DNA of 64,000 nt from IMG/VR virus record IMGVR_UViG_3300033997_000136, positions 124,001-188,000 of that record. One strand, 5' to 3'. Source of the DNA: a virus. Position numbers and translations under genes: made by a program. The notes under the pieces were generated by a model. It was not told the origin of the DNA, searched no databases, and saw nothing but the letters and a program-made list of their open reading frames with translations. The stretch's first letter is position 1; every line of letters starts with the position of its first letter. This document shows, one piece after another, positions 1 to 64,000 of this stretch.

Positions 1-254
1 TCTAAATGTAACCAAAATAAACCAGTGTGGTGGATAGGTCTTACTCGTTCCTGTATTAAGAACCATCCACCTGGACACATCCAATACACTTTGGCCAATT
101 CTGGAAAACCACAGCGACCAAAGGTGTGTTCTTGTATGTTGCAAAGTAATCCTGTTAGGAATAATTTCCATGAACAGAACGAAGGGAATTTAATCGCATA
201 GTTAGAAACTAATAACACATAGCGCGTGGTTCCCTTGTGAAACTGAATAGACAT
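1..254 (-). CDS. Unknown phage protein, C-terminus cut by window edge
   Basis: An open frame runs from an ATG at 254 through the window edge, giving 84 or more residues. It is preceded by AGGTGG four bases before the start and begins 21 bases after the endolysin stop, as expected for the next gene of the same minus-strand unit. The visible protein is rich in aromatic residues and cysteine (Phe-Cys-Ser-Trp near residue 28, Cys-Pro-Gly-Gly-Trp near residue 62). I do not recognise the family. Coding status rests on the open frame, ribosome site and position. Confidence 0.6.
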   Translation of the reverse strand, partial: MSIQFHKGTTRYVLLVSNYAIKFPSFCSWKLFLTGLLCNIQEHTFGRCGFPELAKVYWMCPGGWFLIQERVRPIHHTGLFWLHL

Positions 255-275
255 GTCACCACCTATTTATTCTAC

Positions 276-899
276 TTACGGATAACGAGCAGAGATGTAA
301 TGTGCAAAACGTTTTAACGCTTCCCATGTACGGTTTTTCCAACCGTTCATAAAATCTTCATTGGCTTCACGCTTCAATGAGATTTCAACGTAATGTACGT
401 TTTGGAATCCATCTAACAACATGTACAGTTGGTCTACTGCTTCAGAACTACCTTTGTTGCGTTTGAAATACGCATTTAAAGAACTGATGGTTTGACCGCC
501 AATTGAACCATCAATGGTAATATCAGGATAATCCACACTACGGCGGTTTAACACATTCAGTATTTTTTGGATAGATGTACCGACGTTACCACGACCAGCG
601 TTTACACCAAAATCCAATACCTTCTCAGCCAACATAGGACTTAATGCGTATATTTCGTGACAACGCATTTTCTCCCACCATGAGGTACGATATATCTCTT
701 GTGCCAATGCGATTGGAAGGGTTTTCATATCTCCATCCCAATTGTATTTTGGCCACAGGTGTTTGTGTTCTAATGCAGTAGCCACTGTGATACCATGATT
801 AGTGGCTTTCCCTGTATCGCTAGGATGGTCGACATATCCTGATTCAACACCACATAAGTGGTCGATAATTTCTTGTTCAGTCATTGCTTTAACTGGCAT
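276..899 (-). CDS. Endolysin, GH108 family N-acetylmuramidase
   Basis: This predicted peptidoglycan hydrolase of 207 residues would cleave the glycan backbone at lysis. The N-terminus has the GH108 signature: Glu19 in VESGYV (the expected catalytic acid), then a DHPSDTGKATNHGIT stretch. Residues about 87-115 (VLDFGVNAGRGNVG) resemble the PG_binding_3 domain that usually follows GH108. No signal peptide is visible, so export would need a holin or another route. The ATG at 899 is chosen over the upstream ATG at 911 because GGAG lies six bases before it. A hairpin with a T-rich tail separates it from the fibre genes upstream. It could instead be a virion-associated lysin. Confidence 0.85.
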   Translation of the reverse strand: MPVKAMTEQEIIDHLCGVESGYVDHPSDTGKATNHGITVATALEHKHLWPKYNWDGDMKTLPIALAQEIYRTSWWEKMRCHEIYALSPMLAEKVLDFGVNAGRGNVGTSIQKILNVLNRRSVDYPDITIDGSIGGQTISSLNAYFKRNKGSSEAVDQLYMLLDGFQNVHYVEISLKREANEDFMNGWKNRTWEALKRFAHYISARYP

Positions 900-929
900 A
901 ATAAACTCCATAACAAAAAAATAAAAGAA

Positions 930-949
930 GAGGGAGTTTTCACTCCCTC
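930..949 (-). terminator. Rho-independent terminator
   Basis: Perfect 8-bp stem (GAGGGAGT) with a 4-base loop. On the minus strand it is followed by a T-rich tail (TTCTTTTATTTTTTT). It lies between the fibre-accessory genes and the endolysin start. Confidence 0.8.
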
Positions 950-961
950 ACTTTTAAACTA

Positions 962-1216
962 TTATTGATTAAACAAAATACCAGAACGACTTTGCTCTAA
1001 TAAAGTGTTTAACTCATCTGTAGATTTCCCATCGCAAACCTTTGTTACATCTCTTAAAAATTCACGACGATTAAGTGCTGATATTTTTAATTCATCATCA
1101 CCTAATGCTACAGCTAACGTAATCTGACGATCATTTTCTTCAAACTGCCTTACTCGACGAAGACGAATGTCATCTTTGACCAATTGAGTAGCGGCGTCTA
1201 AGTTTACTTTAAACAT
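962..1216 (-). CDS. Small tail-fibre accessory protein (XkdW/DUF4376-like)
   Basis: An 84-residue protein starting MFKVNLDAATQLVKDDIR. This resembles the short helical proteins next to fibre genes in many myophages, with an N-terminal helix, an Arg-rich segment and a C-terminal DELNTLL helix. The likely role is fibre assembly or trimer folding, by analogy only. The ATG at 1216 has GGAG nine bases upstream and overlaps the previous gene's end by eight bases, so translation is probably coupled. It could be the second half of a two-gene chaperone with the 90-residue upstream protein. Confidence 0.65.
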   Translation of the reverse strand: MFKVNLDAATQLVKDDIRLRRVRQFEENDRQITLAVALGDDELKISALNRREFLRDVTKVCDGKSTDELNTLLEQSRSGILFNQ

Positions 1217-1481
1217 CAGAAGCAACTCCTTCAAATGTATCATGTATTGAACCTACACCACTTGGTGGTCCAGCTTCTTTTTCATCGATAACCATGGCAT
1301 CTAACAAAAATTCATCATTAGGTAGCTGTGATTCATCAATAATCCAGAATGGAACTTTAGGTGGAACATCTTTTTTACCGATAACTTCCAGCGAAAAATG
1401 TTGCAACGCTTCAAGTGTTGGAATGAGTAAAATAACCCCAGCGGCAGCGTCAGGATTGTTGTAAACTATGACTTTTGACAT
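1209..1481 (-). CDS. Small tail-fibre-linked protein
   Basis: A 90-residue protein beginning MSKVIVYNNPDAAAGVILLIPT, with KKDVPP and IIDESQLPNDEFLLDAM further on. This layout (beta-strand start, a DVPP turn, D-LP-DE-FLDA) is common in small proteins encoded after fibre genes and often occurs with the following DUF4376-like partner. The start is the ATG at 1481, with GGGAG upstream. It lies 17 bases from the 847-residue fibre gene's stop. A fibre assembly factor is the best inference, with no direct evidence of mechanism. Confidence 0.65.
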   Translation of the reverse strand: MSKVIVYNNPDAAAGVILLIPTLEALQHFSLEVIGKKDVPPKVPFWIIDESQLPNDEFLLDAMVIDEKEAGPPSGVGSIHDTFEGVASDV

Positions 1482-1497
1482 CAATAAGCTCCCTAAA

Positions 1498-4041
1498 TTA
1501 ATTAACGGCCATCACAGACACGTATGGTAAATCGCGCGCATCAAAACCGTTAACGTTCGTACTTACGTTCAACGAGTTAACAGGTCTTGTATCACTAGAT
1601 TGTTGACTCACCGTACCGTCACCAGACGCATCATTATCACTAGCAAAACCAAATACAGCATAGTTAGTATTCGCTATAGAGTTCAGATAATTTATGCGAT
1701 AACGACCTTGTGAGATTCGAGTAATTGATGACACATTGCTTGAACGCTGGATAGAAGGGGTTGAGTTACCAGAACCCGTACCTAGCCATGCGACAAACAT
1801 AACGATGTTACCACCACCAGTTAACAGTGAATTTAACTGTTGCACTTGTGTAGCAGTCATCACACCCGCATTACCAGTGGTTGCAGCAGCGATAGCTACA
1901 GCACCGCCTGTGGACGAATACAGAGTGACATTACTACCGCCATATGCAGCACTTAGGTTAGTGCCCACATTGACCTGTGCACCGGCTTGGATGCCGTTTA
2001 GTTTAGCCTTATCAGAAGCACTTAACAAACCAGCGTAGCTAGTTGTTGCACCCAAAACAGTACCAGTAGCACCCGTTGATGAGTACATATAACCGTTAGT
2101 AGGGTCAGCACCATAACTAAGGTTAGTAGGAACGTTGACTTGAGCACCAGCTTGGATGCTGTCAATTTTCTGAATATAAGCAGCAGTAACAATACCTGCA
2201 CCTGATGCACTTGCTCGCGGTAAGTTAACACCACTACCTGTTGATGAATATACCGCCGCGTCAACTGTCGATTGTCCAACTGACAGATTAGTACCTACGT
2301 TCACTTGGGCACCAGCTTGGATACCATCTAACTTCGCTTTATCTGCTGCAGATAATGTACCAGCATTAGATTGCGTAGCAGCAGGAAATACTGTGCCGGA
2401 ACCCGTTGATGAACTTACTGTCACATTCGATGCGTTTGCCGTACTGCCTAAATTGGTTGGTACGTTGACTTGAGCACCTGCGGCGATACCATTCAACTTA
2501 GACAACAATGCGTCAGTAAAGTCGTTCTTACTTAATGCATAACCCGTCACTTTATCCACTTTCAAGTTAAGGGCGTTTTGTTGTGCAGTTGAAACAGGTT
2601 TATTTACATCACTGGTGTTATCTGCATTTCCCAAACCTACTTGTGCTTTGGTCACACTGTGTGGGTTATCCGTACGTGCGATGTGTGCGTTAAGTGGTGT
2701 AACCGCTTGTGATGTAATTGCTTCTTTGACACGCAGTGGTGTCATGTACTCAGTATTCACTGTACCAGCAACTGCTTCCGCAGTGGTAGCAATACCGTAG
2801 TTCTCCACGCTACCTAACCCCACTTGCGCTTTAGTGGTTGCATGTGGGTTATCAGTTCTGGCGATGTGTGCGTTTAACGGTGTTACAGCTTGAGCCGTAA
2901 TAGCCTCTTTGACGCGCAGTGGTGTCATATACCGATTAGATACAGTACCCGCAGTCGCTTCAGCAGTTGATGAGATTGGATAATCTTCGACACTACCTAA
3001 TCCCACTTGCGCCTTAGTCGTCGCATGTGGATTGTCAGTACGCGCGATGTGCGCGTTCAGAGGAGTCACTGCCTGCAATGTGATTGCCTGCTTTACTCTC
3101 AGGGGTGTCATGTAAAGAATGTTTGATGTACCTGTTTCAGCAGATGCTTGGTCAGATATTCCATAATTCTCTACACTTCCAAGTCCAACCTGTGCTTTAG
3201 TCGTTGAATGTGGGTTGTTGGTATTCACCAAGTGGTCAGTAATAGGTTTACCATTTCCTGTTTGGAAATAATACGTCATCGCTAACGGAGTCACATAACT
3301 CGTTGCTTGCAACGTTCCTAACATCTGAGCTTGAGTCGATAAACCGTAGTTCTGCACTAACCCTAATCCCACTTGCGCCTTAGTCGTCGCATGTGGGTTA
3401 CTGGTATTGTTGACGTGGCTGTTTAAATTAGCGTTAGTGGTATCGATGCGAGCATGAAGCTCAGCGTCTTTTAAATTTACCCACTGACGCATTTCATCAA
3501 ATGCAGCTTGGTCACCATAAAGAACAGCACGTGTACATCTGTCAACCGCTTCAACCACGTATTCAAAACCGTAGATGTCACCGATGTCATGTAAGTGATG
3601 TACTGGTGTAAATGCGTGAGGTTTGCCTAATAAGTCACCCCAGCGGACGCTGCGATTATCTAAGTTTAAGTTAGCAATTAACTCAAACAGAATATCAACA
3701 ACGCTTGTGTAACGACCACCCACATACCGCAAATCAACTGTAACAGCACTATCCACTTGCGGATTAGTGACTATGATAGCTGCCATGGTTTCTAAACCAC
3801 TGCGTTCACTTGCTTCTTTGTGATACATGACTGGTACGTAATCAACGACAGGAATCAACACACGACCTGTGATAGATTCACGAACCACTAAATCTTTCGT
3901 AGAATAGAAGCAACCCAAACGAGGGATGATAAGACGATTAACACCAGCAGCTAATGTGTGTTGTTCACCGCGTATGTAGTTTGAACTGAGTACACCTTCC
4001 AAATCTAGCGGAAGTGGGGTGGTGATAATAGTATCCGTCAT
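1498..4041 (-). CDS. Long tail fibre protein with two repeat types
   Basis: An 847-residue fibre. Residues about 1-190 form a module resembling the N-terminus of the 682-residue fibre at 11511-13559 (EQH start, LRYVGG, HDIGDIYG), probably the virion-anchoring part. Five repeats of NPH-TTKAQVGLG-VENYGI with YMTPLRVKEAI spacers follow, then about four repeats of GIQAGAQVNV-TNLS with YSSTGS. The last 100 residues lack repeats and resemble receptor-binding tips of other phage fibres (GRYRINYLNSIANTNYAV). A CGGAG site precedes the ATG. It probably recognises the host surface. Confidence 0.85.
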   Translation of the reverse strand: MTDTIITTPLPLDLEGVLSSNYIRGEQHTLAAGVNRLIIPRLGCFYSTKDLVVRESITGRVLIPVVDYVPVMYHKEASERSGLETMAAIIVTNPQVDSAVTVDLRYVGGRYTSVVDILFELIANLNLDNRSVRWGDLLGKPHAFTPVHHLHDIGDIYGFEYVVEAVDRCTRAVLYGDQAAFDEMRQWVNLKDAELHARIDTTNANLNSHVNNTSNPHATTKAQVGLGLVQNYGLSTQAQMLGTLQATSYVTPLAMTYYFQTGNGKPITDHLVNTNNPHSTTKAQVGLGSVENYGISDQASAETGTSNILYMTPLRVKQAITLQAVTPLNAHIARTDNPHATTKAQVGLGSVEDYPISSTAEATAGTVSNRYMTPLRVKEAITAQAVTPLNAHIARTDNPHATTKAQVGLGSVENYGIATTAEAVAGTVNTEYMTPLRVKEAITSQAVTPLNAHIARTDNPHSVTKAQVGLGNADNTSDVNKPVSTAQQNALNLKVDKVTGYALSKNDFTDALLSKLNGIAAGAQVNVPTNLGSTANASNVTVSSSTGSGTVFPAATQSNAGTLSAADKAKLDGIQAGAQVNVGTNLSVGQSTVDAAVYSSTGSGVNLPRASASGAGIVTAAYIQKIDSIQAGAQVNVPTNLSYGADPTNGYMYSSTGATGTVLGATTSYAGLLSASDKAKLNGIQAGAQVNVGTNLSAAYGGSNVTLYSSTGGAVAIAAATTGNAGVMTATQVQQLNSLLTGGGNIVMFVAWLGTGSGNSTPSIQRSSNVSSITRISQGRYRINYLNSIANTNYAVFGFASDNDASGDGTVSQQSSDTRPVNSLNVSTNVNGFDARDLPYVSVMAVN
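2640..3420 (-). repeat. Tandem coding repeats in tail fibre
   Basis: Repeat units of about 180-200 bp encode NPHATTKAQVGLG motifs. Blocks reading close to CCCACTTGCGCCTTAGTCG recur near 2820, 3000 and 3365, and a related copy occurs in the second fibre gene near 12215. Confidence 0.8.
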
Positions 4042-4064
4042 TTGGATTCTCCGTCAATCCACTT

Positions 4065-4487
4065 TTATTGAAGTGGTAAATTCAAATAAAACTCTTGCTT
4101 AAGTACAACCAGTTTTCGTGGTTCTTTTTCGGTTGCAGGAGCAAGAACACCGTACCGGTCCTCACCCATTAAACGCACTGCAAGATACATTCCTTTTGCA
4201 CGCCACTTAGCGACACCTTCACGAAGTAATAATTCGTAAAATTTCTTATCCGCGTCTTTACGGGATAACTCCGCTGTCGTGTACAACCAATCGTGTACTA
4301 ACGCTGCAACGCGAGTGTGACCTTTAAATAAAACATAAATAAAGGGTAAGCGATAAACAGAATCGAGGTCTGTGTAAAAGCCAGCAGGGACAGTGATACC
4401 ATCCACTTCATACGCTTCTTCCAGTATCCACCATTCGGGTTTGTTAAGCGGGCGCAATAAAGGTTGTTTGTCAATCGGTTTAAACAT
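4065..4487 (-). CDS. DUF1353 family protein
   Basis: A 140-residue protein matching the DUF1353 pattern. It has VPAGFYTDLDSVYRLPF near residues 33-49, ALVHDWLYTT near 62-71 with conserved His-Asp, SRKDADKKFYELLLREGV near 75-92, then a WRAKGMYLAVRLMG helix. DUF1353 proteins are frequent in tailed phages, often near fibre or lysis genes. The HD pair suggests a metal site, but no activity is established as far as I know. Its start (ATG at 4487) follows AAAGGA, and it lies between two fibre genes of the same unit. Confidence 0.8.
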   Translation of the reverse strand: MFKPIDKQPLLRPLNKPEWWILEEAYEVDGITVPAGFYTDLDSVYRLPFIYVLFKGHTRVAALVHDWLYTTAELSRKDADKKFYELLLREGVAKWRAKGMYLAVRLMGEDRYGVLAPATEKEPRKLVVLKQEFYLNLPLQ

Positions 4488-4543
4488 GATACATTTCCTT
4501 TATAGTGTCCATCATAAGAATAAGCAAAACGACTTTGACCACA

Positions 4544-5833
4544 TTACCACTGATGGTAACACCATTTCCACTGTGAAACACTAGCATTATCTGTGCCTAG
4601 AATAAGTGCTTGAGTTGCTTTGTTCTTAATAGTGCACGCGAATAGATGTTTTTCATTATACGCAGTACAACACAGAAGAACCAATCGATACGTTCCGGGT
4701 TGAAGTGTTATTTCAAACACACTTGATTTAATGTTAAAATGAAGTCCGTCTGAATGGACAGTTCGTGTCATAACACGATCATCTATATACGCTGCAATCA
4801 CTCCATCTCTTGCTTTTGCAAGCACTTGAATTGTTGTCGTCTGAGATATCGTTAACGTAACATACGGGGTGTAATACGCAGTTTCAGGACCTGACGACTC
4901 ATAATAACCCACACCAAATGGATGGTCTGACGAGATAATGGATTGTGATGACACTGTAAAAGGAAAACTAATTGTGTTGAAATTAGCTAATCCTTCTTTG
5001 ATTTTAAATTTAGTGTATGGTGTTACAACAGATTGATAAAATGTTTCCCTACGTTTTACTGATTGGCGAGCAGTAAAGTCGTTAATAAGAGAAGCAATCG
5101 TAGGTTGTCTACCGTTTACTAAATCAATTCGAGGCATTGTGAAATCTGTAAACTCATCTGGGCTTTCTGCGTAATACATAAACGCTCGAATACCCAAACG
5201 AATAGTGTCTGAACGCATCCGAAATTCGTTGTATGCATTGTTTGGATTCACCATCAGTCCATGGTCAGTTATTTTTTCACCTGTCATCCGATACACACCC
5301 GTATCGTCAAACTGTATTTGTGATGTATTACTGTAAGGGCGCATGTGTGAAACAACTAATAACCATTCATCGCAATAAGCTTCATTTAAAAACCCATAGA
5401 AGAAATAAGGATTTGAGTACGTTGTTGTAGAACTACCTAATAAATGAACGTTCAATCCTGTAAAATCAATTGGGTCTTCAGTAGAAGTGTTTGTTGCGTA
5501 CACACCAAAATAAATCCGACCTATTAATGTATTTTGAGTTTTATGTCTTTTTACAAACATACATAACCGGTACACTTGGTTAGGGTCTACTGGTTTTAAT
5601 TTAGTAATAAAACCACCATCGGGACCTGGTGGCGATACATTGCGACTACGTGCCTGTTGAGACACAATAATACACGACCCTGCGGGCGATAATCGCGCTA
5701 TCTTTGTATTTTCTGGAGGAAATGTTTCATCTCCATTTAAACTACCTAAATCAGTAAACGCAGAACCTGCTAGTGGTGACAATAGATTATTATCTACCAT
5801 CGCTTCATTAAAGCCTTGCAATGATTCTAACAT
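4544..5833 (-). CDS. Tail fibre/receptor-binding protein with lectin-like domain
   Basis: A 429-residue protein in the fibre cassette. Residues about 30-200 look like a beta-sandwich seen in other phage fibres (VYRLCMFVKRH near 85, FFYGFLNEAYCDEWLLVVSH near 147, TGVYRMTGEKI near 180), possibly carbohydrate binding. The C-terminal half is a second beta-rich domain (YTPYVTLTISQTTTIQVLAKA). It has none of the NPH repeats of its neighbours, so it is more likely a tip or side-fibre protein. The ATG at 5833 has AAAGGTG upstream. Assignment rests mainly on context and fold appearance. Confidence 0.6.
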   Translation of the reverse strand: MLESLQGFNEAMVDNNLLSPLAGSAFTDLGSLNGDETFPPENTKIARLSPAGSCIIVSQQARSRNVSPPGPDGGFITKLKPVDPNQVYRLCMFVKRHKTQNTLIGRIYFGVYATNTSTEDPIDFTGLNVHLLGSSTTTYSNPYFFYGFLNEAYCDEWLLVVSHMRPYSNTSQIQFDDTGVYRMTGEKITDHGLMVNPNNAYNEFRMRSDTIRLGIRAFMYYAESPDEFTDFTMPRIDLVNGRQPTIASLINDFTARQSVKRRETFYQSVVTPYTKFKIKEGLANFNTISFPFTVSSQSIISSDHPFGVGYYESSGPETAYYTPYVTLTISQTTTIQVLAKARDGVIAAYIDDRVMTRTVHSDGLHFNIKSSVFEITLQPGTYRLVLLCCTAYNEKHLFACTIKNKATQALILGTDNASVSQWKWCYHQW

Positions 5834-5862
5834 GATACACCTTTTTATAAAAATGAAATAAG

Positions 5863-5884
5863 AAGGAGGGCAAATGCCCTCCTT
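5863..5884 (-). terminator. Terminator hairpin
   Basis: 9-bp perfect stem (AAGGAGGGC) with loop AAAT, just after the stop of the DUF4376-like gene on the minus strand. The tail beyond it is AT-rich. Confidence 0.75.
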
Positions 5885-5897
5885 TCTTTTTCGACGA

Positions 5898-6449
5898 TTA
5901 AACTCCAGCAGCGTCTTTTACGTTCCAGCTTTCAACCATGATAGCTTCACAGTGGTCAAACACAGCATTACACATCTCAACTGCTTCTTGTGGAGTCAAT
6001 ACGTGTGTGTTGTTATTTTGACTTCTGAAATGAAACACCGTGGTATCGTTTGCAGATATACGGTCTTGTGCGCGAGACTTTAACGCAATCAAGTTAATCA
6101 TGTCTTGTGGTCTGGTTTGAACGTAGTCTTCACCATCGTTGAATATCCAGAGCATCCCTTCAAAGAATTTCTGTTCACGTACAGTGTTTGCGCGGTCAGC
6201 TAATTCCTGAACAGTGAATGGACGTGAAGTAAACGCTTGAACATAAACGTTCTCTTCCACTTGATGGATGGGAGCGATTTCTTCAACCACATCACCTTCG
6301 GGGCGAATAGATGGTAACACTTTCGCATAACCCAGCTCCGCTAACAAATCGTCATCTGGGTCCGTTGGAATACTCATGTCTGGGTGTTCCATACGGATGC
6401 TGTGAAGCGTTGCTGGATAAAAACCAGTCGCTAATTTAATGTAATTCAT
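5898..6449 (-). CDS. DUF4376-like tail fibre assembly protein
   Basis: A 183-residue protein. The N-terminus (GFYPATLHSIRMEHPDM) and mid region (VQAFTSRPFTVQEL) are followed by a C-terminal helical domain resembling DUF4376: DMINLIALKSRAQDR near residue 118, FHFRSQNNNTHVLTPQEAVEM near 142. This domain is typical of tail-fibre assembly proteins and of fibre ends. It starts 11 bases after the 915-residue fibre gene with a strong AAGGAG site. Probably a chaperone or capping subunit for that fibre. Confidence 0.7.
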   Translation of the reverse strand: MNYIKLATGFYPATLHSIRMEHPDMSIPTDPDDDLLAELGYAKVLPSIRPEGDVVEEIAPIHQVEENVYVQAFTSRPFTVQELADRANTVREQKFFEGMLWIFNDGEDYVQTRPQDMINLIALKSRAQDRISANDTTVFHFRSQNNNTHVLTPQEAVEMCNAVFDHCEAIMVESWNVKDAAGV

Positions 6450-6460
6450 CTACGCACTCC

Positions 6461-9208
6461 TTAAGCGCTTGGACCAACAGAGCCGTAAACAACTCCATCG
6501 ATATACGTTAAAATAATCATCGTCCAGTTAGCAGCTAACACTGGGGCTAAGCCATCTGCCCATTGAACACCGGCTGGCCAGTTTGTCGCTCTGTTACCGA
6601 TCACTTGCAATACAACACTCATAGAGCGTGTAGCCGCTGGTGGGTTAGTAATAGAGATAGTTCTGGTTGAACCTGGGTCGGTAATTTTCCACACTTGTGA
6701 TGTAGCTAAGTTTACAGCGCCAGTAGATGTTCCTAACAATAATGAATACTTGTTAAGTAACGTACCATCGCCTGATTTTGTAAACAGATCATCCAAACGA
6801 CTACGATCCACAGCACGCATCAAACCAGCATCAGTTGCGCTCGCATTTAACAGAGTTATCGTGTTACCAGTCGATGAACTGATGTCTATATCGAACAAAC
6901 CTACTCTGGTGATACTTAAGTTTGTGGCCACATTCACTTGAGCGCCTGCGGCGATGCCGTCTAACTTAGTTTTATCAGCAGAAGACATTACACCAGCTAA
7001 AGATGTAGTTGCAACAGGGAGTGAAGCGCTAGAACCCGTAGAAGATGTCACAGGAACCGTAGTGGTTGTGCGAGTACCTACACCTAAGTTCGTCGCAACG
7101 TTCACTTGGGCACCAGCTTGGATACCATCTAACTTTGTCTTCATGGCTGATGCGTTCCACCACGCGTTAATCGCTTGGAACACGCGCTGTGCAGTCCAAG
7201 CACGGCGAGTAGTCGCTGTACCAGCTTCAGCTTCTGCTTGTGTGATAGTAGCGGCAGTCCACTCACGAGCGTCTGTGAGACGCGCATCAGATGTATCTAC
7301 TTTTAAATCCAAAGCAGCTTGTAAACCAGCAATAGACGCAATGCTTAACGAATCTAACTCAGCGCGGTTTAACTTGATATAATCCACAATTTCTTGCAAC
7401 TCATCAAGTGTAGTGTCATCAGACGTTAACAGTGTGTTAATACTGTCAATCAACCCTTTTAACACTTTACCTTGTTCAGCAGATAACGGAACTGTTGTTC
7501 CACCAGCAGTCAAGTTATTGACAACCGATGCGATGTTTAACTTTAAGTTCAGTGCAGTTTGCTGCGCTGTACTGACTGGTTTGTTAGCATCAGATGTGTT
7601 ATCGACGTTAGCTAAACCTACATCAGCTTTCACTAATGTCACAGCACCGGTTTTACTGGCTACTGAGGTTACGGTGTTAACCTGTGCTCCAGTTTCAATA
7701 CCGTCTAATTTGGTTTTGAATGTCGAAGACGCCCACCATGCAGCGATTGCTTGAAATACGCGTAATGGTGTAAATGCAAAGCGAGAGGTAGAGATACCAG
7801 CTTCTGCGTCCGCTTGGCTTACTGTAGATGCAGTCCACTCACGAGCATTTGTTAAGCGAGTATCGTTGATACCTACTTTGTTAGCTTCCAACCCATCTGT
7901 TAGTTGTTTTAAGACGTAACCTTGGTTAGCTGTTAATGGTTCTATGCTACCCGGACTGGTTAAGTTATCGACCGTTGCTGGAATAGATAAATTCCAATCA
8001 GAAGACCACACTACATTGTTATCAACACCATTACTGAGTGCTGTATTACAGTGACGAGTGAAACGTTTATTAGTTGCGTTTTCTTGCGCTACAAAACTAA
8101 TCCGTTTAGACGTTGTACCAAACACGACTACGGAGAACTCCATCGCTACTGAAGAATTCAAACCAGGGAACGCACTTGGTAGTGCTGTAAACTGGTAAAT
8201 ACCTTGTGGAATAGCACCCAATACAGTTTTGTCCTGACTGTAGAACGGGTCTCTGGATGTTCCTGTTAAGAAGTTAACATACTGCACAGGAATCGCAGTG
8301 ATATCAGCTTTTAAATCTAGCGCAGCCTGCAATCCAGCGATTGATGCGATGTTCAGTGATTCCAAATCTGCGCGGTTTAACTTGATGTAATCCACAATTT
8401 CTTGTAGTTCATCTAACGTACCGTCGTCAGTTTGTAACACAGAGTTAATCGTATCGATTAAACCCTTTAACACACGACCTTGATTTGCTGATAAAGCTGC
8501 AGCACCATCTGTCGATGTCAAGTTATCAATCACGTCACTTGCATCTAACTTGGTTTCGTTTAATGCATCAGTTAATGCTTTTAACGCAACACCTTGTGCT
8601 GCGGACAACGCTTTAGCTGGGTCATTCGTGATTAAGTTATTCACAACTTCCACAGTTGTACCAAATGAGTGGTATGCACCTGTGTCGTAGTAATACGCGA
8701 CACTAGTGTCGCGAGCTACGTAGATAACTTTCTCTTGACCTATTTGTGGGAAACCTGCAAACGTCGTGAAGAACTCGTAAGCAATACCAGTATCTGGTGC
8801 ACCGCTAAATAAGTTATCTGTAGAGATAACCACCAGGCGACCCGCTGTCTCTGCAGTATGTGTTACTGTGATAGTTTCTTCTGTCACTTGAATTGACGGA
8901 AAATACGCGTAACCATTTGTGTCATACGCTTGAACAGTGACGTCTGTTGAGCCAAAAACGTTATCCACGTTCCATGTAAAGACTGGAATCGTTTGGATAT
9001 GAGTTTTCACCATACCAGCACGACCTAATGGAACCCACACAGTCGTTGCATTTTCACCAGAACCTAAAATTGCGCTTAACCACAATTGATTCTGATAAAT
9101 AGCAAGAATGTGTGCTTCTGCGGTAGGCGACAATTCAGACACCGTACCTGTAAACCGGGTTTGACCTTGGTTCACTGTATTTTGTAACACTCGTACTGAC
9201 CGAGTCAT
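6461..9208 (-). CDS. Large tail fibre protein with duplicated helical segment
   Basis: A 915-residue fibre. The N-terminal ~180 residues are beta-rich (VLQNTVNQGQTRFTGTV start), plausibly a virion-attachment module. A segment with NLTS-DGA-LSANQGRVLKGLID and LDELQEIVDYIKLNRADLESL occurs at about residues 228-300 and again near 566-640. NLTSPGSIEPLTANQGYVLK is a shorter related copy. GIQAGAQVNV-TNLG units, shared with the 847-residue fibre, follow. The C-terminus (WPAGVQWADGLAPVL) resembles ends of other phage fibres. AGGAG precedes the ATG. Its assembly partner is probably the next gene. Confidence 0.85.
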   Translation of the reverse strand: MTRSVRVLQNTVNQGQTRFTGTVSELSPTAEAHILAIYQNQLWLSAILGSGENATTVWVPLGRAGMVKTHIQTIPVFTWNVDNVFGSTDVTVQAYDTNGYAYFPSIQVTEETITVTHTAETAGRLVVISTDNLFSGAPDTGIAYEFFTTFAGFPQIGQEKVIYVARDTSVAYYYDTGAYHSFGTTVEVVNNLITNDPAKALSAAQGVALKALTDALNETKLDASDVIDNLTSTDGAAALSANQGRVLKGLIDTINSVLQTDDGTLDELQEIVDYIKLNRADLESLNIASIAGLQAALDLKADITAIPVQYVNFLTGTSRDPFYSQDKTVLGAIPQGIYQFTALPSAFPGLNSSVAMEFSVVVFGTTSKRISFVAQENATNKRFTRHCNTALSNGVDNNVVWSSDWNLSIPATVDNLTSPGSIEPLTANQGYVLKQLTDGLEANKVGINDTRLTNAREWTASTVSQADAEAGISTSRFAFTPLRVFQAIAAWWASSTFKTKLDGIETGAQVNTVTSVASKTGAVTLVKADVGLANVDNTSDANKPVSTAQQTALNLKLNIASVVNNLTAGGTTVPLSAEQGKVLKGLIDSINTLLTSDDTTLDELQEIVDYIKLNRAELDSLSIASIAGLQAALDLKVDTSDARLTDAREWTAATITQAEAEAGTATTRRAWTAQRVFQAINAWWNASAMKTKLDGIQAGAQVNVATNLGVGTRTTTTVPVTSSTGSSASLPVATTSLAGVMSSADKTKLDGIAAGAQVNVATNLSITRVGLFDIDISSSTGNTITLLNASATDAGLMRAVDRSRLDDLFTKSGDGTLLNKYSLLLGTSTGAVNLATSQVWKITDPGSTRTISITNPPAATRSMSVVLQVIGNRATNWPAGVQWADGLAPVLAANWTMIILTYIDGVVYGSVGPSA
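7300..7500 (-). repeat. Intragenic duplication, copy 1
   Basis: Pairs with the segment near 8305-8510, about 1 kb away in the same fibre gene. Both encode LDELQEIVDYIKLNRA and SIASIAGLQAALDLK, with clear but imperfect nucleotide identity. Confidence 0.75.
8305..8510 (-). repeat. Intragenic duplication, copy 2
   Basis: Second copy of the duplicated fibre segment described for 7300-7500. Confidence 0.75.
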
Positions 9209-9240
9209 ACGTGATACTCCTTCGAATAAACAATAAAAAA

Positions 9241-9264
9241 GATGGACTTCAGTTCGAAGTCATC
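9241..9264 (-). terminator. Terminator hairpin (bulged)
   Basis: Stem GACTTC/GAAGTC extended by GAT/ATC around one bulged base. On the minus strand it is followed by a T-rich run (TTTTTTATTGTTT). It overlaps the end of the 68-residue gene. Confidence 0.6.
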
Positions 9265-9469
9265 ACGAACTAGATAAACGTGGGCTACCTACTAAATATG
9301 TTTCATTAGCTGTGACGTCAATGGCGCATTTTAGTAGTCGGCGCTGTTCTTTGAGTAAACTTACTTTCTGTTCAACCGTCAGTTGTTCAGATGCAGTACG
9401 AATGTCTCGAACAGTTTGTTGCATTGGTATTAACCATGCTGCCATTTGTTTTGTAAAAGGAGAATTCAT
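9263..9469 (-). CDS. Small helical protein, unknown function
   Basis: A 68-residue, mostly helical protein (TASEQLTVEQKVSLLKEQRRLL). It overlaps the preceding 63-residue gene by four bases (ATGA), implying coupled translation, and GGAGA lies about seven bases before its ATG. It sits between a 345-residue virion-type gene and the 915-residue fibre. No family was recognised. A fibre-assembly role is possible from position alone. Confidence 0.6.
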   Translation of the reverse strand: MNSPFTKQMAAWLIPMQQTVRDIRTASEQLTVEQKVSLLKEQRRLLKCAIDVTANETYLVGSPRLSSS

Positions 9470-9657
9470 GACTCTATCTCCAACGATTGAATTAACATTA
9501 ATAGTTGATTATCTATGTCAGTTAACTGTTGATTCAGGGTTTGTTTTGCACCGCGACCTAAAGGAAGTCGGTGATTTAATGTACTTAAGAATGAAATCGA
9601 TTCACTGAGTTTATGTTCGATTTGTTCAATCTCATTATTAAATAAATTGGTATCCAT
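9466..9657 (-). CDS. Small coiled-coil-like protein, unknown function
   Basis: A 63-residue, charge-patterned helical protein (NNEIEQIEHKLSESISFL, QQLTDIDNQLLMLIQSL). It begins at an ATG with AAAGGTG upstream and ends in a four-base overlap with the 68-residue gene. The two probably act together as a small helical pair. No family was recognised. Confidence 0.6.
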   Translation of the reverse strand: MDTNLFNNEIEQIEHKLSESISFLSTLNHRLPLGRGAKQTLNQQLTDIDNQLLMLIQSLEIES

Positions 9658-9685
9658 AATACACCTTTTTGTGTAGACATAGAAA

Positions 9686-9709
9686 ACTGGGAGAGCGAAC
9701 TCTCCCAGT
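9686..9709 (-). terminator. Terminator hairpin
   Basis: 10-bp perfect stem (ACTGGGAGAG) with loop CGAA, nine bases after the stop of the 345-residue gene on the minus strand. Confidence 0.75.
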
Positions 9710-9717
9710 GTTAGCTA

Positions 9718-10755
9718 TTAAGCGATAGCAGCTAAGTTTTCTTTCTTCTCAACCACAGCGATAACGTTCACTGCTTCGGAAGCTTCGATTACAATGCTGT
9801 TACCATCTGCAGAGTTACGTACAGATACTACGTCGTTGTAGTAGTGGCCTGATACTTCGTCTTTTACCCACACAGTCACAGCAACGTTCTTGCTGTCAAA
9901 GTTGTGAGTGATGGTGTGCAATACGTTTGCAACAGTAGACTCGTAGCGAGCTACGTTGCCGTTGATAGCTACGCGCAGAGCATCTACTTTTGTAGCGTCA
10001 TCAGCAACAGCTTTCAACTGAGTATCTAAACGACCTAATGCATCAGCTACAGAAGAGCTGGCGTCTAAGTAGTTTGTACCAGTTGGTGTAACGTAGTTAC
10101 CAGATGCATCCAGGCCAACAGCGGCTTTTACAGCAGCCATCTGAGTTAACAGAGTAGATACTGAAGAACTTAAGTTGGTTAACTGAGTGCGAACAGCAGC
10201 AGCTAAACGAACAGTGAATCCGGTGTCGGAAGAACCAGTGACTTCAACTTCATCAGCAGTACCTTGTACTTCTGAGTTGCTGTTGTCAATAACGTCATAA
10301 CCACCTAAGCTGTTGAACAGAACACCGTCTTTTGCTTTAACAAATTTGGTGTCTGCAGCTAACGTGACATAACCGTCGCCAGTGGCTTTGTAGTAATGGC
10401 CTGATTCACCGTTTAAGGTGCCTAAGTCAAACGCAGAACCCGTATCGGCACCTGGAGTGATAGTACCACGGTAAGAGAACGCAGCACCTAATGCAGCGAT
10501 TTCACTGTCAACGTACGAACGTAACTCTGTGTCTAAATCAGCAATTGCTGCTTCTAATTCAGAGGTATCGCCGATAGCGATGGCAGTTGGGTTACCAGTT
10601 ACTAATTTACTGTACTTGATAACACCTTCAGTCGTGTTGAACCAAATACGTGGTACAGTTAACGGTGTTGGGTCGGCAGCTAACTGCTCTGGTACTAAGT
10701 TATAGAACTGAGAACCAGCAGCTAAACGAATATTGTGAAACTCAATAGGACGCAT
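9718..10755 (-). CDS. Virion structural protein, fibre/baseplate-like
   Basis: A 345-residue protein with an N-terminal globular part (IEFHNIRLAAGSQFYNLVPEQL, PRIWFNTTEGVIKYSK), a helical middle (ELEAAIADLDTELRSYVDSEIAALG) and a beta C-terminal domain (HTITHNFDSKNVAVTVWV). That end resembles the end of the 682-residue fibre (SITHNMNTEDYSVVL). The IWFN-TEG-IKY start is common in phage appendage proteins. Codons lean to C- and G-ending forms more than in neighbouring small genes, consistent with high expression. GAGG precedes the ATG. Probably an abundant tail appendage subunit. Confidence 0.65.
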   Translation of the reverse strand: MRPIEFHNIRLAAGSQFYNLVPEQLAADPTPLTVPRIWFNTTEGVIKYSKLVTGNPTAIAIGDTSELEAAIADLDTELRSYVDSEIAALGAAFSYRGTITPGADTGSAFDLGTLNGESGHYYKATGDGYVTLAADTKFVKAKDGVLFNSLGGYDVIDNSNSEVQGTADEVEVTGSSDTGFTVRLAAAVRTQLTNLSSSVSTLLTQMAAVKAAVGLDASGNYVTPTGTNYLDASSSVADALGRLDTQLKAVADDATKVDALRVAINGNVARYESTVANVLHTITHNFDSKNVAVTVWVKDEVSGHYYNDVVSVRNSADGNSIVIEASEAVNVIAVVEKKENLAAIA

Positions 10756-10874
10756 TGAAGATACCTCATGCTAAACAATTTATGGTGAGGAAACAGTCAT
10801 CTGCTTCCCTTACTGTATTCGGTGAACTTACAAACCAACTTTAAAAAAACCTCATACATAGGATTTGTCGTATT

Positions 10875-11459
10875 TTATTCGATAACTTCGCCTAAAACCG
10901 TTTCCCATGAAAGTGGGTGTGCATACGCAGATGTTTCCACCGAAACAACATCTTTCGTTTCATTACGTGTCACTTCACAGCGCAATGTATTTTTTGTGTT
11001 GGTAAAAGCTAAACCGCTTTCTGGTGTATAAAGTGCGACGTGTGATGCTTGAACCACAGAGTGTCCCTTAATAGAGAACACACTTGTATTTCGAAGAATG
11101 TTACGCGCCATCGTAGATTCAAATGTAGGAGTTAGCTTATGTGCTAATACTACACTTAAAAAATGTTCCATGACTTTTGTCAATAGAAAATCAATATCAA
11201 TATTTGCCACTGGAATGTTAAAACAAAACTGAACTTCACCGGTGTTATCAGATTTGTAAAATGGTGCATTTAAGAAAACAGTGCCGTCGGTTGGTTTCTC
11301 CGACAACATCTTCATCGAGTACACCACATGACGGACATGTATGGGTGCTGGATAAGTGAAGATTTTAATTTCATAAGGTTTAAAATACTGCAACCCTATT
11401 TTTTTATTCATGTACACCATTTGTCGTGCTAAAAATAAACCGTGGTCAAAGGTTTCCAT
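10875..11459 (-). CDS. Unknown virion-associated protein
   Basis: A 194-residue protein. Its ATG at 11459 has GAGGAATTAA upstream and it sits between two fibre-type genes in the same orientation. There is no signal peptide or clear membrane segment. Sequence includes KIFTYPAPIHVRHVVYSMKML near residue 32 and FCFNIPVANIDIDFLLTKVMEHF near 78. I do not recognise the family. A tail or fibre role is inferred from position only. Confidence 0.65.
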   Translation of the reverse strand: METFDHGLFLARQMVYMNKKIGLQYFKPYEIKIFTYPAPIHVRHVVYSMKMLSEKPTDGTVFLNAPFYKSDNTGEVQFCFNIPVANIDIDFLLTKVMEHFLSVVLAHKLTPTFESTMARNILRNTSVFSIKGHSVVQASHVALYTPESGLAFTNTKNTLRCEVTRNETKDVVSVETSAYAHPLSWETVLGEVIE

Positions 11460-11481
11460 TTAATTCCTCACAAAAGAAAAA

Positions 11482-11507
11482 TAGGAGAGGGGAATTCCCC
11501 TCTCCTA
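11482..11507 (-). terminator. Terminator hairpin
   Basis: A 26-base perfect palindrome (half-site TAGGAGAGGGGAA) directly after the 682-residue fibre gene, followed on the minus strand by an A/T stretch. Confidence 0.75.
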
Positions 11508-11510
11508 GTG

Positions 11511-13559
11511 TTAATAAGGTACGTAAAACGTGACATATGCCACTAACGTCCGAGCTTCAGTTAACGTGATTGTTATCTGGTTTGAATTCGTTGTATCAAT
11601 CGAGGCAAAGATTGGATTGTTATCAATCGCATCTTTTAACACCACCGAGTAATCTTCCGTATTCATGTTGTGTGTGATACTTATGGTCTCAGTATCTGCT
11701 GAGGTAAAACGACGTGTAATTGCACGAACGTAAGATGCGTCACGTACATCATTAAATGGGTTTTGCAATTTACTTTTCAGCAATTGAACACCCACATACG
11801 CTTGTGTATTTGTATCGTAATCTTCAACTGTTCCCAATCTCAGATTTTCCACACTACCAAGACCCACCTGTGCTTTTGTTACAGCATGTGGATTCTCTTG
11901 ATTTGAAATGTGGTTTGTAATCTGTGTTTGAATTGGGTTAAACCATTGCAATAACACACTTGGCGTTAAATACGTTGTGTTACTATTCTGAGTTACATCA
12001 GTTGCCGTTGCAACAGCATAGTTTTGTACTAATCCTAATCCCACTTGGTCTTTAGTGACTTGGTGTGGATTGTCTCTAGCATCAACGTGAGTGGTTATTG
12101 TTGTTGCAACAAACGAGACCATAGCTTCTTTCACACGAAGTGGAGTCATGTAACTTGCGTTATCAGTACCCGCTTCAGCCACAACTTTTGTTGCAACCGC
12201 GTAGTTCTCTACGCTACCTAATCCCACTTGCGCCTTTGTAGTCGCATGTGGATTATCGGTGCGTTGAGTGTGAGCAGTCAATGGAGTAATGGCTTGTAAA
12301 ACAATGGCTTCACTGACTCGAAGTGGAGTCATGTATTTTGTGTTACTAGCTCCTTCTTCAGCTTCTTGTTTTGTAGCCACACCGTAGTTTTCAACATCAC
12401 TTAACCCCACTTGAGTCTTAGTCACTTGGTGAGGGTTATTTGTACTATTGATGTGAGACGATGTATCAGTTAAACGACCGTTAACAAAAGCAACGACACC
12501 CGCAGGTGTTGCGTAATGTGTGGTACTACCAGAGGTGTAATCGTCAATACCTGCTATTTCAAAGTTTTGAACATTACCTAAACCTACCTGAGTTTTGGTC
12601 GTGTTGTGTGGGTTACTTGTACTACTAATGTGTTGTACAATGGCTAAACCACTACCCGCAGCAAAATACGTCGCAAGAGACGCAGGTGTCATGTATTTAT
12701 CAGATGGAAGTGTTGTGCCACTCATGTCTGATGTACTTGCGATACCGTAGTTCTGAACGTTACTTAACCCCACTTGAGTTTTAGTGGTCTCATGTGGATT
12801 GTTCTTATCAGCGACGTGTTCTGCAACACCACCTTCAGAGAGCTGTGCAATTAATGAACGAGTTAATGAAGGTGTCATTAGCTTGTCTTGTGCACCAGCG
12901 CCATCTAAATCAGATAACAATGCTACTGCAAAGTTAGGCACATTGCCAAGACCTACTTGCTCTTTAGTGACTTGGTGAGGGTTAGCTAAGTTGTTGATGT
13001 GCTCGTCAGGAGTTTGACCACCTGTGTTTCCAGTGATAGCTTCTGCTAAGTTGTGAATACTTTCAACCAACTCAGTCGCACCTACCATGTCATCTAAATC
13101 CCACTCGTGGTCGATGACAGGGAAACCATACGGTAGTTCTTGAACTTCTTCCCATGCAGTGATACGTGGGTTTACTGCGTTGCTTAGCAGCAATTCTAAC
13201 GCACGTGCTTCATCAATCTGCCAATCACCACCTAAGTAACGAATACGTTCAACAGCGATTGTACCTGCAAGTGTTCTATCTAAAATACAGATAGCACCAT
13301 ATACAGGTTTTGCAGTAGCACGTGATGCACTAACAAACGGCCAACCTAAGTGGTAATCTACACCGTTCACTAGTTGACGACCAGATGGGTAATGGACTAG
13401 CTTTAAATCACGTTCAAAGAAAGGACCAGACTTTGGTACGATGAAATAAAAATCAGGAGTCACATCCGGTGGAGCAATGATGTGCTGTTCATCGGTGCGA
13501 ACGTTTGACGCAGCCGTCCCGGTAGGGTCAAACGGGTAACGTAAAGTAATATCAGACAT
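11511..13559 (-). CDS. Tail fibre protein with seven NPH repeats
   Basis: A 682-residue fibre. Residues 1-170 form the anchor-like module shared with the 847-residue fibre (DEQHIIAPPD, RIRYLGGDW, IDHEWDLDDM). Seven repeats of NPH-TK-QVGLG-V-NY follow, separated by KYMTP-LRV-EAI-type spacers. The final ~80 residues (ETISITHNMNTEDYSVVLK) form a beta domain related to the 345-residue protein's end. GAGG precedes the ATG at 13559. It is the first gene of the minus-strand fibre unit, divergent from the plus-strand gene at 13652. Confidence 0.85.
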   Translation of the reverse strand: MSDITLRYPFDPTGTAASNVRTDEQHIIAPPDVTPDFYFIVPKSGPFFERDLKLVHYPSGRQLVNGVDYHLGWPFVSASRATAKPVYGAICILDRTLAGTIAVERIRYLGGDWQIDEARALELLLSNAVNPRITAWEEVQELPYGFPVIDHEWDLDDMVGATELVESIHNLAEAITGNTGGQTPDEHINNLANPHQVTKEQVGLGNVPNFAVALLSDLDGAGAQDKLMTPSLTRSLIAQLSEGGVAEHVADKNNPHETTKTQVGLSNVQNYGIASTSDMSGTTLPSDKYMTPASLATYFAAGSGLAIVQHISSTSNPHNTTKTQVGLGNVQNFEIAGIDDYTSGSTTHYATPAGVVAFVNGRLTDTSSHINSTNNPHQVTKTQVGLSDVENYGVATKQEAEEGASNTKYMTPLRVSEAIVLQAITPLTAHTQRTDNPHATTKAQVGLGSVENYAVATKVVAEAGTDNASYMTPLRVKEAMVSFVATTITTHVDARDNPHQVTKDQVGLGLVQNYAVATATDVTQNSNTTYLTPSVLLQWFNPIQTQITNHISNQENPHAVTKAQVGLGSVENLRLGTVEDYDTNTQAYVGVQLLKSKLQNPFNDVRDASYVRAITRRFTSADTETISITHNMNTEDYSVVLKDAIDNNPIFASIDTTNSNQITITLTEARTLVAYVTFYVPY
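11860..13000 (-). repeat. Tandem coding repeats in second tail fibre
   Basis: Seven degenerate units of about 165-195 bp encode NPH-TK-QVGLG motifs. The unit near 12200-12260 is closest in DNA to those in the 847-residue fibre gene. Confidence 0.8.
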
Positions 13560-13594
13560 AGTTCAGACCTCAACCGGTGCTGGGTTTTAATAAA

Positions 13595-13602
13595 TGATAT
13601 AG
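13595..13602 (+). promoter_or_regulatory. Candidate phage promoter motif TGATATAG
   Basis: Lies 50 bases before the ATG at 13652 in a divergent intergenic gap. It matches the motif found before five other plus-strand units. No other promoter element is evident. Confidence 0.4.
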
Positions 13603-13651
13603 TCTGTTTTAAAGACTCCATACCATAACGACCACTTCATTGGAGCTGCTT

Positions 13652-14887
13652 ATGTATAGTTATGTCAGCGCTTTAGGAATTTTGAATCAGCGGAACAGTC
13701 GTTGGACTGACGTTGATTTACAAAACGTTCCTTTTAGCCACATATTTGAACACTACAAAGATGTGATTGTGCATCTTTCTAACCCACATATAAGCGAAGT
13801 GGTACATATTCGTTTAGCTTTTTTTATTGACAAACAGGTTGCAGTCAATCAGACGATAAACCAGTGGCTCGTGTCAAATGGTTCAAACACAATAAATGCA
13901 ACACCGGGTGTGATTGAATTAAAGCCAAAAACTGTCTTGTATAAAGATGCAGTGCAGGCTGATTTTACGATACGTCCTGTGAAGATGGGAACGCATCACG
14001 ACATTGACTGGCCACTCGATGTAGCCAGAGATTTGTTGTTGATAAAAGAAAACGTTGATTATTTAGACATGTACAATCATTGTCTTGTCACTGTCAACGG
14101 ACTCCTTCATCGAACTTCATTTAGCGTGAATGGTTTGTATGTTGTGGACGGCGCATACTCTCGTACCTTGTGTAACGATGTCAATGTGGGTATACTTAAC
14201 TTCAAAGACGTAGGTGGTCTTGAATTTGTTAACCTACGGTCTGATATGTTGTTCTCACCTAAACCAGATAACAAGCTGTACAATCGAGCATATATTAAAT
14301 CCCCAGTTCCACTGAATGATAAAGTTGTTTTATTATCATTAGGTGGTTATCTACATGTGCTTGATAATGTATACCGGGTTATTGGTGACAACACCATGGT
14401 GATTGACTTTAACAATCTACCCATACTTGAACGTTACTTTGAAAGTTGTAAGGTGATAGATTTATCATCGTTGCAGCTAAGTAAAAGTTCTCGAAATAAA
14501 GACCAAGTGGTTGTAGATGAATTAATTGCTAATGAAGATACCATTCGACGTTACATTGATTTATCGCAATCGTTTTTAATTTTAGTGGACACGCCTAGTT
14601 TTTACAAAACAATGCATTTGTTAAAACCGGGTGTGACTACTGGAAGTTTTGTCACTCCCCTGTTACCTAAATGGCCGTTACGTACGTTAAATGGCAAATT
14701 GATGGAGTATTACTCCCGTCAAGATAACGAATTGTTTATGCTGCATTGCACCAGCTATTTAATTCCTAACTATCAATTTACAACCACCCACTGGCAAGAG
14801 TTAACCAGTGTGTCTAACAGCGCAGTTCCATTTGAACCTGTAGTGAAAGACCGTGGTTTCTTTTTAGAGATGGGGCGAGACTTTTAA
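13652..14887 (+). CDS. Virion structural (tail/baseplate-like) protein
   Basis: A 411-residue protein, first of a three-gene plus-strand unit facing away from the fibre cassette. The ATG at 13652 has TTGGAG six bases upstream. Beta-rich stretches (HCLVTVNGLLHRTSF, VLLSLGGYLHVLDNVYRVIG) resemble phage proteins with a VNG or LGGYLH loop, such as the partial gene at 62787 (VFIYVNGTL). The C-terminus ends FFLEMGRDF. No family was recognised with confidence. A baseplate or tail role follows from context. Confidence 0.55.
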   Translation: MYSYVSALGILNQRNSRWTDVDLQNVPFSHIFEHYKDVIVHLSNPHISEVVHIRLAFFIDKQVAVNQTINQWLVSNGSNTINATPGVIELKPKTVLYKDAVQADFTIRPVKMGTHHDIDWPLDVARDLLLIKENVDYLDMYNHCLVTVNGLLHRTSFSVNGLYVVDGAYSRTLCNDVNVGILNFKDVGGLEFVNLRSDMLFSPKPDNKLYNRAYIKSPVPLNDKVVLLSLGGYLHVLDNVYRVIGDNTMVIDFNNLPILERYFESCKVIDLSSLQLSKSSRNKDQVVVDELIANEDTIRRYIDLSQSFLILVDTPSFYKTMHLLKPGVTTGSFVTPLLPKWPLRTLNGKLMEYYSRQDNELFMLHCTSYLIPNYQFTTTHWQELTSVSNSAVPFEPVVKDRGFFLEMGRDF

Positions 14888-14889
14888 TT

Positions 14890-14911
14890 GGAGAGGACAT
14901 TTGTCCTCTCC
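14890..14911 (+). terminator. Terminator hairpin
   Basis: 10-bp perfect stem (GGAGAGGACA) with a 2-base centre, followed by TTTATT, immediately after the 411-residue gene. Confidence 0.75.
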
Positions 14912-14937
14912 TTTATTCCCTAATGTGTGGTGGATGT

Positions 14938-15456
14938 ATGTTAGAATTTACACCTGTTGTGTTTTCAAAAACGTTGATGTATGACAATTTAACGCTGTTT
15001 GCAAATAACCCACAATGGACATGGAACGCAACCTACGGTTGGCGACGTGATGTTAACGCAGGTGATACTGAGTTTATGGTGGAGGTAGGGTATATCCCTG
15101 TTCCAATAAATCGTATTCGTAAATTAAAACAAATTGAAGCATTGTTTTCATCGTTTTACAATACACCTGAAAATTGTTTAGGTACAAACATCTTGAAGAT
15201 TAATTTTCAAGATGGGACATTTAAGTACATTGGAACAAGTGATAGCCATTCTGATGGAGCCAAAGGTCAATTCATGTACAATGGTGATTTACCTGATGAA
15301 TCGTTAACTCCGACTAATGTTATCAATCGCGTTATTCGTTACACTATCCCACTTGATAAAACACCAGTTTCCATTGGTTTAATCTCAAGTGGGTTTTATG
15401 CCATTTACCCATTTACATTACGCGGATTTAAAGATTTAAAACTTACATTCTGGTGA
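14938..15456 (+). CDS. Virion structural protein, unknown family
   Basis: A 172-residue protein. The ATG at 14938 is preferred over the one at 14923, with GGTGGATGT just upstream. The sequence looks beta-rich (TWNATYGWRRDVNAG, ILKINFQDGTFKYIG, RVIRYTIPLDKTPVSIGL). It ends just before the ILEI-like gene, so the two are probably co-expressed. No family was recognised. A tail or baseplate role is inferred from neighbours. Confidence 0.6.
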   Translation: MLEFTPVVFSKTLMYDNLTLFANNPQWTWNATYGWRRDVNAGDTEFMVEVGYIPVPINRIRKLKQIEALFSSFYNTPENCLGTNILKINFQDGTFKYIGTSDSHSDGAKGQFMYNGDLPDESLTPTNVINRVIRYTIPLDKTPVSIGLISSGFYAIYPFTLRGFKDLKLTFW

Positions 15457-15461
15457 GGCTT

Positions 15462-16049
15462 ATGTTAGAAAATACGTTACGTTTACGAAGTAAACAATTT
15501 CCTGTCTCTGTTCTGGCACAACAGTGGCCTCAAGATTTAACTGAGATACCTTACTCTGGGGTTTATCACAATGGTCGTCATGTAGGTGAATTTTCAAGGA
15601 ACTGGCATTTGTTTTGCTGGAATCCACGTGTGGGTCGATGGGCAGATGTTCCTAACCCATCCAACCCACTACGCATGTATTACGGTGAACGTGGATTAAC
15701 TATCTGTAATTACGATACGACTGGATTTGATGTAGCTGAAGGGAAGATAGAACAACAGATGGCTGCGTTTTGTACTGCGTTTGATAGCATCCCCAATCAT
15801 TACTTAATATTTGTTGCAGCTTCACACTACACCACATCGGGTACGTTAAACGATGCAATGAAAACGCGACTAATTTCAATTGGAGTTCCCTCTGAAACAT
15901 TAGCGTGGCAAAATGCAGGACAAGATGCTAAATTTAATCAGGTAATGGCAGGATTTAAGGGAAGTGCACCGGGACAATGTTTAGCCAATGCACAAAACAA
16001 TGCGGTTGAAAATGGTGTGACTGCAGCATGGAGTCATTTTAGATTGTAA
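15462..16049 (+). CDS. ILEI/FAM3-like domain tail protein (tentative)
   Basis: A 195-residue protein with an N-terminal module (GVYHNGRHVGEFSRNWHLFCW). Residues about 75-180 have the order seen in ILEI/FAM3-like domains: RGLTICNYDTTGFDV, then a helix, HYLIFVAASHYTTSGTLND (the 'value of duty' strand pair), a helix with RLISIGVPSET, then FKGSAPGQC. Such domains occur in some phage tail appendages, where they may bind glycans. The ATG at 15462 follows GGTGAGG. The match was made by eye and needs a profile search; otherwise this is an unknown virion protein. Confidence 0.5.
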   Translation: MLENTLRLRSKQFPVSVLAQQWPQDLTEIPYSGVYHNGRHVGEFSRNWHLFCWNPRVGRWADVPNPSNPLRMYYGERGLTICNYDTTGFDVAEGKIEQQMAAFCTAFDSIPNHYLIFVAASHYTTSGTLNDAMKTRLISIGVPSETLAWQNAGQDAKFNQVMAGFKGSAPGQCLANAQNNAVENGVTAAWSHFRL

Positions 16050-16060
16050 CGATATAGAAG

Positions 16061-16092
16061 AGAGTAGAGAGGGCACATGCCCTCTCTACTCT
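16061..16092. terminator. Bidirectional terminator at convergent junction
   Basis: 14-bp perfect stem with loop ACAT, between a plus-strand gene ending at 16049 and a minus-strand gene whose stop codon (16086) lies inside the right arm. Its core is nearly identical to the hairpin at 58718-58745. Confidence 0.8.
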
Positions 16093-16616
16093 ATATATTC
16101 CACAAATTCAGTTTCACTTCCATCACTGTACTTTTCTTTCACAGTCCATTTAATCTTCTTTACCGCCATGGTTTCAAGATTACGTAAGAATCGGTGGTAG
16201 TACGGTTTACTTTCAACCGTCGTTAAACTCGCTTCTATCGCTTGTTGAAACAAACCCACATTCGCTAATGCGTCATTCTTTACATCAACCGTTTCTACAC
16301 CCCCATGACCAGGGGGTCCTTTCACTAATGCAATTTCACTCCAGAACAATGCGAATGCTTGTGCAAATTCACTTGTAGTGACATGTGTGGTTCTTTGCAA
16401 CACTGACGTTAAGTGAGATGGGTTTCCACCTTCATTGGTTGAACCTAACACGACTCCTTGTTTAGCATAAGCATTATACGCTTGTCCAAAATCAGAAGCA
16501 TATGTACTTATATCAGCTTTTCCATTTGGAATAGGAGTTCCATCTGGATTAATTGCACACGCCTTACACAAAGCCGCTAGAAGCGGCGTAGCGGCTGTTT
16601 GTATTTGAAGGGTCAT
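16086..16616 (-). CDS. Unknown virion-type protein
   Basis: A 176-residue protein, soluble in appearance. The N-terminal region is helical (TAATPLLAALCKACAIN); the C-terminus is basic then acidic (KKIKWTVKEKYSDGSETEFVEY). The ATG at 16616 has GAGG upstream and lies six bases past the stop of the spike candidate, so both are in one unit. GPPGHGG near residue 100 forms a short glycine-rich turn. No family was recognised. A baseplate role is possible from context. Confidence 0.6.
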   Translation of the reverse strand: MTLQIQTAATPLLAALCKACAINPDGTPIPNGKADISTYASDFGQAYNAYAKQGVVLGSTNEGGNPSHLTSVLQRTTHVTTSEFAQAFALFWSEIALVKGPPGHGGVETVDVKNDALANVGLFQQAIEASLTTVESKPYYHRFLRNLETMAVKKIKWTVKEKYSDGSETEFVEYIE

Positions 16617-16622
16617 AAGTCC

Positions 16623-17585
16623 TCACTGATTTGTATTGCGCGTACTGTAGGACGCCCCATTAGGTTTTAACGCAGGTACATCAATTTCTCGAACAGCAGC
16701 AATCGTAGATGTTGGAATACCAAGATTACCAATCACTTGTGACGTGTTAATCAACTGTTCTAGTTGAGCATGGGCTTGTGCATGAGTATCACCTAACACT
16801 GATTTCTGAACATGTGCATCTTGTCCAAATTGCATTTTAGGTGCTCTGACGATACAAGGTCCTTCGGAGTCTACTTCCACGCCACCTTTACCCACTACGC
16901 CTTTTACTTTGTTTGGAACATCCACAAAGAGATTCACATCACGCATCTCTATTTTTTGTTCAGAAGCATTCTTTGCCAGAATGATGTCGTTCACAAAATC
17001 CACTTCAATATCCACACCTTCACTATTCGTGAGTGTAAACACCCCATCTCCTGCATTAATCTGTAGTGTTAATGCAAAAGGTTCACCATTGGCTTTTGTG
17101 GTATTGACGGTGATATGTTTACCATCACTAGACATTTCAACGGTGTACATGTTTTTAGATGGGTCTAAATCGGTTTTTGCATCAGGTCGAGCAGCTATGC
17201 CATACACAATCGTTTCTGTTAAACGACGCTCATCAGTACGACCTGGTGTCATCCAGAATAACTGTTTGCTATCACCGTATTTGTAAATCCAGACTTCCTC
17301 ACCTCGACGCACATTCGGTGCAGTAATGCGGTTAGTACCCATAGGTAACCATGTGGCTGGAACGCTGTTGCTAGTGTTTAACGTGATGGTGTAAGTGCTA
17401 CCATCCTCAGATAATCCACTCACCGCTTGTTTTTGTCGATTAGCAGTTAACATACCGTCTGTTAATGATGTTAATTCAATCAATGAAACTTCAATCGTAT
17501 TTGAGTCAGAACCGGGTAACAAATCGGTCAAGACAACAGCAGAACAATGGTAATGCCATGAGTTTATTTTATTTTCAGAAGACAT
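16623..17585 (-). CDS. Candidate baseplate/central spike protein
   Basis: A 320-residue protein. Residues about 80-120 (LPMGTNRITAPNVRRGEEVWIYKYG) look like an OB-fold similar to that in gp5/VgrG-type spikes. Residues 145-240 are short alternating beta strands (GKHITVNTTKANGEPFALTL, VDIEVDFVNDIILAKN), as in a beta-prism or beta-helix shaft. The C-terminal part (QFGQDAHVQKSVLGDTHAQAH) is followed by a polar tail. This would place it at the puncturing tip, but no lysozyme domain or metal-binding tip motif is visible. The identification is tentative. Confidence 0.45.
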   Translation of the reverse strand: MSSENKINSWHYHCSAVVLTDLLPGSDSNTIEVSLIELTSLTDGMLTANRQKQAVSGLSEDGSTYTITLNTSNSVPATWLPMGTNRITAPNVRRGEEVWIYKYGDSKQLFWMTPGRTDERRLTETIVYGIAARPDAKTDLDPSKNMYTVEMSSDGKHITVNTTKANGEPFALTLQINAGDGVFTLTNSEGVDIEVDFVNDIILAKNASEQKIEMRDVNLFVDVPNKVKGVVGKGGVEVDSEGPCIVRAPKMQFGQDAHVQKSVLGDTHAQAHAQLEQLINTSQVIGNLGIPTSTIAAVREIDVPALKPNGASYSTRNTNQ

Positions 17586-17660
17586 GTTACTATCTCACAG
17601 TTATAAATGTATCTAGAAGATAGTGGTGGTCTGTCTATCAATATTTACAGTATGTCGTTG

Positions 17661-17668
17661 TGATATAG
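17661..17668 (+). promoter_or_regulatory. Candidate phage promoter motif TGATATAG
   Basis: Located 25 bases before the Rad50-like ATG, in the gap between divergent genes, followed by A/T-rich sequence. Confidence 0.4.
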
Positions 17669-17692
17669 TAAAATTAAAGTGGTGTGTACACA

Positions 17693-20179
17693 ATGATTAT
17701 TGATGAATTAGAATTGTGTGGATTTAAGCGGATTGCATTAAGTTGTATTGAACGAATCTGCATTACTCCAACCAATGCGTATCAAATCTTTCTAGGTGGG
17801 AATGGGTGTGGTAAATCATCTATCCTCGATGAATGGTCACCACTTCCACCGAACGATAATGACTTTTATGAGAACGGGTTTAAACGGTGTGCATTTAGAC
17901 ATAACGAAGTTAGTTACACTGTGTTATCTACCATGGGGAAAAAGAAACACCATAGTTTTATTCGACATGATGAAACAGGGGATATAGAACTCAATGAAGG
18001 TGGAACGATTTCAGTTCAACGTGAGTTATGTCAACAACTGTTTAATCTTAATCGTGAGATGTTTGACTTGCTATTAGGGAAGTCTCTTTTTACAGAGATG
18101 TCTCCGACAGTTGAACGTCGTTCATTGATTACTCGAATGAGTGCGGATGATTTAACATTTGCTACTAAATTTTACAATCAAATGGCAAGTGCTGAGCGTG
18201 ATGCTAAAGGTGCTCTTGCACACGCCCATAAACGATTAACCGCAGAAACTGATAAGCTACTAGCTCTTAATGCAGACGATAGCTTAGAGAACGATGTAGA
18301 GGCCATACAGAACGATTTAACATCGCTACTGGAATTAAAACGCCCTCAACATGAAGATGCGTTTACTATCGAGCAAAAACTTCACCACGTGTATACAGAA
18401 TTAGAACGTGTCATTGATAGTTCTGTTATGCATCCGTTTTATGAACACAACACACAAGGTTATGCATCCAGTGAAGCAATTCGTGATGATTTAAATCATT
18501 ATCGAACTAAAAAGCAAATGACCATAGAAGTCTTGAATACCCACGTTCAAGATTACGAAGCAAAGCAGAAGTTTATTGAAACGTTTGATAAACTGGGTGA
18601 CGGTGAATCTCCTGATGAGTTGTATCAGCGTAAAGCTCAGTTGGAGTCTAAACGAGACAACTTAACAAAACGGATTAAGCTCTTTACGTTCAGCGGTGAT
18701 GTGTCGCGAGACATCCCATCACTTCAAACATTCAGAGCTTCTGTACTTGGCGCATTAGGGCAGATTCCTGATAACTCTGATAAACAGTTTAGTCGGACTA
18801 ACTTAACGATGTTTCAACAAAAACATCAGCAGTTAAACGATGAACGTGCATCGCTTATGATTCGATTAAATCGCATCGATGAATACCTTGACCATGTAAA
18901 ACACGCACATCAGAACAACTGCCCTAAGTGTGGCTATGTATGGACCCCTGGTGTTGATGTCAGTCAACATGAACGACATGTAGCTGAGCGTGGTCAACTG
19001 ATTATTCAAATAAAGCAATGTGAAGGTGCATTAGACGATACAAGTCAATCTATTGATAAAATACTGTATTACATCGATGCAATGCGTCGATTGAAGACTG
19101 TGTTCAATGACATGTCTCGTTCTCAAAACTTGTTAGACTACATCTTAAGTGAAGGTCGAATTTATAATCAGCCTGCGCATCTTGGTGGAGTTGTGGATAC
19201 ATGGGTTGAGGATATGTACATTCATCATGAACTCTCTCGTGTTCAAGTGGATATGCAGTGGGTAGTAGATGCGTTAGCGCTACATCAACAAACAGAAGGT
19301 GTTGATGCTAATGCAATGAAAACTTCGCTACAGTTACTTGAAGAGACCATAGGGCGAATTACACACGATGTTCATGAACTTCAATTTACAATTGACGTGT
19401 TAGAACGACTTTATAAAGAAGCACTGGATGTGGAACGCTTAGAACAACGGCGATTGCAGTTGGATGAAGAACGTACACGGTGGTTGTCTATTTATGAAAG
19501 TAGTGTGTTTGAGGAATCTCGGACGGAGTTAGTTCGCTACTACCAACAAGTCCTTGCACAAAAGACAGTGAAGTTAAATGAGAAACGTTCATTAACCGCA
19601 GTCATCTCTGACTTGAAGCGAGACACTGAGGAGTTGGAACAAACGTATCAAGGGTATAAACTAGCAGCAAAAGCGTTGTCACCGGTAGATGGTCTTATTG
19701 CAAAACAAATGATTCAATTTATTGAGGTGATTGTTGACCACATGAATGAAATTATTTCTGCAATATGGACGACACCGTTGGTTATTAAAGTGTGTGCGAC
19801 TGAAGACAAAGGATTAAATTACAAATTCCCTATTGAAGTGGGTATTGAACAAAACCGAGTGAGTGATGTTTCAGAAGCCAGTAAAGGTCAAAAAGAAATC
19901 ATTAACTTTGCGTTTCGTTTAGTGGCCATCCTGTATCTAGGGTTTGATGATTTTCCATTGTACTTGGATGAAGTCGGTCAGAACTTTGATGAAACACATG
20001 AGCCTGCGTTTATGAACTACGTCAAAATGTTAGTTGATGCACATCGTCATAGTCAACTTGTGATGGTGTCTCACTCTGCTGCATTTTACGGTGCGTTTAA
20101 CACTGCAGACTTCTGTGTACTCAGTCAAACAAACATTACCGTTCCATCGCATCATAACGCACATGTGGTGATGTCATGA
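17693..20179 (+). CDS. Rad50/SbcC-like ATPase (T4 gp46-like)
   Basis: An 828-residue SMC-type ATPase, expected to work with an Mre11/SbcD-type nuclease in DNA end processing and recombination. The nuclease is not in this window. Visible features are Walker A GGNGCGKSS at residues 35-43, long coiled-coil arms, a zinc hook CPKC at 410-413, a signature-like SEASKGQKE near 728, and Walker B LYLDEVGQNFDE with Asp759-Glu760. It is longer than T4 gp46 and shorter than E. coli SbcC. ATG 17693 is preferred over GTG 17684 for spacing from AAAGTGG. It heads the plus-strand unit with the SLOG and macro genes. Confidence 0.9.
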   Translation: MIIDELELCGFKRIALSCIERICITPTNAYQIFLGGNGCGKSSILDEWSPLPPNDNDFYENGFKRCAFRHNEVSYTVLSTMGKKKHHSFIRHDETGDIELNEGGTISVQRELCQQLFNLNREMFDLLLGKSLFTEMSPTVERRSLITRMSADDLTFATKFYNQMASAERDAKGALAHAHKRLTAETDKLLALNADDSLENDVEAIQNDLTSLLELKRPQHEDAFTIEQKLHHVYTELERVIDSSVMHPFYEHNTQGYASSEAIRDDLNHYRTKKQMTIEVLNTHVQDYEAKQKFIETFDKLGDGESPDELYQRKAQLESKRDNLTKRIKLFTFSGDVSRDIPSLQTFRASVLGALGQIPDNSDKQFSRTNLTMFQQKHQQLNDERASLMIRLNRIDEYLDHVKHAHQNNCPKCGYVWTPGVDVSQHERHVAERGQLIIQIKQCEGALDDTSQSIDKILYYIDAMRRLKTVFNDMSRSQNLLDYILSEGRIYNQPAHLGGVVDTWVEDMYIHHELSRVQVDMQWVVDALALHQQTEGVDANAMKTSLQLLEETIGRITHDVHELQFTIDVLERLYKEALDVERLEQRRLQLDEERTRWLSIYESSVFEESRTELVRYYQQVLAQKTVKLNEKRSLTAVISDLKRDTEELEQTYQGYKLAAKALSPVDGLIAKQMIQFIEVIVDHMNEIISAIWTTPLVIKVCATEDKGLNYKFPIEVGIEQNRVSDVSEASKGQKEIINFAFRLVAILYLGFDDFPLYLDEVGQNFDETHEPAFMNYVKMLVDAHRHSQLVMVSHSAAFYGAFNTADFCVLSQTNITVPSHHNAHVVMS

Positions 20180-20271
20180 TGTTATTTCTAACTTCCTACC
20201 TGCTAGGAGCTTGTATCTTAGCAGGTATTCAAATTGGTCTTAGGAGATGGTGTAATGCACACAACGTTTAA
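20176..20271 (+). CDS. Tiny membrane peptide overlapping two genes
   Basis: A 31-residue ORF starting in an ATGATGA overlap with the Rad50-like stop and ending 17 bases inside the SLOG gene. It encodes one hydrophobic helix (LFLTSYLLGACILAGIQIGL) followed by a basic tail (RRWC). LGAC is only a weak lipobox. There is no separate ribosome site, so expression would depend on coupling to the upstream gene. The double overlap and clean membrane helix favour a real gene, but chance is not excluded. Confidence 0.4.
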   Translation: MMLFLTSYLLGACILAGIQIGLRRWCNAHNV

Positions 20272-20818
20272 AGAACATAAGTCGGAGAAGTATACACCGA
20301 GAACGTATGCAAATGCATGTCGTGCTGATGTGACTGTAGCTATCGCTGTTGACTTTACTACGGCTGGTGAGAAGTGCACAAAAACTGCAGCAAAGAAAAA
20401 GTATGTCTCATACGACTTTGAAAGTGACCCTGTGACGTGTGGTGAGCTTTTCGCTAATCACTGTAAAACGTTTGGTGTGAAGATAGTGAATGTTGCTGGA
20501 AATGGAATTTATACATTCTCTCGACACAACTACACTCAACATCAGGTCAATGTATGGATGTTAGATTTTATTGAAACATTGATACTACACTATCCGCAGA
20601 TAACTTTGTTTATTAGTGGGGGTCAGACTGGAGTTGATTTCTCAATTGGTGTTGTATGTGAGTTGTTAGGTCTTCAATGCGAGATGTTATTCCCAAAAGG
20701 ATTTATACAGCGCCACACAAACAAACATGACCGGAGTATGGATACATTAGAGTTAGAGGAAGACTTAGAACGGTATGTTGAACAATTGCGTGAATTCATT
20801 CAGTTTCGTTTTGATTAG
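20255..20818 (+). CDS. SLOG-superfamily protein (YpsA/MoCo-carrier-like, permuted order)
   Basis: A 187-residue protein. ISGGQTGVDFSIGVVCELLG near residues 121-140 is the nucleotide-binding loop typical of SLOG/YpsA/molybdenum-carrier-like proteins, followed by LFPKGF. In those proteins the loop is usually N-terminal; here the other half comes first (RTYANACRADVTVAIAVDF near 17, TAGEKCT, then VNVAGNGIYTF near 80). The fold suggests binding of nucleotides or ADP-ribose derivatives, but no reaction can be named. The start is ATG 20255, with AGGAG eight bases upstream. A macro-domain gene lies 600 bases downstream. Confidence 0.7.
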   Translation: MHTTFKEHKSEKYTPRTYANACRADVTVAIAVDFTTAGEKCTKTAAKKKYVSYDFESDPVTCGELFANHCKTFGVKIVNVAGNGIYTFSRHNYTQHQVNVWMLDFIETLILHYPQITLFISGGQTGVDFSIGVVCELLGLQCEMLFPKGFIQRHTNKHDRSMDTLELEEDLERYVEQLREFIQFRFD

Positions 20819-20847
20819 GTGTAGGGGTGCAGATGCACCTCTACACC
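20818..20847 (+). terminator. Terminator hairpin
   Basis: 14-bp stem with one G-U pair and a 2-base centre, overlapping the last base of the SLOG gene, followed by TTTGATTG. Confidence 0.7.
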
Positions 20848-20884
20848 TTTGATTGTATAAAATTTCAAATACATATTACACACG

Positions 20885-20892
20885 TGATATGG
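20885..20892 (+). promoter_or_regulatory. Candidate phage promoter motif TGATATGG
   Basis: Directly downstream of the SLOG terminator and 27 bases before the ATG at 20919, followed by ATAAAATAAA. Confidence 0.45.
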
Positions 20893-20918
20893 ATAAAATA
20901 AATCCCACGGAGTTATGT

Positions 20919-21041
20919 ATGAAGAATCAAAAACGCTATGTAAACACAATTGGTTTTTACCTTGTAATTCAAAACGGTAAAACAATCCGCAAATCATGTT
21001 CGCCTTCTCTTCAGGAGAAGAAATTAATAGGGACTAAATAG
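20919..21041 (+). CDS. Small basic protein, 40 aa
   Basis: ATG 20919 has CGGAG eight bases upstream. The product is basic and short (MKNQKRYVNTIGFYLVIQNG, ending EKKLIGTK), with no membrane segment. It is the first gene after the candidate promoter at 20885 and is followed three bases later by the next small gene. Function unknown. Confidence 0.55.
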   Translation: MKNQKRYVNTIGFYLVIQNGKTIRKSCSPSLQEKKLIGTK

Positions 21042-21043
21042 AA

Positions 21044-21160
21044 ATGGAATTAGGGAAAGTATTGTACGTTGTTGTAGTGCTTGCAGTCTATGTAGGTGGT
21101 GTGTACTACATTCGTAAAGATGGTATTTCTAAAATGAAGAAGGATAAGACTCATGTTTAA
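21044..21160 (+). CDS. Tiny single-pass membrane protein, 38 aa
   Basis: Sequence begins MELGKVLYVVVVLAVYVGGV. It has one hydrophobic helix over residues 5-22 followed by a strongly basic tail (RKDGISKMKKDK), as in an N-out/C-in inner-membrane peptide. Its end overlaps the next ORF by eight bases. No function is known to me for this peptide. Confidence 0.5.
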   Translation: MELGKVLYVVVVLAVYVGGVYYIRKDGISKMKKDKTHV

Positions 21161-21227
21161 TTTTATAGTGATCTGTTTACTGTGTGTGATTATTTATCAA
21201 TTAAATAAGATAGCGAAAAAGAAGTAG
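21153..21227 (+). CDS. Tiny membrane peptide, 24 aa
   Basis: ATG 21153 has AAGGAT about eight bases upstream and lies within the previous gene's last codons. The peptide is one hydrophobic helix (FIVICLLCVIIYQL) plus a basic end (KIAKKK). It is very short, and supported mainly by the overlapping arrangement and matching membrane topology of its neighbours. Confidence 0.4.
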   Translation: MFNFIVICLLCVIIYQLNKIAKKK

Positions 21228-21228
21228 T

Positions 21229-21390
21229 ATGGGTTGGTTAATGGTGTTACCAATCTCCTATGTGCTGTCTTCACTTTTATTGTTAGTAGCACTCCTCAAA
21301 GAAGACCATAAGCTCTGGAGACACATGATACTGTTAGTCGTGTTTAACGCACTCTTAACGTATATAGTGTACTCCAGCCAACAGCCGTGA
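21229..21390 (+). CDS. Small two-helix membrane protein, 53 aa
   Basis: ATG 21229 lies one base after the previous stop. It has two hydrophobic segments: residues 4-23 (LMVLPISYVLSSLLLLVALL) and 33-48 (MILLVVFNALLTYIVY), joined by a charged loop KEDHKLWRH. It ends inside the left arm of the terminator at 21383. Pinholin, holin-like or membrane-sensing roles are possible, with no direct evidence. Confidence 0.5.
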   Translation: MGWLMVLPISYVLSSLLLLVALLKEDHKLWRHMILLVVFNALLTYIVYSSQQP

Positions 21391-21402
21391 TTCGTCACGG
21401 CT
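21383..21402 (+). terminator. Rho-independent terminator
   Basis: 8-bp perfect stem (AGCCGTGA) with TTCG tetraloop and a TTTATTTTTT tail. It overlaps the stop of the 53-residue gene and lies just before the macro-domain gene. Confidence 0.85.
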
Positions 21403-21424
21403 TTTATTTTTTGTCGAGGTTCGT

Positions 21425-21901
21425 ATGGCAACATTTCGAAAAGGAAATATGTTAGCCCATTGGAAAGAAGCTGACTTACTCTTAATTACAACAAACTCTA
21501 CGTTAAAGAAAAATGGTGCGTTAGTCATGGGTGCAGGTATTGCTGTGACTATCCGTGACCGATTCAGAGATGTGGATAAGTTATTAGGTCGAATGATATC
21601 ATCGGTGTGTGGACATCATGGTCTTTATGGTGTTATCACTGGGGATTGGTTAACGGATAAAAAGAAGAAACTAGGTATCTTTCAAGTCAAGAAAGACTGG
21701 GAAGGGTCTGCAGATATTGACATCATCAAATACAGCACGTTGCGTTTAATGGATATCGCTGAGAAACACCCAAACGCCGTTATCTTCTTAAATTTTCCTG
21801 GAATAGGGAATGGTAAACTTCCTCGTGAAGATGTTTTACCTATTATCTCTAAACTTCCTGATAACGTTGTGATATGGGAATACGACGAAGACTGTCGTTA
21901 A
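21425..21901 (+). CDS. Macro-domain protein (ADP-ribose-binding type)
   Basis: A 158-residue single macro domain. It has LLITTNSTLKKNGALVMGAG near residues 19-38, the ADP-ribose binding loop with N23 and N29 and the GAG turn, and FPGIGNGKLPREDVLPII near 124-141, matching the second loop. Macro domains bind ADP-ribose, and some remove it from proteins or hydrolyse its 1''-phosphate. The ligand here is unknown. GAGG precedes the ATG. A SLOG gene nearby suggests shared nucleotide or NAD-derived metabolism, possibly anti-defence; that is inference. Confidence 0.85.
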   Translation: MATFRKGNMLAHWKEADLLLITTNSTLKKNGALVMGAGIAVTIRDRFRDVDKLLGRMISSVCGHHGLYGVITGDWLTDKKKKLGIFQVKKDWEGSADIDIIKYSTLRLMDIAEKHPNAVIFLNFPGIGNGKLPREDVLPIISKLPDNVVIWEYDEDCR

Positions 21902-21957
21902 AGTATGACGCAATGTCGCTCTTTCATTATTAGTTAACTAACTTTAAGGTGGTTTTT

Positions 21958-22611
21958 ATGGCAGTTGAATGCGAATTTCAATGGTATGCCAAACTCAAAG
22001 GTGCTGAAGATAAACCAACACCTGAGAAGCTTGCTCCTATTTTCCCAGCCGGTATTGTTTCTGTTGTTTTACAAGAACAGTTTCAAATGAAGTTAGTGAC
22101 TGAAAAAGTAGAAAAAGCGATAGTGCGTTCCAGGATGAAAACGCCATGTGATGGTTTATTTCACGAAGTAGGCACACCAACGTACCACTTCGAACACAAA
22201 GTGGCTTTACCGAATACTGCAGGTCAGAACGAACCGTATTTAGCTGGGAGTGAAGAGATTCATTTAATCTACAAAGCCATTGGCAGTGGATTAGTTAAGT
22301 ACCGTGTAAGTTATCCATGTATCATCTCACTTACAGATGTACATGGAGTCGTAACGGATTATGAGACTTTATGGGAAGTGGATGTATTTGTCAAACCAGA
22401 CGGATATCTTCATGAGTGGGTAAAAGTCGATGTGGAGATACCTGAAGCGATTGCTGAACAGGTTTTATATCACGTTAAACACGATACAGGATTGGTGAAA
22501 TTAAGCGCATTTCCATTACCTGTGGTCGATATGTTTGACGCCACATATGGGTTTATCGCCCCGGAAAATCAAGCAAGGGTAGATTCTATACTTGCTCAAG
22601 TCCGCCATTAA
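21958..22611 (+). CDS. Unknown protein, 217 aa
   Basis: ATG 21958 follows AAGGTGG by five bases and is preferred to GTG 21949. The product looks soluble and beta-rich (IHLIYKAIGSGLVKYRVSY, DYETLWEVDVFVKPDGYL), with no signal or membrane segment. It lies after the macro-domain gene in the same direction and 14 bases before the next gene. No family was recognised. Confidence 0.65.
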   Translation: MAVECEFQWYAKLKGAEDKPTPEKLAPIFPAGIVSVVLQEQFQMKLVTEKVEKAIVRSRMKTPCDGLFHEVGTPTYHFEHKVALPNTAGQNEPYLAGSEEIHLIYKAIGSGLVKYRVSYPCIISLTDVHGVVTDYETLWEVDVFVKPDGYLHEWVKVDVEIPEAIAEQVLYHVKHDTGLVKLSAFPLPVVDMFDATYGFIAPENQARVDSILAQVRH

Positions 22612-22625
22612 GTAAGGGTTGTACA

Positions 22626-23204
22626 ATGGAAACTGCAAAACTCGTTGTTACACAGGAGTCGTTACGTGATTTAGCATTAAGAGACGCAGGTCTATTAGGT
22701 GTAGTTGACGTAAGCGATGTCATGGGTACGTTAAACGATCTTAAAAATCAAGTGACTGGATGGCGGTTTGTTTGGATATCAAAGAAAACTGATGGTCCTT
22801 TAAAACGTGGCTTAATCAAAGCAATCCCAACCAGCTTTGAAAATAAGACCATGATGGAAAAAGCACTTACCACACGATTGATACGTCGTCGTCATTTGCA
22901 TCCGTACTATGCTTCGGGTGTAATCCGCATTGCAAGTAAAATTCGTGCTGGTATGTCTGAGCGAGTCATTGACTTTGCATTAGACTTTATTCAGAATCAT
23001 CCAGATATGGGTCTAGGTGATGATGAAGATGCTTTTCCAAACTTAGTGAAGTCCTTAAAGATAGATACAACACTAAGTGTAAAATCGTTGTTGCTTGCTC
23101 GTAAAATGATTCCAAAAGTAAGAATACTTCTTGCACATAAACCGGAATCGTTTAAAAGTAAAGCACCAAACCTTCAAAAGAAAAACGATGTCCCTGAAGC
23201 GTAA
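22626..23204 (+). CDS. Unknown helical protein, 192 aa
   Basis: Begins at ATG 22626 with AAGGG seven bases upstream. The sequence is helical and basic, with RLIRRRHLHPYYASGVIRIASKI around residue 82 and a lysine-rich C-terminus. It is the last gene of the plus-strand unit, facing a minus-strand virion-type gene across a bidirectional terminator. A nucleic-acid-binding role would fit the charge, but no motif shows it. Confidence 0.6.
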   Translation: METAKLVVTQESLRDLALRDAGLLGVVDVSDVMGTLNDLKNQVTGWRFVWISKKTDGPLKRGLIKAIPTSFENKTMMEKALTTRLIRRRHLHPYYASGVIRIASKIRAGMSERVIDFALDFIQNHPDMGLGDDEDAFPNLVKSLKIDTTLSVKSLLLARKMIPKVRILLAHKPESFKSKAPNLQKKNDVPEA

Positions 23205-23208
23205 CGTG

Positions 23209-23265
23209 ATAGAAGAGACTAGAGAGGGGAAACCCTCTCTAGTCTTCTTTATTTTTTGTTTATGG
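23209..23265. repeat. 57-bp exact repeat, copy 1
   Basis: Identical over 57 bases to 36581-36637. It contains the whole convergent-junction terminator and the final Pro codon plus TAA stop of the minus-strand gene. Confidence 0.9.
23217..23244. terminator. Bidirectional terminator
   Basis: 12-bp perfect stem (GACTAGAGAGGG) with a GAAA loop, between convergent genes ending at 23204 and 23260. The plus side continues TTCTTTATTTTTTG. Confidence 0.85.
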
Positions 23266-23889
23266 AGCAGGTGGCAAATCTTCAACTAAACCAGAATCCA
23301 CAATGATTTGCTGTAACCGCTGTACTTCAGAGGTAAGCGCTGCATTCTCTTCAACCAGTTTACGCCATTTACTGTACGTCGTCGGGTTATTCGTGATGCG
23401 ATTCAAACGTGCTGCTTCTTTTGTTTCATGGTCATTCACACCCACAATACCTGTCGTTGGTGCTATACCGACTTTTACTTCAGAAGTACAACCGATTGAG
23501 TTATCCACTATCTCACGAATTGATGTATCTATCCCTGACAAATCCACGTAATCTGGTAATGCACCCAAATCAACAGCTAACACAACCCGTTGATACGTCA
23601 CTGCATTCAAATCTGGATAAGAAAGGATGTACGTATCGGGTACGTACACAACCTGATTATCTTCAGAAATTAATGTAATGATGTGTGCATTTTCACTACG
23701 GTCTTGTTGGAATTCAACGTCCGTTAGATTAACTGGTTTATAGAAGGTAGTAAATACATCAATACCCCGTTCATAAATATCCTTAAATGAACGAATCGCA
23801 TGACATGTAAATACCTGTGTAGCATCCACTGTAAACGGAGTCTTTGTAACATACCGTCCACGTAACCCTGGGGTAGGTGTCTTTCTCAT
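23260..23889 (-). CDS. Virion-type protein with C-terminal coiled coil
   Basis: A 209-residue protein. The start is ATG 23889, with AGGAG nine bases upstream, in preference to an upstream TTG. The N-terminal two-thirds is beta-rich (VDATQVFTCHAIRSF, NQVVYVPDTYILSYPDL). The C-terminus is a helical heptad region (LVEENAALTSEVQRLQQII). It lies 12 bases after the 447-residue gene, so the two form one unit. A structural role is inferred from this pairing. No family was recognised. Confidence 0.6.
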   Translation of the reverse strand: MRKTPTPGLRGRYVTKTPFTVDATQVFTCHAIRSFKDIYERGIDVFTTFYKPVNLTDVEFQQDRSENAHIITLISEDNQVVYVPDTYILSYPDLNAVTYQRVVLAVDLGALPDYVDLSGIDTSIREIVDNSIGCTSEVKVGIAPTTGIVGVNDHETKEAARLNRITNNPTTYSKWRKLVEENAALTSEVQRLQQIIVDSGLVEDLPPAP

Positions 23890-23901
23890 GACCAACTACT
23901 C

Positions 23902-25245
23902 CTATGGATTTTGTGCATCTACGAAATCTAAGTAGGATTTCTGAGACACAACAAGGTACTGAACGTCTTCATACGTCACTGCTGCATACAACACACCGCT
24001 ACGTACTAAACGTGTAATCCGAGCAGGCATGTCGCTAAACTCAGTCATGGTTTCAGCAAGACGAATCATCTCACTGATAAGAACAACCCAGTCTTGTGTA
24101 CGAGGTGACATACGACTGAACTCAAACGAGGTACTTGCTGCTACTACGTAATCATTGAACCGTTCTTTGAGCTTAAACTTCTCATCACGGTTTTCAGGAC
24201 CCCCTACTGTAATCGCACCCATCGAACGATAGATGAATACGTTCGTTGATAAGTATTCCTGAATATGCTCACGGGTATACGTCGGTGCAAACGCAACTAA
24301 ACGGTCTACAGCGATTTTGTAATCAACCATAGGGCTGAACAAACCTTGCTGAATCGTTTCGTTAGGAATGGAATAGTTATCCCACAATGGAACGATGATG
24401 TGTTCCGTTGTTTTGAAGATATCAGGTAAATACTGAATCCAGACATCACGTGGGAATGCTGAGTTAGACAAGATATAATTGACTAATGCATTCTTAATGT
24501 TGTCCAGTGTATTACCTGCCAAACCATAGATAATCAAACCCCATGGTGTACGGACAATCTTGTCAGGTTCATCTGGATTTGACCAGTCAAATAAACGAAC
24601 TGATGTTACTGTATCAGGATAAACACCACGAGCTTCTTGTAAGCGATACTGACGCTCTGTATCGTCCTGTGACGCGATTAAGTCACGAACAATAGCATAC
24701 CCTTGGATAAGGTCATCTACGTTGTCTACAGGCGGTACAACGACGATTTCAAACTCATCGTACTGTCTGCGAAACGCATCATCAATAAACCAAATCTTAA
24801 TGCGGTTTTCTTCTTCGACTGAAGGAAACCCTGTTACGTTCATGGCTTTAAATGAGATAAACTCAGGGAAGAAAATCCCTTGAGCCACTTGAATCATCGC
24901 GCCAGCAGAGATGTCTTCAACATCACCGCCCCAACGTACTAATACGTCATTTGCAAAATCTGTAGATGAGTCAGTAAATGCACCGTTAATTGATTCATTA
25001 CCTACCCAGTTACACACTTCGATGATACGACGAACGTAACTATCTGGAACCTTTACCATACCGCCATCAGTCACGACAGAAGACATGGTAAATAAATCAA
25101 AGTTAGGGAAGTCCGGGAGACTGTATTGTCCTAACTCTTTTGTATATGTTTTTGCATAGGTAGAAAGTTCACCTACACTGGAATTTAAACCTGGGGCATT
25201 TTGAATCACAAGACTCAACGATGCAAAACCTTTCAAACTGTACAT
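23902..25245 (-). CDS. Virion structural protein, unknown family
   Basis: A 447-residue protein whose ATG at 25245 begins MYSLKGFASLSLVIQNAPGLN. It is acidic overall with a large mixed alpha/beta body (VPDSYVRRIIEVCNWVGNESING, SAGAMIQVAQGIFFPEFISF, FKLKERFNDYVVAASTSFEF) and no membrane segment. With the 209-residue gene it forms a two-gene minus-strand unit divergent from the membrane-protein/lipoprotein pair. Size and context fit a head or tail protein of a phiKZ-like virion. The specific role is unknown. Confidence 0.55.
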   Translation of the reverse strand: MYSLKGFASLSLVIQNAPGLNSSVGELSTYAKTYTKELGQYSLPDFPNFDLFTMSSVVTDGGMVKVPDSYVRRIIEVCNWVGNESINGAFTDSSTDFANDVLVRWGGDVEDISAGAMIQVAQGIFFPEFISFKAMNVTGFPSVEEENRIKIWFIDDAFRRQYDEFEIVVVPPVDNVDDLIQGYAIVRDLIASQDDTERQYRLQEARGVYPDTVTSVRLFDWSNPDEPDKIVRTPWGLIIYGLAGNTLDNIKNALVNYILSNSAFPRDVWIQYLPDIFKTTEHIIVPLWDNYSIPNETIQQGLFSPMVDYKIAVDRLVAFAPTYTREHIQEYLSTNVFIYRSMGAITVGGPENRDEKFKLKERFNDYVVAASTSFEFSRMSPRTQDWVVLISEMIRLAETMTEFSDMPARITRLVRSGVLYAAVTYEDVQYLVVSQKSYLDFVDAQNP

Positions 25246-25262
25246 ACGGTCGCTCCCAGCAA

Positions 25263-25270
25263 TGATATGA
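25263..25270 (+). promoter_or_regulatory. Candidate phage promoter motif TGATATGA
   Basis: In the divergent gap, 66 bases before the ATG at 25336. Matches the motif seen before other plus-strand units. Confidence 0.4.
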
Positions 25271-25335
25271 ATCGTCGGATGGAAAATCTATCCAAAACCA
25301 TACGATGGATTCCTTTAAGCTTATGAGGAATGGCT

Positions 25336-25686
25336 ATGTCGCAAAAAACTTTGTTTGACTTGCTAAAACCGTTCATCAAAGAGCTGTTCTTAAGTGAGGA
25401 CACTGAGCAAGAAGTTCAGTCGAAACGGACCTTATTACTCAGCCTCACCATGACCATTATTAGCATTGTTATCTTTGCCGGTCTCCTTGGTCACGGAGTC
25501 GGTACGGCTGTCAAGTACAACCAACACGAAGAACAGCGGATGAATGGTCCGACTGTGAGTCCCCCTATGGTTGTTCAACCACCTCAGAAAAAAGAAGGTG
25601 ATGAAAAGAAACCACAACCCACTGACGATGAGATGGCTCGACGTCTTCGTCGTTTGTATGAACTGGAAAAAGAAAATGACGGGTAA
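25336..25686 (+). CDS. Inner-membrane protein, i-spanin candidate
   Basis: A 116-residue protein. ATG 25336 is chosen because AGGA lies six bases upstream, against zero for ATG 25330. One membrane helix spans residues about 33-55 (LLLSLTMTIISIVIFAGLLG). The C-terminal part is polar and proline-rich (PPMVVQPPQKKEGDEKKPQP), ending in a charged helix. The following lipoprotein gene overlaps its end. This layout recalls spanin pairs, which fuse inner and outer membranes at lysis. The longer cytoplasmic N-terminus and weak periplasmic coiled coil are atypical, so another envelope role is possible. Confidence 0.55.
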   Translation: MSQKTLFDLLKPFIKELFLSEDTEQEVQSKRTLLLSLTMTIISIVIFAGLLGHGVGTAVKYNQHEEQRMNGPTVSPPMVVQPPQKKEGDEKKPQPTDDEMARRLRRLYELEKENDG

Positions 25687-26053
25687 TTATTTATGCATGT
25701 TGTGTACTGTGGTATTAGCTGGATGTAGTTTCAGTTTAAACGTAACCAGTACGCAACCACCTGTTGCAATTACAACAACAACCACACATGAGACTGGTGT
25801 TGAACAAACACCAGTCTTGTCTTCCGATGAAAAACCTAAGCAAGGTGTATTATCAAAGAAAGGATGTGAAGCATTCGTACTCCCGGAATATACTCCACCA
25901 AAAATCCCTCGTTTTACAGATAAAGAATTAGAAGATTCTAAACTTGTCAACATACGTTTATTACAACATATTGAAGTAGCAATGCTTGCTCAGAAAGAAT
26001 ACTCACGATTACTTGTTGAATCACACCGACGGCATCTAAAAGGATGCCAATGA
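25676..26053 (+). CDS. Lipoprotein, o-spanin candidate
   Basis: A 125-residue lipoprotein overlapping the previous gene by 11 bases. It has a short signal sequence MTGNYLCMLCTVVLAGC ending in a strong lipobox LAGC (Cys17). Ser/Phe after the cysteine argue against inner-membrane retention. The mature part is Thr/Pro-rich, then has a helical C-terminus (NIRLLQHIEVAMLAQKEY) ending in RRHLKGCQ. The in-frame ORF extends upstream, but ATG 25676 alone gives the signal. The most likely role is a partner of the inner-membrane protein at lysis. Confidence 0.6.
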   Translation: MTGNYLCMLCTVVLAGCSFSLNVTSTQPPVAITTTTTHETGVEQTPVLSSDEKPKQGVLSKKGCEAFVLPEYTPPKIPRFTDKELEDSKLVNIRLLQHIEVAMLAQKEYSRLLVESHRRHLKGCQ

Positions 26054-26064
26054 TTTTACACCTG

Positions 26065-26114
26065 GATGACTTACTGTATAGGTAGGTCATCTAAGGTCTT
26101 TATAACCTTTTTGC
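26065..26114 (+). terminator. Two short terminator hairpins
   Basis: A 10-bp stem with one wobble pair (26065-26091) is followed by AAGGT/ACCTT (26094-26110) and a short T run. It lies after the lipoprotein gene and before RNase H. Confidence 0.55.
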
Positions 26115-26132
26115 ATACAGGATTTTTTTATT

Positions 26133-27719
26133 ATGTCTGAACCCATTGCTTCATTATTAGTTCTTTACACAGATGGTTCATGTCAACCAAGTTCTCGTGG
26201 TTACGCTGGAAGTGGTATTCATGGCTACATGTGTTTTGACCCGTTTAAATACCCCCCTAAACAAGGCGCTGGTGCAAAACAAATCCCCACTATGGATGGT
26301 TACATTCCTAATCAAGAAAAATTGATTGTGGACAATGCTATCACGTTAAATGTGGAATCATTCATTGATATTCCATCAACGTGGGAACAATTCAAACGTA
26401 CTGTTGAGATTGATTACTACATCGATTGGTGGCAAGCCATAGAAGGTGAGAGTACATCCAACGTAGGTGAATTAAAAGCTGCACTTAAAGCGCTAACGAT
26501 TGTTATTGAGAAGAAGCCACTTCGCGCTCGTATTCTCATGGACAGTGATTACACGTTAAAAGGTTTGAACGACTATGTTCAAACATGGAAGTCTCGTGGT
26601 TGGAAGAAAAGTGATGGTCAACCACCAGAGAACGTTGAATGGTGGATGTTGTTGGATGAAACCTTTGCAAAAGCAAAAGAAGTTTGTCCTGATACACAAC
26701 TTATCAAAGTGACAGGTCATAGTGGTGAATTAGGTAACCACATGGCAGACATTGCTGCCAACCGTGCAAGTATTCGTTCTCGTCTAGGTCGCTATGAAGA
26801 GATGTACTTTGAAGTTCCAGGAAAAGGATATTGGAGTTATAAAAGTGAACACAATCGTTTGCTGAGTAAAGCTCATCTGTACTTTAACTGTGATACTACA
26901 AAAGACACTGTGTTTAATCAAATCGATACATCAGTGGGTGTTCGTTATGTTTACTTCACTGGTGACGAAGGTAGTGAAGATACGTTGTTTGGTAAGCGTA
27001 TGAGTAACACCTCATTCAGTGTTCTTTTATTGGAACAACCTGAAGATATTGTGGCGACGGTGTACGATAAACAAAAGGCGGTTATCGAACAAGGCTCTGC
27101 TCCATTTGTATTCGTAAAACTATCTGCATTGGTGAATCCTCGTCATGCACATGAAATACGTGAACACAATGGTGATTACTTGTATGTGAGAATAGGGGAT
27201 GAAGAGTTATGTCTGCACACACCAGATAAAACAAAAATCACCACGGTTCCATTAAAACCGCACATCACCTATGCAGGTGCTTCTGAGTTATTGGATATAC
27301 AATCTGTTTTGTTGGAATCATTACCTTTCTTTACTCAGGAGAAGTCAAATACGTATCTTCGTGAAAATAATCTTATAGCCACAGAAATTACGGATATGTT
27401 GTATGAGCCGTTGGAAAAGAAAGGCGAAGTGGTTGGGGTAAAACTCAAAAAAGAGTTTACGGTAAGTTCTAAACTTATCAATACACCCGTGTACTACACA
27501 ACTGGACGTGAGGTAAAGTCAGTCAAACATAAATTCTTGTTTGATTTAGATTTACCAAACCGTAACATGTTAGCTGCATTGGTTGCTTTAAATTGTCGTG
27601 TCCTTTTGGTGACATGGATGGAATCTGATTGTAGTTTCCGTTACGCAACTGTGTTGCAGCATAACAACGATTATGGAATATGGTGCTCTGCTTACTCAAA
27701 CTTACGGTTTGTTAAGTAA
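26133..27719 (+). CDS. RNase H1-like protein with long C-terminal extension
   Basis: A 528-residue protein whose first ~210 residues are an RNase HI domain. It has Asp14 in LYTDGSC, Glu113 in NVGELKAAL, Asp137 in MDSDYTLKG, His196 in VTGHSGELGNH and Asp206, so the catalytic set is complete. It would cut RNA in RNA-DNA hybrids, for instance primers. Two inserts lie between Asp14 and Glu113. The remaining ~320 residues match nothing I recognise; cellular RNase HI is about 155 residues. The ATG follows AGGA by about nine bases. It sits upstream of UvsX. Confidence 0.85.
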   Translation: MSEPIASLLVLYTDGSCQPSSRGYAGSGIHGYMCFDPFKYPPKQGAGAKQIPTMDGYIPNQEKLIVDNAITLNVESFIDIPSTWEQFKRTVEIDYYIDWWQAIEGESTSNVGELKAALKALTIVIEKKPLRARILMDSDYTLKGLNDYVQTWKSRGWKKSDGQPPENVEWWMLLDETFAKAKEVCPDTQLIKVTGHSGELGNHMADIAANRASIRSRLGRYEEMYFEVPGKGYWSYKSEHNRLLSKAHLYFNCDTTKDTVFNQIDTSVGVRYVYFTGDEGSEDTLFGKRMSNTSFSVLLLEQPEDIVATVYDKQKAVIEQGSAPFVFVKLSALVNPRHAHEIREHNGDYLYVRIGDEELCLHTPDKTKITTVPLKPHITYAGASELLDIQSVLLESLPFFTQEKSNTYLRENNLIATEITDMLYEPLEKKGEVVGVKLKKEFTVSSKLINTPVYYTTGREVKSVKHKFLFDLDLPNRNMLAALVALNCRVLLVTWMESDCSFRYATVLQHNNDYGIWCSAYSNLRFVK

Positions 27720-27759
27720 GTACAGCGGTGGTGTTGAACAATTAACAAAAGGTGTTCTT

Positions 27760-28245
27760 ATGAACATACTTCACGGCACACTGTTAATCTTCGTTATTGG
27801 TTTAGCAGTGCTTATGTTTTATCATCTTCTTCTGCGACCGCAGAATAACGAACAGATGACGAAACCTTCATGGTTAGTTCAGTTTGGAATTCTGTTGTTA
27901 GGATGTTTTGCTAATGAACGCATGAAGCGTATGATAGTCACAGCATCCTTCACGTCTAAAGTGTCGTCTAAATCACATGCATTGGATGACACGATTATTC
28001 AGAAGCTTGAAGAGGTGACACAGAAGTTGCACGTGCAAAGTCATGTTGATGGTGCATTGTATTTTCCAGCAGTGTATTGTGACATGGTGTGGGGTGGTCT
28101 TAATCAGGACGATTTACAGCAGCAAAGTGTAGACGTCGATGTAGTTGTACGACAAATCCCCAAAGCGTTACGCTACGGTACGCTTGAGCAGATGAAGATG
28201 GATATCATGGATATCTTAAGTATCACTCGCCCTGCATTAGCTTAA
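27760..28245 (+). CDS. Membrane protein, unknown
   Basis: A 161-residue protein. The start at 27760 (AAAGGTG upstream) gives MNILHGTLLIFVIGLAVLMF, a membrane helix at residues about 5-25. A second weaker hydrophobic segment is near 43-55 (LVQFGILLLGCFA). The rest is a soluble domain with valine- and aspartate-rich stretches (QSVDVDVVVRQIPKAL). An upstream in-frame ATG at 27673 would overlap RNase H without a good ribosome site. It ends at a bidirectional terminator. Function unknown. Confidence 0.55.
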   Translation: MNILHGTLLIFVIGLAVLMFYHLLLRPQNNEQMTKPSWLVQFGILLLGCFANERMKRMIVTASFTSKVSSKSHALDDTIIQKLEEVTQKLHVQSHVDGALYFPAVYCDMVWGGLNQDDLQQQSVDVDVVVRQIPKALRYGTLEQMKMDIMDILSITRPALA

Positions 28246-28256
28246 TGATAGAAGAA

Positions 28257-28287
28257 GACAAGAAGGTGGCAGTGCCACCTTCTTGTC
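28257..28287. terminator. Bidirectional terminator
   Basis: 14-bp perfect stem (GACAAGAAGGTGGC) with AGT loop between convergent genes ending at 28245 and 28298. T-rich tail on the plus side. Confidence 0.85.
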
Positions 28288-28297
28288 TTTATTTATG

Positions 28298-29242
28298 TCA
28301 GCTTTGGTATTGTTTAGCTACCGCTGAAGCATCATCAATCGATGCACCAATGGCTTCTAAGTTAAATGAGAAGATTGAGTAAAATTCAATCAACTGGGCT
28401 AAGTTAAATAAGAAATCACCCATGGTCTTTGCAGTCACACCGGATGGTTTGTAAACATCAGGTTCTTCTTCAAGACGTTGCGCAAGTAAAGTTAGCAGTG
28501 GAATGATTGCATCTAACTTCTTCTGAACTACATCCCGTGGGATGGCATTCATTTGAAGAATAAGTTCGTTGTACAGTTTGTACACTTCAACCCAATCAGA
28601 ACTTCTGTCAATAATCTCACCGTAAGGTCTACGTTCAGCATTGTCACGACTAAAATCGCTTGCAAAGGCAGTTTTGAGTTTACTCACATCAATCGTTTTA
28701 AAACCACCTAAACGTTTATCTTGGTGTAAACTACTTAACGACTCAGGTGCATGAAGTAGTGTACTTAAGAAACGTTCTAGCGGTATCAGAATCTGTTCTA
28801 AAATAGGTTGCAGTGCTTGTTGAAACATCGCTTGATGGCGAAGATGTTCTATTAACGTTGTTTTCAAACCACGAGGCACAATGACTAACTTGTCCATTGC
28901 AGCAACATGCTTTGCTTTACCTAAATAGCTTTCAAAACGACGCTGATGTAAAAACACATCCTTTGTTTCAAAGAATGAAGTAAAGAAAGATTTTGCTGAA
29001 AACAACGCTTTAGATAGCGTGTTGCTAATTCTTGCTTTTGCCATCTCAGCAAACGCCAGAGTTTGTTGCCATGCAGTTTCTGCTTGCATAGTCATCTGTG
29101 TTGGGTCTTCTTGACGCACTTTATTTGCATCATCAATTAATTCGCAGTCTAAATTAACATCATTTAGACACGAAACTAATTCCTGTAGTGGTTCAGTCAA
29201 TGGACTGTTTAACTCATCTGGCATTAACGCTGGGTATGTCAT
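28298..29242 (-). CDS. Virion-type helical protein, unknown
   Basis: A 314-residue, almost wholly helical protein (ETAWQQTLAFAEMAKARI, LDAIIPLLTLLAQRLEEEP). The ATG at 29242 has AAGGAATAATTT upstream. It is a single-gene minus-strand unit divergent from UvsX. I recall phiKZ having a virion protein (gp153) next to its UvsX homologue, so this may be its counterpart. That is memory-based and untested. Confidence 0.5.
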   Translation of the reverse strand: MTYPALMPDELNSPLTEPLQELVSCLNDVNLDCELIDDANKVRQEDPTQMTMQAETAWQQTLAFAEMAKARISNTLSKALFSAKSFFTSFFETKDVFLHQRRFESYLGKAKHVAAMDKLVIVPRGLKTTLIEHLRHQAMFQQALQPILEQILIPLERFLSTLLHAPESLSSLHQDKRLGGFKTIDVSKLKTAFASDFSRDNAERRPYGEIIDRSSDWVEVYKLYNELILQMNAIPRDVVQKKLDAIIPLLTLLAQRLEEEPDVYKPSGVTAKTMGDFLFNLAQLIEFYSIFSFNLEAIGASIDDASAVAKQYQS

Positions 29243-29355
29243 AAATTATTCCTTAAAGAGAAGATGGCTGCATCGCTATAAAATTAGACAGTCTTACTCC
29301 ATTATTTAGAACTCTACAGAATATTTTTTAGTTGTACAACACAAAAGGATTCGCT

Positions 29356-30846
29356 ATGTCAATTTTTGCTTTTACACCAGCACCTTACATTCGTCCACGC
29401 GGTGTTATTGGTGGCGGGTTAGATATTCCATTTGGTCGCTATTACAAAGGTAAGTATGGTGACAACATTTTAAGTGGTGGTTATACTAACTTCTTAGGTG
29501 CAGGTGGTCGTGGTAATACGTTTAAAACGTTATTGCTGTTAACTATTGCCATTATTGAAATGTCGCAAAACGAAGAATACACTCTGGTGATTTATGACAC
29601 TGAAATCACTATGGACTGGAATCGTCTTCGTGATATCTGTACACAACTTGGTGTGGATTACGACAAGATGTTGGATGCAGGTCGTATCATTATTACAACG
29701 ACTGCGGAACACATGGGGAACGAATGGTTTGAATTAGTGAAAGAGGAAGGTAACTCTCGCGCTAAGGATAAATCACTTCTTCGTGAAACTCCTTTCTTAA
29801 ACCGCGATGGTAAACCAATCAAGGTTGTTGTTAAACGCACTCACTTCTTAGACTCTATGTCTGAGTTTACCACTGAACACATTCAGGATATCTACAAGAA
29901 GAATGAAATCGATGATGGTGGTGCAACTACAGATAACATGCGTGAAGGGGGTGTTAAAACACGGATGATTCGTTTGTTCCCAGCAATTACTGCAAAGAGC
30001 AATATGAGTATTCTGTGTACAGCTCACGTCGGTGATGAAATTAAAGTGGATACGTATGCTGCATTTAAACAGCAACTTATGCATTTGAAGAAAGGCTTAA
30101 AGTTTAAGAACTGTCCTGAGAAGTTTACGTTCTTAACATCAATCATGTTAGTGATTGGTAAAGCTGACCTTCTTCAACACGATGATAAAACGCAGAAGTA
30201 TCCAGCCAAAGGGTTTACGAAATCAGACGGTGATACGGACTTACAAGAATTAGATGTTGTTGTTGTTCGTAGTAAGCATGGTCCATCAGGTCACAACTAT
30301 TCATTGATTGTATCACAAGCAGAAGGTTTCTTACCTGAGCTTTCTAACTACCACAACCTGATTCAGAACAAAGCCTTTGGTTTAGTAGGTCCTGAAGGTC
30401 AACGGCGTAGCTGGCGTTGTGCGCTCTATCCTGATGTACTGATTCACCGTACTGAAGCACGTTGGAAAGTTAAAGAAGATAAGAAGTTAGCATGTGCATT
30501 AGAACTGACTTACAACTTATCTCAAATGTACGATTACTGGGTGAACTATCCGCGTGAAGAAATCGTTGAACCAACTGAACTGTACACTCGTTTAAAAGAA
30601 ATGGGGTACGATTGGGAACTGTTATTACAAACACGTAACTGGTGGACGTATGACGATTATAAACATCCTATTCCGCGATTGACTGCACTGGATTTAATCG
30701 ACATGTACTTTGGGCGTTATGTTCCTTACTGGTGGCCTAAAGATAAACCAATTGATTTGACAAAAGCGGTAAAAAGTCCGCTAACTGGTATTGAGGGTGT
30801 AGTGTATGGTGCTGCAGACGAAGACGAAAAAGACGGCCACGAATAA
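29356..30846 (+). CDS. UvsX/RecA-like recombinase
   Basis: A 496-residue RecA-fold ATPase of the UvsX type, expected to form filaments on single-stranded DNA and drive strand exchange. GAGGRGNTFKT at residues 48-58 is the Walker A loop, carrying the FK(S/T) variant typical of T4 UvsX rather than GK(S/T). LVIYDTEITMDW near 78 holds the acidic residue after beta-2. The ATG at 29356 follows AAAGGA by six bases. The C-terminal ~120 residues have a UvsX-like helical region (TELYTRLKEMGYDWELLL). It overlaps the next gene by 41 bases. Confidence 0.8.
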   Translation: MSIFAFTPAPYIRPRGVIGGGLDIPFGRYYKGKYGDNILSGGYTNFLGAGGRGNTFKTLLLLTIAIIEMSQNEEYTLVIYDTEITMDWNRLRDICTQLGVDYDKMLDAGRIIITTTAEHMGNEWFELVKEEGNSRAKDKSLLRETPFLNRDGKPIKVVVKRTHFLDSMSEFTTEHIQDIYKKNEIDDGGATTDNMREGGVKTRMIRLFPAITAKSNMSILCTAHVGDEIKVDTYAAFKQQLMHLKKGLKFKNCPEKFTFLTSIMLVIGKADLLQHDDKTQKYPAKGFTKSDGDTDLQELDVVVVRSKHGPSGHNYSLIVSQAEGFLPELSNYHNLIQNKAFGLVGPEGQRRSWRCALYPDVLIHRTEARWKVKEDKKLACALELTYNLSQMYDYWVNYPREEIVEPTELYTRLKEMGYDWELLLQTRNWWTYDDYKHPIPRLTALDLIDMYFGRYVPYWWPKDKPIDLTKAVKSPLTGIEGVVYGAADEDEKDGHE

Positions 30847-31138
30847 GGACGTCTCCCTTGTGGAAGAGGTGATGGGTTTATTAAAACAATACGACCCATC
30901 GTTAGCGCAATCGTTTTACACCTTGTATCAAGGGTTTGACGATGTAGTAGACGCCAATCGTTTTTGGCGTCGTCAACTTAGTTTATTAACTACGTTTGAT
31001 GGTGTTGATACATCAAGTCAACGACGGATGCTGTATGATGGTATCAGTTTAGACATGTGGTTAGATAACTTTCAAAAATACACGCTGGCTTTTGTTGTTC
31101 AACACAAACTGCCTCGTTTTAGCTACGAATCACTATAG
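30806..31138 (+). CDS. Small protein overlapping uvsX, unknown
   Basis: A 110-residue protein starting 41 bases inside the UvsX gene (GAGGGTG seven bases before ATG 30806). It is helical and charged (VEEVMGLLKQYDPSLAQSFY, NRFWRRQLSLLTTFDGVD). Tight overlap suggests coupled expression with UvsX, possibly as an accessory factor. No motif supports a particular function. Confidence 0.6.
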   Translation: MVLQTKTKKTATNKDVSLVEEVMGLLKQYDPSLAQSFYTLYQGFDDVVDANRFWRRQLSLLTTFDGVDTSSQRRMLYDGISLDMWLDNFQKYTLAFVVQHKLPRFSYESL

Positions 31139-31157
31139 TAGATAAAGGAGAGTGTAG

Positions 31158-31838
31158 ATGAAGCCACGTGAGAAAGCAACGAAGGAGGCCGTGCGCCTCC
31201 TTTCCATGTTTGCAGGGTATACAGATGGAGTAAAAGAAGTAGAAGCAATGTTAAATGCATTGTCTGATAAAGACTTTGATTTATACATGCACCAACTTCG
31301 TGATGGGAGTGAGATACTACCCTATATCCATCCAAACCTATCAGAGGTGAAGTTAAGTACAACACGCAATCTAGAAATTGCAGATGAACTTGGTCACAAC
31401 TTCTACGAACGTATTTGGATTGAAGACCCAGATACAGGTGATAAAAACTTAACGGATGTTGAAGCACTTATTGTTGATTTACCATTTAGACGCCAACAAC
31501 AGCATTTAAGTAAGAAGATAGGTATTCCATCATCCAATAGAAGTATTGATGAAACGACAGGTCAAGTGACTGGTGCGTCAAAGGGTTCTCGTTTATCTTA
31601 CCCAGAGATGCAGATTGGTCTGTACTCACAAGGGTTAGAGTATTCTACTCTTGAGCTATTTACGATTCGTGGTGGGAATATGAAAGCAAATGCGGCACTT
31701 GAAGCAAATGCAACAAAGAACGTATTCCCTAGTATTCGCGAATCCTACGACAACAACACTGAAGTTGTATCAAATAGAACGTTAAGTAGCTATCTGACAG
31801 CAGCGATGTTTGATCACAACCTTCTACAAAAAGGGTAA
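31158..31838 (+). CDS. RNA polymerase beta subunit, C-terminal piece (split gene)
   Basis: A 226-residue protein corresponding to the C-terminal part of bacterial beta. RRQQQHLSKKIG-PSS near residues 111-126, TGQVTGASKGSRLSYPEMQ near 134-152 and GLYSQGLEYSTLELFT near 154-169 align by eye with the beta region around FGEMEVWALEAYGA. The 1449-residue beta piece at 47006 stops just before this region, so the two genes should form one subunit. I recall phiKZ gp149 as the same kind of piece near its UvsX gene. AAAGGAG precedes the ATG. Codons 9-15 form a GC-rich hairpin. Confidence 0.8.
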   Translation: MKPREKATKEAVRLLSMFAGYTDGVKEVEAMLNALSDKDFDLYMHQLRDGSEILPYIHPNLSEVKLSTTRNLEIADELGHNFYERIWIEDPDTGDKNLTDVEALIVDLPFRRQQQHLSKKIGIPSSNRSIDETTGQVTGASKGSRLSYPEMQIGLYSQGLEYSTLELFTIRGGNMKANAALEANATKNVFPSIRESYDNNTEVVSNRTLSSYLTAAMFDHNLLQKG

Positions 31839-31842
31839 CTTT

Positions 31843-32436
31843 ATGTCTGTACAATTAACCACACTCACCTACCCACAACCTGTGGCAGTAGCGTTGGCTT
31901 TGTTAGAACAAGCCACTTTATCACATGTTCAATTTAATGGTGCAGACATTGTTTTTGGTGTAGATAAAGAAATACTAACATCATTGTCTGAAATTGTGAC
32001 AGACAGTGGTTTAGTGTATATCACCACAATAGAAGAAGTAAAGGAGTTATGGGAATCTATTGTTGAAGAAAACGTTATCGTAGATTGGTTAAACCACGCA
32101 GTTTCTCGTTGGTTCCTAATTTCGTTTGAGCGTCGCACTGCGGAGTATGAGTCGTGGTTAAGTACATTACTTCATGCGACGTGCATTCACACTGAATCAT
32201 CAATGACCAAACCCACGTTCTGCGCGCGTTCTCCTGATGATTTAGGAAATCTGTTTGTTAAGAGTGAGTTAAAAGAAATACTTGAAGCCAATCCGTGGTT
32301 CGTGTTTCTACTGACACTTAGCTTTGCTGAAACTGATATCATCAATATTAGTTTTAAATACGCAATGGCGCTTCAAACAGCACCTGCGATAAACCGTGCA
32401 CCTGATGAAACAAAAGGTGATGGAGGTACATCGTGA
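31843..32436 (+). CDS. Unknown protein, 197 aa
   Basis: ATG 31843 lies four bases after the previous stop, with AAAGGG upstream. The product is soluble and mixed (VALALLEQATLSHVQFNGAD, FVFLLTLSFAETDIINISF), with no domain I recognise. It ends in a GTGA overlap with the next gene, so the RNAP piece, this gene and the next are probably translated together. Confidence 0.6.
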   Translation: MSVQLTTLTYPQPVAVALALLEQATLSHVQFNGADIVFGVDKEILTSLSEIVTDSGLVYITTIEEVKELWESIVEENVIVDWLNHAVSRWFLISFERRTAEYESWLSTLLHATCIHTESSMTKPTFCARSPDDLGNLFVKSELKEILEANPWFVFLLTLSFAETDIINISFKYAMALQTAPAINRAPDETKGDGGTS

Positions 32437-33167
32437 TTGTAAACGCAAAAGAGATACTGGTGGATTTAGATGCTATCTTAGATACTCGAATGGGTACGCT
32501 ATTGTGTATGCACCCAGGTATCATCGGTCCAGCAATCGCGTGTAACTATCATAGTCGCTTAACTGACGTGTGGAAAGAAATAGGATTGCCTGTTAATCAA
32601 CACGAGTACAAACGTCGTTATGCTGAACGTGATGCAGACGTCTTAGAGAAATCTATCGTCACACCTATCATTGATGCGATTAGTAAAATTGCAAATGCGA
32701 TTATTATTCAACTTGGTAAAACTCCTTTTTACGAAGGGATTGAACTTAAGGTGAATGTGTGGCCTTATCAGATTCATGAAAGTGCACATGCTGGTCTTAT
32801 TCGAAGTATTGCTCATCATGTTCCAATTGATTTAAAGGTATCGCTGGTAAACATTCCGTTATCTGACCTTACACCACTGCTCATTAAGTCAAAATACATC
32901 GCTGTATGTATGTACGGGTTTGACGAATGGTTACAGTGTCATGGTAAGTCGTTAGAGACAGTTGAGTTACCAGATGTTGAATTCTTAGTTCCTGCGATTT
33001 ATTACACAGGACGAGTGGCAACTGAGGCGGATTTAAAAGAGACAGCAACAAACTTTCGTTTAGAAAAAGCAACACACAACGTTCACTTTGGTGCAACTGA
33101 ACTTCAGTTTGTTTCTAAGATTAAATTGATTATGGTTGATGTACTTAACTTTTCATTTGTGGTATAA
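32433..33167 (+). CDS. Unknown protein, 244 aa, GTG start
   Basis: The GTG at 32433 overlaps the previous stop (GTGA), with GGAGG seven bases upstream. Soluble alpha/beta protein (KEILVDLDAILDTRMGTLL, LKVSLVNIPLSDLTPLL) ending VDVLNFSFVV. It is the last gene before a bidirectional terminator. No family was recognised. Clustering with UvsX and the polymerase piece gives no clear function. Confidence 0.6.
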   Translation: MIVNAKEILVDLDAILDTRMGTLLCMHPGIIGPAIACNYHSRLTDVWKEIGLPVNQHEYKRRYAERDADVLEKSIVTPIIDAISKIANAIIIQLGKTPFYEGIELKVNVWPYQIHESAHAGLIRSIAHHVPIDLKVSLVNIPLSDLTPLLIKSKYIAVCMYGFDEWLQCHGKSLETVELPDVEFLVPAIYYTGRVATEADLKETATNFRLEKATHNVHFGATELQFVSKIKLIMVDVLNFSFVV

Positions 33168-33168
33168 A

Positions 33169-33199
33169 GAAGAGAAGGTGGCATCGCCACCTTCTCTTC
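33169..33199. terminator. Bidirectional terminator
   Basis: 14-bp perfect stem (GAAGAGAAGGTGGC) with ATC loop. Its right end overlaps the minus-strand stop codon at 33198. Confidence 0.85.
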
Positions 33200-33716
33200 A
33201 TTCTTTGCCTTTTACACGCTTTACAAAGTCTGCAGATGATTCTTGAATCACTTCAGATGACACTGTAGCTGGGTCTATCTCGATTAACTCAATTTCATCA
33301 TCAGGGGCTACATGCCGATACTCACCTGGGATAATGTCTTTCACATAACCAGGACCACGAGGTTGTGCTTGGTTCAACTGTGCTACGATTTCTAACACTT
33401 GTTGATTGACAGCATTTGCACCTTCGTCTACCTTCAGACGTTTATTTGCTTGAGCTTGAGAAGACATATCGTTTAACGCTTGTAAGAACGCAAGGCGGTC
33501 TGTGTTTTTCTCAGGCATCTTCCCTTCGGCGGTCATCGACTTCACTAACATTAACCGCTGTGTTTGTGCAAACGCAAGCACTGAATCATCTGTAATTTCA
33601 TCTTCTTCAACGACAGGTAATTCTTTAGGAGGATTTGCACTGAAGCGGTCTTTTGGTAAATCATCGACGTGTTCGGGGAATTCTGCTGTGTGTACTTTTT
33701 TATTTGTATAGCTCAT
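33198..33716 (-). CDS. Unknown acidic, likely virion-associated protein
   Basis: A 172-residue protein. ATG 33716 has GAGGAG upstream and is preferred to the ORF start at 33770. Composition is acidic with long polar stretches (ELPVVEEDEITDDSVLAF, DDEIELIEIDPATVSSEV) and a helical, Gln/Ala-rich centre (SSQAQANKRLKVDEGANAVN), suggesting partly disordered structure. It is a single-gene minus-strand unit among plus-strand genes. No family was recognised. Confidence 0.55.
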   Translation of the reverse strand: MSYTNKKVHTAEFPEHVDDLPKDRFSANPPKELPVVEEDEITDDSVLAFAQTQRLMLVKSMTAEGKMPEKNTDRLAFLQALNDMSSQAQANKRLKVDEGANAVNQQVLEIVAQLNQAQPRGPGYVKDIIPGEYRHVAPDDEIELIEIDPATVSSEVIQESSADFVKRVKGKE

Positions 33717-33795
33717 TTTATGCTTCTCCTCAAAGAAATTTGAAACATACATTATAAAGTTGATTATCATAAATATAATTCAAAAGGAAGCCCAC

Positions 33796-34356
33796 ATGTT
33801 TTCTTTTCTCAAGCGCAAACAACGTGTGAAACGTTATAGCGACTTTGTTGAATCATTGCGATTGTTAAAAACAAATAAAGTTCGTGAGCTTTATTACTTC
33901 ACTATTCTTGAGCAAACGGTTGCGTATTGCAACGATATTCCAACTATCGATGCTCAAGAAATGCGAAGTATTCGACGGTATCGGATTAAGTCATGTTTTG
34001 AGAATTTAGATTCTCTTACACAGACGTGTGTACTTACAGATAGCTTAATCCAGACGCGCGCATTTGGACATGATGCATTTGGTCAGTTTAATCAAAAGCC
34101 AGATGTTTATCCATTGTTTGAATGGTCTTTACAATACGCTGACTTCGTTAACTTAGATGTTGCGTATACTGTATTGACTGCACGTTTAAAGCGACTGCTT
34201 TCGCTACACACAGCGATGTCACATGATAGTAGTGATTTTCATGTGTCATTAGTTTGTTCGTTACCGTTGATGCGTGAGTTGTTGTCGATTATGCATCAAG
34301 TTTTATCCATTCACTTCGGAGTAGATTATGCTACCGGTTACGGAGAACTTGCTTGA
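33796..34356 (+). CDS. Unknown helical protein, 186 aa
   Basis: ATG 33796 follows AAAAGGAAG and gives a basic N-terminus (MFSFLKRKQRVKRYSDF). The rest is helical (YYFTILEQTVAYCNDIPT, LDVAYTVLTARLKRLLSLH). It overlaps the next gene by 29 bases, so translation is coupled. No domain was recognised. Confidence 0.55.
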   Translation: MFSFLKRKQRVKRYSDFVESLRLLKTNKVRELYYFTILEQTVAYCNDIPTIDAQEMRSIRRYRIKSCFENLDSLTQTCVLTDSLIQTRAFGHDAFGQFNQKPDVYPLFEWSLQYADFVNLDVAYTVLTARLKRLLSLHTAMSHDSSDFHVSLVCSLPLMRELLSIMHQVLSIHFGVDYATGYGELA

Positions 34357-35023
34357 ATTACTTGAACTGGATGACAAAGGCTTATCACTAACGGAAGATG
34401 GTTTATCGTATTTATTTCGAATGATGTTGCGTGACTTATGTGTAAGTGCCGATGTATGGTCTACACTAATGGAAGCGTATCTAGATGACCCGCGTGCAGG
34501 TGTGGGTGCTAGTAAAACAGACAGGTCAAGTAAACGAAACGGATTAAACCGTGCTTTAGGAAAAACAGTTATCTCATGGAAAAAGTTTAAAAACGGTATT
34601 CGGATTCTTGGAATGCGAAGCTGTGAGTTTGAACTTAGTATTTCTAAATGGGATGATAAAATAGATGTTCCAAAGCAACCTCCAAAAGTGACGATTGATA
34701 GTCGCATTAGTCAAGATGATTTAAAAGCACTCATACAACGTTTAGAGGGTATGATGCGTATCACGCCTCAGACTCTATTACGTTTGATAGAAGAGTTTAT
34801 AAACCACCCCATTAGTCGCACCACCGATAACCCTGCGGATAAATCTACACGTCGTGGAAATATCAACAAAGGTTATAATGGTGAATCGTATAGTTGGCGA
34901 ACATTCAATGAGTTACTTGCTATATTTTCTATACGAGAATATACATTGACTGCGCTGGTTGTGTGGAAGAATGGTAAACAATCAAAACACAAAATGACTG
35001 TTGATGTCGCAAAAGCTTTCTAA
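34328..35023 (+). CDS. Internally duplicated protein, unknown function
   Basis: A 231-residue protein made of two related halves of ~100 residues. The first has DRSSKRNGLNRALGKTVISW then KKFKNGIRILGMR; the second has DKSTRRGNINKGYNGESYSW then RTFNELLAIFSIRE. Both end in a short beta segment (FELSISKW; TALVVWKNGK). The R-G-N-K-(18)-SW-F-I pattern occurs in several phage proteins, but I cannot name a function. CGGAG precedes ATG 34328. Confidence 0.6.
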   Translation: MLPVTENLLELLELDDKGLSLTEDGLSYLFRMMLRDLCVSADVWSTLMEAYLDDPRAGVGASKTDRSSKRNGLNRALGKTVISWKKFKNGIRILGMRSCEFELSISKWDDKIDVPKQPPKVTIDSRISQDDLKALIQRLEGMMRITPQTLLRLIEEFINHPISRTTDNPADKSTRRGNINKGYNGESYSWRTFNELLAIFSIREYTLTALVVWKNGKQSKHKMTVDVAKAF

Positions 35024-35033
35024 CGAGGTTAGT

Positions 35034-35447
35034 ATGTCGCAATCCCCCATTGTAGTAAGTTTTCATTCGCCGTGTCCAATTGGTAAAAAATTAGACATTG
35101 GTTACGCTCGACCATTTACACATAATGGTCATGTGTTTCACTCAATCATTGGTTACTGCGTCTTTTTAAAGACAGGTGTAGCTGCGTATAAATCACACAC
35201 AGGACCAGTTCCTATTCGTGAAGCGGCTCAGTTGAATTACAATGCAACTGTAGGTGTCAATGATTTAGATGATGTGATTAAATCATCTATTCAAACAGAT
35301 GCTGACTTAGTTGCTGATTTAATTGAAAACAAACAGCGCTCAATTGAATACAAAGTATTGTTAGCAAATGGTACTGAAATCGAAACTGCGGAACAACCGT
35401 ATGGTTGGTACATTGACGCACTTCGACGTGTGATTCAAACGCTATAA
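35034..35447 (+). CDS. Unknown protein, 137 aa
   Basis: ATG 35034 follows GAGGTTAGT and lies 11 bases after the previous stop. The start (PIVVSFHSPCPIGKKLDIGY) and a middle of alternating strands and helices (GHVFHSIIGYCVFLKTGVAAY) suggest a small globular protein. One cysteine-proline pair near residue 14 is notable. The gene ends at a strong terminator. No family was recognised. Confidence 0.55.
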   Translation: MSQSPIVVSFHSPCPIGKKLDIGYARPFTHNGHVFHSIIGYCVFLKTGVAAYKSHTGPVPIREAAQLNYNATVGVNDLDDVIKSSIQTDADLVADLIENKQRSIEYKVLLANGTEIETAEQPYGWYIDALRRVIQTL

Positions 35448-35449
35448 CG

Positions 35450-35471
35450 AGGTGGGGGTCAAACCCCACCT
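35450..35471 (+). terminator. Rho-independent terminator
   Basis: 8-bp stem (AGGTGGGG) with a 6-base loop and a TTCTATTTTATTTTTTG tail, after the 137-residue gene. Confidence 0.8.
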
Positions 35472-35504
35472 GTTCTATTTTATTTTTTGTTAGGATACTG
35501 GACA

Positions 35505-36575
35505 ATGATTAAGATAAGCAAACCTTCAAATTCACTTCCAAGTGATGGTGGTAAATTAGCACCAACTATGGCGAGCACGGGTCCTAAAGATAAGTTAGAA
35601 ACAAAAGACATTTATAATGCGGAATACGTTGAGCAGGCTGCTTCTGTTGCGAAATCTGCATTAGGGTTAGATTCACTATTACCACAACAAGATAAGAACG
35701 CAGCGTACAGTGTAGGTGGTTTTGCTGTCAGTGATATCTTAAACAGTGCAGTCACTGTAGGGACTGAAGTTTATTCAGGAACTGGCAATGGTTCTGTTAC
35801 AAATCGAATTAAGGATGTAACGGCTGGTGATGCGTACCGACGTTTATCACCTGATATGAAAACTGGGTTATTTAACACGCTATTAAGTAGCACAGGTTTA
35901 GCGGGTTCTGAAGCAACTGTTATTGTAGATGGTGTGAGCACAGCAATAGCCACTGAAGATATTGGTAATGTTACAAACCTCATGAGTCTTGTACAAGGAC
36001 TCACTGGAAGTCTTAGTGGTATCACTTACATGGATATTGGTGCAAAAGTGGCCTATGCTACTGCTGCGCTTGATTTGATTAATCAATTAGGTATTCCATC
36101 GCTTGCTGATAAAATCATCAACAGCATCGATGACAAGCGTGCTCGTGAAGAGATGATGATATCTCGCGCTACTATGTTTGCGCAATCTGCAGATATAGAA
36201 ACATTACGAAAGATTATTGACCTCGTTGGGTTAGATGGTCTTCTAGAACGAGTTCCGCGTCTTATTGAGTTTATTGTTGCTGGGTATTCATTCCCAAATT
36301 TAGAAGAAGGACAAGTCGTTGACTATCCAGCGCAGTACAGTCGACTACATGACTTTATGCAAATGGTTAATCCTAATTGGAACATGACAACTCGAAACAA
36401 TACACCAGTTGTTTCGTTTAAGATTTATTCAATGGGAAGTCCTGATTTTAAAGTGTTGTTTAAACGAGAAGATATTCATGTTGTTCCGTTATTAGCCGCA
36501 GAGCAATACCCTGAAGAATCGTTATCTGGTGTTATTCAAAAACATCACCCCATGATAACACTGTTAAATAATTAA
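35505..36575 (+). CDS. Virion-type protein, unknown family
   Basis: A 356-residue protein. ATG 35505 has AGGA nine bases upstream and replaces a TTG at 35487. The N-terminus is Ser/Lys-rich (KISKPSNSLPSDGGKLAPT). A long helical and Gly/Ala-rich centre follows (VQGLTGSLSGITYMDIGAKV, YATAALDLINQLG). The C-terminal quarter is mixed (FKIYSMGSPDFKVLFKRED). It stands alone between two terminators, convergent with the 649-residue virion gene. An internal virion or tail role is plausible. Confidence 0.55.
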   Translation: MIKISKPSNSLPSDGGKLAPTMASTGPKDKLETKDIYNAEYVEQAASVAKSALGLDSLLPQQDKNAAYSVGGFAVSDILNSAVTVGTEVYSGTGNGSVTNRIKDVTAGDAYRRLSPDMKTGLFNTLLSSTGLAGSEATVIVDGVSTAIATEDIGNVTNLMSLVQGLTGSLSGITYMDIGAKVAYATAALDLINQLGIPSLADKIINSIDDKRAREEMMISRATMFAQSADIETLRKIIDLVGLDGLLERVPRLIEFIVAGYSFPNLEEGQVVDYPAQYSRLHDFMQMVNPNWNMTTRNNTPVVSFKIYSMGSPDFKVLFKREDIHVVPLLAAEQYPEESLSGVIQKHHPMITLLNN

Positions 36576-36580
36576 AAGAC

Positions 36581-36637
36581 ATAGAAGAGACTAGAGAGGG
36601 GAAACCCTCTCTAGTCTTCTTTATTTTTTGTTTATGG
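36581..36637. repeat. 57-bp exact repeat, copy 2
   Basis: Identical over 57 bases to 23209-23265. Again contains the terminator plus the last Pro codon and stop of the minus-strand gene. Confidence 0.9.
36589..36616. terminator. Bidirectional terminator
   Basis: Same 12-bp stem and GAAA loop as at 23217, between convergent genes ending at 36575 and 36632. Confidence 0.85.
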
Positions 36638-38581
36638 TCTATCTGTTGAACGAGATAATGCAGAGACAACTTGTCCCGGTACAGTACCGTTCCACACAGC
36701 AGCCCAACGTGCTGGACTTTTCCATTCCTGAAAGGCTTGTATTTTACGAGTCAAGTTAATCTTAACACGTGACCATGATTCGATTTGTTCAACCATGGAC
36801 ATACTACCAAGTACAGCGATGTAATCGTTAAAGGTATTATCGTGGTCAAAGATACCCGGTGAAGCATTGATTGGCATAGCAAGTGACGTAGACAAAGAGG
36901 CTATTTCAAAACTAATATCAATACCCAGTGGTTGTTGCTCGCGAGTCCACCCTACATTACCTACACCGCGTCTAAAGTTAGCATTCTTTAAAAGACCTAA
37001 GCGTGTTTGCGCACGACCTTTGTCATAAAGTTCTAACAAGAACGGAGAGTCGTATGCTGCCTTACCTACACTCTTTGGGAGTGCAAGAGCTAACACACAT
37101 GAGACGGGTAACCACAAGTTTAACACACGACTTAACGGGTCACCTGACCATGAACGACATTCCATGGTGTATGACATCGTTGGTAGCTGTGCAAACGAAT
37201 CAGCCCACATCTCTGGAATATCCACAAACGCAGCACCTGCTAACGCACGTAATCCAGATACGTTGAATGAATCCATCACACCAAAGGCAAAGTCTTTTAC
37301 ACTGTTGACACTGGCTTCTAACGTGGATGCAACTGGACCATCACCAATGTTACCCCCTGACAAGTCAAACATCTTACTACGCATATCCGCAGATGTACCA
37401 TTGATACTTTGCTTTAACGCAGACTCTTGACTTGTACTTCCAAACGATTCATCTGCAGTCCCTGTATGGTTTACTCGAAGTGTTAAGAACTGACCACCAT
37501 CCCGAGCTTCTGCAATCGCAAAGTCAACAAAGCTACTAAACCATGAACCTGCTTTTTCCACAGGGTCAGTGACTGAGTAATCTGGTTTAGCTGCATCGGT
37601 TTTCTCCCATGCTGCAAGATAAGCATCAAGTGATGCTTTACCACCAAACGCACCACCTGGGTCAGTGACTTTCTCTTTTGCGTATTCTGCCATTTTACCA
37701 CGAAGGTCAGCGAGTGAACCACCGGTAGATGCAGCTTCTATTGCACGACGACGAGATACGTCTGCCATACGTTGTGCTCGGTTCGATAAAGCATACGCAT
37801 CGATACCACCACCGGGTTGGAAGATGTCTGGGAAATACTTGTGATAGATAGCTAAATCACCAGACGTTGGGTTGGAACTTGGGTCTGGGTTTAAGTTACC
37901 TGAGTTGTATGTTTTTACTTTATCATCAAGTTTCTGACCTGTAGCTGCGTTAGCATCGGTTGAGAATACCCGAGGAATAAAGCCCATTGTTACCAAGATA
38001 CCGTTTAAGATGGTATTGACCGATTGCCAGTACAAAGGCATCGTTGGTTTTAAATAGTAAAACTGACCTGATGGTTGGTCGGTTAAAAAACGATACGCTT
38101 GTCCAATTAAAATAATAGGTGCTAGTGGTAATGTCACTACAAAACCAGTGGCACGACCTAGGTAATAGAAGAACCCAGGTGCTCTACCTGTCTTAGACAG
38201 GATGGCTGCTTTACCATCAAAGAATCCAGTAAAGAACGTAGTGATTGAGTTAAATTGCGCAACACCAGCACGAATATGAATCAGTTGACTATTGTCTGCT
38301 ATCGTGGTCGCATACTTACGACCTACCCCATTGGACGTTAAACTCCGTGATTGTACTTGTTGGTCACGAGGTGATGCAAATTTAGAAGACACTCGTAAAT
38401 CAGCAGTACGCGGCAATTGGGGTGGTGGGTTAATTTCAAAGCTACCACCAGGAGATGTATCTGTGAAGCGAAGATTCGCATCAGTAAAAAGACGGTTCCT
38501 TGCATCAAGTAAGTTACCTGCATGTTTAGGTAACAAGAAGGCAGTTTGTGCCCATTTGTCATCGGTGACAGGACGAGCCAT
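36632..38581 (-). CDS. Virion protein with membrane-like segment
   Basis: A 649-residue protein. ATG 38581 (AAAGGAG upstream) is used; the longer frame to 38782 would run through the terminator and into the 2202-residue gene. Residues about 140-210 are hydrophobic and aromatic (TTFFTGFFDGKAAILSK, FVVTLPLAPIILIGQAY). Later parts are polar, with LFDKGRAQTRL-type helices. It is translated after the tape-measure-like gene, separated by a terminator. Perhaps another tail-lumen or head-interior protein; no family was recognised. Confidence 0.6.
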   Translation of the reverse strand: MARPVTDDKWAQTAFLLPKHAGNLLDARNRLFTDANLRFTDTSPGGSFEINPPPQLPRTADLRVSSKFASPRDQQVQSRSLTSNGVGRKYATTIADNSQLIHIRAGVAQFNSITTFFTGFFDGKAAILSKTGRAPGFFYYLGRATGFVVTLPLAPIILIGQAYRFLTDQPSGQFYYLKPTMPLYWQSVNTILNGILVTMGFIPRVFSTDANAATGQKLDDKVKTYNSGNLNPDPSSNPTSGDLAIYHKYFPDIFQPGGGIDAYALSNRAQRMADVSRRRAIEAASTGGSLADLRGKMAEYAKEKVTDPGGAFGGKASLDAYLAAWEKTDAAKPDYSVTDPVEKAGSWFSSFVDFAIAEARDGGQFLTLRVNHTGTADESFGSTSQESALKQSINGTSADMRSKMFDLSGGNIGDGPVASTLEASVNSVKDFAFGVMDSFNVSGLRALAGAAFVDIPEMWADSFAQLPTMSYTMECRSWSGDPLSRVLNLWLPVSCVLALALPKSVGKAAYDSPFLLELYDKGRAQTRLGLLKNANFRRGVGNVGWTREQQPLGIDISFEIASLSTSLAMPINASPGIFDHDNTFNDYIAVLGSMSMVEQIESWSRVKINLTRKIQAFQEWKSPARWAAVWNGTVPGQVVSALSRSTDRP

Positions 38582-38619
38582 AAAAAACTCCTTTACTAAC
38601 AAACTAACAAAAAGAGAAA

Positions 38620-38639
38620 GGGAGTGGTTACCCACTCCC
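38620..38639 (-). terminator. Terminator hairpin
   Basis: 8-bp perfect stem (GGGAGTGG) with a 4-base loop, followed on the minus strand by TTTCTCTTTTTG. Located between the 2202- and 649-residue genes. Confidence 0.8.
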
Positions 38640-38645
38640 ATCTCT

Positions 38646-41600
38646 TCATCTATCAAGTGCCAACGTTGTAGGTGGTCTACTTGGTCCACTACTCTTCGGA
38701 GCAGACTCTCGCATCTGTTCGGTTTTACGAACAGTGTTTTGAACTGCTTTATTAACCTGTCCTTCTGGAACAGGTGCAGCATTGCTTACATTCCCTGAAC
38801 GTTTACTAATGGACTCAGCAGCCGCTTCAGGGTCTAACAATAACTCACGAATATCGCGAAGACTTCTATCCATAGACGTCTGTAGCAATACTTGAGTCGT
38901 GAGTATTTCAGCAATGTGTCGCATACTGCTTGTGGTTTGATTGGAACGAGCCGTGTTTGCTGTTTGTGTCTGTACAGACGACATTGCTACACGTTGTTGC
39001 TCTTTCTCAATTTCCCCTTGCAATTGGGAATCACTCATACTGGATGCGTTCATACCAAGTGTCATTGCAGAGAGTGAACCAGCACCTACACCAGGAATCG
39101 GATTCACTGGTGTACTTCCCACCATTTTCACAGAGTCCATCGATTCATTCTCTGGAACTGTAGTTTCTTTTGGTGGTGCCATCATCAGCATCGGTGGAAC
39201 TGTTGCTGCACCTAACGTCCGTGTTTGTGGTGTAAATGATGGTGTAGGTTGTGGTGCATTTAAACTAGGTACACTACGGTTAAACGGATACAACAACGGA
39301 GCAGGTGCTGACGTCATTGATTTGACCGTTTGTTTTTGAGGTGTTGTATTTGCTAACGATTTCTCAGAACCAATCAATGATGTTTTCAATGATTTTTCCA
39401 TGTTCTGTACATCACCAATTCCTTTGGTTAACGTTTGACGTTCCATATCTACAAATGGTGATGTTAATTCGCTATACGCAGATTTTAAATGCGTACTGTC
39501 AGCAACTTTTAAGAAGAACCGTTTCTTGTCTTCTTCAGATAAATCATCATCTAAATCGTCTAAATCAGCTGACTTGTCAATCTGATTCAAAACAGTAAGA
39601 TGTGTTAAGTACACTGGTTTAAAGCGGGTTTCAAACCACTTTGCAAATCTATCAACATGTTGTGCGTTATCTGGTTGGATACCACACGTTTCAATGATGT
39701 CATTTAAATCGTCATCATCTAACCGCGATAAGTTTGCTTGACCTGTGTCTTTATCGTAATACACATAATCCTCTAACGTAGATTCAATAGAGTTGATACG
39801 ACGAACCATATCTCCATCTGTTGAATCAATACCGTATTGCGTTAAACGATACGTATGTAAGTCACCATTAGGTTTCCCATCAAAGTACCGCCACAACGCA
39901 TACCCACCTGCTGCTGTCGCTGCGACTGCTAACCCTGGGAGTAATAGTGGAGATGCAATCACTGCACCAATAGCTGCTGCACCCGTACTGGCTGCCGCTG
40001 CCGCACCACTTGCTAACGCACTTCCAGCAGTGACTGCCAACGGAGCTGCTGCTAACGCAAGACGACCTGCTCCCGCAGCTAAACCTCCAGCACCTCTGGC
40101 TAAACTACCCGCACCTCGCGCTAAGCTTCCAGCTCCGCGTTTAAGTGCTCCACCTGCACGTCGTATTCTACCCGGTTTCTTTTGTGGAGTAGTAGGACTT
40201 GTTGTTGGTCCGCGATTACGTCCGTCCATATCGATATCAATCTCAGGAACAAATCCGTCACCACCACCGCCAAACATATCACCCAATCCACCCAATATAC
40301 CTTTCCCTTCACCCAATCCAAACAATGCAGCTAAACCACCCCCTAATTTCCCTAGAAGTGATTTTGACTTATCATGTCCTTTATGGTCTTTCATTTTACG
40401 ACGCGCTTCATCGTCTTCGTTTTTCCGTTTGCTAAAGATATCTTGCCAACTTCCTTTACGAATTCGATTTGGTTTTGGGATACGGTCATTTAACAATGCA
40501 TAGATTTTATTCAATACATCATTTGACTTTCCAACACCAGTGGCAGTTTGTTGTTCAAACTGAGCTTCCACAGACGCTTCAGGAGGCAAACCAAGTGCAC
40601 CCCGTACTGCACGCTTCCCTATTCGGAATCCGCCACCTAAGACCGTTCCAGCGGCTTTAAACGCAGTTGAATAGACAGACTTCACTAACCCCACAGTTTT
40701 TGTTGCAGCAGACTTCAAGAAACCACCTAGGGCTTTAAATTTACGACCATCGGGTCCAATCAACCCTTTCTTTAAATCTTCCACACTAATCACTACATTT
40801 CCTTCATTGTCAATAACCTCACCTTTAATGTCTCGGATGGTTTTAATGACATCTCCAGAAACTTTATCTCTGTAAAGACCTCGTTCCATAAGTATCTTTA
40901 AAAGACGTGGTGTCTCTTCACCTTTTACGTAGACATCGGTTGGTCGATTAACAACACCAAATATGCGCTCTTTTGCAAACGTAAACACACTACGTCCTGC
41001 TTTAAACAACGCACCGTATCCTGTCGCAGCAAAACGCCCATAGGCAAATGCAGCACTTCGAATACCCTGTCCTATTTTCACACCAATCGGCTCACCCGTT
41101 GGTGCAATCAATCTATTCTGTTCAATGTCCTCTAGTTTAATAACCAGATTACCTTCTTTGTCGTAGACTGGACCTTTGATATCGTCAAATGAATGAATAG
41201 GTTTACCATCAGCATCAACAAACTCACCTTCCTTTAATTGCTTAGCTGTAATAACTGGTTCCTGTTCACCTTTTAGATAAATATCGCTGACTGCTCGTGA
41301 TTTACCTAATAATCCTAAACCAATGTTACGGGCACCACTTAAACCAGCACCTGCGGCTTTTACACCTAACTTAGCACTGAGTAATGCACCTTTGCCTGCA
41401 AGTTTAAATGTTGCTGCATACGCTTTCCCTGTGAATCTCAAAAGACCCATGGTTCCACGTTTTGCAAGACCTACACCTTTACCCGCTAATTCACCTGCTG
41501 CACCAAAGTTTCTACGAACAAACCCTGATTCATTGGCTGCAAGTGCACCACCCACACCAGCTACACCGCCTGCTAAAATAGCTTGTGTGTTTTCGGCTGT

Positions 41601-44600
41601 GGCTTCTTTTAAGTATGTAACTTCCTCACGAAGTGCTTCAAGTGCTTGAGTTAATGTATCAGTCGGTGGAGTTGTACCTCCTAGTGAAGTTCCCACAACA
41701 GGAGCCTCTCCTGTGCGCACACCATCAAACCACGATTTTACAGACTCAAAGCCCTGTAACATAGATGTATGAATACTGTTTGCTTTCGCTGCAGCATCAA
41801 ATTCACCCAGTTGACTTTTTATCCGTTCTATCAACGATGCTTTTACAAGCTGTTCATCATTAGACGCTTCTTTGTTTGGGTCTACACCAAAGAGTTCTTT
41901 TAACCGAACACCAATCTGGGTATCTTCAAACTTACCGCGTTGTGATTTTAACTCTTCTAACACTCTATCAATTTCAGACACAAAAGAATCTGACAATTGA
42001 TTAAACGACACACTGTCATCACCAGATATACGTTTGTATTGTGCATCAAACGAATCGCGTAACGTTAGTGCTTGGTCATCCAATTTACGCCACAGTTCAT
42101 CCTTTAATTCAATGATGTTTTGTTTTGAAGACTGTACACTAAAATCACCTTTCTCATCTTTAAATGTTCCGGTAAGTTTAGACCACTTATCTTCAATACC
42201 AGCACGTGTATCGCGTGCAATTCCTTCAACAAACATCGCTGTTCCATGTTCCTTACCAAACACGCTGATAAGGGACTGAAGTTCTTTTTCCTTTTCCTTT
42301 AACGAATCAGGTAATTCAAACTTAGGAAGTTTGTCTTTAAATTCATTGAACATTCCTTTTACAGAATCTAACTTCTCATCAAGAGCATAGTCTTTTCTGA
42401 GCGAATCAAACTTGTTTGTCAAGTCAAATTTATCGTCAGCTTTGGCGTACCATGTTGAAAGTGTTGAACCAATTGAATCTTTTACTTGAGACCCTTTTGA
42501 TTGAATCACATCCAGTGCATTGTATCCATTGCGTTTTGCATCATCCAAAATTAATTCAGCAGCGGCTTTAGGACCGTATGCATCTACTAATTCTTTATAC
42601 ACAGTAATCTTTTCAGTTATCTGTGTAGTGACACTACCGACTTTCTCTTTCACTTGAGTAGGCACATACTCTTGCACTTTACTCACACCTGATGCAAGTG
42701 CTGATTTTCCTTTTCGCATGGCGTCGTCAGCTAAAAGCTCTAACGCACCTTGATGACCATAGTCCTTTGCTAACTCGTCATATAACGCTTTCTGCTCTTT
42801 TGTAAAAGCAGCAAGATTGTCAAACTGTTTGGTCATTGCATCTTTGATTGTTGTCACCTGCGATGATAGTGTTGACATCACAGATGGACCACCATCTGGT
42901 CCTGGCGGTGGGCTTTGTGGTCCTGACCCCGGTCCTGTTGGTGGTGTAGGTGGAGGTTTACCCCATCCATTTAAAATGGTGTAGATTTCTTCTAACCACA
43001 AATTAGACATGTCCACACGACCAGATAACCCCTCTACACCTTCTAGGTATTGATTGGCAACTGAGAGCTGCATGTTCATACTGTCTAATCGCGACCCTAA
43101 TCCACTTAAATCAAATTGAGATTGATTCACGGGTTGTTGTGGTACAGCATCAAGAGGTTGTTGTCTAGCAGGAACTAACGCACTTGGGCGCGGAGCGTAA
43201 CGTTTGTCATCAATCACATAATCAGAAAATGCTGAGCGATTTAACAACGAACGACCATCTCGCCCTTCGTTCAATATACCAAGGTCCTTTAAAAGACTTG
43301 TTCCATAAAACGGCGTTTGTAGTGCAGCAGCACGTTGTACGTTTGGTACATCCTCAATAATCCGTTTATAGTCATTCGCAAGTTTATTACGAAGTGTTTT
43401 AACGGATGCGTCTTTCTTGACTTTATCACCATCCATAAAACGGGTAGCTATAGCAGAGATAATTTCTTGACGGTACTCTTGTGCCACATTGTCCAACCGG
43501 TCTGGTTGTAAATAGCGGTCTAATGAGAAACCATATCCCTGCGCCATATCGCTGATAAACTGTTTCCCTAATTCACTGCGTGCTTTAGGAGATAACAATG
43601 TACCTGATGGGTCTAATTGGTCAATCAGCGCATTAATGCTTTCACGAACATTCTTCAGTTTTTCAGCAGGAAGAATCTCTTCCATGATGTCAGCTTTTAC
43701 TACGTCTGAGCGAGTAAACTCGTCACGGTTAAAGTTGAACTGAAGTTTCTTAACCGTATCATCGCCAGTTAACATCCGTTCATTCACATGAAGGATTTCA
43801 GTTAAAAGACCAGGAATGATTTGTGTGATTGCTTTATCTGCTAATGCATTGTACGTGAAGTTCTCTTCAAGTAACTTTTCTTTACTAAGACCTACCGTGT
43901 CAACGCGCTTCATTTGAGGTGCAACTTCAAGCAAGGTATCCGCAATTACACCCAATGCTTTGTTTGCAACACTTCCTGTGTTGCGTTTAAACTTCTCAGC
44001 AATGCTTCGTTCAATTGGACGACCATCTTCGTCTACGTCATCCTCAGCGGTTGTGATGCCAATGCTTCTGTCGCCGTATTTACCCGATAGCTGTTCAAGC
44101 TTTTCGCGTATTAACGTAGGTGCGTTCTTAACCGCATATTCAGCATCAGCGCCGACGCCCATGATACTGTTGTTTCCAGTAGTCAAAGGTCGAATAAACT
44201 TAGCTAATATTTCACCTGTTTTTTGCGTAAGAAAACCACCAGCTACACTGCCTACAGTTTCTTTTGCGTCAACACCACTTTCACCGGCTAATTCAATAGC
44301 ATCTGCAACATCTGTTACGTTGCTTGCAAATCCTTTTGCTTTTTCACCCACTGCTTTTAAGATGTTTTTCTTAAAGTTAGGAAGGTAGTCGTTTAAAAAT
44401 TCAGCCGCATCTTGTTGCAAATCACCGATGATACGTTCACGCAACATCATCGCAGACGTTTCTCCTAAACGCATCTTCACAAAGTCAGGCAATCCTGTAT
44501 TCTTTGTAATAGAAGCAAGAGCGTCTTTAGCGATAACTTTGTAGTCTTTAAATTCAGACAACAAGTCTTGTTGAGTAAACAATGAACGGTATTGAAGTTC

Positions 44601-45254
44601 AAGATGTTTACGTTGATAACCTGTTAACACCGTGTTTTGGAATGCAACTACTTTTTCACCAGAACGACGAATTACATCCAATAAACCAATTGTGTTATGA
44701 TGACGTTTATCTTCAATAACCTCTGCGGCAAGATCACGTTGTTCTTGGTCACTTGCAAGGTATTGTTGATGTTCCATTTGGGTTTTGAAGATGTCATTTA
44801 ACTGACTGTCAATTTCCATTTGCTGCCAATCCATTTTAGCAGCATCAACATCATCCGTACTTTCTGAAAACGATTTTAAACGTTTGCTGATACCCTCCGG
44901 TAAAATACTATCTACAGCAGGGAGTAATCGTTTGGTTATTTTCCGAAAAGCGCGACGGGCTGGCGCAAGCTCCCTCGCTGTCGTATCGTATAGGTCTCGA
45001 CCAAACTCGATGCCGTCAGAGACTCCGTCGTACGCGACGGAGTAACTTTCAGGCAATGATTCTTTTACGAGTTTACGACGAAATTCTGGAGACACTACAG
45101 TGTCTTTTGCACCCTGTACAGCGCCACGTTTAATTGCTTCTACAGGGTTACGGTCTTTCTTTTTACCACCTGAATCTAACTCAGGTAAAAATTCATCACC
45201 GCCAAAGTCAAGATCGTCTAGATCAAAACTATCTAAATCGATATCTTTAGCCAT
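38646..45254 (-). CDS. Very large virion protein, tape-measure-like candidate
   Basis: A 2202-residue protein. The N-terminus is Asp-rich (DLDSFDLDDLDFGGDEFLPE). A long helical part contains AKDYGHQGALELLADD- and VDAYGPKAAAELILDD-type repeats near residues 850-930. Two copies of a module (DIYLKGEQEP near 1323, DVYVKGEETP near 1440, each followed by a DIKG-V-D-EGN-VI hairpin) come next, then an Ala/Gly-rich hydrophobic stretch near 1715-1785. The C-terminus is Ser/Thr/Pro-rich. This is typical of tape-measure or ejected internal proteins. I recall phiKZ gp181 as a similarly sized protein beside the virion RNAP. Start has AGGAG. Confidence 0.6.
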   Translation of the reverse strand: MAKDIDLDSFDLDDLDFGGDEFLPELDSGGKKKDRNPVEAIKRGAVQGAKDTVVSPEFRRKLVKESLPESYSVAYDGVSDGIEFGRDLYDTTARELAPARRAFRKITKRLLPAVDSILPEGISKRLKSFSESTDDVDAAKMDWQQMEIDSQLNDIFKTQMEHQQYLASDQEQRDLAAEVIEDKRHHNTIGLLDVIRRSGEKVVAFQNTVLTGYQRKHLELQYRSLFTQQDLLSEFKDYKVIAKDALASITKNTGLPDFVKMRLGETSAMMLRERIIGDLQQDAAEFLNDYLPNFKKNILKAVGEKAKGFASNVTDVADAIELAGESGVDAKETVGSVAGGFLTQKTGEILAKFIRPLTTGNNSIMGVGADAEYAVKNAPTLIREKLEQLSGKYGDRSIGITTAEDDVDEDGRPIERSIAEKFKRNTGSVANKALGVIADTLLEVAPQMKRVDTVGLSKEKLLEENFTYNALADKAITQIIPGLLTEILHVNERMLTGDDTVKKLQFNFNRDEFTRSDVVKADIMEEILPAEKLKNVRESINALIDQLDPSGTLLSPKARSELGKQFISDMAQGYGFSLDRYLQPDRLDNVAQEYRQEIISAIATRFMDGDKVKKDASVKTLRNKLANDYKRIIEDVPNVQRAAALQTPFYGTSLLKDLGILNEGRDGRSLLNRSAFSDYVIDDKRYAPRPSALVPARQQPLDAVPQQPVNQSQFDLSGLGSRLDSMNMQLSVANQYLEGVEGLSGRVDMSNLWLEEIYTILNGWGKPPPTPPTGPGSGPQSPPPGPDGGPSVMSTLSSQVTTIKDAMTKQFDNLAAFTKEQKALYDELAKDYGHQGALELLADDAMRKGKSALASGVSKVQEYVPTQVKEKVGSVTTQITEKITVYKELVDAYGPKAAAELILDDAKRNGYNALDVIQSKGSQVKDSIGSTLSTWYAKADDKFDLTNKFDSLRKDYALDEKLDSVKGMFNEFKDKLPKFELPDSLKEKEKELQSLISVFGKEHGTAMFVEGIARDTRAGIEDKWSKLTGTFKDEKGDFSVQSSKQNIIELKDELWRKLDDQALTLRDSFDAQYKRISGDDSVSFNQLSDSFVSEIDRVLEELKSQRGKFEDTQIGVRLKELFGVDPNKEASNDEQLVKASLIERIKSQLGEFDAAAKANSIHTSMLQGFESVKSWFDGVRTGEAPVVGTSLGGTTPPTDTLTQALEALREEVTYLKEATAENTQAILAGGVAGVGGALAANESGFVRRNFGAAGELAGKGVGLAKRGTMGLLRFTGKAYAATFKLAGKGALLSAKLGVKAAGAGLSGARNIGLGLLGKSRAVSDIYLKGEQEPVITAKQLKEGEFVDADGKPIHSFDDIKGPVYDKEGNLVIKLEDIEQNRLIAPTGEPIGVKIGQGIRSAAFAYGRFAATGYGALFKAGRSVFTFAKERIFGVVNRPTDVYVKGEETPRLLKILMERGLYRDKVSGDVIKTIRDIKGEVIDNEGNVVISVEDLKKGLIGPDGRKFKALGGFLKSAATKTVGLVKSVYSTAFKAAGTVLGGGFRIGKRAVRGALGLPPEASVEAQFEQQTATGVGKSNDVLNKIYALLNDRIPKPNRIRKGSWQDIFSKRKNEDDEARRKMKDHKGHDKSKSLLGKLGGGLAALFGLGEGKGILGGLGDMFGGGGDGFVPEIDIDMDGRNRGPTTSPTTPQKKPGRIRRAGGALKRGAGSLARGAGSLARGAGGLAAGAGRLALAAAPLAVTAGSALASGAAAAASTGAAAIGAVIASPLLLPGLAVAATAAGGYALWRYFDGKPNGDLHTYRLTQYGIDSTDGDMVRRINSIESTLEDYVYYDKDTGQANLSRLDDDDLNDIIETCGIQPDNAQHVDRFAKWFETRFKPVYLTHLTVLNQIDKSADLDDLDDDLSEEDKKRFFLKVADSTHLKSAYSELTSPFVDMERQTLTKGIGDVQNMEKSLKTSLIGSEKSLANTTPQKQTVKSMTSAPAPLLYPFNRSVPSLNAPQPTPSFTPQTRTLGAATVPPMLMMAPPKETTVPENESMDSVKMVGSTPVNPIPGVGAGSLSAMTLGMNASSMSDSQLQGEIEKEQQRVAMSSVQTQTANTARSNQTTSSMRHIAEILTTQVLLQTSMDRSLRDIRELLLDPEAAAESISKRSGNVSNAAPVPEGQVNKAVQNTVRKTEQMRESAPKSSGPSRPPTTLALDR
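45022..45043 (-). other. Perfect hairpin inside the 5' end of the 2202-residue gene
   Basis: 9-bp perfect stem (ACTCCGTCG) with a 4-base loop at codons ~71-78 of the coding strand. No T-run follows, so termination is unlikely. Confidence 0.6.
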
Positions 45255-45308
45255 AAAAAGCTCCTGAGGATAGTCTTTGGGTTGTCATAAGAAAAGAGGT
45301 ATTTCACG

Positions 45309-46997
45309 ATGGCTAGTTCAACGATTACTAAAATCATTGCACCATTGAATTTAAAACTACTAAACCTTCGTTCTAAACGAGATGTGCTTCGGATGTTACC
45401 TCGCATCACATCGCAAGATATTTACGAGACAGCCAATAGTACCAATTTCCACTCTGAGGGTTTATTTTCTACGGAGATATTTGGTCGCGTAGGAGACCCT
45501 CGTCGCGATACTCAGTTTGCATGGATTGATTTACGTGCTACTATATTACACCCAGCTACGTTTGACCGTGTGGTTCAGGTCAAAGGTTTGTATGGTGAAA
45601 TCATGGCTGGTAAAGCATATGCCGTGTGGGATGAGAAGGCGAAGGAATTTGTTGCAAGTGACGAATTAGAAGGCGATACTGGGTATCACTTCTTTATCTC
45701 TCATTGGAAAGATATTGTCTTCCCTAAAAGTGAAGACAGTGTGAACACCACACCAGGTGAACAAGATTTAACGACTTTACGTAATCAACGTATTGCTGCA
45801 ATTGACAAATACCGAGACATTGCTCTTATTGACACGATTCCGGTTTTACCTGCTGGTTTACGCGACATTGAAATCGATGAAGTAGGTCGTGTTAATGAAG
45901 GTGAGTTAAACCCAATGTATCGAAGCGTACTTCGGATTGTGAACACAATTTCTGATTCGTACGATAAGAACAATGCAGCGCTTGATAATGCTCGGATGGT
46001 TCTTCAATTAGAAGTGAATGCCATTCACCAATATTGGTTAGACTTGTTGTTTGGTAAAACAGGTTTCTTACAATCAAAATGGGCAAGTCGTAAAATCGTC
46101 AACGGTACACGGAACGTTATCTCTGCAATGAATGCAGTAGTGCACGATTTAGACGATGAAGAAAGCGTAGGTTCAAATGACACGATTGTAGGTTTATGGC
46201 AAGTATCACGCGGATGTTTACCTATCACACGCCCTGCTATTCGTCGTTTCTTAATTGATGATATTTTCTCATCAGCCGACGGTATGATTCAATTAATCGA
46301 TAAGAAGACATTGAAGTTAGTGAGTGTGCAACCCACACCACGTGCGTTTGATGCATGGACAACAAATACAGGGTTAGAGAAACTTATCAATTCTCAAAGT
46401 GTGTTTGAACTTCGTAATCGACCAATACTTGTGGATGACTACTATCTTGCATTGGTTTATCGCCCACGTCGTTCTACTGTCTTTAAAGTGTTTCGTGATA
46501 TCACTACACTCCCTGAAGGGTTTTCTAAAGATGATGTTTACCCTATTACACTCATGGAACTTATCTATTTGTGTAACTATCAGAATTGGAACAAAGTAAA
46601 AGTGTTTATTACACGGTATCCAATCACAGGTGAGGGTAGTATTTATCCAAGTAATGTGCGTGTCGCAACAACCACTCGAAGTGAAAAGCGGTATGAGTTG
46701 GATGATGATTGGGTGACATATAAGTACCCTGATAGCCCAGCATCTGCGTTCCCTGACTTTGAAGAAGGGAAGTACATTGATACGACCATGGTACATCCAT
46801 TCCGTGTAGCGGGACTTGGTGCGGATTTTGACGGTGACCAGACATCCAATAACTTCATTTATACACAAGAAGGTATCGATGAAATTAATACGTATCTGAG
46901 CACTGCAAACGCATACATTGACCCAGCTGGTGGATTTCGCTCAAGTGTAGCGACCGATGTACTCGCACTTGTTTTGCGTAACTCAACAACATTGTAG
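45309..46997 (+). CDS. RNA polymerase beta'-like subunit, N-terminal piece
   Basis: A 562-residue protein matching the N-terminal third of bacterial beta'. It has SEGLFSTEIFGRVGDPRRD near residue 48, VLPAGLRDIEIDEVGRVNEG near 180, FGKTGFLQSKWASRKIVNG near 248 (compare GKQGRFRQNLLGKRVDYSG), and catalytic ADFDGDQ with Asp506, 508 and 510, which bind the active-site magnesium. The zinc-ribbon cysteines of cellular beta' are missing. It stops soon after the catalytic loop, so the rest of beta' must be another gene outside this window. The beta gene starts eight bases later. Confidence 0.9.
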   Translation: MASSTITKIIAPLNLKLLNLRSKRDVLRMLPRITSQDIYETANSTNFHSEGLFSTEIFGRVGDPRRDTQFAWIDLRATILHPATFDRVVQVKGLYGEIMAGKAYAVWDEKAKEFVASDELEGDTGYHFFISHWKDIVFPKSEDSVNTTPGEQDLTTLRNQRIAAIDKYRDIALIDTIPVLPAGLRDIEIDEVGRVNEGELNPMYRSVLRIVNTISDSYDKNNAALDNARMVLQLEVNAIHQYWLDLLFGKTGFLQSKWASRKIVNGTRNVISAMNAVVHDLDDEESVGSNDTIVGLWQVSRGCLPITRPAIRRFLIDDIFSSADGMIQLIDKKTLKLVSVQPTPRAFDAWTTNTGLEKLINSQSVFELRNRPILVDDYYLALVYRPRRSTVFKVFRDITTLPEGFSKDDVYPITLMELIYLCNYQNWNKVKVFITRYPITGEGSIYPSNVRVATTTRSEKRYELDDDWVTYKYPDSPASAFPDFEEGKYIDTTMVHPFRVAGLGADFDGDQTSNNFIYTQEGIDEINTYLSTANAYIDPAGGFRSSVATDVLALVLRNSTTL

Positions 46998-47005
46998 GGT
47001 TTTTT

Positions 47006-50000
47006 ATGAAATCATATTTACAGCGAATTGAAGAATTGTTACAAGGCGATATTACCCTTGAAGCAAAATACTTCAAAGAGTTTTACCGTGTGTACGGTAT
47101 TCGCAATCAAAGCATGTTGATATCACCAAAAGTTTCACCTATCAGTGCGTTTGAAATGCCTTTGGAATCCGTGGCACACCATTTTAGCTTTGATGATGTG
47201 TTGTTAGGTCCTGAGCCAAAAGGCAGTGTGTATTCTACAAATAGTGGTCGTGTATTGATTGAGCATATCTCTGCACTTCACGACCCTGTTGGAAAACCGC
47301 TACCTGCACCAGGTGCAAATGCTGAACGACTGGCACGTGATTATCATCGTCGAGTAAAAGTGTTTCGTCCAGCGCAAGACTTTGAACGGAGTCTTCGTGA
47401 TAACAAAACTCTGGTGGTAGAGAACTATGCACTTTTAAACAAGTTGTATCGTTATCAATTATCCGTGTATAGCAACATCTACAAATGGACAAACATCTTA
47501 CGTGCTGCTTTCTTTAACCTCGGTAAGAAAGTACCGATGTCAGATAGACAGCACTATGTGTTTTTAGAGTTACCAGCCATTATTCCAGATATAGTGATGT
47601 TAAATCAATCATCTGGTGCCATTACTGCGATTAAGCGGGAGTTCTTAGAAGTCTTCTCAAAACCAGAAGCGTTAATGATTCTGGAACTTTGGAAATGGAT
47701 GGGGAAACCTATCAAGCAAAAAGTAGACGGAAAAGAAACGGTTGGTCCTCGTCCGAGTGTGTTTGATTACATTGCACCTGAGCAGTTAGCAAAGATTAAC
47801 TTGGTCTGGTTAGACAATGGAAACTGGATACTTTTAAACCTGGGTACATTTGTTGAATTGTCGAAGATGGACAAAGGTGAAGAGATTGAAGGGAGTAACA
47901 CCGTTCAACGTCGTTTCCTTCGCATGTTAATCATGTTGATGAGTCAACGTGTGGATGTCACTGAAACTGCCACTGATATTGAATCAACGATTGACGCGGA
48001 TGTTGCAAAAGAAGACATCGTTGAGACCAAACATGTTGTTCGTGATGCACTCAAATCTATCGAAGCTAACCCGTACGATGATTCCGATTTACCTAATTTG
48101 GATATCGTTCAGGATGAACAATTGGTTAGCGTTGATGATGTTAAATCAAAAGAACAGCAACAAATAGATGAAGAGATTGAAATCCAAAAAGATTTAGATA
48201 TGCTTCGTCGGTTAAATGAGCGTAAGTTAGCACCACAAGCTCAGACAACTATTGTGGATGTTGTTCAACCTCCTAAAACTCCTATTGAACGTTTGAATCG
48301 TAAAATAGAAGACAAGGTTGAGAAGGGTGAATTAACTGCAGCAGAATATCGTCGTGCTAAGAAATTATACGACAACATGCTTGCACTGGACAACCCATTT
48401 GGTGATGGAAAGTTACAAGACTTTATTGTTGTTTTTGAAGAGTTGAAACAGATTACTGAAGAAGAGTCTGTAAAACGTATTAAGAACATTCGTGGTGTTG
48501 TTGACAAATCCATGTTAAAAAGCCGTGTAGATGTCTTTGATAAGAAGTATGTCACACAAGTCATGGAACGACATATTGCTGCAACGATGCTGTCTGTGCA
48601 AGGCGCTGGTCTTATCGCTACTGATTTATCAGTTGAAGAAGTAGTAGATGTGGGTAACCGTTATAAAACGTTACGCCTTCGTCTTTCACCATTAGAAGGT
48701 GAAGGTAGCACTATTGTTGCTCGCATCCCTGTTGTAGACGATGAGGGAACGTTCTTAGCCAACGGTACGAAATGGCGGATGAAGAAGCAAAAAGCGGATA
48801 TCCCTATTCGTAAGACAAGTCCTGTTGAAGTTGCTTTGACAACGTACTATGCAAAAGCATTTGTACATCGTTCTGTGAAAAGTGTAGTCAACTATCCAAA
48901 GTGGTTAAATCGTCAGATTAACTTACTGGAGATGGCAGACAAAGGTGCGGTGAAAATAACGCACGTTAAACGGATTAACACGTTTGTAAACGATGTGACG
49001 TTACCTCGTATCTACACCACACTTTCTATGTCCTTTAAAGAGTTGACTATTGACAAAGACTTACGTTTGTTTGTTGATTATCAACATCGCTTTACAGAGT
49101 TTGGTCAGTCGTTTGTCGAGTCTGTTGAGCGAGAAGGGTTTGTGTTTGCTGGGACACTTAAAGGCAAACCAGTTGTTGTTGACTTTGTAAACATGTTTTA
49201 CGTCGTTGATAATAATCAATTGCTTGAACTAGGTTCATTTGAAAGTCTTCTGAAAGTATCGGAACAAAGCGTTCCTACTGAAGTTGCTGAATTTAGTTTG
49301 TTCACTCGCCAAGTTCCTGTGGGGATTGTACTGGGGTATCGTTACGGGTTAATCAATTTACTTGGTTTATTGAATACTCCGTTTCGCCGTGTGTTAAGTG
49401 GTCAACAGTTAAACCTTGCTGCAAATGAATTTGCTATTCGCTTTAGCGATGAAACCTTAATTGTTTCTCGCGTTGACAAGAAAGCGGAACTTATTCTTGC
49501 GGGATTGAATCGCTATCATGCGTCAATTAAACACTACACGTTGGAGTCGTTTAACAACCCTGATGTGTTTGTTAACGTGCTTGAAGAAAATGGTTTCCGT
49601 ATTGGTTTTGTTCGGGAACTTGATTTAGCTTTTGACATGTTTGTTGACCCTGTAAGTGCTGACATTCTGATATCAATGAATGAACCCACTACGTTGGAAG
49701 AACTGTTGTTACGTTCGTGTGAATTGTTAACTACAGATGCACATCCTGACGAAGTGGATGAATACGCGATGCGTTATCGTGGTTATGAGCGTTTTGCAGG
49801 TCATCTGTACAAAGAGTTGGTTTCTGCTACGCGTCAATTCCGCAGTCGTGGTATTGGTAAAGCAGCAAAACTGAGTATGAACCCAGAAGCGGTTTGGCAG
49901 TCTATCATTGGTGACAGTTCTTGTTCACCGATTGAAGAGAGTAATCCGGTTCAAAACACAAAAGAGAAGGACATCTTTACGTTTGGTGGTACTGGTGGTC

Positions 50001-51355
50001 GTTCTACTCGGAGTATGGTGAAACGTACACGTGCGTATCACAAGAACTCACCGGGGATTGTATCTGAAGCATCAACAGACAGTGGTAGTGTAGGTGTAAA
50101 CGCGTACTTGGCTGCTAATGCGTTATTAACCGATGTGACAGGACGTCCTGACCAGAGTGCAAATAAGAAACTTGAGAGTAGTAACCTGTTTAGTACAACA
50201 GCATTGTTGTCACCTTGTATTGAACACGATGACGCCAAACGAATAGTTTTCGCTAACATTCAGTATTCACATGCGGTTGCGTGTTCTGGATATGAAGTGT
50301 CTCCATTCCGTACAGGAGAGGAGAAAGCGATTGCTCACCGAGTCGGTTCTTTGTTTGCAGGTGTTGCTGAAGAAGATGGTGTCGTCACTGAAGTAAGTGA
50401 CCATGCTGTGGTGGTTGAATACAAAGGTGGTAAAAAGAAATCATTTGAAATTGGAACACGATTTGGTAATGTGACAGGAACCACTGTACCTCACCGTCTT
50501 GTGACTGATTTAAATGTAGGTGATAAAGTAGATATGGGTGATGTAGTGACGTTTAACCAAGGGTTCTTTAAACGAGACCGGTTAGACAAACGTCAATGCA
50601 TGATGATGCCAGGTGTTCTTGCAAAGGTGGCTATTCTTGAAAAGAATAGTACATTTGAAGATGCGTGTGTAATCTCTCCACGTCTTGCTGGGTTGTTTAA
50701 AACCGAACTCACTGAAATTCGTTATATCACTGTACGTTTTGACCAACAGGTTAATAACTTAGTTCGTGTGGGTGCACAGGTAGACCTTGAAAGCATCTTA
50801 TGTACAATTGAAGACGCTGTCACTGCTGATAATGACTTATTTACTGCGGATAACATTGATTTGTTAACCACATTAGCAGCGCAAGCTCCTAGTGCAAACG
50901 TGAAAGGTCGTGTAGAACATATTGAAGTGCTCTATCACGGTGACGTAGAAGATATGGGTGAGTCTATTCGTAAGCTGGTTGATGAAAGTGATAAACAGCG
51001 TAAACGAAAAGCAAAACAGCTCAATGAACCTATTGTTACAGGTGCTGTAGATAGTTCGATTAAAGTAAATAAACAACCTGTTGAGTTAGATACTGCTGTG
51101 ATAAAGATTTACATCACAAAAGAAATCGACGCAGGGTATGGTGATAAAGGTGTTTTAGGTAATCAGATGAAAACGATTATCTCTGATGTAATGATAGGCG
51201 AACATGTCTCTCAGCGCACAAAAACTCCTATCGACATTTATTTCTCGTACTTGTCTATCGCTGCTCGTATCGTGGGGTCACCCGAGTTAATTGGAACCAC
51301 CATCACATTGTTAAAACTCATGAGTCCACGTGTGGCTGATGCTTATTTTGAATGA
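47006..51355 (+). CDS. RNA polymerase beta-like subunit, N-terminal to central piece
   Basis: A 1449-residue protein. The first ~520 residues match no part of cellular beta by eye. A charged linker (SKEQQQIDEEIEIQKDLDML) lies near residue 385. Beta similarity starts near 520 (IPVVDDEGTFLANGTKWRM, compare IPLMTDRGTFIINGTERV). It continues to YGDKGVLGNQMKTI, with Lys1381 in the place of a catalytic lysine, and TPIDIYFSYLSIAARIVGS. It ends before the FGEMEVWAL region, which is encoded at 31158. Position beside virion genes suggests the virion polymerase that transcribes early genes after injection. Confidence 0.88.
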   Translation: MKSYLQRIEELLQGDITLEAKYFKEFYRVYGIRNQSMLISPKVSPISAFEMPLESVAHHFSFDDVLLGPEPKGSVYSTNSGRVLIEHISALHDPVGKPLPAPGANAERLARDYHRRVKVFRPAQDFERSLRDNKTLVVENYALLNKLYRYQLSVYSNIYKWTNILRAAFFNLGKKVPMSDRQHYVFLELPAIIPDIVMLNQSSGAITAIKREFLEVFSKPEALMILELWKWMGKPIKQKVDGKETVGPRPSVFDYIAPEQLAKINLVWLDNGNWILLNLGTFVELSKMDKGEEIEGSNTVQRRFLRMLIMLMSQRVDVTETATDIESTIDADVAKEDIVETKHVVRDALKSIEANPYDDSDLPNLDIVQDEQLVSVDDVKSKEQQQIDEEIEIQKDLDMLRRLNERKLAPQAQTTIVDVVQPPKTPIERLNRKIEDKVEKGELTAAEYRRAKKLYDNMLALDNPFGDGKLQDFIVVFEELKQITEEESVKRIKNIRGVVDKSMLKSRVDVFDKKYVTQVMERHIAATMLSVQGAGLIATDLSVEEVVDVGNRYKTLRLRLSPLEGEGSTIVARIPVVDDEGTFLANGTKWRMKKQKADIPIRKTSPVEVALTTYYAKAFVHRSVKSVVNYPKWLNRQINLLEMADKGAVKITHVKRINTFVNDVTLPRIYTTLSMSFKELTIDKDLRLFVDYQHRFTEFGQSFVESVEREGFVFAGTLKGKPVVVDFVNMFYVVDNNQLLELGSFESLLKVSEQSVPTEVAEFSLFTRQVPVGIVLGYRYGLINLLGLLNTPFRRVLSGQQLNLAANEFAIRFSDETLIVSRVDKKAELILAGLNRYHASIKHYTLESFNNPDVFVNVLEENGFRIGFVRELDLAFDMFVDPVSADILISMNEPTTLEELLLRSCELLTTDAHPDEVDEYAMRYRGYERFAGHLYKELVSATRQFRSRGIGKAAKLSMNPEAVWQSIIGDSSCSPIEESNPVQNTKEKDIFTFGGTGGRSTRSMVKRTRAYHKNSPGIVSEASTDSGSVGVNAYLAANALLTDVTGRPDQSANKKLESSNLFSTTALLSPCIEHDDAKRIVFANIQYSHAVACSGYEVSPFRTGEEKAIAHRVGSLFAGVAEEDGVVTEVSDHAVVVEYKGGKKKSFEIGTRFGNVTGTTVPHRLVTDLNVGDKVDMGDVVTFNQGFFKRDRLDKRQCMMMPGVLAKVAILEKNSTFEDACVISPRLAGLFKTELTEIRYITVRFDQQVNNLVRVGAQVDLESILCTIEDAVTADNDLFTADNIDLLTTLAAQAPSANVKGRVEHIEVLYHGDVEDMGESIRKLVDESDKQRKRKAKQLNEPIVTGAVDSSIKVNKQPVELDTAVIKIYITKEIDAGYGDKGVLGNQMKTIISDVMIGEHVSQRTKTPIDIYFSYLSIAARIVGSPELIGTTITLLKLMSPRVADAYFE

Positions 51356-51363
51356 GGGAAAGT

Positions 51364-53010
51364 ATGATTACGCAACAAGCAATTGAAGCTGTACAAAATG
51401 CTGCGGACAACTTACTGGGGGCAGGCTTTAAAGCCTGCCCCATCGTAGGAACTCCGTTGGCTGATTTAGTCTCACGTAGCCAAAACGTTGCGACGGTGGG
51501 GACGTCTATTCCATTAGAACGTTTAGTGGAAGCCACATCTATTCCGCTTTCAGAAGGTGGTCCATCAGCACACGATGTGTTCATGGAGAAGACGGTTGAA
51601 GTTGCCGGTAAAGTCGTTACCAATTCATTTGAGTTGACTCGTAATGTCATCACTCCTCTGGTAAAACAGTTGATTGAAAACTACGAAGCAACGTTAGGTG
51701 GTTTGGTGTATGATGTATTGCCACCGGCACGCATTTTACCTAATATCTGGAGCAGCATTTGGAGCAGCACACTGTTAGCAGAAATGGTAGCGAAGTTCAA
51801 AGACGTTCCATTGGAACTTCGTCCATTTGGTGTGAAGATGCCTGAAATGACAGCAAGTCAAATCAGAGCCATGTTAAAGACACGCATTTCACTTTTGGAT
51901 GCGTCTATTGAAAAGTGGTTCGATGACTTACCTGAAGACTTTGTTCACGAAACATGGACTCAGGTGTTTGTTTATCAAAACATTGCTATTGGTCGTCGTA
52001 CGAACTCAAAGTTCTCTTTGGATTCGACTACATTAAATCGTGATTCTATCTTGTTGGTGTATTTCATCAGTAAAGGTATGGAACAGGCGTTACCAGATGG
52101 TTTGAATGTAAGTCTCGATGCACTTCGCAAAGAACTGGTTCATTTACAAAACCAAGCTGCTCGCGCTGTGGCTCAGGAATTAGCATTCCGTGAAACCATT
52201 CAACGTTCGAATCTACTGGTTGCTTATGTGAATAAGACACCAAACAAAGACGGTTCAACGACGTACGATGTTGTGGTTAATAACGATGTCTATCTGAAGT
52301 TCTTAAGCGACCCTATGGGTAGTGCGGAAGCTATTTTGGGTAGTGCAGCATCAGGTGATGGTGTGTACATGTATTCTGCTTTGTTGGAAAACAAAGTGAA
52401 GTACGAAAACTTCTGGGCGAAAGCTTTAGGTGTGCATAATCAAAAGATTGCAGCGAACCGTTTCACGTTCCAACGCGATTCCTTGCGTTTAACGTTTAAC
52501 CGTTACATCAACAGTCAAGATGAAGCGAATCTTCCAGCGGTACGTGCTTATTTGCATGAGCGTGCAGCAAGCTTCATCAATAAACTGGAACCACGTGATG
52601 TTGTTGACCCAGTTGTCTGTATCCGCGATTTAGTGTGCTGTATTTTGTTTGCAGATAGCAACGCAGGTCAATTCTACAAATCGTTTGACCAGGTGGAGCT
52701 TGAAAATCCAAACATCAACACGCGTGAATGTGCGCTTTACGCAACGATTGATTTAGTGAGTCGTTGGTTAGCCTCACAAATCCTTCGCAAGTCAGCCAGT
52801 GAGAAAACTGAAGTCCCTGAAGACGGACGTTACCTTACTGTGTGTACGTTGTCGAATGCGATTACGTTGGGTGTGAAGATTATTCAGTCTATTGCAGGCA
52901 ATGAAATCAGTGACAGTACCGGTGGTAAGTTTGTTGACACAGACGAGCTACGTGTTACGTTTACTGCAAAACTGAACAGTTATGTTCACGTTGAGCACAG
53001 CACCAAGTAA
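51364..53010 (+). CDS. Virion protein, unknown (between RNAP beta and protease)
   Basis: A 548-residue protein. ATG 51364 has GAGGGA upstream; the in-frame ATG at 51352 overlaps the beta stop with no space for a ribosome site. Largely helical (TVEVAGKVVTNSFELTRNVI, LAEMVAKFKDVPLELRPFG, QAARAVAQELAFRETIQ), no membrane segment, ending in a beta part. I recall phiKZ having two structural genes between its virion beta and protease; this would be one. Codons 19-26 form a long perfect palindrome. Confidence 0.6.
   Translation: MITQQAIEAVQNAADNLLGAGFKACPIVGTPLADLVSRSQNVATVGTSIPLERLVEATSIPLSEGGPSAHDVFMEKTVEVAGKVVTNSFELTRNVITPLVKQLIENYEATLGGLVYDVLPPARILPNIWSSIWSSTLLAEMVAKFKDVPLELRPFGVKMPEMTASQIRAMLKTRISLLDASIEKWFDDLPEDFVHETWTQVFVYQNIAIGRRTNSKFSLDSTTLNRDSILLVYFISKGMEQALPDGLNVSLDALRKELVHLQNQAARAVAQELAFRETIQRSNLLVAYVNKTPNKDGSTTYDVVVNNDVYLKFLSDPMGSAEAILGSAASGDGVYMYSALLENKVKYENFWAKALGVHNQKIAANRFTFQRDSLRLTFNRYINSQDEANLPAVRAYLHERAASFINKLEPRDVVDPVVCIRDLVCCILFADSNAGQFYKSFDQVELENPNINTRECALYATIDLVSRWLASQILRKSASEKTEVPEDGRYLTVCTLSNAITLGVKIIQSIAGNEISDSTGGKFVDTDELRVTFTAKLNSYVHVEHSTK
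51418..51441 (+). other. 24-base perfect palindrome inside a coding start
   Basis: Half-site GGGGCAGGCTTT, codons ~19-26 of the 548-residue gene. Capable of a GC-rich hairpin soon after translation begins. Confidence 0.7.
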
Positions 53011-53023
53011 GTAAGGAACAAGT

Positions 53024-53752
53024 ATGGACTTAAAACAGTATAAGCGTGACGGTGCTAAGATTCATGCTTGTTTACTCGAACAAAGCGATGGTCATCAGAT
53101 CATCGCTAAACGGGATGTAAAGATTTACATCCCTACTCGTTTTCGAGATAAGAATCTTGCAACCATCGGGAGTGATATTTTTATCTTGGGTATTTACCTT
53201 ATTACAACGGAAGACGAATCGGGTAAGTATTACGCAGTTGAAGTGACCGATGCAATGATGCAAATCGAACCATCTAATGTAAATACAGTAACATTGGCTG
53301 GGGTGGAGATGTTTGAATTTGAATTCTTCAAAGGGGATGTTGTGGTCAGCAATACGCAGTTGGTTCAAAATGCGAAATTGTTGTATTACATCTTTGAAGA
53401 GTTTGTGGGTAAAGGAAACGTTCCGCCGTACATGAACTACATCGATATGTGTCGTACATTTTCTACAGCCACTAAACATGCCGGAGTGGTCTTATCCAGT
53501 ACACCCACCATACTGGAGATGCTCATTTCCATGATAGGTCGCGATCCAAAAGCACCTATGACGTATTTCCGCCAAATCACAAATGGTAAAGATTTTGATA
53601 ACGTGTTGTTTGTTCCACTTCGAAGTCCTATCTTTGGAGCAACAAACGCAACTGCAAAACTACTTGGTGCGTATCCGAATGATGCGATGACAAGTATTCT
53701 TGTAACAGAGTCAACCAATGTGGAAGATATTGAAACCATTCTGAGGGTATAG
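53024..53752 (+). CDS. Virion-type protein, unknown
   Basis: A 242-residue protein with AAGGAACAAGT before the ATG. Soluble alpha/beta (HACLLEQSDGHQIIAKRD, IFILGIYLITTEDESGKYYA, NAKLLYYIFEEFVGKGNVPP). It is two bases from the protease gene, in the position I recall for phiKZ gp176. It may be a head-assembly or scaffold-related factor, judged from neighbours only. Confidence 0.6.
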   Translation: MDLKQYKRDGAKIHACLLEQSDGHQIIAKRDVKIYIPTRFRDKNLATIGSDIFILGIYLITTEDESGKYYAVEVTDAMMQIEPSNVNTVTLAGVEMFEFEFFKGDVVVSNTQLVQNAKLLYYIFEEFVGKGNVPPYMNYIDMCRTFSTATKHAGVVLSSTPTILEMLISMIGRDPKAPMTYFRQITNGKDFDNVLFVPLRSPIFGATNATAKLLGAYPNDAMTSILVTESTNVEDIETILRV

Positions 53753-53754
53753 CC

Positions 53755-54513
53755 GTGGCTGCTAAAGTAATTTTTGAAAACTTGATTTTGAAAGGGATGA
53801 ACAAGGGTGGTACGTTAAAGCCTGATGAAAAGGGCTATTACCCTTGTGTCGTTGGTGTGTTGGGTGCTGACGATTCTATTGGTGAACACTACTCGATTAA
53901 CGACCGTGTACGACAGGTGTTTGCAAATTCATCTCAGTTGAACCGTCGTGCAGCAGAAGGATTGTTGCGTGGTGAGTTTGGTCATCCAGACCCGATGCAG
54001 TATGCAAACCAGTTGGCTTTTGAAATTCGTGTTCGTCGTATCGATGAAAAATCTGAATCGCATCACATTCGTAAAGTGTGGTTAGAAGAAGGTGAAATCG
54101 ATGGACGTAAAGTCACGTTGATTATGGCCGATGTGCGACCACAAGGTCCGTACGGTAAGTTCTTAAAAGACGCATTGGACAACCCGGATTGTAATGTTGC
54201 ATTCTCTGGTCGCTATTACAGTAATCCAAGCAAAGTGGGTAATAAAGTCTATCGTGAGATTTATGCGGTAGGTACGTTTGATTATGTCACTGAACCTGGT
54301 CTACGTGGTAGCACAAAATACAACTCACCTCAGTTGCAATCTGCGTCTGTTCTGATGTTAGACATACATCAGATTCAATCGATTGTGGGTGCTGAAAAGT
54401 CAATGAGTTCTCAGCTACGGCAACAAACGATGCAATCAGGTGGTTTGACTGCGCAGCAGCTTTATGGTGATATTGTTCCGCAACACAAACCACGTAAAGC
54501 TTTAACATTCTAA
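53755..54513 (+). CDS. Prohead core protease, S80 family (T4 gp21-type)
   Basis: A 252-residue serine protease expected to cleave head and internal proteins during capsid maturation. LLRGEFGHPDP with His77 and NVAFSGRYY with Ser151 are the expected catalytic motifs, 74 residues apart. WLEEGEIDGRKVTLIMADV lies between as the core strands. The C-terminal ~60 residues (SMSSQLRQQTMQSGGLTAQQ) look like a removable tail. The start is GTG 53755, two bases after the previous stop, with GAGGG upstream. It implies that several virion proteins here are processed at (S/A)XE-type sites. Confidence 0.85.
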   Translation: MAAKVIFENLILKGMNKGGTLKPDEKGYYPCVVGVLGADDSIGEHYSINDRVRQVFANSSQLNRRAAEGLLRGEFGHPDPMQYANQLAFEIRVRRIDEKSESHHIRKVWLEEGEIDGRKVTLIMADVRPQGPYGKFLKDALDNPDCNVAFSGRYYSNPSKVGNKVYREIYAVGTFDYVTEPGLRGSTKYNSPQLQSASVLMLDIHQIQSIVGAEKSMSSQLRQQTMQSGGLTAQQLYGDIVPQHKPRKALTF

Positions 54514-54523
54514 CGGAGTTTAC

Positions 54524-55234
54524 ATGGGTGGTCCAACAAAACGAGATGTTATCAGTGCACTTCCTATTTTAACTCGGGATGTTGTTGATGTATTTACACC
54601 TGAGGAAGTAGGATATCCTGTATTGATACACATCAGTCATGATGCGTCTATCAAGAAGTTTATCCCACGGATATCAGGTCGGACAATGTCCGCTGAAGAT
54701 AAAACTGTTCCTCGTGTTAGTGTAGCACCCAGTATCTCTGAATGTGTAGCAGGTCATGGGTCTACGGATTGGTTCCATATTGACAACGGAGACTTTAACA
54801 AGCTCTGGCAGATTTATGGATTTGATTACGAGTATGCAGTTCAACCAAAGACGTCGTTGTTACCTGATGGTGCGGTTACAAACGAATATTGGTTAGTTAC
54901 GTACAACAAAGCGACAACTGAATACGTTCCGAAAAAGATAGGAACGTTTTTCTACTCGGCAATTACATACCGGAAGATTACGAAAGTAGTCGAATTCGAT
55001 ATGTACATTAACGCAGGGGAAAACGGGATTCGTTTTAGTGATGAAGTTTTCTTAGAGAAAGGATACTGGTTTATTAAAGGGAAGTTAGCGAAGAAGACGG
55101 TGAAGAAAGTAATGGCAGGTAAACCACTTGAGGTATTGGCTATGCGTCCTTCATCTAAATCTGAGTTTGACAAAGAACATCACGGGTTGTTTACGTTTCA
55201 ATCTGTAGGTGCGCGATTATCCTTGAATTGGTAG
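54524..55234 (+). CDS. Conserved-looking phage protein, function unknown
   Basis: A 236-residue protein. Near residues 30-67 it has VLIHISHDASIKKFIPRISG and VPRVSVAPSISECVAGHG. I have seen the order HIS-x-D, K-FIPRISG, VPRVS-APSI in other phage hypothetical proteins, some suspected of an ADP-ribosyltransferase fold, but cannot confirm it. The C-terminus is beta-rich and basic. CGGAG lies five bases before the ATG, and the gene is ten bases from the protease. The gene ends at a hairpin and closes the polymerase-protease unit. Confidence 0.55.
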   Translation: MGGPTKRDVISALPILTRDVVDVFTPEEVGYPVLIHISHDASIKKFIPRISGRTMSAEDKTVPRVSVAPSISECVAGHGSTDWFHIDNGDFNKLWQIYGFDYEYAVQPKTSLLPDGAVTNEYWLVTYNKATTEYVPKKIGTFFYSAITYRKITKVVEFDMYINAGENGIRFSDEVFLEKGYWFIKGKLAKKTVKKVMAGKPLEVLAMRPSSKSEFDKEHHGLFTFQSVGARLSLNW

Positions 55235-55239
55235 ATAGT

Positions 55240-55267
55240 ATGGATAACGGGTTATACCGTTATCCAT
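55240..55267 (+). terminator. Terminator hairpin
   Basis: 11-bp perfect stem (ATGGATAACGG) with a 6-base loop and CTTTTA tail. Marks the end of the virion-gene unit. Confidence 0.75.
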
Positions 55268-55312
55268 CTTTTATGCCGTTTTATAAAAATTTAAAAACCT
55301 ATATAATGGTTT

Positions 55313-55320
55313 TGATATGA
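55313..55320 (+). promoter_or_regulatory. Candidate phage promoter TGATATGA
   Basis: 28 bases before ATG 55348, preceded by TATAATGGTTT and an A/T-rich run. One of the best-placed copies of the motif. Confidence 0.5.
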
Positions 55321-55347
55321 TAAATAGAAAACCCCACGGAGATTGCT

Positions 55348-55785
55348 ATGTCTAACCCAACTATTCAAACCATCGAAAACATTTTATCCAAAGGTGCACT
55401 GGCTGTTGTAAACTTAAGTTTACTGGATGGCTTAGAGCGTAGTCAACCTTTGTTCATCACTATCGGTAACCCACAGCACTGGGATTGCCCTGAGTTCATT
55501 ATTCAAGGTTGTGAGAGTGCGATTGACGCAACCAAAGCAGCACGCGTTGCGGCAGAGTCATGGGTGCGGGCTAATCAAACGAAAGGTCAGTTCAGTGGTG
55601 TGAGTAAAGAAAACGTGTACTTTAACTTTACTCCTGAATCAACCAGCACTACGTTTGCTGAACATGTGGATGATGCTGAAGTACAAGCGTTGTATCATAC
55701 CTACGTTCGCCCTAAACGTTTAAAGCCAACTGAACCTGTTGTCCGTTTAACAGTGTCTATTATCGCTACCGCGCAAGACCAATAA
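55348..55785 (+). CDS. Unknown protein, 145 aa
   Basis: First gene after the candidate promoter at 55313, with CGGAG upstream. It contains FITIGNPQHWDCPEFIIQGC near residue 36 and VYFNFTPESTSTTFAEHVDD near 92, with Pro-rich YVRPKRLKPTEPVV at the end. It may be distantly related to the two following paralogues (VLTIRDSL or FITVRASV corresponds to FITIGNPQ), but that is weak. No family was recognised. Confidence 0.6.
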   Translation: MSNPTIQTIENILSKGALAVVNLSLLDGLERSQPLFITIGNPQHWDCPEFIIQGCESAIDATKAARVAAESWVRANQTKGQFSGVSKENVYFNFTPESTSTTFAEHVDDAEVQALYHTYVRPKRLKPTEPVVRLTVSIIATAQDQ

Positions 55786-55792
55786 GCATACA

Positions 55793-55816
55793 AGAGAGTG
55801 GGTTAACCCACTCTCT
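55793..55816 (+). terminator. Rho-independent terminator
   Basis: 24-base perfect palindrome (half-site AGAGAGTGGGTT) followed by TTTTATTTCTTTTT. Confidence 0.85.
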
Positions 55817-55854
55817 TTTTATTTCTTTTTAATTAAAAATAAGAGAATACAACT

Positions 55855-56415
55855 ATGTTGAAATTACTTCCCACTATTAAAGCTGTACACGCAAACATTC
55901 CATTAGTTTTAACCATTCGTGATAGTCTGTGTTCACCTGTCAAAGAGTGTATCCTTCTACAGGACAACGAGTTGTTACCAGGCGATAAGCTTGTAAACGA
56001 TGGCGTATTGACTGGGATAGAAACGAAGTTATCTAAACAATTAAAATCAGGTGTTGTTTCTATTCATCGGTTCTTTATTGATAAAGAACATGTAAGTGCT
56101 TCTACGGTTGGTGTCTTAATCATTGACCCTAAAGCGCACCTTGAATCTACACTGAATCGTTTTGAACATGCTGCACCCGATAAAACGTATGCGGATGTCA
56201 TGACGTATGAAGAGTTTATGTACAGCACTGGTTTAAAAGATACGGTGGATGATGTTCGTATCTACACCATGATTTGTGCCTACCGTCTCTTCGCAAAAGA
56301 GATGTTACGTTCAAACCACTGCAATCAACCTGTTTTAAATAACCGCCGTTCGTTTATGAAACTGATAGCACCAAAACAACAACGTCGTACGTCACGTGCT
56401 ATTACTGCGTCTTAA
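55855..56415 (+). CDS. Unknown protein, paralogue of the next gene
   Basis: A 186-residue protein, weak ribosome site (AAGAGAATACAACT). The N-terminal ~110 residues resemble those of the 139-residue neighbour: IPLVLTIRDSLCSPVKECIL against RPVFITVRASVFGEVEQMFF, and SKQLKSGVVSIHRFF against KQKVKSGLVTINKVL. A C-terminal extension (TYADVMTYEEFMYSTGLK and on, basic end) is absent in the neighbour. The pair probably arose by tandem duplication. No function was recognised. Confidence 0.6.
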   Translation: MLKLLPTIKAVHANIPLVLTIRDSLCSPVKECILLQDNELLPGDKLVNDGVLTGIETKLSKQLKSGVVSIHRFFIDKEHVSASTVGVLIIDPKAHLESTLNRFEHAAPDKTYADVMTYEEFMYSTGLKDTVDDVRIYTMICAYRLFAKEMLRSNHCNQPVLNNRRSFMKLIAPKQQRRTSRAITAS

Positions 56416-56448
56416 TTATCAACCACTAAAATAAGAAAGGATTCCACA

Positions 56449-56868
56449 ATGGAATTAACCCCACATGTTAAAGCTGCAAACCGTCCTGTATTCATCACTG
56501 TACGTGCGAGTGTATTTGGTGAAGTAGAACAGATGTTCTTTGTAAAGCATTCGGATGGTGACGTTAAGCACGATGTCACGAGCGATGATTTACTTCAGAT
56601 TGCTGGGCGTGTTAAACAAAAAGTTAAATCTGGTCTTGTGACCATTAACAAAGTGCTGAGTCGATTTGAAGAGAAAGAACCACATGTTGTTGCGCTTGGA
56701 ATGCTTATCTGTGATAAACAAGCGGATGCGCATTCAAATGCTCGTTTAACGTTGTCGGGTGACCAACCCATAGAACCTATTGCATTGTATCTTAAAGATA
56801 CGAAGTTAGCAGGTTCGTCGTACGAAGCATCATTACATCAATTAGTTGAAAAATTAAAAACGGAATAA
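56449..56868 (+). CDS. Unknown protein, paralogue of the previous gene
   Basis: A 139-residue protein. AAAGGA is seven bases before the ATG. Residues ~10-110 correspond to the 186-residue neighbour, including the HVVALGMLICDKQADAHSN segment (neighbour: STVGVLIIDPKAHLES). It lacks that protein's C-terminal extension. Likely a cytoplasmic early or middle gene. No family was recognised. Confidence 0.6.
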   Translation: MELTPHVKAANRPVFITVRASVFGEVEQMFFVKHSDGDVKHDVTSDDLLQIAGRVKQKVKSGLVTINKVLSRFEEKEPHVVALGMLICDKQADAHSNARLTLSGDQPIEPIALYLKDTKLAGSSYEASLHQLVEKLKTE

Positions 56869-56873
56869 GTGGA

Positions 56874-56901
56874 TAGGGAAGAGCACATGTGCTCTTCCCT
56901 A
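56874..56901. terminator. Bidirectional terminator
   Basis: 28-base perfect palindrome (half-site TAGGGAAGAGCACA) at a convergent junction. It contains the minus-strand stop codon at 56899. Confidence 0.8.
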
Positions 56902-57162
56902 CACTACCCGATGATGGAACGATGTGTACTGTTCTTTTGAAAAGGCAATCGTTTGATTTGAATGCGTTACTAATATCGCACCGTCTTTTTCAAGGTAGTC
57001 ACCAAGTGGTGAGTCTATCTCAAATTCGAAAGGTTCTACGTGTGGTTCTTTTGGATAAACAGTAATTGTTTCTCCATCTCGAATAACATCTTCGATTTCA
57101 ACAACACGAAAGATACCTTGTAAACTTTTGAAGGGTAGTGATGTATCCGTTAACGTACTCAT
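56899..57162 (-). CDS. Small acidic protein, unknown
   Basis: An 87-residue protein. ATG 57162 has AAGGAG eight bases upstream; the earlier GTG and ATG are too close to it. The predicted fold is beta-rich (FRVVEIEDVIRDGETITV, FEFEIDSPLGDYLEKDGAIL). It stands alone on the minus strand in an otherwise plus-strand small-gene region. No family was recognised. Confidence 0.55.
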   Translation of the reverse strand: MSTLTDTSLPFKSLQGIFRVVEIEDVIRDGETITVYPKEPHVEPFEFEIDSPLGDYLEKDGAILVTHSNQTIAFSKEQYTSFHHRVV

Positions 57163-57186
57163 AATCATCACTCCTTAGAGAATCAA

Positions 57187-57330
57187 TATAACTCCCATAT
57201 GAATGAACATTATTAGGGACACACATTATTAATGGGATAAACCAGTTTACTACGTGGGACGCTCATCCTTAACGATGAGTTTTTAAGGGGTGTTGTGTTT
57301 ATTGCGGAATGCAACACCCCTTCTTTTTAA
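57187..57330 (+). ncRNA. Candidate small non-coding RNA with its own promoter and terminators
   Basis: The 377-base gap between genes at 57162 and 57540 has no convincing ORF. It contains TATAAC-TCCC-ATATGAA (57187-57203, promoter-like), a CTCATC/GATGAG hairpin followed by TTTTT (57262-57284), and an AAGGGGTGTTG/CAACACCCCTT hairpin followed by TTCTTTTTAA (57285-57330). No plus-strand gene lies upstream for these terminators to serve, because the neighbour reads the other way. A transcript of roughly 90-130 bases is inferred. Confidence 0.4.
57262..57330 (+). terminator. Two tandem terminators
   Basis: A 6-bp stem with a T5 run, then an 11-bp stem with a 16-base loop and T-rich tail, both reading plus. 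Confidence 0.65.
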
Positions 57331-57478
57331 GCCTACGTGCTATTCTAACGCATCATCTATGCCTTATGCATAGAACCACTTTACTTAAATCGTCAGTGTC
57401 TTAAAATCGATTACAGGACGTTTTACGTAACTCGTCATGTTGTGTATTCAGTAAATAAAAAAATACTGGGATATAACC

Positions 57479-57486
57479 TGATATGA
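57479..57486 (+). promoter_or_regulatory. Candidate phage promoter TATAAC-CTG-ATATGAA
   Basis: The TGATATGA core starts 61 bases before ATG 57540 and is preceded by TATAAC (57472-57477). Nearly the same pair occurs at 57187-57203. Confidence 0.5.
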
Positions 57487-57539
57487 ACACTGGTCGTGTT
57501 GACCAATTTTACCCACACTAAAGAGAAAAGGAAAAGACA

Positions 57540-57998
57540 ATGAGTCTGGAAAAAGTCACCCCGGAAATTTTAGCCTTATCAAGAGCGTTTGTTGAAAGCA
57601 AAAAACTGAACGGTGCCACCGTAGAGTTTACTTTACCTGAATCAGTGGACCAGGCTGAAGTGTTAAAAGCAATTGACCTTATCGGCGATTTATCCTGTGC
57701 ATTCACTCACGCTACCGGCGAAGTCGCACACGAAGCCTCTTTGAAAGACAAATCTATCAAAGAAGTATCTGCTGAGCTGGATTTAGGTAAACGCAAAGGC
57801 AAACCATGTATCACGCTCAAAGCCAGCTGGGAACGTGAAGTACAGGTGCCAGCAGATGCCACTGGTTCTGGTGAAAAGAAAACTGTGTATGGTCGTCTGA
57901 CTCCGGCTATCACAACAACCTTCACCAAAAACAAAGGTATGATGGGCGATATCCGCAGCCACTGGGCTACTCTGGGTGCTGAAGCATTCGGTAAGTAA
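57540..57998 (+). CDS. Unknown, probably highly expressed protein
   Basis: A 152-residue soluble protein with AAGGAAAAGACA upstream. The N-terminal half is helical (ITPEILALSRAFVESKK-type); the second half is beta-like with Lys/Gly turns (LDLGKRKGKPCITLKASWER, KKTVYGRLTPAITTTFTKNK). Codon choice (CTG, ACC, GGC) is closer to highly expressed enterobacterial genes than that of nearby small genes. It has its own candidate promoter and terminator. No family was recognised; an abundant DNA-binding or inhibitor protein is one possibility. Confidence 0.6.
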   Translation: MSLEKVTPEILALSRAFVESKKLNGATVEFTLPESVDQAEVLKAIDLIGDLSCAFTHATGEVAHEASLKDKSIKEVSAELDLGKRKGKPCITLKASWEREVQVPADATGSGEKKTVYGRLTPAITTTFTKNKGMMGDIRSHWATLGAEAFGK

Positions 57999-58039
57999 TA
58001 CACACTTAACGTATTCGCAACGTTATGTAGGACACAAAG

Positions 58040-58065
58040 GTAAGTAGGGGTTCGCCTCTACTTAC
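58040..58065 (+). terminator. Rho-independent terminator
   Basis: 11-bp stem (GTAAGTAGGGG, one G-U pair) with TTCG loop, then a long T-rich tail (TCTTTCCTTTTTATTTTTTG). Confidence 0.85.
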
Positions 58066-58118
58066 TCTTTCCTTTTTATTTTTTGTTTATTTTTTGTTGA
58101 AGTTAACAGGAGTGTGTT

Positions 58119-58466
58119 ATGAAAAAGAATGCAATCACCATAGAAGTGAAAGGTGCAACTGGAAGTGGTAAGACAGAAGTGTGTGAACTCATACACAATG
58201 CGCTGACTGCGTACTACGGTAAGAACGTGGAGGTAGTGGCACCACAACTGGACTTAGACCGTAAAGCATCACATCTAGGTATCTTAGATGATGCGAAGTA
58301 CACAGGTCAATCTTGTTTAATGATGGATAGTACCATCACATTAGTTGAGACTGTTGTAGAGCAGCAAGAAGGTCTTAAACCACTTATGGTGATGGATTGG
58401 CACCTAGGTGACGGTGTTCAATTGGACAAAACTGATAGCTCACCTACAGGTCTTACCTTTAGTTAA
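58119..58466 (+). CDS. Small P-loop NTPase-like protein
   Basis: A 115-residue protein with Walker A GATGSGKT at residues 12-19 right after an N-terminal strand (ITIEVK). Possible Walker B or sensor segments are KPLMVMDW near 91 and CLMMDST near 66. It is shorter than most kinases or AAA proteins, so it may be a minimal nucleotide-binding protein; similar ~100-residue P-loop proteins occur in other phages. AGGAG precedes the ATG. The substrate is unknown. Confidence 0.65.
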   Translation: MKKNAITIEVKGATGSGKTEVCELIHNALTAYYGKNVEVVAPQLDLDRKASHLGILDDAKYTGQSCLMMDSTITLVETVVEQQEGLKPLMVMDWHLGDGVQLDKTDSSPTGLTFS

Positions 58467-58487
58467 AATTCAAAGACGGAATAAAGT

Positions 58488-58515
58488 AGGAGGGAGGGCA
58501 ATTGCCCTCCCTCCT
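58488..58515 (+). terminator. Terminator hairpin
   Basis: 28-base perfect palindrome (half-site AGGAGGGAGGGCAA) after the P-loop gene; short T/C-rich tail. Confidence 0.75.
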
Positions 58516-58717
58516 CTCTATGTGGGTTGCATATCGTACGCCAGTTAATGAGCGCGCCATCAGCACACGGCAGCCATCAACAGGGAGAACGCTGTGTCAC
58601 ACACAGCCATCAGCACCAGCACGCCATACGGCAACGAATGTGTTTAGTATCAAGTCAAAAAGTCAGCAAAATCCTTGACACAAACTGCACCACCCACATA
58701 CCATATACGGAATAAGA
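58516..58717. other. Unusual intergenic spacer between two terminators
   Basis: About 200 bases of different composition, rich in GCC, CAGCA and CAC. GCCATCAGCA occurs at 58556 and 58606, and GCCATCAACA at 58573. TTGACA at 58675 with a TACCAT 18 bases later resembles a host sigma-70 promoter reading plus, directly before a hairpin. A 52-codon ORF from 58519 lacks a ribosome site and is not called. Function unknown. Confidence 0.5.
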
Positions 58718-58745
58718 AGTAGAGAGGGCACGTGCCCTCTCTACT
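58718..58745. terminator. Terminator hairpin after the tail-tube gene
   Basis: 28-base perfect palindrome (half-site AGTAGAGAGGGCAC), close to the hairpin core at 16061. Mainly serves the minus-strand tube/sheath unit. Confidence 0.8.
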
Positions 58746-58754
58746 CTTACGCTA

Positions 58755-59612
58755 TTAACGACCTGACACAGCCGCAGCGATATCTTCAAGGTAACCTTTA
58801 GATACAGCTTTGATGCTGGAATCCACAGTATCAACCACAGCTTTACGCTGCATTGGGCCTGCGTTGGTATAGTTAATTTTGCTCAAGAAATCCTGAGCAA
58901 CCGCTTTGATACCATCATCGCGAATTGGTGTACACGCAAACTCAATGGAGATTTCCGGTACTGGCTGACCAGTAGTCGGGTCCATTTGGTATTCCAACTC
59001 ACCAGAGGTAAGTGGCCACTCGTTTACACATAACCAGGCATCCAGTGCGAATTGCTTCGTTGGGTCCGGCTCAATGTAAAGCGTAGTGAATGCGTAGAAG
59101 TCAATCAGACGATCAGTAGGTAACGTACCACCTAACGAGAACACACCCGGTTGACGAGTAATAGGTTCGTTAATCAGCAAGCGCTTGTAACGTTCCCAGA
59201 AGTTCGAAATACCTTTGTTGTAGTTTACATCCCACACGTGTGTAGGTGTAGACATCGCTTCGGTTGATTTACCCGCTTCACGAATCTGGTGACCACCACC
59301 ACCCACAGCACGGTCAGACGCTTCGGTAGTGATACCTGAACGCAAACCGGTGATTTGTTTAGATTGCACTTCAATCAGAGATTTTAATGCAGCCGTCCAC
59401 TTTTCACGCTGTGGTAAGAATGTGAAACCGCGTGGTGGTAACACCAGTAACGGAATCAAATCCTGAGGCATGTAACCAGTCGAGTTGGTTAACTGTCCAA
59501 AATTTGGATGGTAGCCATTTTGACCACCAACCGTTAAATCTAACATAGGTGCAGCGTTACCTGCAGCATATGCTTGATTATTGAGAAACGCTGCTTTAGC
59601 GAGAGATGCCAT
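58755..59612 (-). CDS. Tail tube protein
   Basis: A 285-residue protein directly after the sheath gene on the same strand, 13 bases apart. Sheath followed by tube is standard in contractile-tail phages, as with gp29 and gp30 of phiKZ, and the length fits. Beta-rich centre (IDFYAFTTLYIEPDPTKQF, ISIEFACTPIRDDGIKAVAQ), helical C-terminus (AVVDTVDSSIKAVSKGYLED). AAGGAG precedes the ATG. High-expression codons fit a very abundant protein. Confidence 0.75.
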   Translation of the reverse strand: MASLAKAAFLNNQAYAAGNAAPMLDLTVGGQNGYHPNFGQLTNSTGYMPQDLIPLLVLPPRGFTFLPQREKWTAALKSLIEVQSKQITGLRSGITTEASDRAVGGGGHQIREAGKSTEAMSTPTHVWDVNYNKGISNFWERYKRLLINEPITRQPGVFSLGGTLPTDRLIDFYAFTTLYIEPDPTKQFALDAWLCVNEWPLTSGELEYQMDPTTGQPVPEISIEFACTPIRDDGIKAVAQDFLSKINYTNAGPMQRKAVVDTVDSSIKAVSKGYLEDIAAAVSGR

Positions 59613-59625
59613 AATTCATTACTCC

Positions 59626-61689
59626 TTATGCAGCGGCTGCTAATTGAGCACGGTCACGTGCGATGATGGTGTAGCTACCCACATAGCGACGGTCGTTCGT
59701 GTAAACAACGATGTCTGCGCTGTAAGCATAACCTAATGCCACATCTTCATCGGTGAAATAAGTATTCACCTCGATGATATAACGATCATCAAAACGAGCA
59801 CCATCGCGGATATCAGTTAAGATATCGTTGTTAGATTTCGTGATGAACTCTTCAGGCGTCATCCGGCTGTGACCGCCAGACATGCGTCGCCAGTTACGCT
59901 CAGCAACCTTTTCCATCTCGGTAAAGACGAATACGTTTACTAAGTCGTTTAATGAAGAACGTTTATCTTCGTACACGGACTGGAATGCCGGAATAAACAA
60001 ACGTTTGTTGTGGTCAAAGGTTTGCACGCCGATAAGACCTAAGTCCCAATCGCTATTCGCTGCAGTTTCACGTTTGTACGTCAGGTTTACGTTCTTGAAT
60101 AAACTGATGACGTTGCCCGGAGATTCGTCGAAACGATTCGCATCGTCCCACTCACCTGTGCCAGCACCCATATACTTACTAAACATGTCAGCAAGTTCGA
60201 TAGTCAGCGGCAGTAAACCAGGATAACTTTCATCCGTTAACCAACCTGAGTGACCCATGATAGCGATACGACATGCTGGAGTACCGAATAATTCAGACTC
60301 AACAAAGTTACGAGCATATGCACGTAAAGCAGCTAAAGCAGACGCTTCGGCTTCTAAGTCATTCTGAGGTGCATCGACATCCTGTGTACACACAATTGCC
60401 ATCACATCTTTACGAACACCTACAGGACGCATCAACGCGTACTTAGTATCCATTGGGAAACCAGTGTCGTAATAAATGCTAAGTGGAAGTGCAGCACTAT
60501 CCAAATAGTTAAACGGCGATTCGGTGTAGTTGCTTAAATGGAACTTCACAGATTCAGCAAACGCTGCGTTTGACAGAGTACCGTCGCCACCGCCTACACA
60601 GTAGTGGTTTGAGTATTGAGTCAGACTGATACCGTCATTACCTAAATCAGCTAACACGATTGCGTTGTATGGAACATCGTCAATGTCGCGTGCAGATAAG
60701 AAGTTAATCAGGTACTTACCTTCTTCTGTATCTTCAGGCCAATCTAAGTGGAACGACTTTTCAGCGTCGTACAGTAAACCAACCAGCTCGTCAATAAACT
60801 CCGAATAGAAGTGAATATCTGAGAAGTTGCCTGATGTTTCTGGACGCACGTTTGGATTTTTGTATGCTTTCTGAACAACGTCAGGTGCATACAGTTTTTG
60901 TTTGGTGCGGCTGACTACTGAACCTGGTTTAAAGGTAAAGTCAACATACTCACCGCCACGCGCTGTTAACACTTCACTTGGTTGTGAACGATTGTCGGCA
61001 CGTTTGATTTGCTGTATGCGGAAAATAAAGGCAGCATTTTCAGCCACGGCTTCTGTGTTAACACCATAGCTGTTACCAACCGGTGCCCACATACGGTAAC
61101 CTTTGTTGTTACCATGTTCGCCGAAACTTGCAACTTTAGAATCGCAGATTGGGTAAAGTACAGACTGTGCACCACCAGTTGTTGTTTGTGTACCTACTAA
61201 CTTCGTTGCCTCAGCAAAGTTGGTTGCAGGTAATTTCACGAACTTAATCCGGTAGCCAGGTACAGTATCACCCGTTGGTTGTGGTAAACCGTTAGCACCT
61301 AACACTAAACGACCCGCAGTATCGCGAATATAGGTTGGTACTTGGTCAGCTAACACATCAGCACAAAGACGCATAGTTGCTGGGTCTGGTGCATCTTCAG
61401 GTTGGATACGCTGATAAATCGCAGCGTTACCGTTCCCGTTAACAATGTTAGCCAAAACAGTTTGGTGATTTGCAAACTTCGAATCTAACTCGAATGTCTT
61501 GCTACCATACGCTCTGATTCGTTCATCACCCACCAGTAATTGAGGGTAAATATTCCCTTCTTCAGCATAAATGAAAATATGCGGAAGGTGAGTAGGAAGC
61601 GAGTCTATCGTGGCTGCAAGTACATCCGGCGTTTGATCCTGCACACCATTTAAAATAGCGCGCGGTCTTGAGTTTAGGGCGACGGTCAT
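59626..61689 (-). CDS. Tail sheath protein
   Basis: A 687-residue sheath subunit forming the contractile outer tail. It has the sheath-like N-terminus (SRPRAILNGVQDQTPDVLA), a large insert domain, FVESELFGTPACRIAIMGHSGWL near residue 457, and a C-terminal domain (DRYIIEVNTYFTDEDVALGY, RYVGSYTIIARDRAQL) typical of T4 gp18/phiKZ gp29-type sheaths. Length is close to phiKZ gp29 as I recall it. A strong AAGGAGGG precedes the ATG. It heads a two-gene unit with the tube. Confidence 0.8.
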   Translation of the reverse strand: MTVALNSRPRAILNGVQDQTPDVLAATIDSLPTHLPHIFIYAEEGNIYPQLLVGDERIRAYGSKTFELDSKFANHQTVLANIVNGNGNAAIYQRIQPEDAPDPATMRLCADVLADQVPTYIRDTAGRLVLGANGLPQPTGDTVPGYRIKFVKLPATNFAEATKLVGTQTTTGGAQSVLYPICDSKVASFGEHGNNKGYRMWAPVGNSYGVNTEAVAENAAFIFRIQQIKRADNRSQPSEVLTARGGEYVDFTFKPGSVVSRTKQKLYAPDVVQKAYKNPNVRPETSGNFSDIHFYSEFIDELVGLLYDAEKSFHLDWPEDTEEGKYLINFLSARDIDDVPYNAIVLADLGNDGISLTQYSNHYCVGGGDGTLSNAAFAESVKFHLSNYTESPFNYLDSAALPLSIYYDTGFPMDTKYALMRPVGVRKDVMAIVCTQDVDAPQNDLEAEASALAALRAYARNFVESELFGTPACRIAIMGHSGWLTDESYPGLLPLTIELADMFSKYMGAGTGEWDDANRFDESPGNVISLFKNVNLTYKRETAANSDWDLGLIGVQTFDHNKRLFIPAFQSVYEDKRSSLNDLVNVFVFTEMEKVAERNWRRMSGGHSRMTPEEFITKSNNDILTDIRDGARFDDRYIIEVNTYFTDEDVALGYAYSADIVVYTNDRRYVGSYTIIARDRAQLAAAA

Positions 61690-61816
61690 GCGACCCTCCT
61701 TATCGTATCAAACTCTGGTGGATGTTATGAGTGATGTATAAGACATCATACAATGATGCCTATCTCGTTATAGGACGTGTATGTAATAAAAGATTTAACC
61801 CGTTGGAGAATTCAAT

Positions 61817-62773
61817 ATGTTTCGTTCACCCTATGCGACAACCGCATGTAAAAATCACGTAATGACCGCTATCGAGAAATCGGTGCGTGATGCAACTAAA
61901 ATATCCGACGGCGTTCGTTACTTAACGATGAGTGACAATCCCCACCACATTTCTAAAGTGGATTGGATTTCTCGGGTGTATTGTGTTGATGCGAATAACA
62001 AAACAATTAGTTTTTTTGCGCATCCGCTTGTCATCCAAATGGATGGCAGTTCCTCAGATGATGTGCACATTGTATTCGATGCTCGTCCAACAACTCGTTT
62101 AGATACGGTTGAAAACAAACTTATTCCAACACCAACGTTTCATTTCCAAAAACTTCGTGCTGACATCATGGATAAGTTGTGGTTGCGTGGAACGCCATCT
62201 GATTTAATGGCCTGTGGTTCATTTCCACATGAAGTGTTTGTTTATTTAATCACAAACACATTAAAGACTCGTTTAAATTTAGATGAGAACATTGCAGGGC
62301 GCATCAGTTGCTTAACTGCGTACTACTACATGTGTTTGTTTGAAGAAGACATTGTCGATGATAAAGAAACCTTTATTAAGGCAATGACAAAAGTATCTCG
62401 TATTGCACGGATGCCACTGCCCGATGTTTTAAACATCATGGGTGAAGAAGATGGTGACCGTATTCGTCCAATGATGAATATCACTGAGTTCTGTGAAGCA
62501 TTATCTACCTACGGACAATCTGCTCGTTTAGAGCGTATGAATGTAGGGATGTTGTTTAGCATGTTAGGTGGTGTATGGATTCGTCCTAACGCAACAGAAA
62601 CTGTATGTGTTGCACTTGAACATCCACCAACATGGTGCGCTATGGTTGCATCTGCTATTGATGATCGTAGTTTAAGTAAAACGACATTAGGTGATGTGTG
62701 CAAGATGCGTGAGCGCATTAGTCGTAACAGCAGTGATTTTGTTGTTGCTTTAAAACGAGCTGTACAAAACTAA
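61817..62773 (+). CDS. Virion-associated protein, unknown
   Basis: A 318-residue protein divergent from the sheath gene, with GGAGAATTCAAT upstream. Mixed alpha/beta: YLITNTLKTRLNLDENIAGR near 144 and FCEALSTYGQSARLERMNVG near 227. Its position beside sheath and tube suggests a tail or head-completion role. The next structural gene starts 13 bases downstream. No family was recognised. Confidence 0.6.
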   Translation: MFRSPYATTACKNHVMTAIEKSVRDATKISDGVRYLTMSDNPHHISKVDWISRVYCVDANNKTISFFAHPLVIQMDGSSSDDVHIVFDARPTTRLDTVENKLIPTPTFHFQKLRADIMDKLWLRGTPSDLMACGSFPHEVFVYLITNTLKTRLNLDENIAGRISCLTAYYYMCLFEEDIVDDKETFIKAMTKVSRIARMPLPDVLNIMGEEDGDRIRPMMNITEFCEALSTYGQSARLERMNVGMLFSMLGGVWIRPNATETVCVALEHPPTWCAMVASAIDDRSLSKTTLGDVCKMRERISRNSSDFVVALKRAVQN

Positions 62774-62786
62774 GTAGGGGGGTCTC

Positions 62787-64000
62787 ATGATTCCATACCT
62801 CATGGACCACGCCATTAATAATGTATGGTGTGCTCCACAACAAGATAAACAAGCGCTAATTAAGTTAGCGCGTTTATCAGGACGAGACGGTGTGAAGAAA
62901 TACATGGATGTCATGTTTCGTCGGGTTTACATGCCAGACAACACACATCGCTTTCATGTATTTCAGATGGGTGGTTGGTATCCCGCAACACTTGGTATTA
63001 AACACTTACCAAATCAATGGGTGAGTCTGGCATCACTTATCCACCAAAGCACACTGATTGCAGGGGTGTATAAAGACAATGGAAAGTTCTTTGCATTGGG
63101 TAGCACCTTTTTGCAGTTTACATCCAATGGAAATATCATTGTTGCGCTAAGACAAGACGTCTATGGAACTGGATACAACGACCCTGAAATATACTTCCGT
63201 GCTTACTCAAACATTTACTATTCGTCTGACCGTTACGTAGGTCCTGCGAATCCTGTTCAGTGTGAAAGTATAAAAAGCACAGGGTTAGTCAGTGTTGTTG
63301 ACTTCCAACGAAAACTGGCTGACATTCAGTTACTTCCAGGTCATGTGTTCATTTATGTAAATGGTACGCTCACCAATCGGATTACACCAACTCAGGTTCG
63401 TGAAGGTGATTTGTTGGAATATGTGTACGACCCAAGTATTGCACTGACGTATGATTTCAAAGTCGGTGAATTAAAGTCGTTTACAAGTACCGTAGATGTC
63501 ATGGAAAAGTTCTTACTTCATTTTAAAGGAGTTGAGCTTGACTCTATTTATTTTGAAGATGACATTGATGTTTATGTTGTTAACAAAAGTGGACAATGGA
63601 TAGATGGTGTGTACTATCATCGACATTTACCGTCTGGACTTCGGATGGTAACGCATCGTGATTATTCACTGTCTGCACAAAGTTTGCTTGAGTTAATCAA
63701 TGAACATGAAAGTACATTCCCTGTAGCGGATGATGCTTTTGTTCGCATTCATCTTCGTTATAGTGGATTTGAACGTAATCTGATTCTTGAAGCAAATCGT
63801 TTGTTTGAGCTGTACAAGTTATCTGATGACGATGTTGAAATGGCGTTGTTAGGGATTAACGCTACTGTACCTGAGTGGAGTGCTGAGAAGTTAGAATACT
63901 CACCTTACACTCAAATCATGGGATGGCGAGCACCGTTGTTAGACGGTACGTTAGTACAAACCATGTATGGGTACAATGCCATGAGTCGTTTGTTTGGAGA
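62787..64000 (+). CDS. Large structural protein, C-terminus beyond window
   Basis: An open frame of 404 or more codons from ATG 62787 (AGGGGGG upstream) to the window end, 13 bases after the previous gene. Beta-rich N-terminal part: FRRVYMPDNTHRFHVFQMGG, then HVFIYVNGTLTNRITPTQV near 188, VREGDLLEYVYDP and FEDDIDVYVVNKSGQWIDG near 250. The VNGTL loop is shared in style with the 411-residue protein at 13652. Probably a baseplate or tail protein. No family name can be given. Confidence 0.6.
   Translation, partial: MIPYLMDHAINNVWCAPQQDKQALIKLARLSGRDGVKKYMDVMFRRVYMPDNTHRFHVFQMGGWYPATLGIKHLPNQWVSLASLIHQSTLIAGVYKDNGKFFALGSTFLQFTSNGNIIVALRQDVYGTGYNDPEIYFRAYSNIYYSSDRYVGPANPVQCESIKSTGLVSVVDFQRKLADIQLLPGHVFIYVNGTLTNRITPTQVREGDLLEYVYDPSIALTYDFKVGELKSFTSTVDVMEKFLLHFKGVELDSIYFEDDIDVYVVNKSGQWIDGVYYHRHLPSGLRMVTHRDYSLSAQSLLELINEHESTFPVADDAFVRIHLRYSGFERNLILEANRLFELYKLSDDDVEMALLGINATVPEWSAEKLEYSPYTQIMGWRAPLLDGTLVQTMYGYNAMSRLFG

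Follow-up and report, generated by a model that had tools for sequence, protein, structure and literature searches.

Candidate counter-defence cargo of a phiKZ-like phage: a variable slot with a circularly permuted SLOG protein and a DarG-type macrodomain

What might a phage gain from a short run of genes in which a SLOG-type protein, several tiny membrane ORFs and a macrodomain protein follow an SbcC/Rad50-like ATPase? The run is located in a 64,000-nucleotide stretch (the window) of the viral record IMGVR_UViG_3300033997_000136. An earlier note, made from the letters of the window, read it as one compact cassette that might serve in anti-defence. The explanation we favor, to which we give an even chance of being correct, is that these genes are cargo for counter-defence, carried in a variable slot by a jumbo phage that probably forms a nucleus, with the macrodomain and SLOG proteins acting as proposed below.

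The phage and its variable slot

The source record (213 kb) is phiKZ-like. It codes for the beta subunit of a multi-subunit RNA polymerase (phrog_2986, E 3e-179) and for a chimallin homologue (24% identity, E 1.7e-18), the two features that together characterize Chimalliviridae. Because a chimallin homologue is present, the phage probably forms a nucleus. The NAPRTase, KptA, RNA_ligase and NADAR families have no member in the record, and on this ground NARP-type NAD synthesis and KptA-type RNA repair in this phage were rejected. One Nudix gene lies 3 kb to the left of the window.

The slot is bounded on the left by the SbcC-like gene and on the right by a conserved gene pair, and its contents vary. 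It is empty in the two relatives compared, from Erwinia and Klebsiella. The right-border pair matches a pair in pEa_SNUABM_54 (blastp E 1e-39 and 1e-83), and the left-border gene, which had been placed correctly beside SLOG, has homologues in 272 phage records that are phiKZ-like for the most part. Neither DNA search nor single-protein scans of viral contigs revealed a close relative of the whole locus. The nearest macrodomain relative by scan was rejected in this role, as it belongs to an unrelated high-GC phage (L006) that lacks SLOG. The features of the slot are as follows.

17684..20179, + strand: SbcC/Rad50-like ATPase, left border of the slot (phrog_77, E 2.6e-67)
20176..20271, + strand: 31-aa membrane ORF, sharing 4 bp with SbcC (ATGA) and 17 bp with SLOG
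20255..20818, + strand: 187-aa SLOG protein, a circular permutation of the cpYpsA arrangement (PF12694, phrog_10774 and 3imk matches, AF2 model)
20817..20848, + strand: intrinsic terminator 3' of SLOG (14-bp stem, -26 kcal/mol, z -5.59)
20919..21041, + strand: 40-aa ORF, basic and without membrane character, preceded by GGAG
21044..21160, + strand: 38-aa ORF with a single hydrophobic stretch
21153..21227, + strand: 24-aa hydrophobic ORF (AAGGA upstream), overlapping the 38-aa ORF by 8 bp
21229..21390, + strand: 53-aa hydrophobic ORF with two probable membrane helices, starting 1 bp past the 24-aa stop
21383..21402, + strand: intrinsic terminator, 22 bp ahead of the macrodomain start (z -4.43)
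21425..21901, + strand: stand-alone DarG/TARG1-type macrodomain, 158 aa, K89 equivalent to DarG K80 (profile, Foldseek, PADLOC)
21958..22611, + strand: uncharacterized slot protein, matching phrog_14791 (function unknown) with E 1.7e-12 in a scan from 21949; tblastn gave no phage match
22626..23204, + strand: uncharacterized slot protein, no Pfam, PHROG, PADLOC or NCBIfam match
23215..23246, no strand assigned: terminator hairpin that closes the slot on the right
23260..25245, - strand: conserved pair bordering the slot on the right, made up of an unknown protein and the virion structural protein phrog_3293

The supposed single cassette resolves into three units because strong terminators are located after SLOG and before the macrodomain gene. 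This arrangement suggests separate transcription of SLOG, the tiny ORFs and the macrodomain, and it argues against one operon. A candidate promoter resembling phiKZ early promoters is present at 20872, which we note as a lead only.

The 31-aa membrane ORF does overlap two genes, as had been reported; its maximal hydropathy is 2.07 and it lacks a strong Shine-Dalgarno sequence. At least three overlapping tiny membrane ORFs had also been described. ORFs of 38, 24 and 53 aa are indeed present, but only the first two overlap. Three hydrophobic plus-strand ORFs occur in 20819-21424, which exceeds chance: across 2000 dinucleotide shuffles the mean was 0.13, and no shuffle had as many as three. The tiny ORFs (20919-21390) are probably translated. 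No phage homologue of the 38-aa or 53-aa ORF was found at E<=10, and the loci that were compared carry no homologue of any of the tiny peptides, including the 31-aa ORF.

These observations bear on the idea that membrane peptides, SLOG and macrodomain form a joint membrane-linked sensor or effector. The proximity of the genes, the probable translation of the tiny ORFs and the overlap of the 31-aa ORF with both SbcC and SLOG are consistent with such a module. However, SLOG and macrodomain relatives occur without the peptides, and we consider the module very improbable, having dropped it on the terminators and the missing peptide relatives. The membrane peptides, for which no functional tie to SLOG or macrodomain emerged, would instead constitute a separate, unrelated unit.

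The SLOG protein and its neighbors in other phages

The SLOG protein begins at the ATG at 20255, which is preceded by GGAG, and the TTG at 20234 is not the real start. The initial assignment to SLOG is upheld by Pfam cpYpsA (PF12694): the protein scores 32.8 bits where 26.2 are required, and two relatives score 42.6 and 49.9 bits. It also matches phrog_10774 (E 3.2e-49), a widespread phage family that is related to cpYpsA and includes ICP1 gp146. Seventeen residues are invariant across 48 homologues. Some records label the protein as a molybdenum carrier, a term by which the cpYpsA family was formerly known and which finds no support here.

The segments of the protein stand in a third cyclic order. 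Profile positions 113-148 match 3imk positions 6-41, whereas profile positions 4-82 match 3imk positions 54-136. When the sequence is rotated, it matches as a single stretch over profile positions 2-125 with 39.8 bits, compared with 32.8 bits for the native sequence and 27.2 bits for a control rotation. The B-C-A order of cpYpsA, in which the GGQTGvD segment comes first, is not that of the window protein. As expected for a permuted protein, the AF2 model (pLDDT 97.4) aligns only partially with PDB structures (3imk, TMq 0.45). We did not find the cyclic order of phrog_10774 in the literature searched, and this order and the link to ICP1 adfB described next appear to be unreported there.

In ICP1, gp146 overlaps gp145 by 4 bp. 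The latter encodes AdfB, which has been proven to counter DarT (PMC11481870), and its G62 allele agrees with this identity. Vibrio phage P1 carries an AdfB of 56% identity one gene from SLOG. Genes for NADAR, a protein that in T4 takes off guanine-linked ADP-ribose (PMC11125620, PMC11833690), adjoin or lie near SLOG in 1.121, RYC and L053, and in L059 the two share an ORF. In phiPMW, a Nudix gene is directly upstream of SLOG. The proximity of SLOG to NADAR or macrodomain genes has a combined p of 0.002, from nine cases assessed post hoc.

Four of 50 SLOG-bearing viral contigs have a solid macrodomain match (five with one weak match inside a 4391-aa frame). Direct adjacency to a DarG-type macrodomain was seen in this phage only, a point against our preferred reading. 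Two nearby macrodomains (L029 and L038) were dropped as support for the pairing, since both are of a different subtype and that of L038 belongs to an RNA-repair run.

Other neighbors fit nucleic-acid repair as well and count against our preferred reading. ATP-dependent DNA ligase (7/88) and metallophosphatase (6/88) are more common beside SLOG than NADAR (3/88), and PIF1 helicase (3/88) and Pnkp also occur. In L038, SLOG stands within the run macrodomain, metallophosphatase, RNA ligase, HNH and Pnkp, and in the window it comes after SbcC. SLOG, perhaps with the macrodomain, might clear nucleotide or ADP-ribose by-products of phage DNA or RNA repair rather than oppose immunity. The lack of KptA and RNA_ligase in the record, the position of the ICP1 homologue beside adfB and that of several relatives beside NADAR speak against this possibility, which we regard as unlikely.

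The macrodomain protein and its possible targets

The early recognition of a macrodomain was correct: the protein matches phrog_335 (E 1.7e-19) and Foldseek confirms the fold, although Pfam's own Macro model stays below threshold. An HMM built from 61 relatives finds DarG (E 4e-20) and TARG1 as its best PDB matches, Foldseek ranks 1-4 are all DarG structures with TARG1 next, and PADLOC reports DarG (E 5e-5). Residues K89, N24, G36, G38 and G130 are conserved in all 61 homologues. K89 aligns with the catalytic lysine K80 of DarG, whose mutation inactivates the enzyme (PMC5179494). The ground for refutation set in the earlier note, pockets without key ligand residues, does not apply because the SLOG and macrodomain pockets are both intact and highly conserved in their families. 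The DarG model NF048014 gives 27.6 bits, of 250 needed, and matches the N-terminal part only; the C-terminal, ssDNA-mimicking domain by which DarG binds DarT is absent from the 158-aa protein. No DarT match was found among SbcC, SLOG and the two downstream proteins.

An anti-defence role for phage SLOG and macrodomain proteins was proposed by Iyer et al. 2022 (PMC9503650). Following that proposal, both proteins might only bind or degrade soluble signals, such as Thoeris-type cADPR or related messengers. Genome-wide co-occurrence and cADPR sensors within the YpsA-like clade (both PMC9503650) support this view, and a precedent is the phage RyR-domain protein RyDEP, which degrades cADPR (PMC13232231); Pfam finds no RyR domain in the SLOG or macrodomain protein. 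However, the macrodomain belongs to the lysine class of DarG and TARG1, for which ADP-ribose linked to bases and to proteins is among the known substrates, and AdfB, the best-tested SLOG neighbor, counters DarT rather than Thoeris. We judge a role confined to soluble signals to be improbable.

In the counter-defence reading that we prefer, the macrodomain would be an ADP-ribosyl hydrolase in which K89 plays the part of DarG K80, and it may strip ADP-ribose from DNA thymine or RNA uracil to undo host DarT-like toxins. For TARG1 and DarG, ADP-ribosylated uracil in RNA is a further substrate (PMC13036486). The SLOG protein, whose loop residues are conserved, may bind or cleave an ADP-ribose-type or other adenine nucleotide arising in the same conflict. 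The two probably act independently, side by side, and not as one complex. What survives of the initial anti-defence proposal is therefore the SLOG and macrodomain proteins, with their conserved pockets and the known or predicted ADP-ribose counter-defence genes adjoining SLOG in unrelated phages, but not the membrane peptides.

According to PMC11797060, the phage nucleus shields DNA against DNA-targeting defences. Since this phage has a chimallin homologue, removal of ADP-ribose from DNA may be less needed. If shielded phages nonetheless carry a DarG-type hydrolase, this would point either to RNA ADP-ribosylation or to a vulnerable stage before nucleus formation. A bolder and rather doubtful proposal is that the permuted SLOG represents a new type of phage enzyme for counter-defence, one that would break down or sequester an ADP-ribose product, soluble or linked to a base, alongside proteins that counteract DarT (AdfB in ICP1, NADAR elsewhere, a DarG-type macrodomain here), and that the macrodomain acts on cytoplasmic ADP-ribosylated RNA.

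Comparison with known systems

An ADP-ribose counter-defence arsenal was predicted in general terms in 2022, and the SLOG shape appears to be new. The phrog_10774 family, ICP1 gp146 included, offers a testable case, with phage members that adjoin proven or likely ADP-ribose counter-defence genes. The slot beside SbcC is a place to seek more such genes in phiKZ-like phages.

The window SLOG shares the Y..RT..N, SD/AD-T, GG/AGE..T, N.AG and GGQTGvD..PKG motifs with the cpYpsA family (PF12694; 3IMK), but its GGQTGvD segment is C-terminal, unlike that of 3IMK, which is N-terminal. ICP1 gp146 has 40% identity and the identical segment order, whereas its neighbors, a Dda-like helicase and adfB, take the place of SbcC and a macrodomain. 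AdfB, the counter-DarT protein whose gene overlaps that of gp146, binds DarT directly and has no homology to the window SLOG or macrodomain.

The macrodomain has in common with DarG (5M31, 5M3E, 5M3I, 7OMU) and TARG1 the fold, the ADPr-loop residues, the catalytic lysine and a W83 equivalent. It differs from the DarG antitoxin in standing alone, without the DarT-binding domain and without a DarT partner among the neighboring proteins scanned. Its profile also matches 201phi2-1 gp167 and phiKZ gp104, which are annotated as ADP-ribose binding (E 1.9e-20), but those genes occupy another place in the phiKZ-like genome.

Genomic setting of the SLOG and macro genes

The IMG/VR virus record containing the window (124001-188000) is 213,150 bases long and is placed among phiKZ-like phages because it encodes a multi-subunit RNA polymerase (phrog_2986, E 3e-179), a tail sheath and virion proteins, and because its proteins find their closest phage matches, at ~40% identity, in that group. 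One 665-aa frame (207968-209668 of the record) is homologous to the 201phi2-1 nuclear shell protein (24% identity, E 1.7e-18), and thus the phage is probably nucleus-forming, judging from this sequence match. Large tail-fibre-like genes with repeated domains, each with several matches to the same PHROGs, lie on the minus strand at window positions 1498-4041, 6461-9208 and 11511-13559. A minus-strand Nudix-family gene (E 2.1e-15) is located 3 kb left of the window (120739-121077 of the record).

The genes of interest are arranged as follows, in window positions:

upstream: baseplate gene
17684-20179: SbcC-like gene
20180-23259: variable slot
20255-20818, plus strand: SLOG protein, 187 aa
20919-21390, plus strand: tiny ORFs of 40, 38, 24 and 53 aa
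21425-21901, plus strand: macro protein, 158 aa
23260-25245: conserved gene pair
downstream: RNase H gene

Erwinia phage pEa_SNUABM_54 and Klebsiella phage Eowyn carry homologues of all the genes bordering the slot, arranged in the same way, but no gene in the slot itself, which measures about 40 bp in the former and about 84 bp in the latter. Elsewhere it holds one gene (FLC9, DT01), two (FLC6) or three (LucasX). Therefore, by gene-order comparison, the SLOG/macro stretch is cargo at a site that varies among related phages. PADLOC's Lamassu LmuB model also hits the SbcC-like protein (E 2.8e-13), probably through general SMC similarity.

The earlier note's observation of a compact cassette is confirmed in part, in that the SLOG, macro and tiny hydrophobic ORFs are present. 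Three hydrophobic plus-strand ORFs fall within 606 bases, a density well beyond chance (reached by 0 of 2000 shuffles), and their tight spacing suggests that they are real genes. However, strong terminators flank them on both sides, and so they are a separate unit rather than part of one cassette. They have no relatives among 197 fetched sequences, and the 38- and 53-aa ORFs, both searched, have no match in the phage collection. The sequence CATATTAC at 20866-20880, which resembles a phiKZ early promoter motif, is located 47 bp before the 40-aa ORF; no other gene start in the window has a site of this kind close by.

Segment order and neighbours of the SLOG family

The SLOG ORF starts at ATG 20255, preceded by GGAG. 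Pfam assigns the protein to cpYpsA, with residues 5-83 aligning to profile positions 45-125, yet the GGQTGvD motif, which begins the cpYpsA profile at its N terminus, occupies residues 122-128. A profile of 48 homologues matches the cpYpsA structure 3imk (E 5e-14) in two stretches of swapped order, wherein profile positions 113-148 align to chain positions 6-41 and 4-82 to 54-136. When rotated at the swap point, the sequence gives a single continuous cpYpsA match (profile 2-125) of 39.8 bits; the unrotated sequence reaches 32.8 and a control rotation 27.2. The structure model is of high confidence (pLDDT 97.4).

With A for the strand bearing N.AG, B for the GGQTG segment and C for the SD-T..AGE segment, the order in ordinary SLOG proteins (LOG, YpsA) is A-B-C. 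That of cpYpsA is B-C-A, whereas the phage family has C-A-B. No mention of C-A-B was found in the literature searched, which did not reach the 2015 founding SLOG paper. The permuted order appears to be new among SLOG proteins.

Phages of Vibrio (including ICP1), Enterovibrio and Pseudomonas, as well as crAss-like phages, have relatives that share 30-45% identity. Family members turned up on at least 79 viral and 14 bacterial genome contigs. The latter (L102-L115) come from Pseudomonas, Burkholderiaceae, Flavobacteriaceae and others. Many crAss-like contigs (e.g. L059, L061, L064) have the permuted domain within a much longer frame, of 1800-3300 aa.

The ICP1 homologue, gp146, overlaps by 4 bp with gp145, which is AdfB (residue 62 is the reported G62). 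AdfB has been shown to block the toxin DarT, in a paper that does not mention gp146 (PMC11481870). Vibrio phage P1 encodes an AdfB with 56% identity, separated by one gene from the SLOG gene upstream of it. NADAR genes adjoin or neighbour SLOG in phages 1.121 and RYC and in contig L053, a NADAR match shares the SLOG frame about 100 bp away in L059, and a Nudix gene lies directly upstream in phiPMW. A post hoc combination of nine neighbour distances gives p 0.002, a value that assumes uniform gene placement and draws on cases not picked blind.

DNA ligase and metallophosphatase are also frequent neighbours, and thus SLOG may have a repair role. Viral contig L038 carries, at 1081-5528, a run of macro (HGCNAQG subtype), metallophosphatase, RNA ligase, HNH, Pnkp and SLOG genes, which resembles an RNA-repair cluster.

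The macro protein and a proposed counter-defence role

In the PDB, a profile of 61 macro relatives picks out DarG at E 4e-20 and TARG1 at E 1e-11. The four best Foldseek matches to the structure model (pLDDT 94) are all DarG structures, followed by TARG1. PADLOC and NCBIfam likewise name DarG. The protein has no counterpart to DarG's C-terminal half, which keeps its NCBIfam score under the cut-off.

The earlier note would have counted pockets without key ligand residues against its reading; the pockets of both families are instead well conserved. Seventeen residues are invariant across the 48 SLOG homologues, and macro K89 is present in 61 of 61 relatives. K89 and W92 pair with DarG K80 and W83 in the printed alignment, and N24 pairs with N22 by motif spacing. 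Loss of K80 inactivates DarG.

Counter-defence cargo is the best-supported reading of the stretch. The macro protein would be a DarG-type hydrolase carried without its toxin, judging from its sequence and model, and no second copy of its family occurs in the whole virus record. It would be joined by a SLOG protein from a family found beside anti-DarT and ADP-ribose-processing genes. The earlier note's interpretation is thus partly supported: the anti-defence idea holds up for these two proteins, which probably act independently, but not for the membrane peptides, which form a separate unit.

The nucleus is described as shielding phage DNA against DNA-targeting defences (PMC11797060), which makes a DNA-directed role for the macro protein a puzzle. 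Cytoplasmic RNA, or DNA before nucleus formation, might nevertheless be exposed. ADP-ribose attached to uracil in RNA is a further substrate of both TARG1 and DarG (PMC13036486).

The general idea of ADP-ribose counter-defence by phage SLOG and Macro proteins is already known. Iyer et al. 2022 reported SLOG in 31% of jumbo phages and proposed a role against ADP-ribose signals for the SLOG, Macro, NADAR and Nudix proteins of phages (PMC9503650). By profile and predicted fold, the macro protein is placed as a new member of the known DarG/TARG1 kind, with the macrodomain of DarG but without its C-terminal half.
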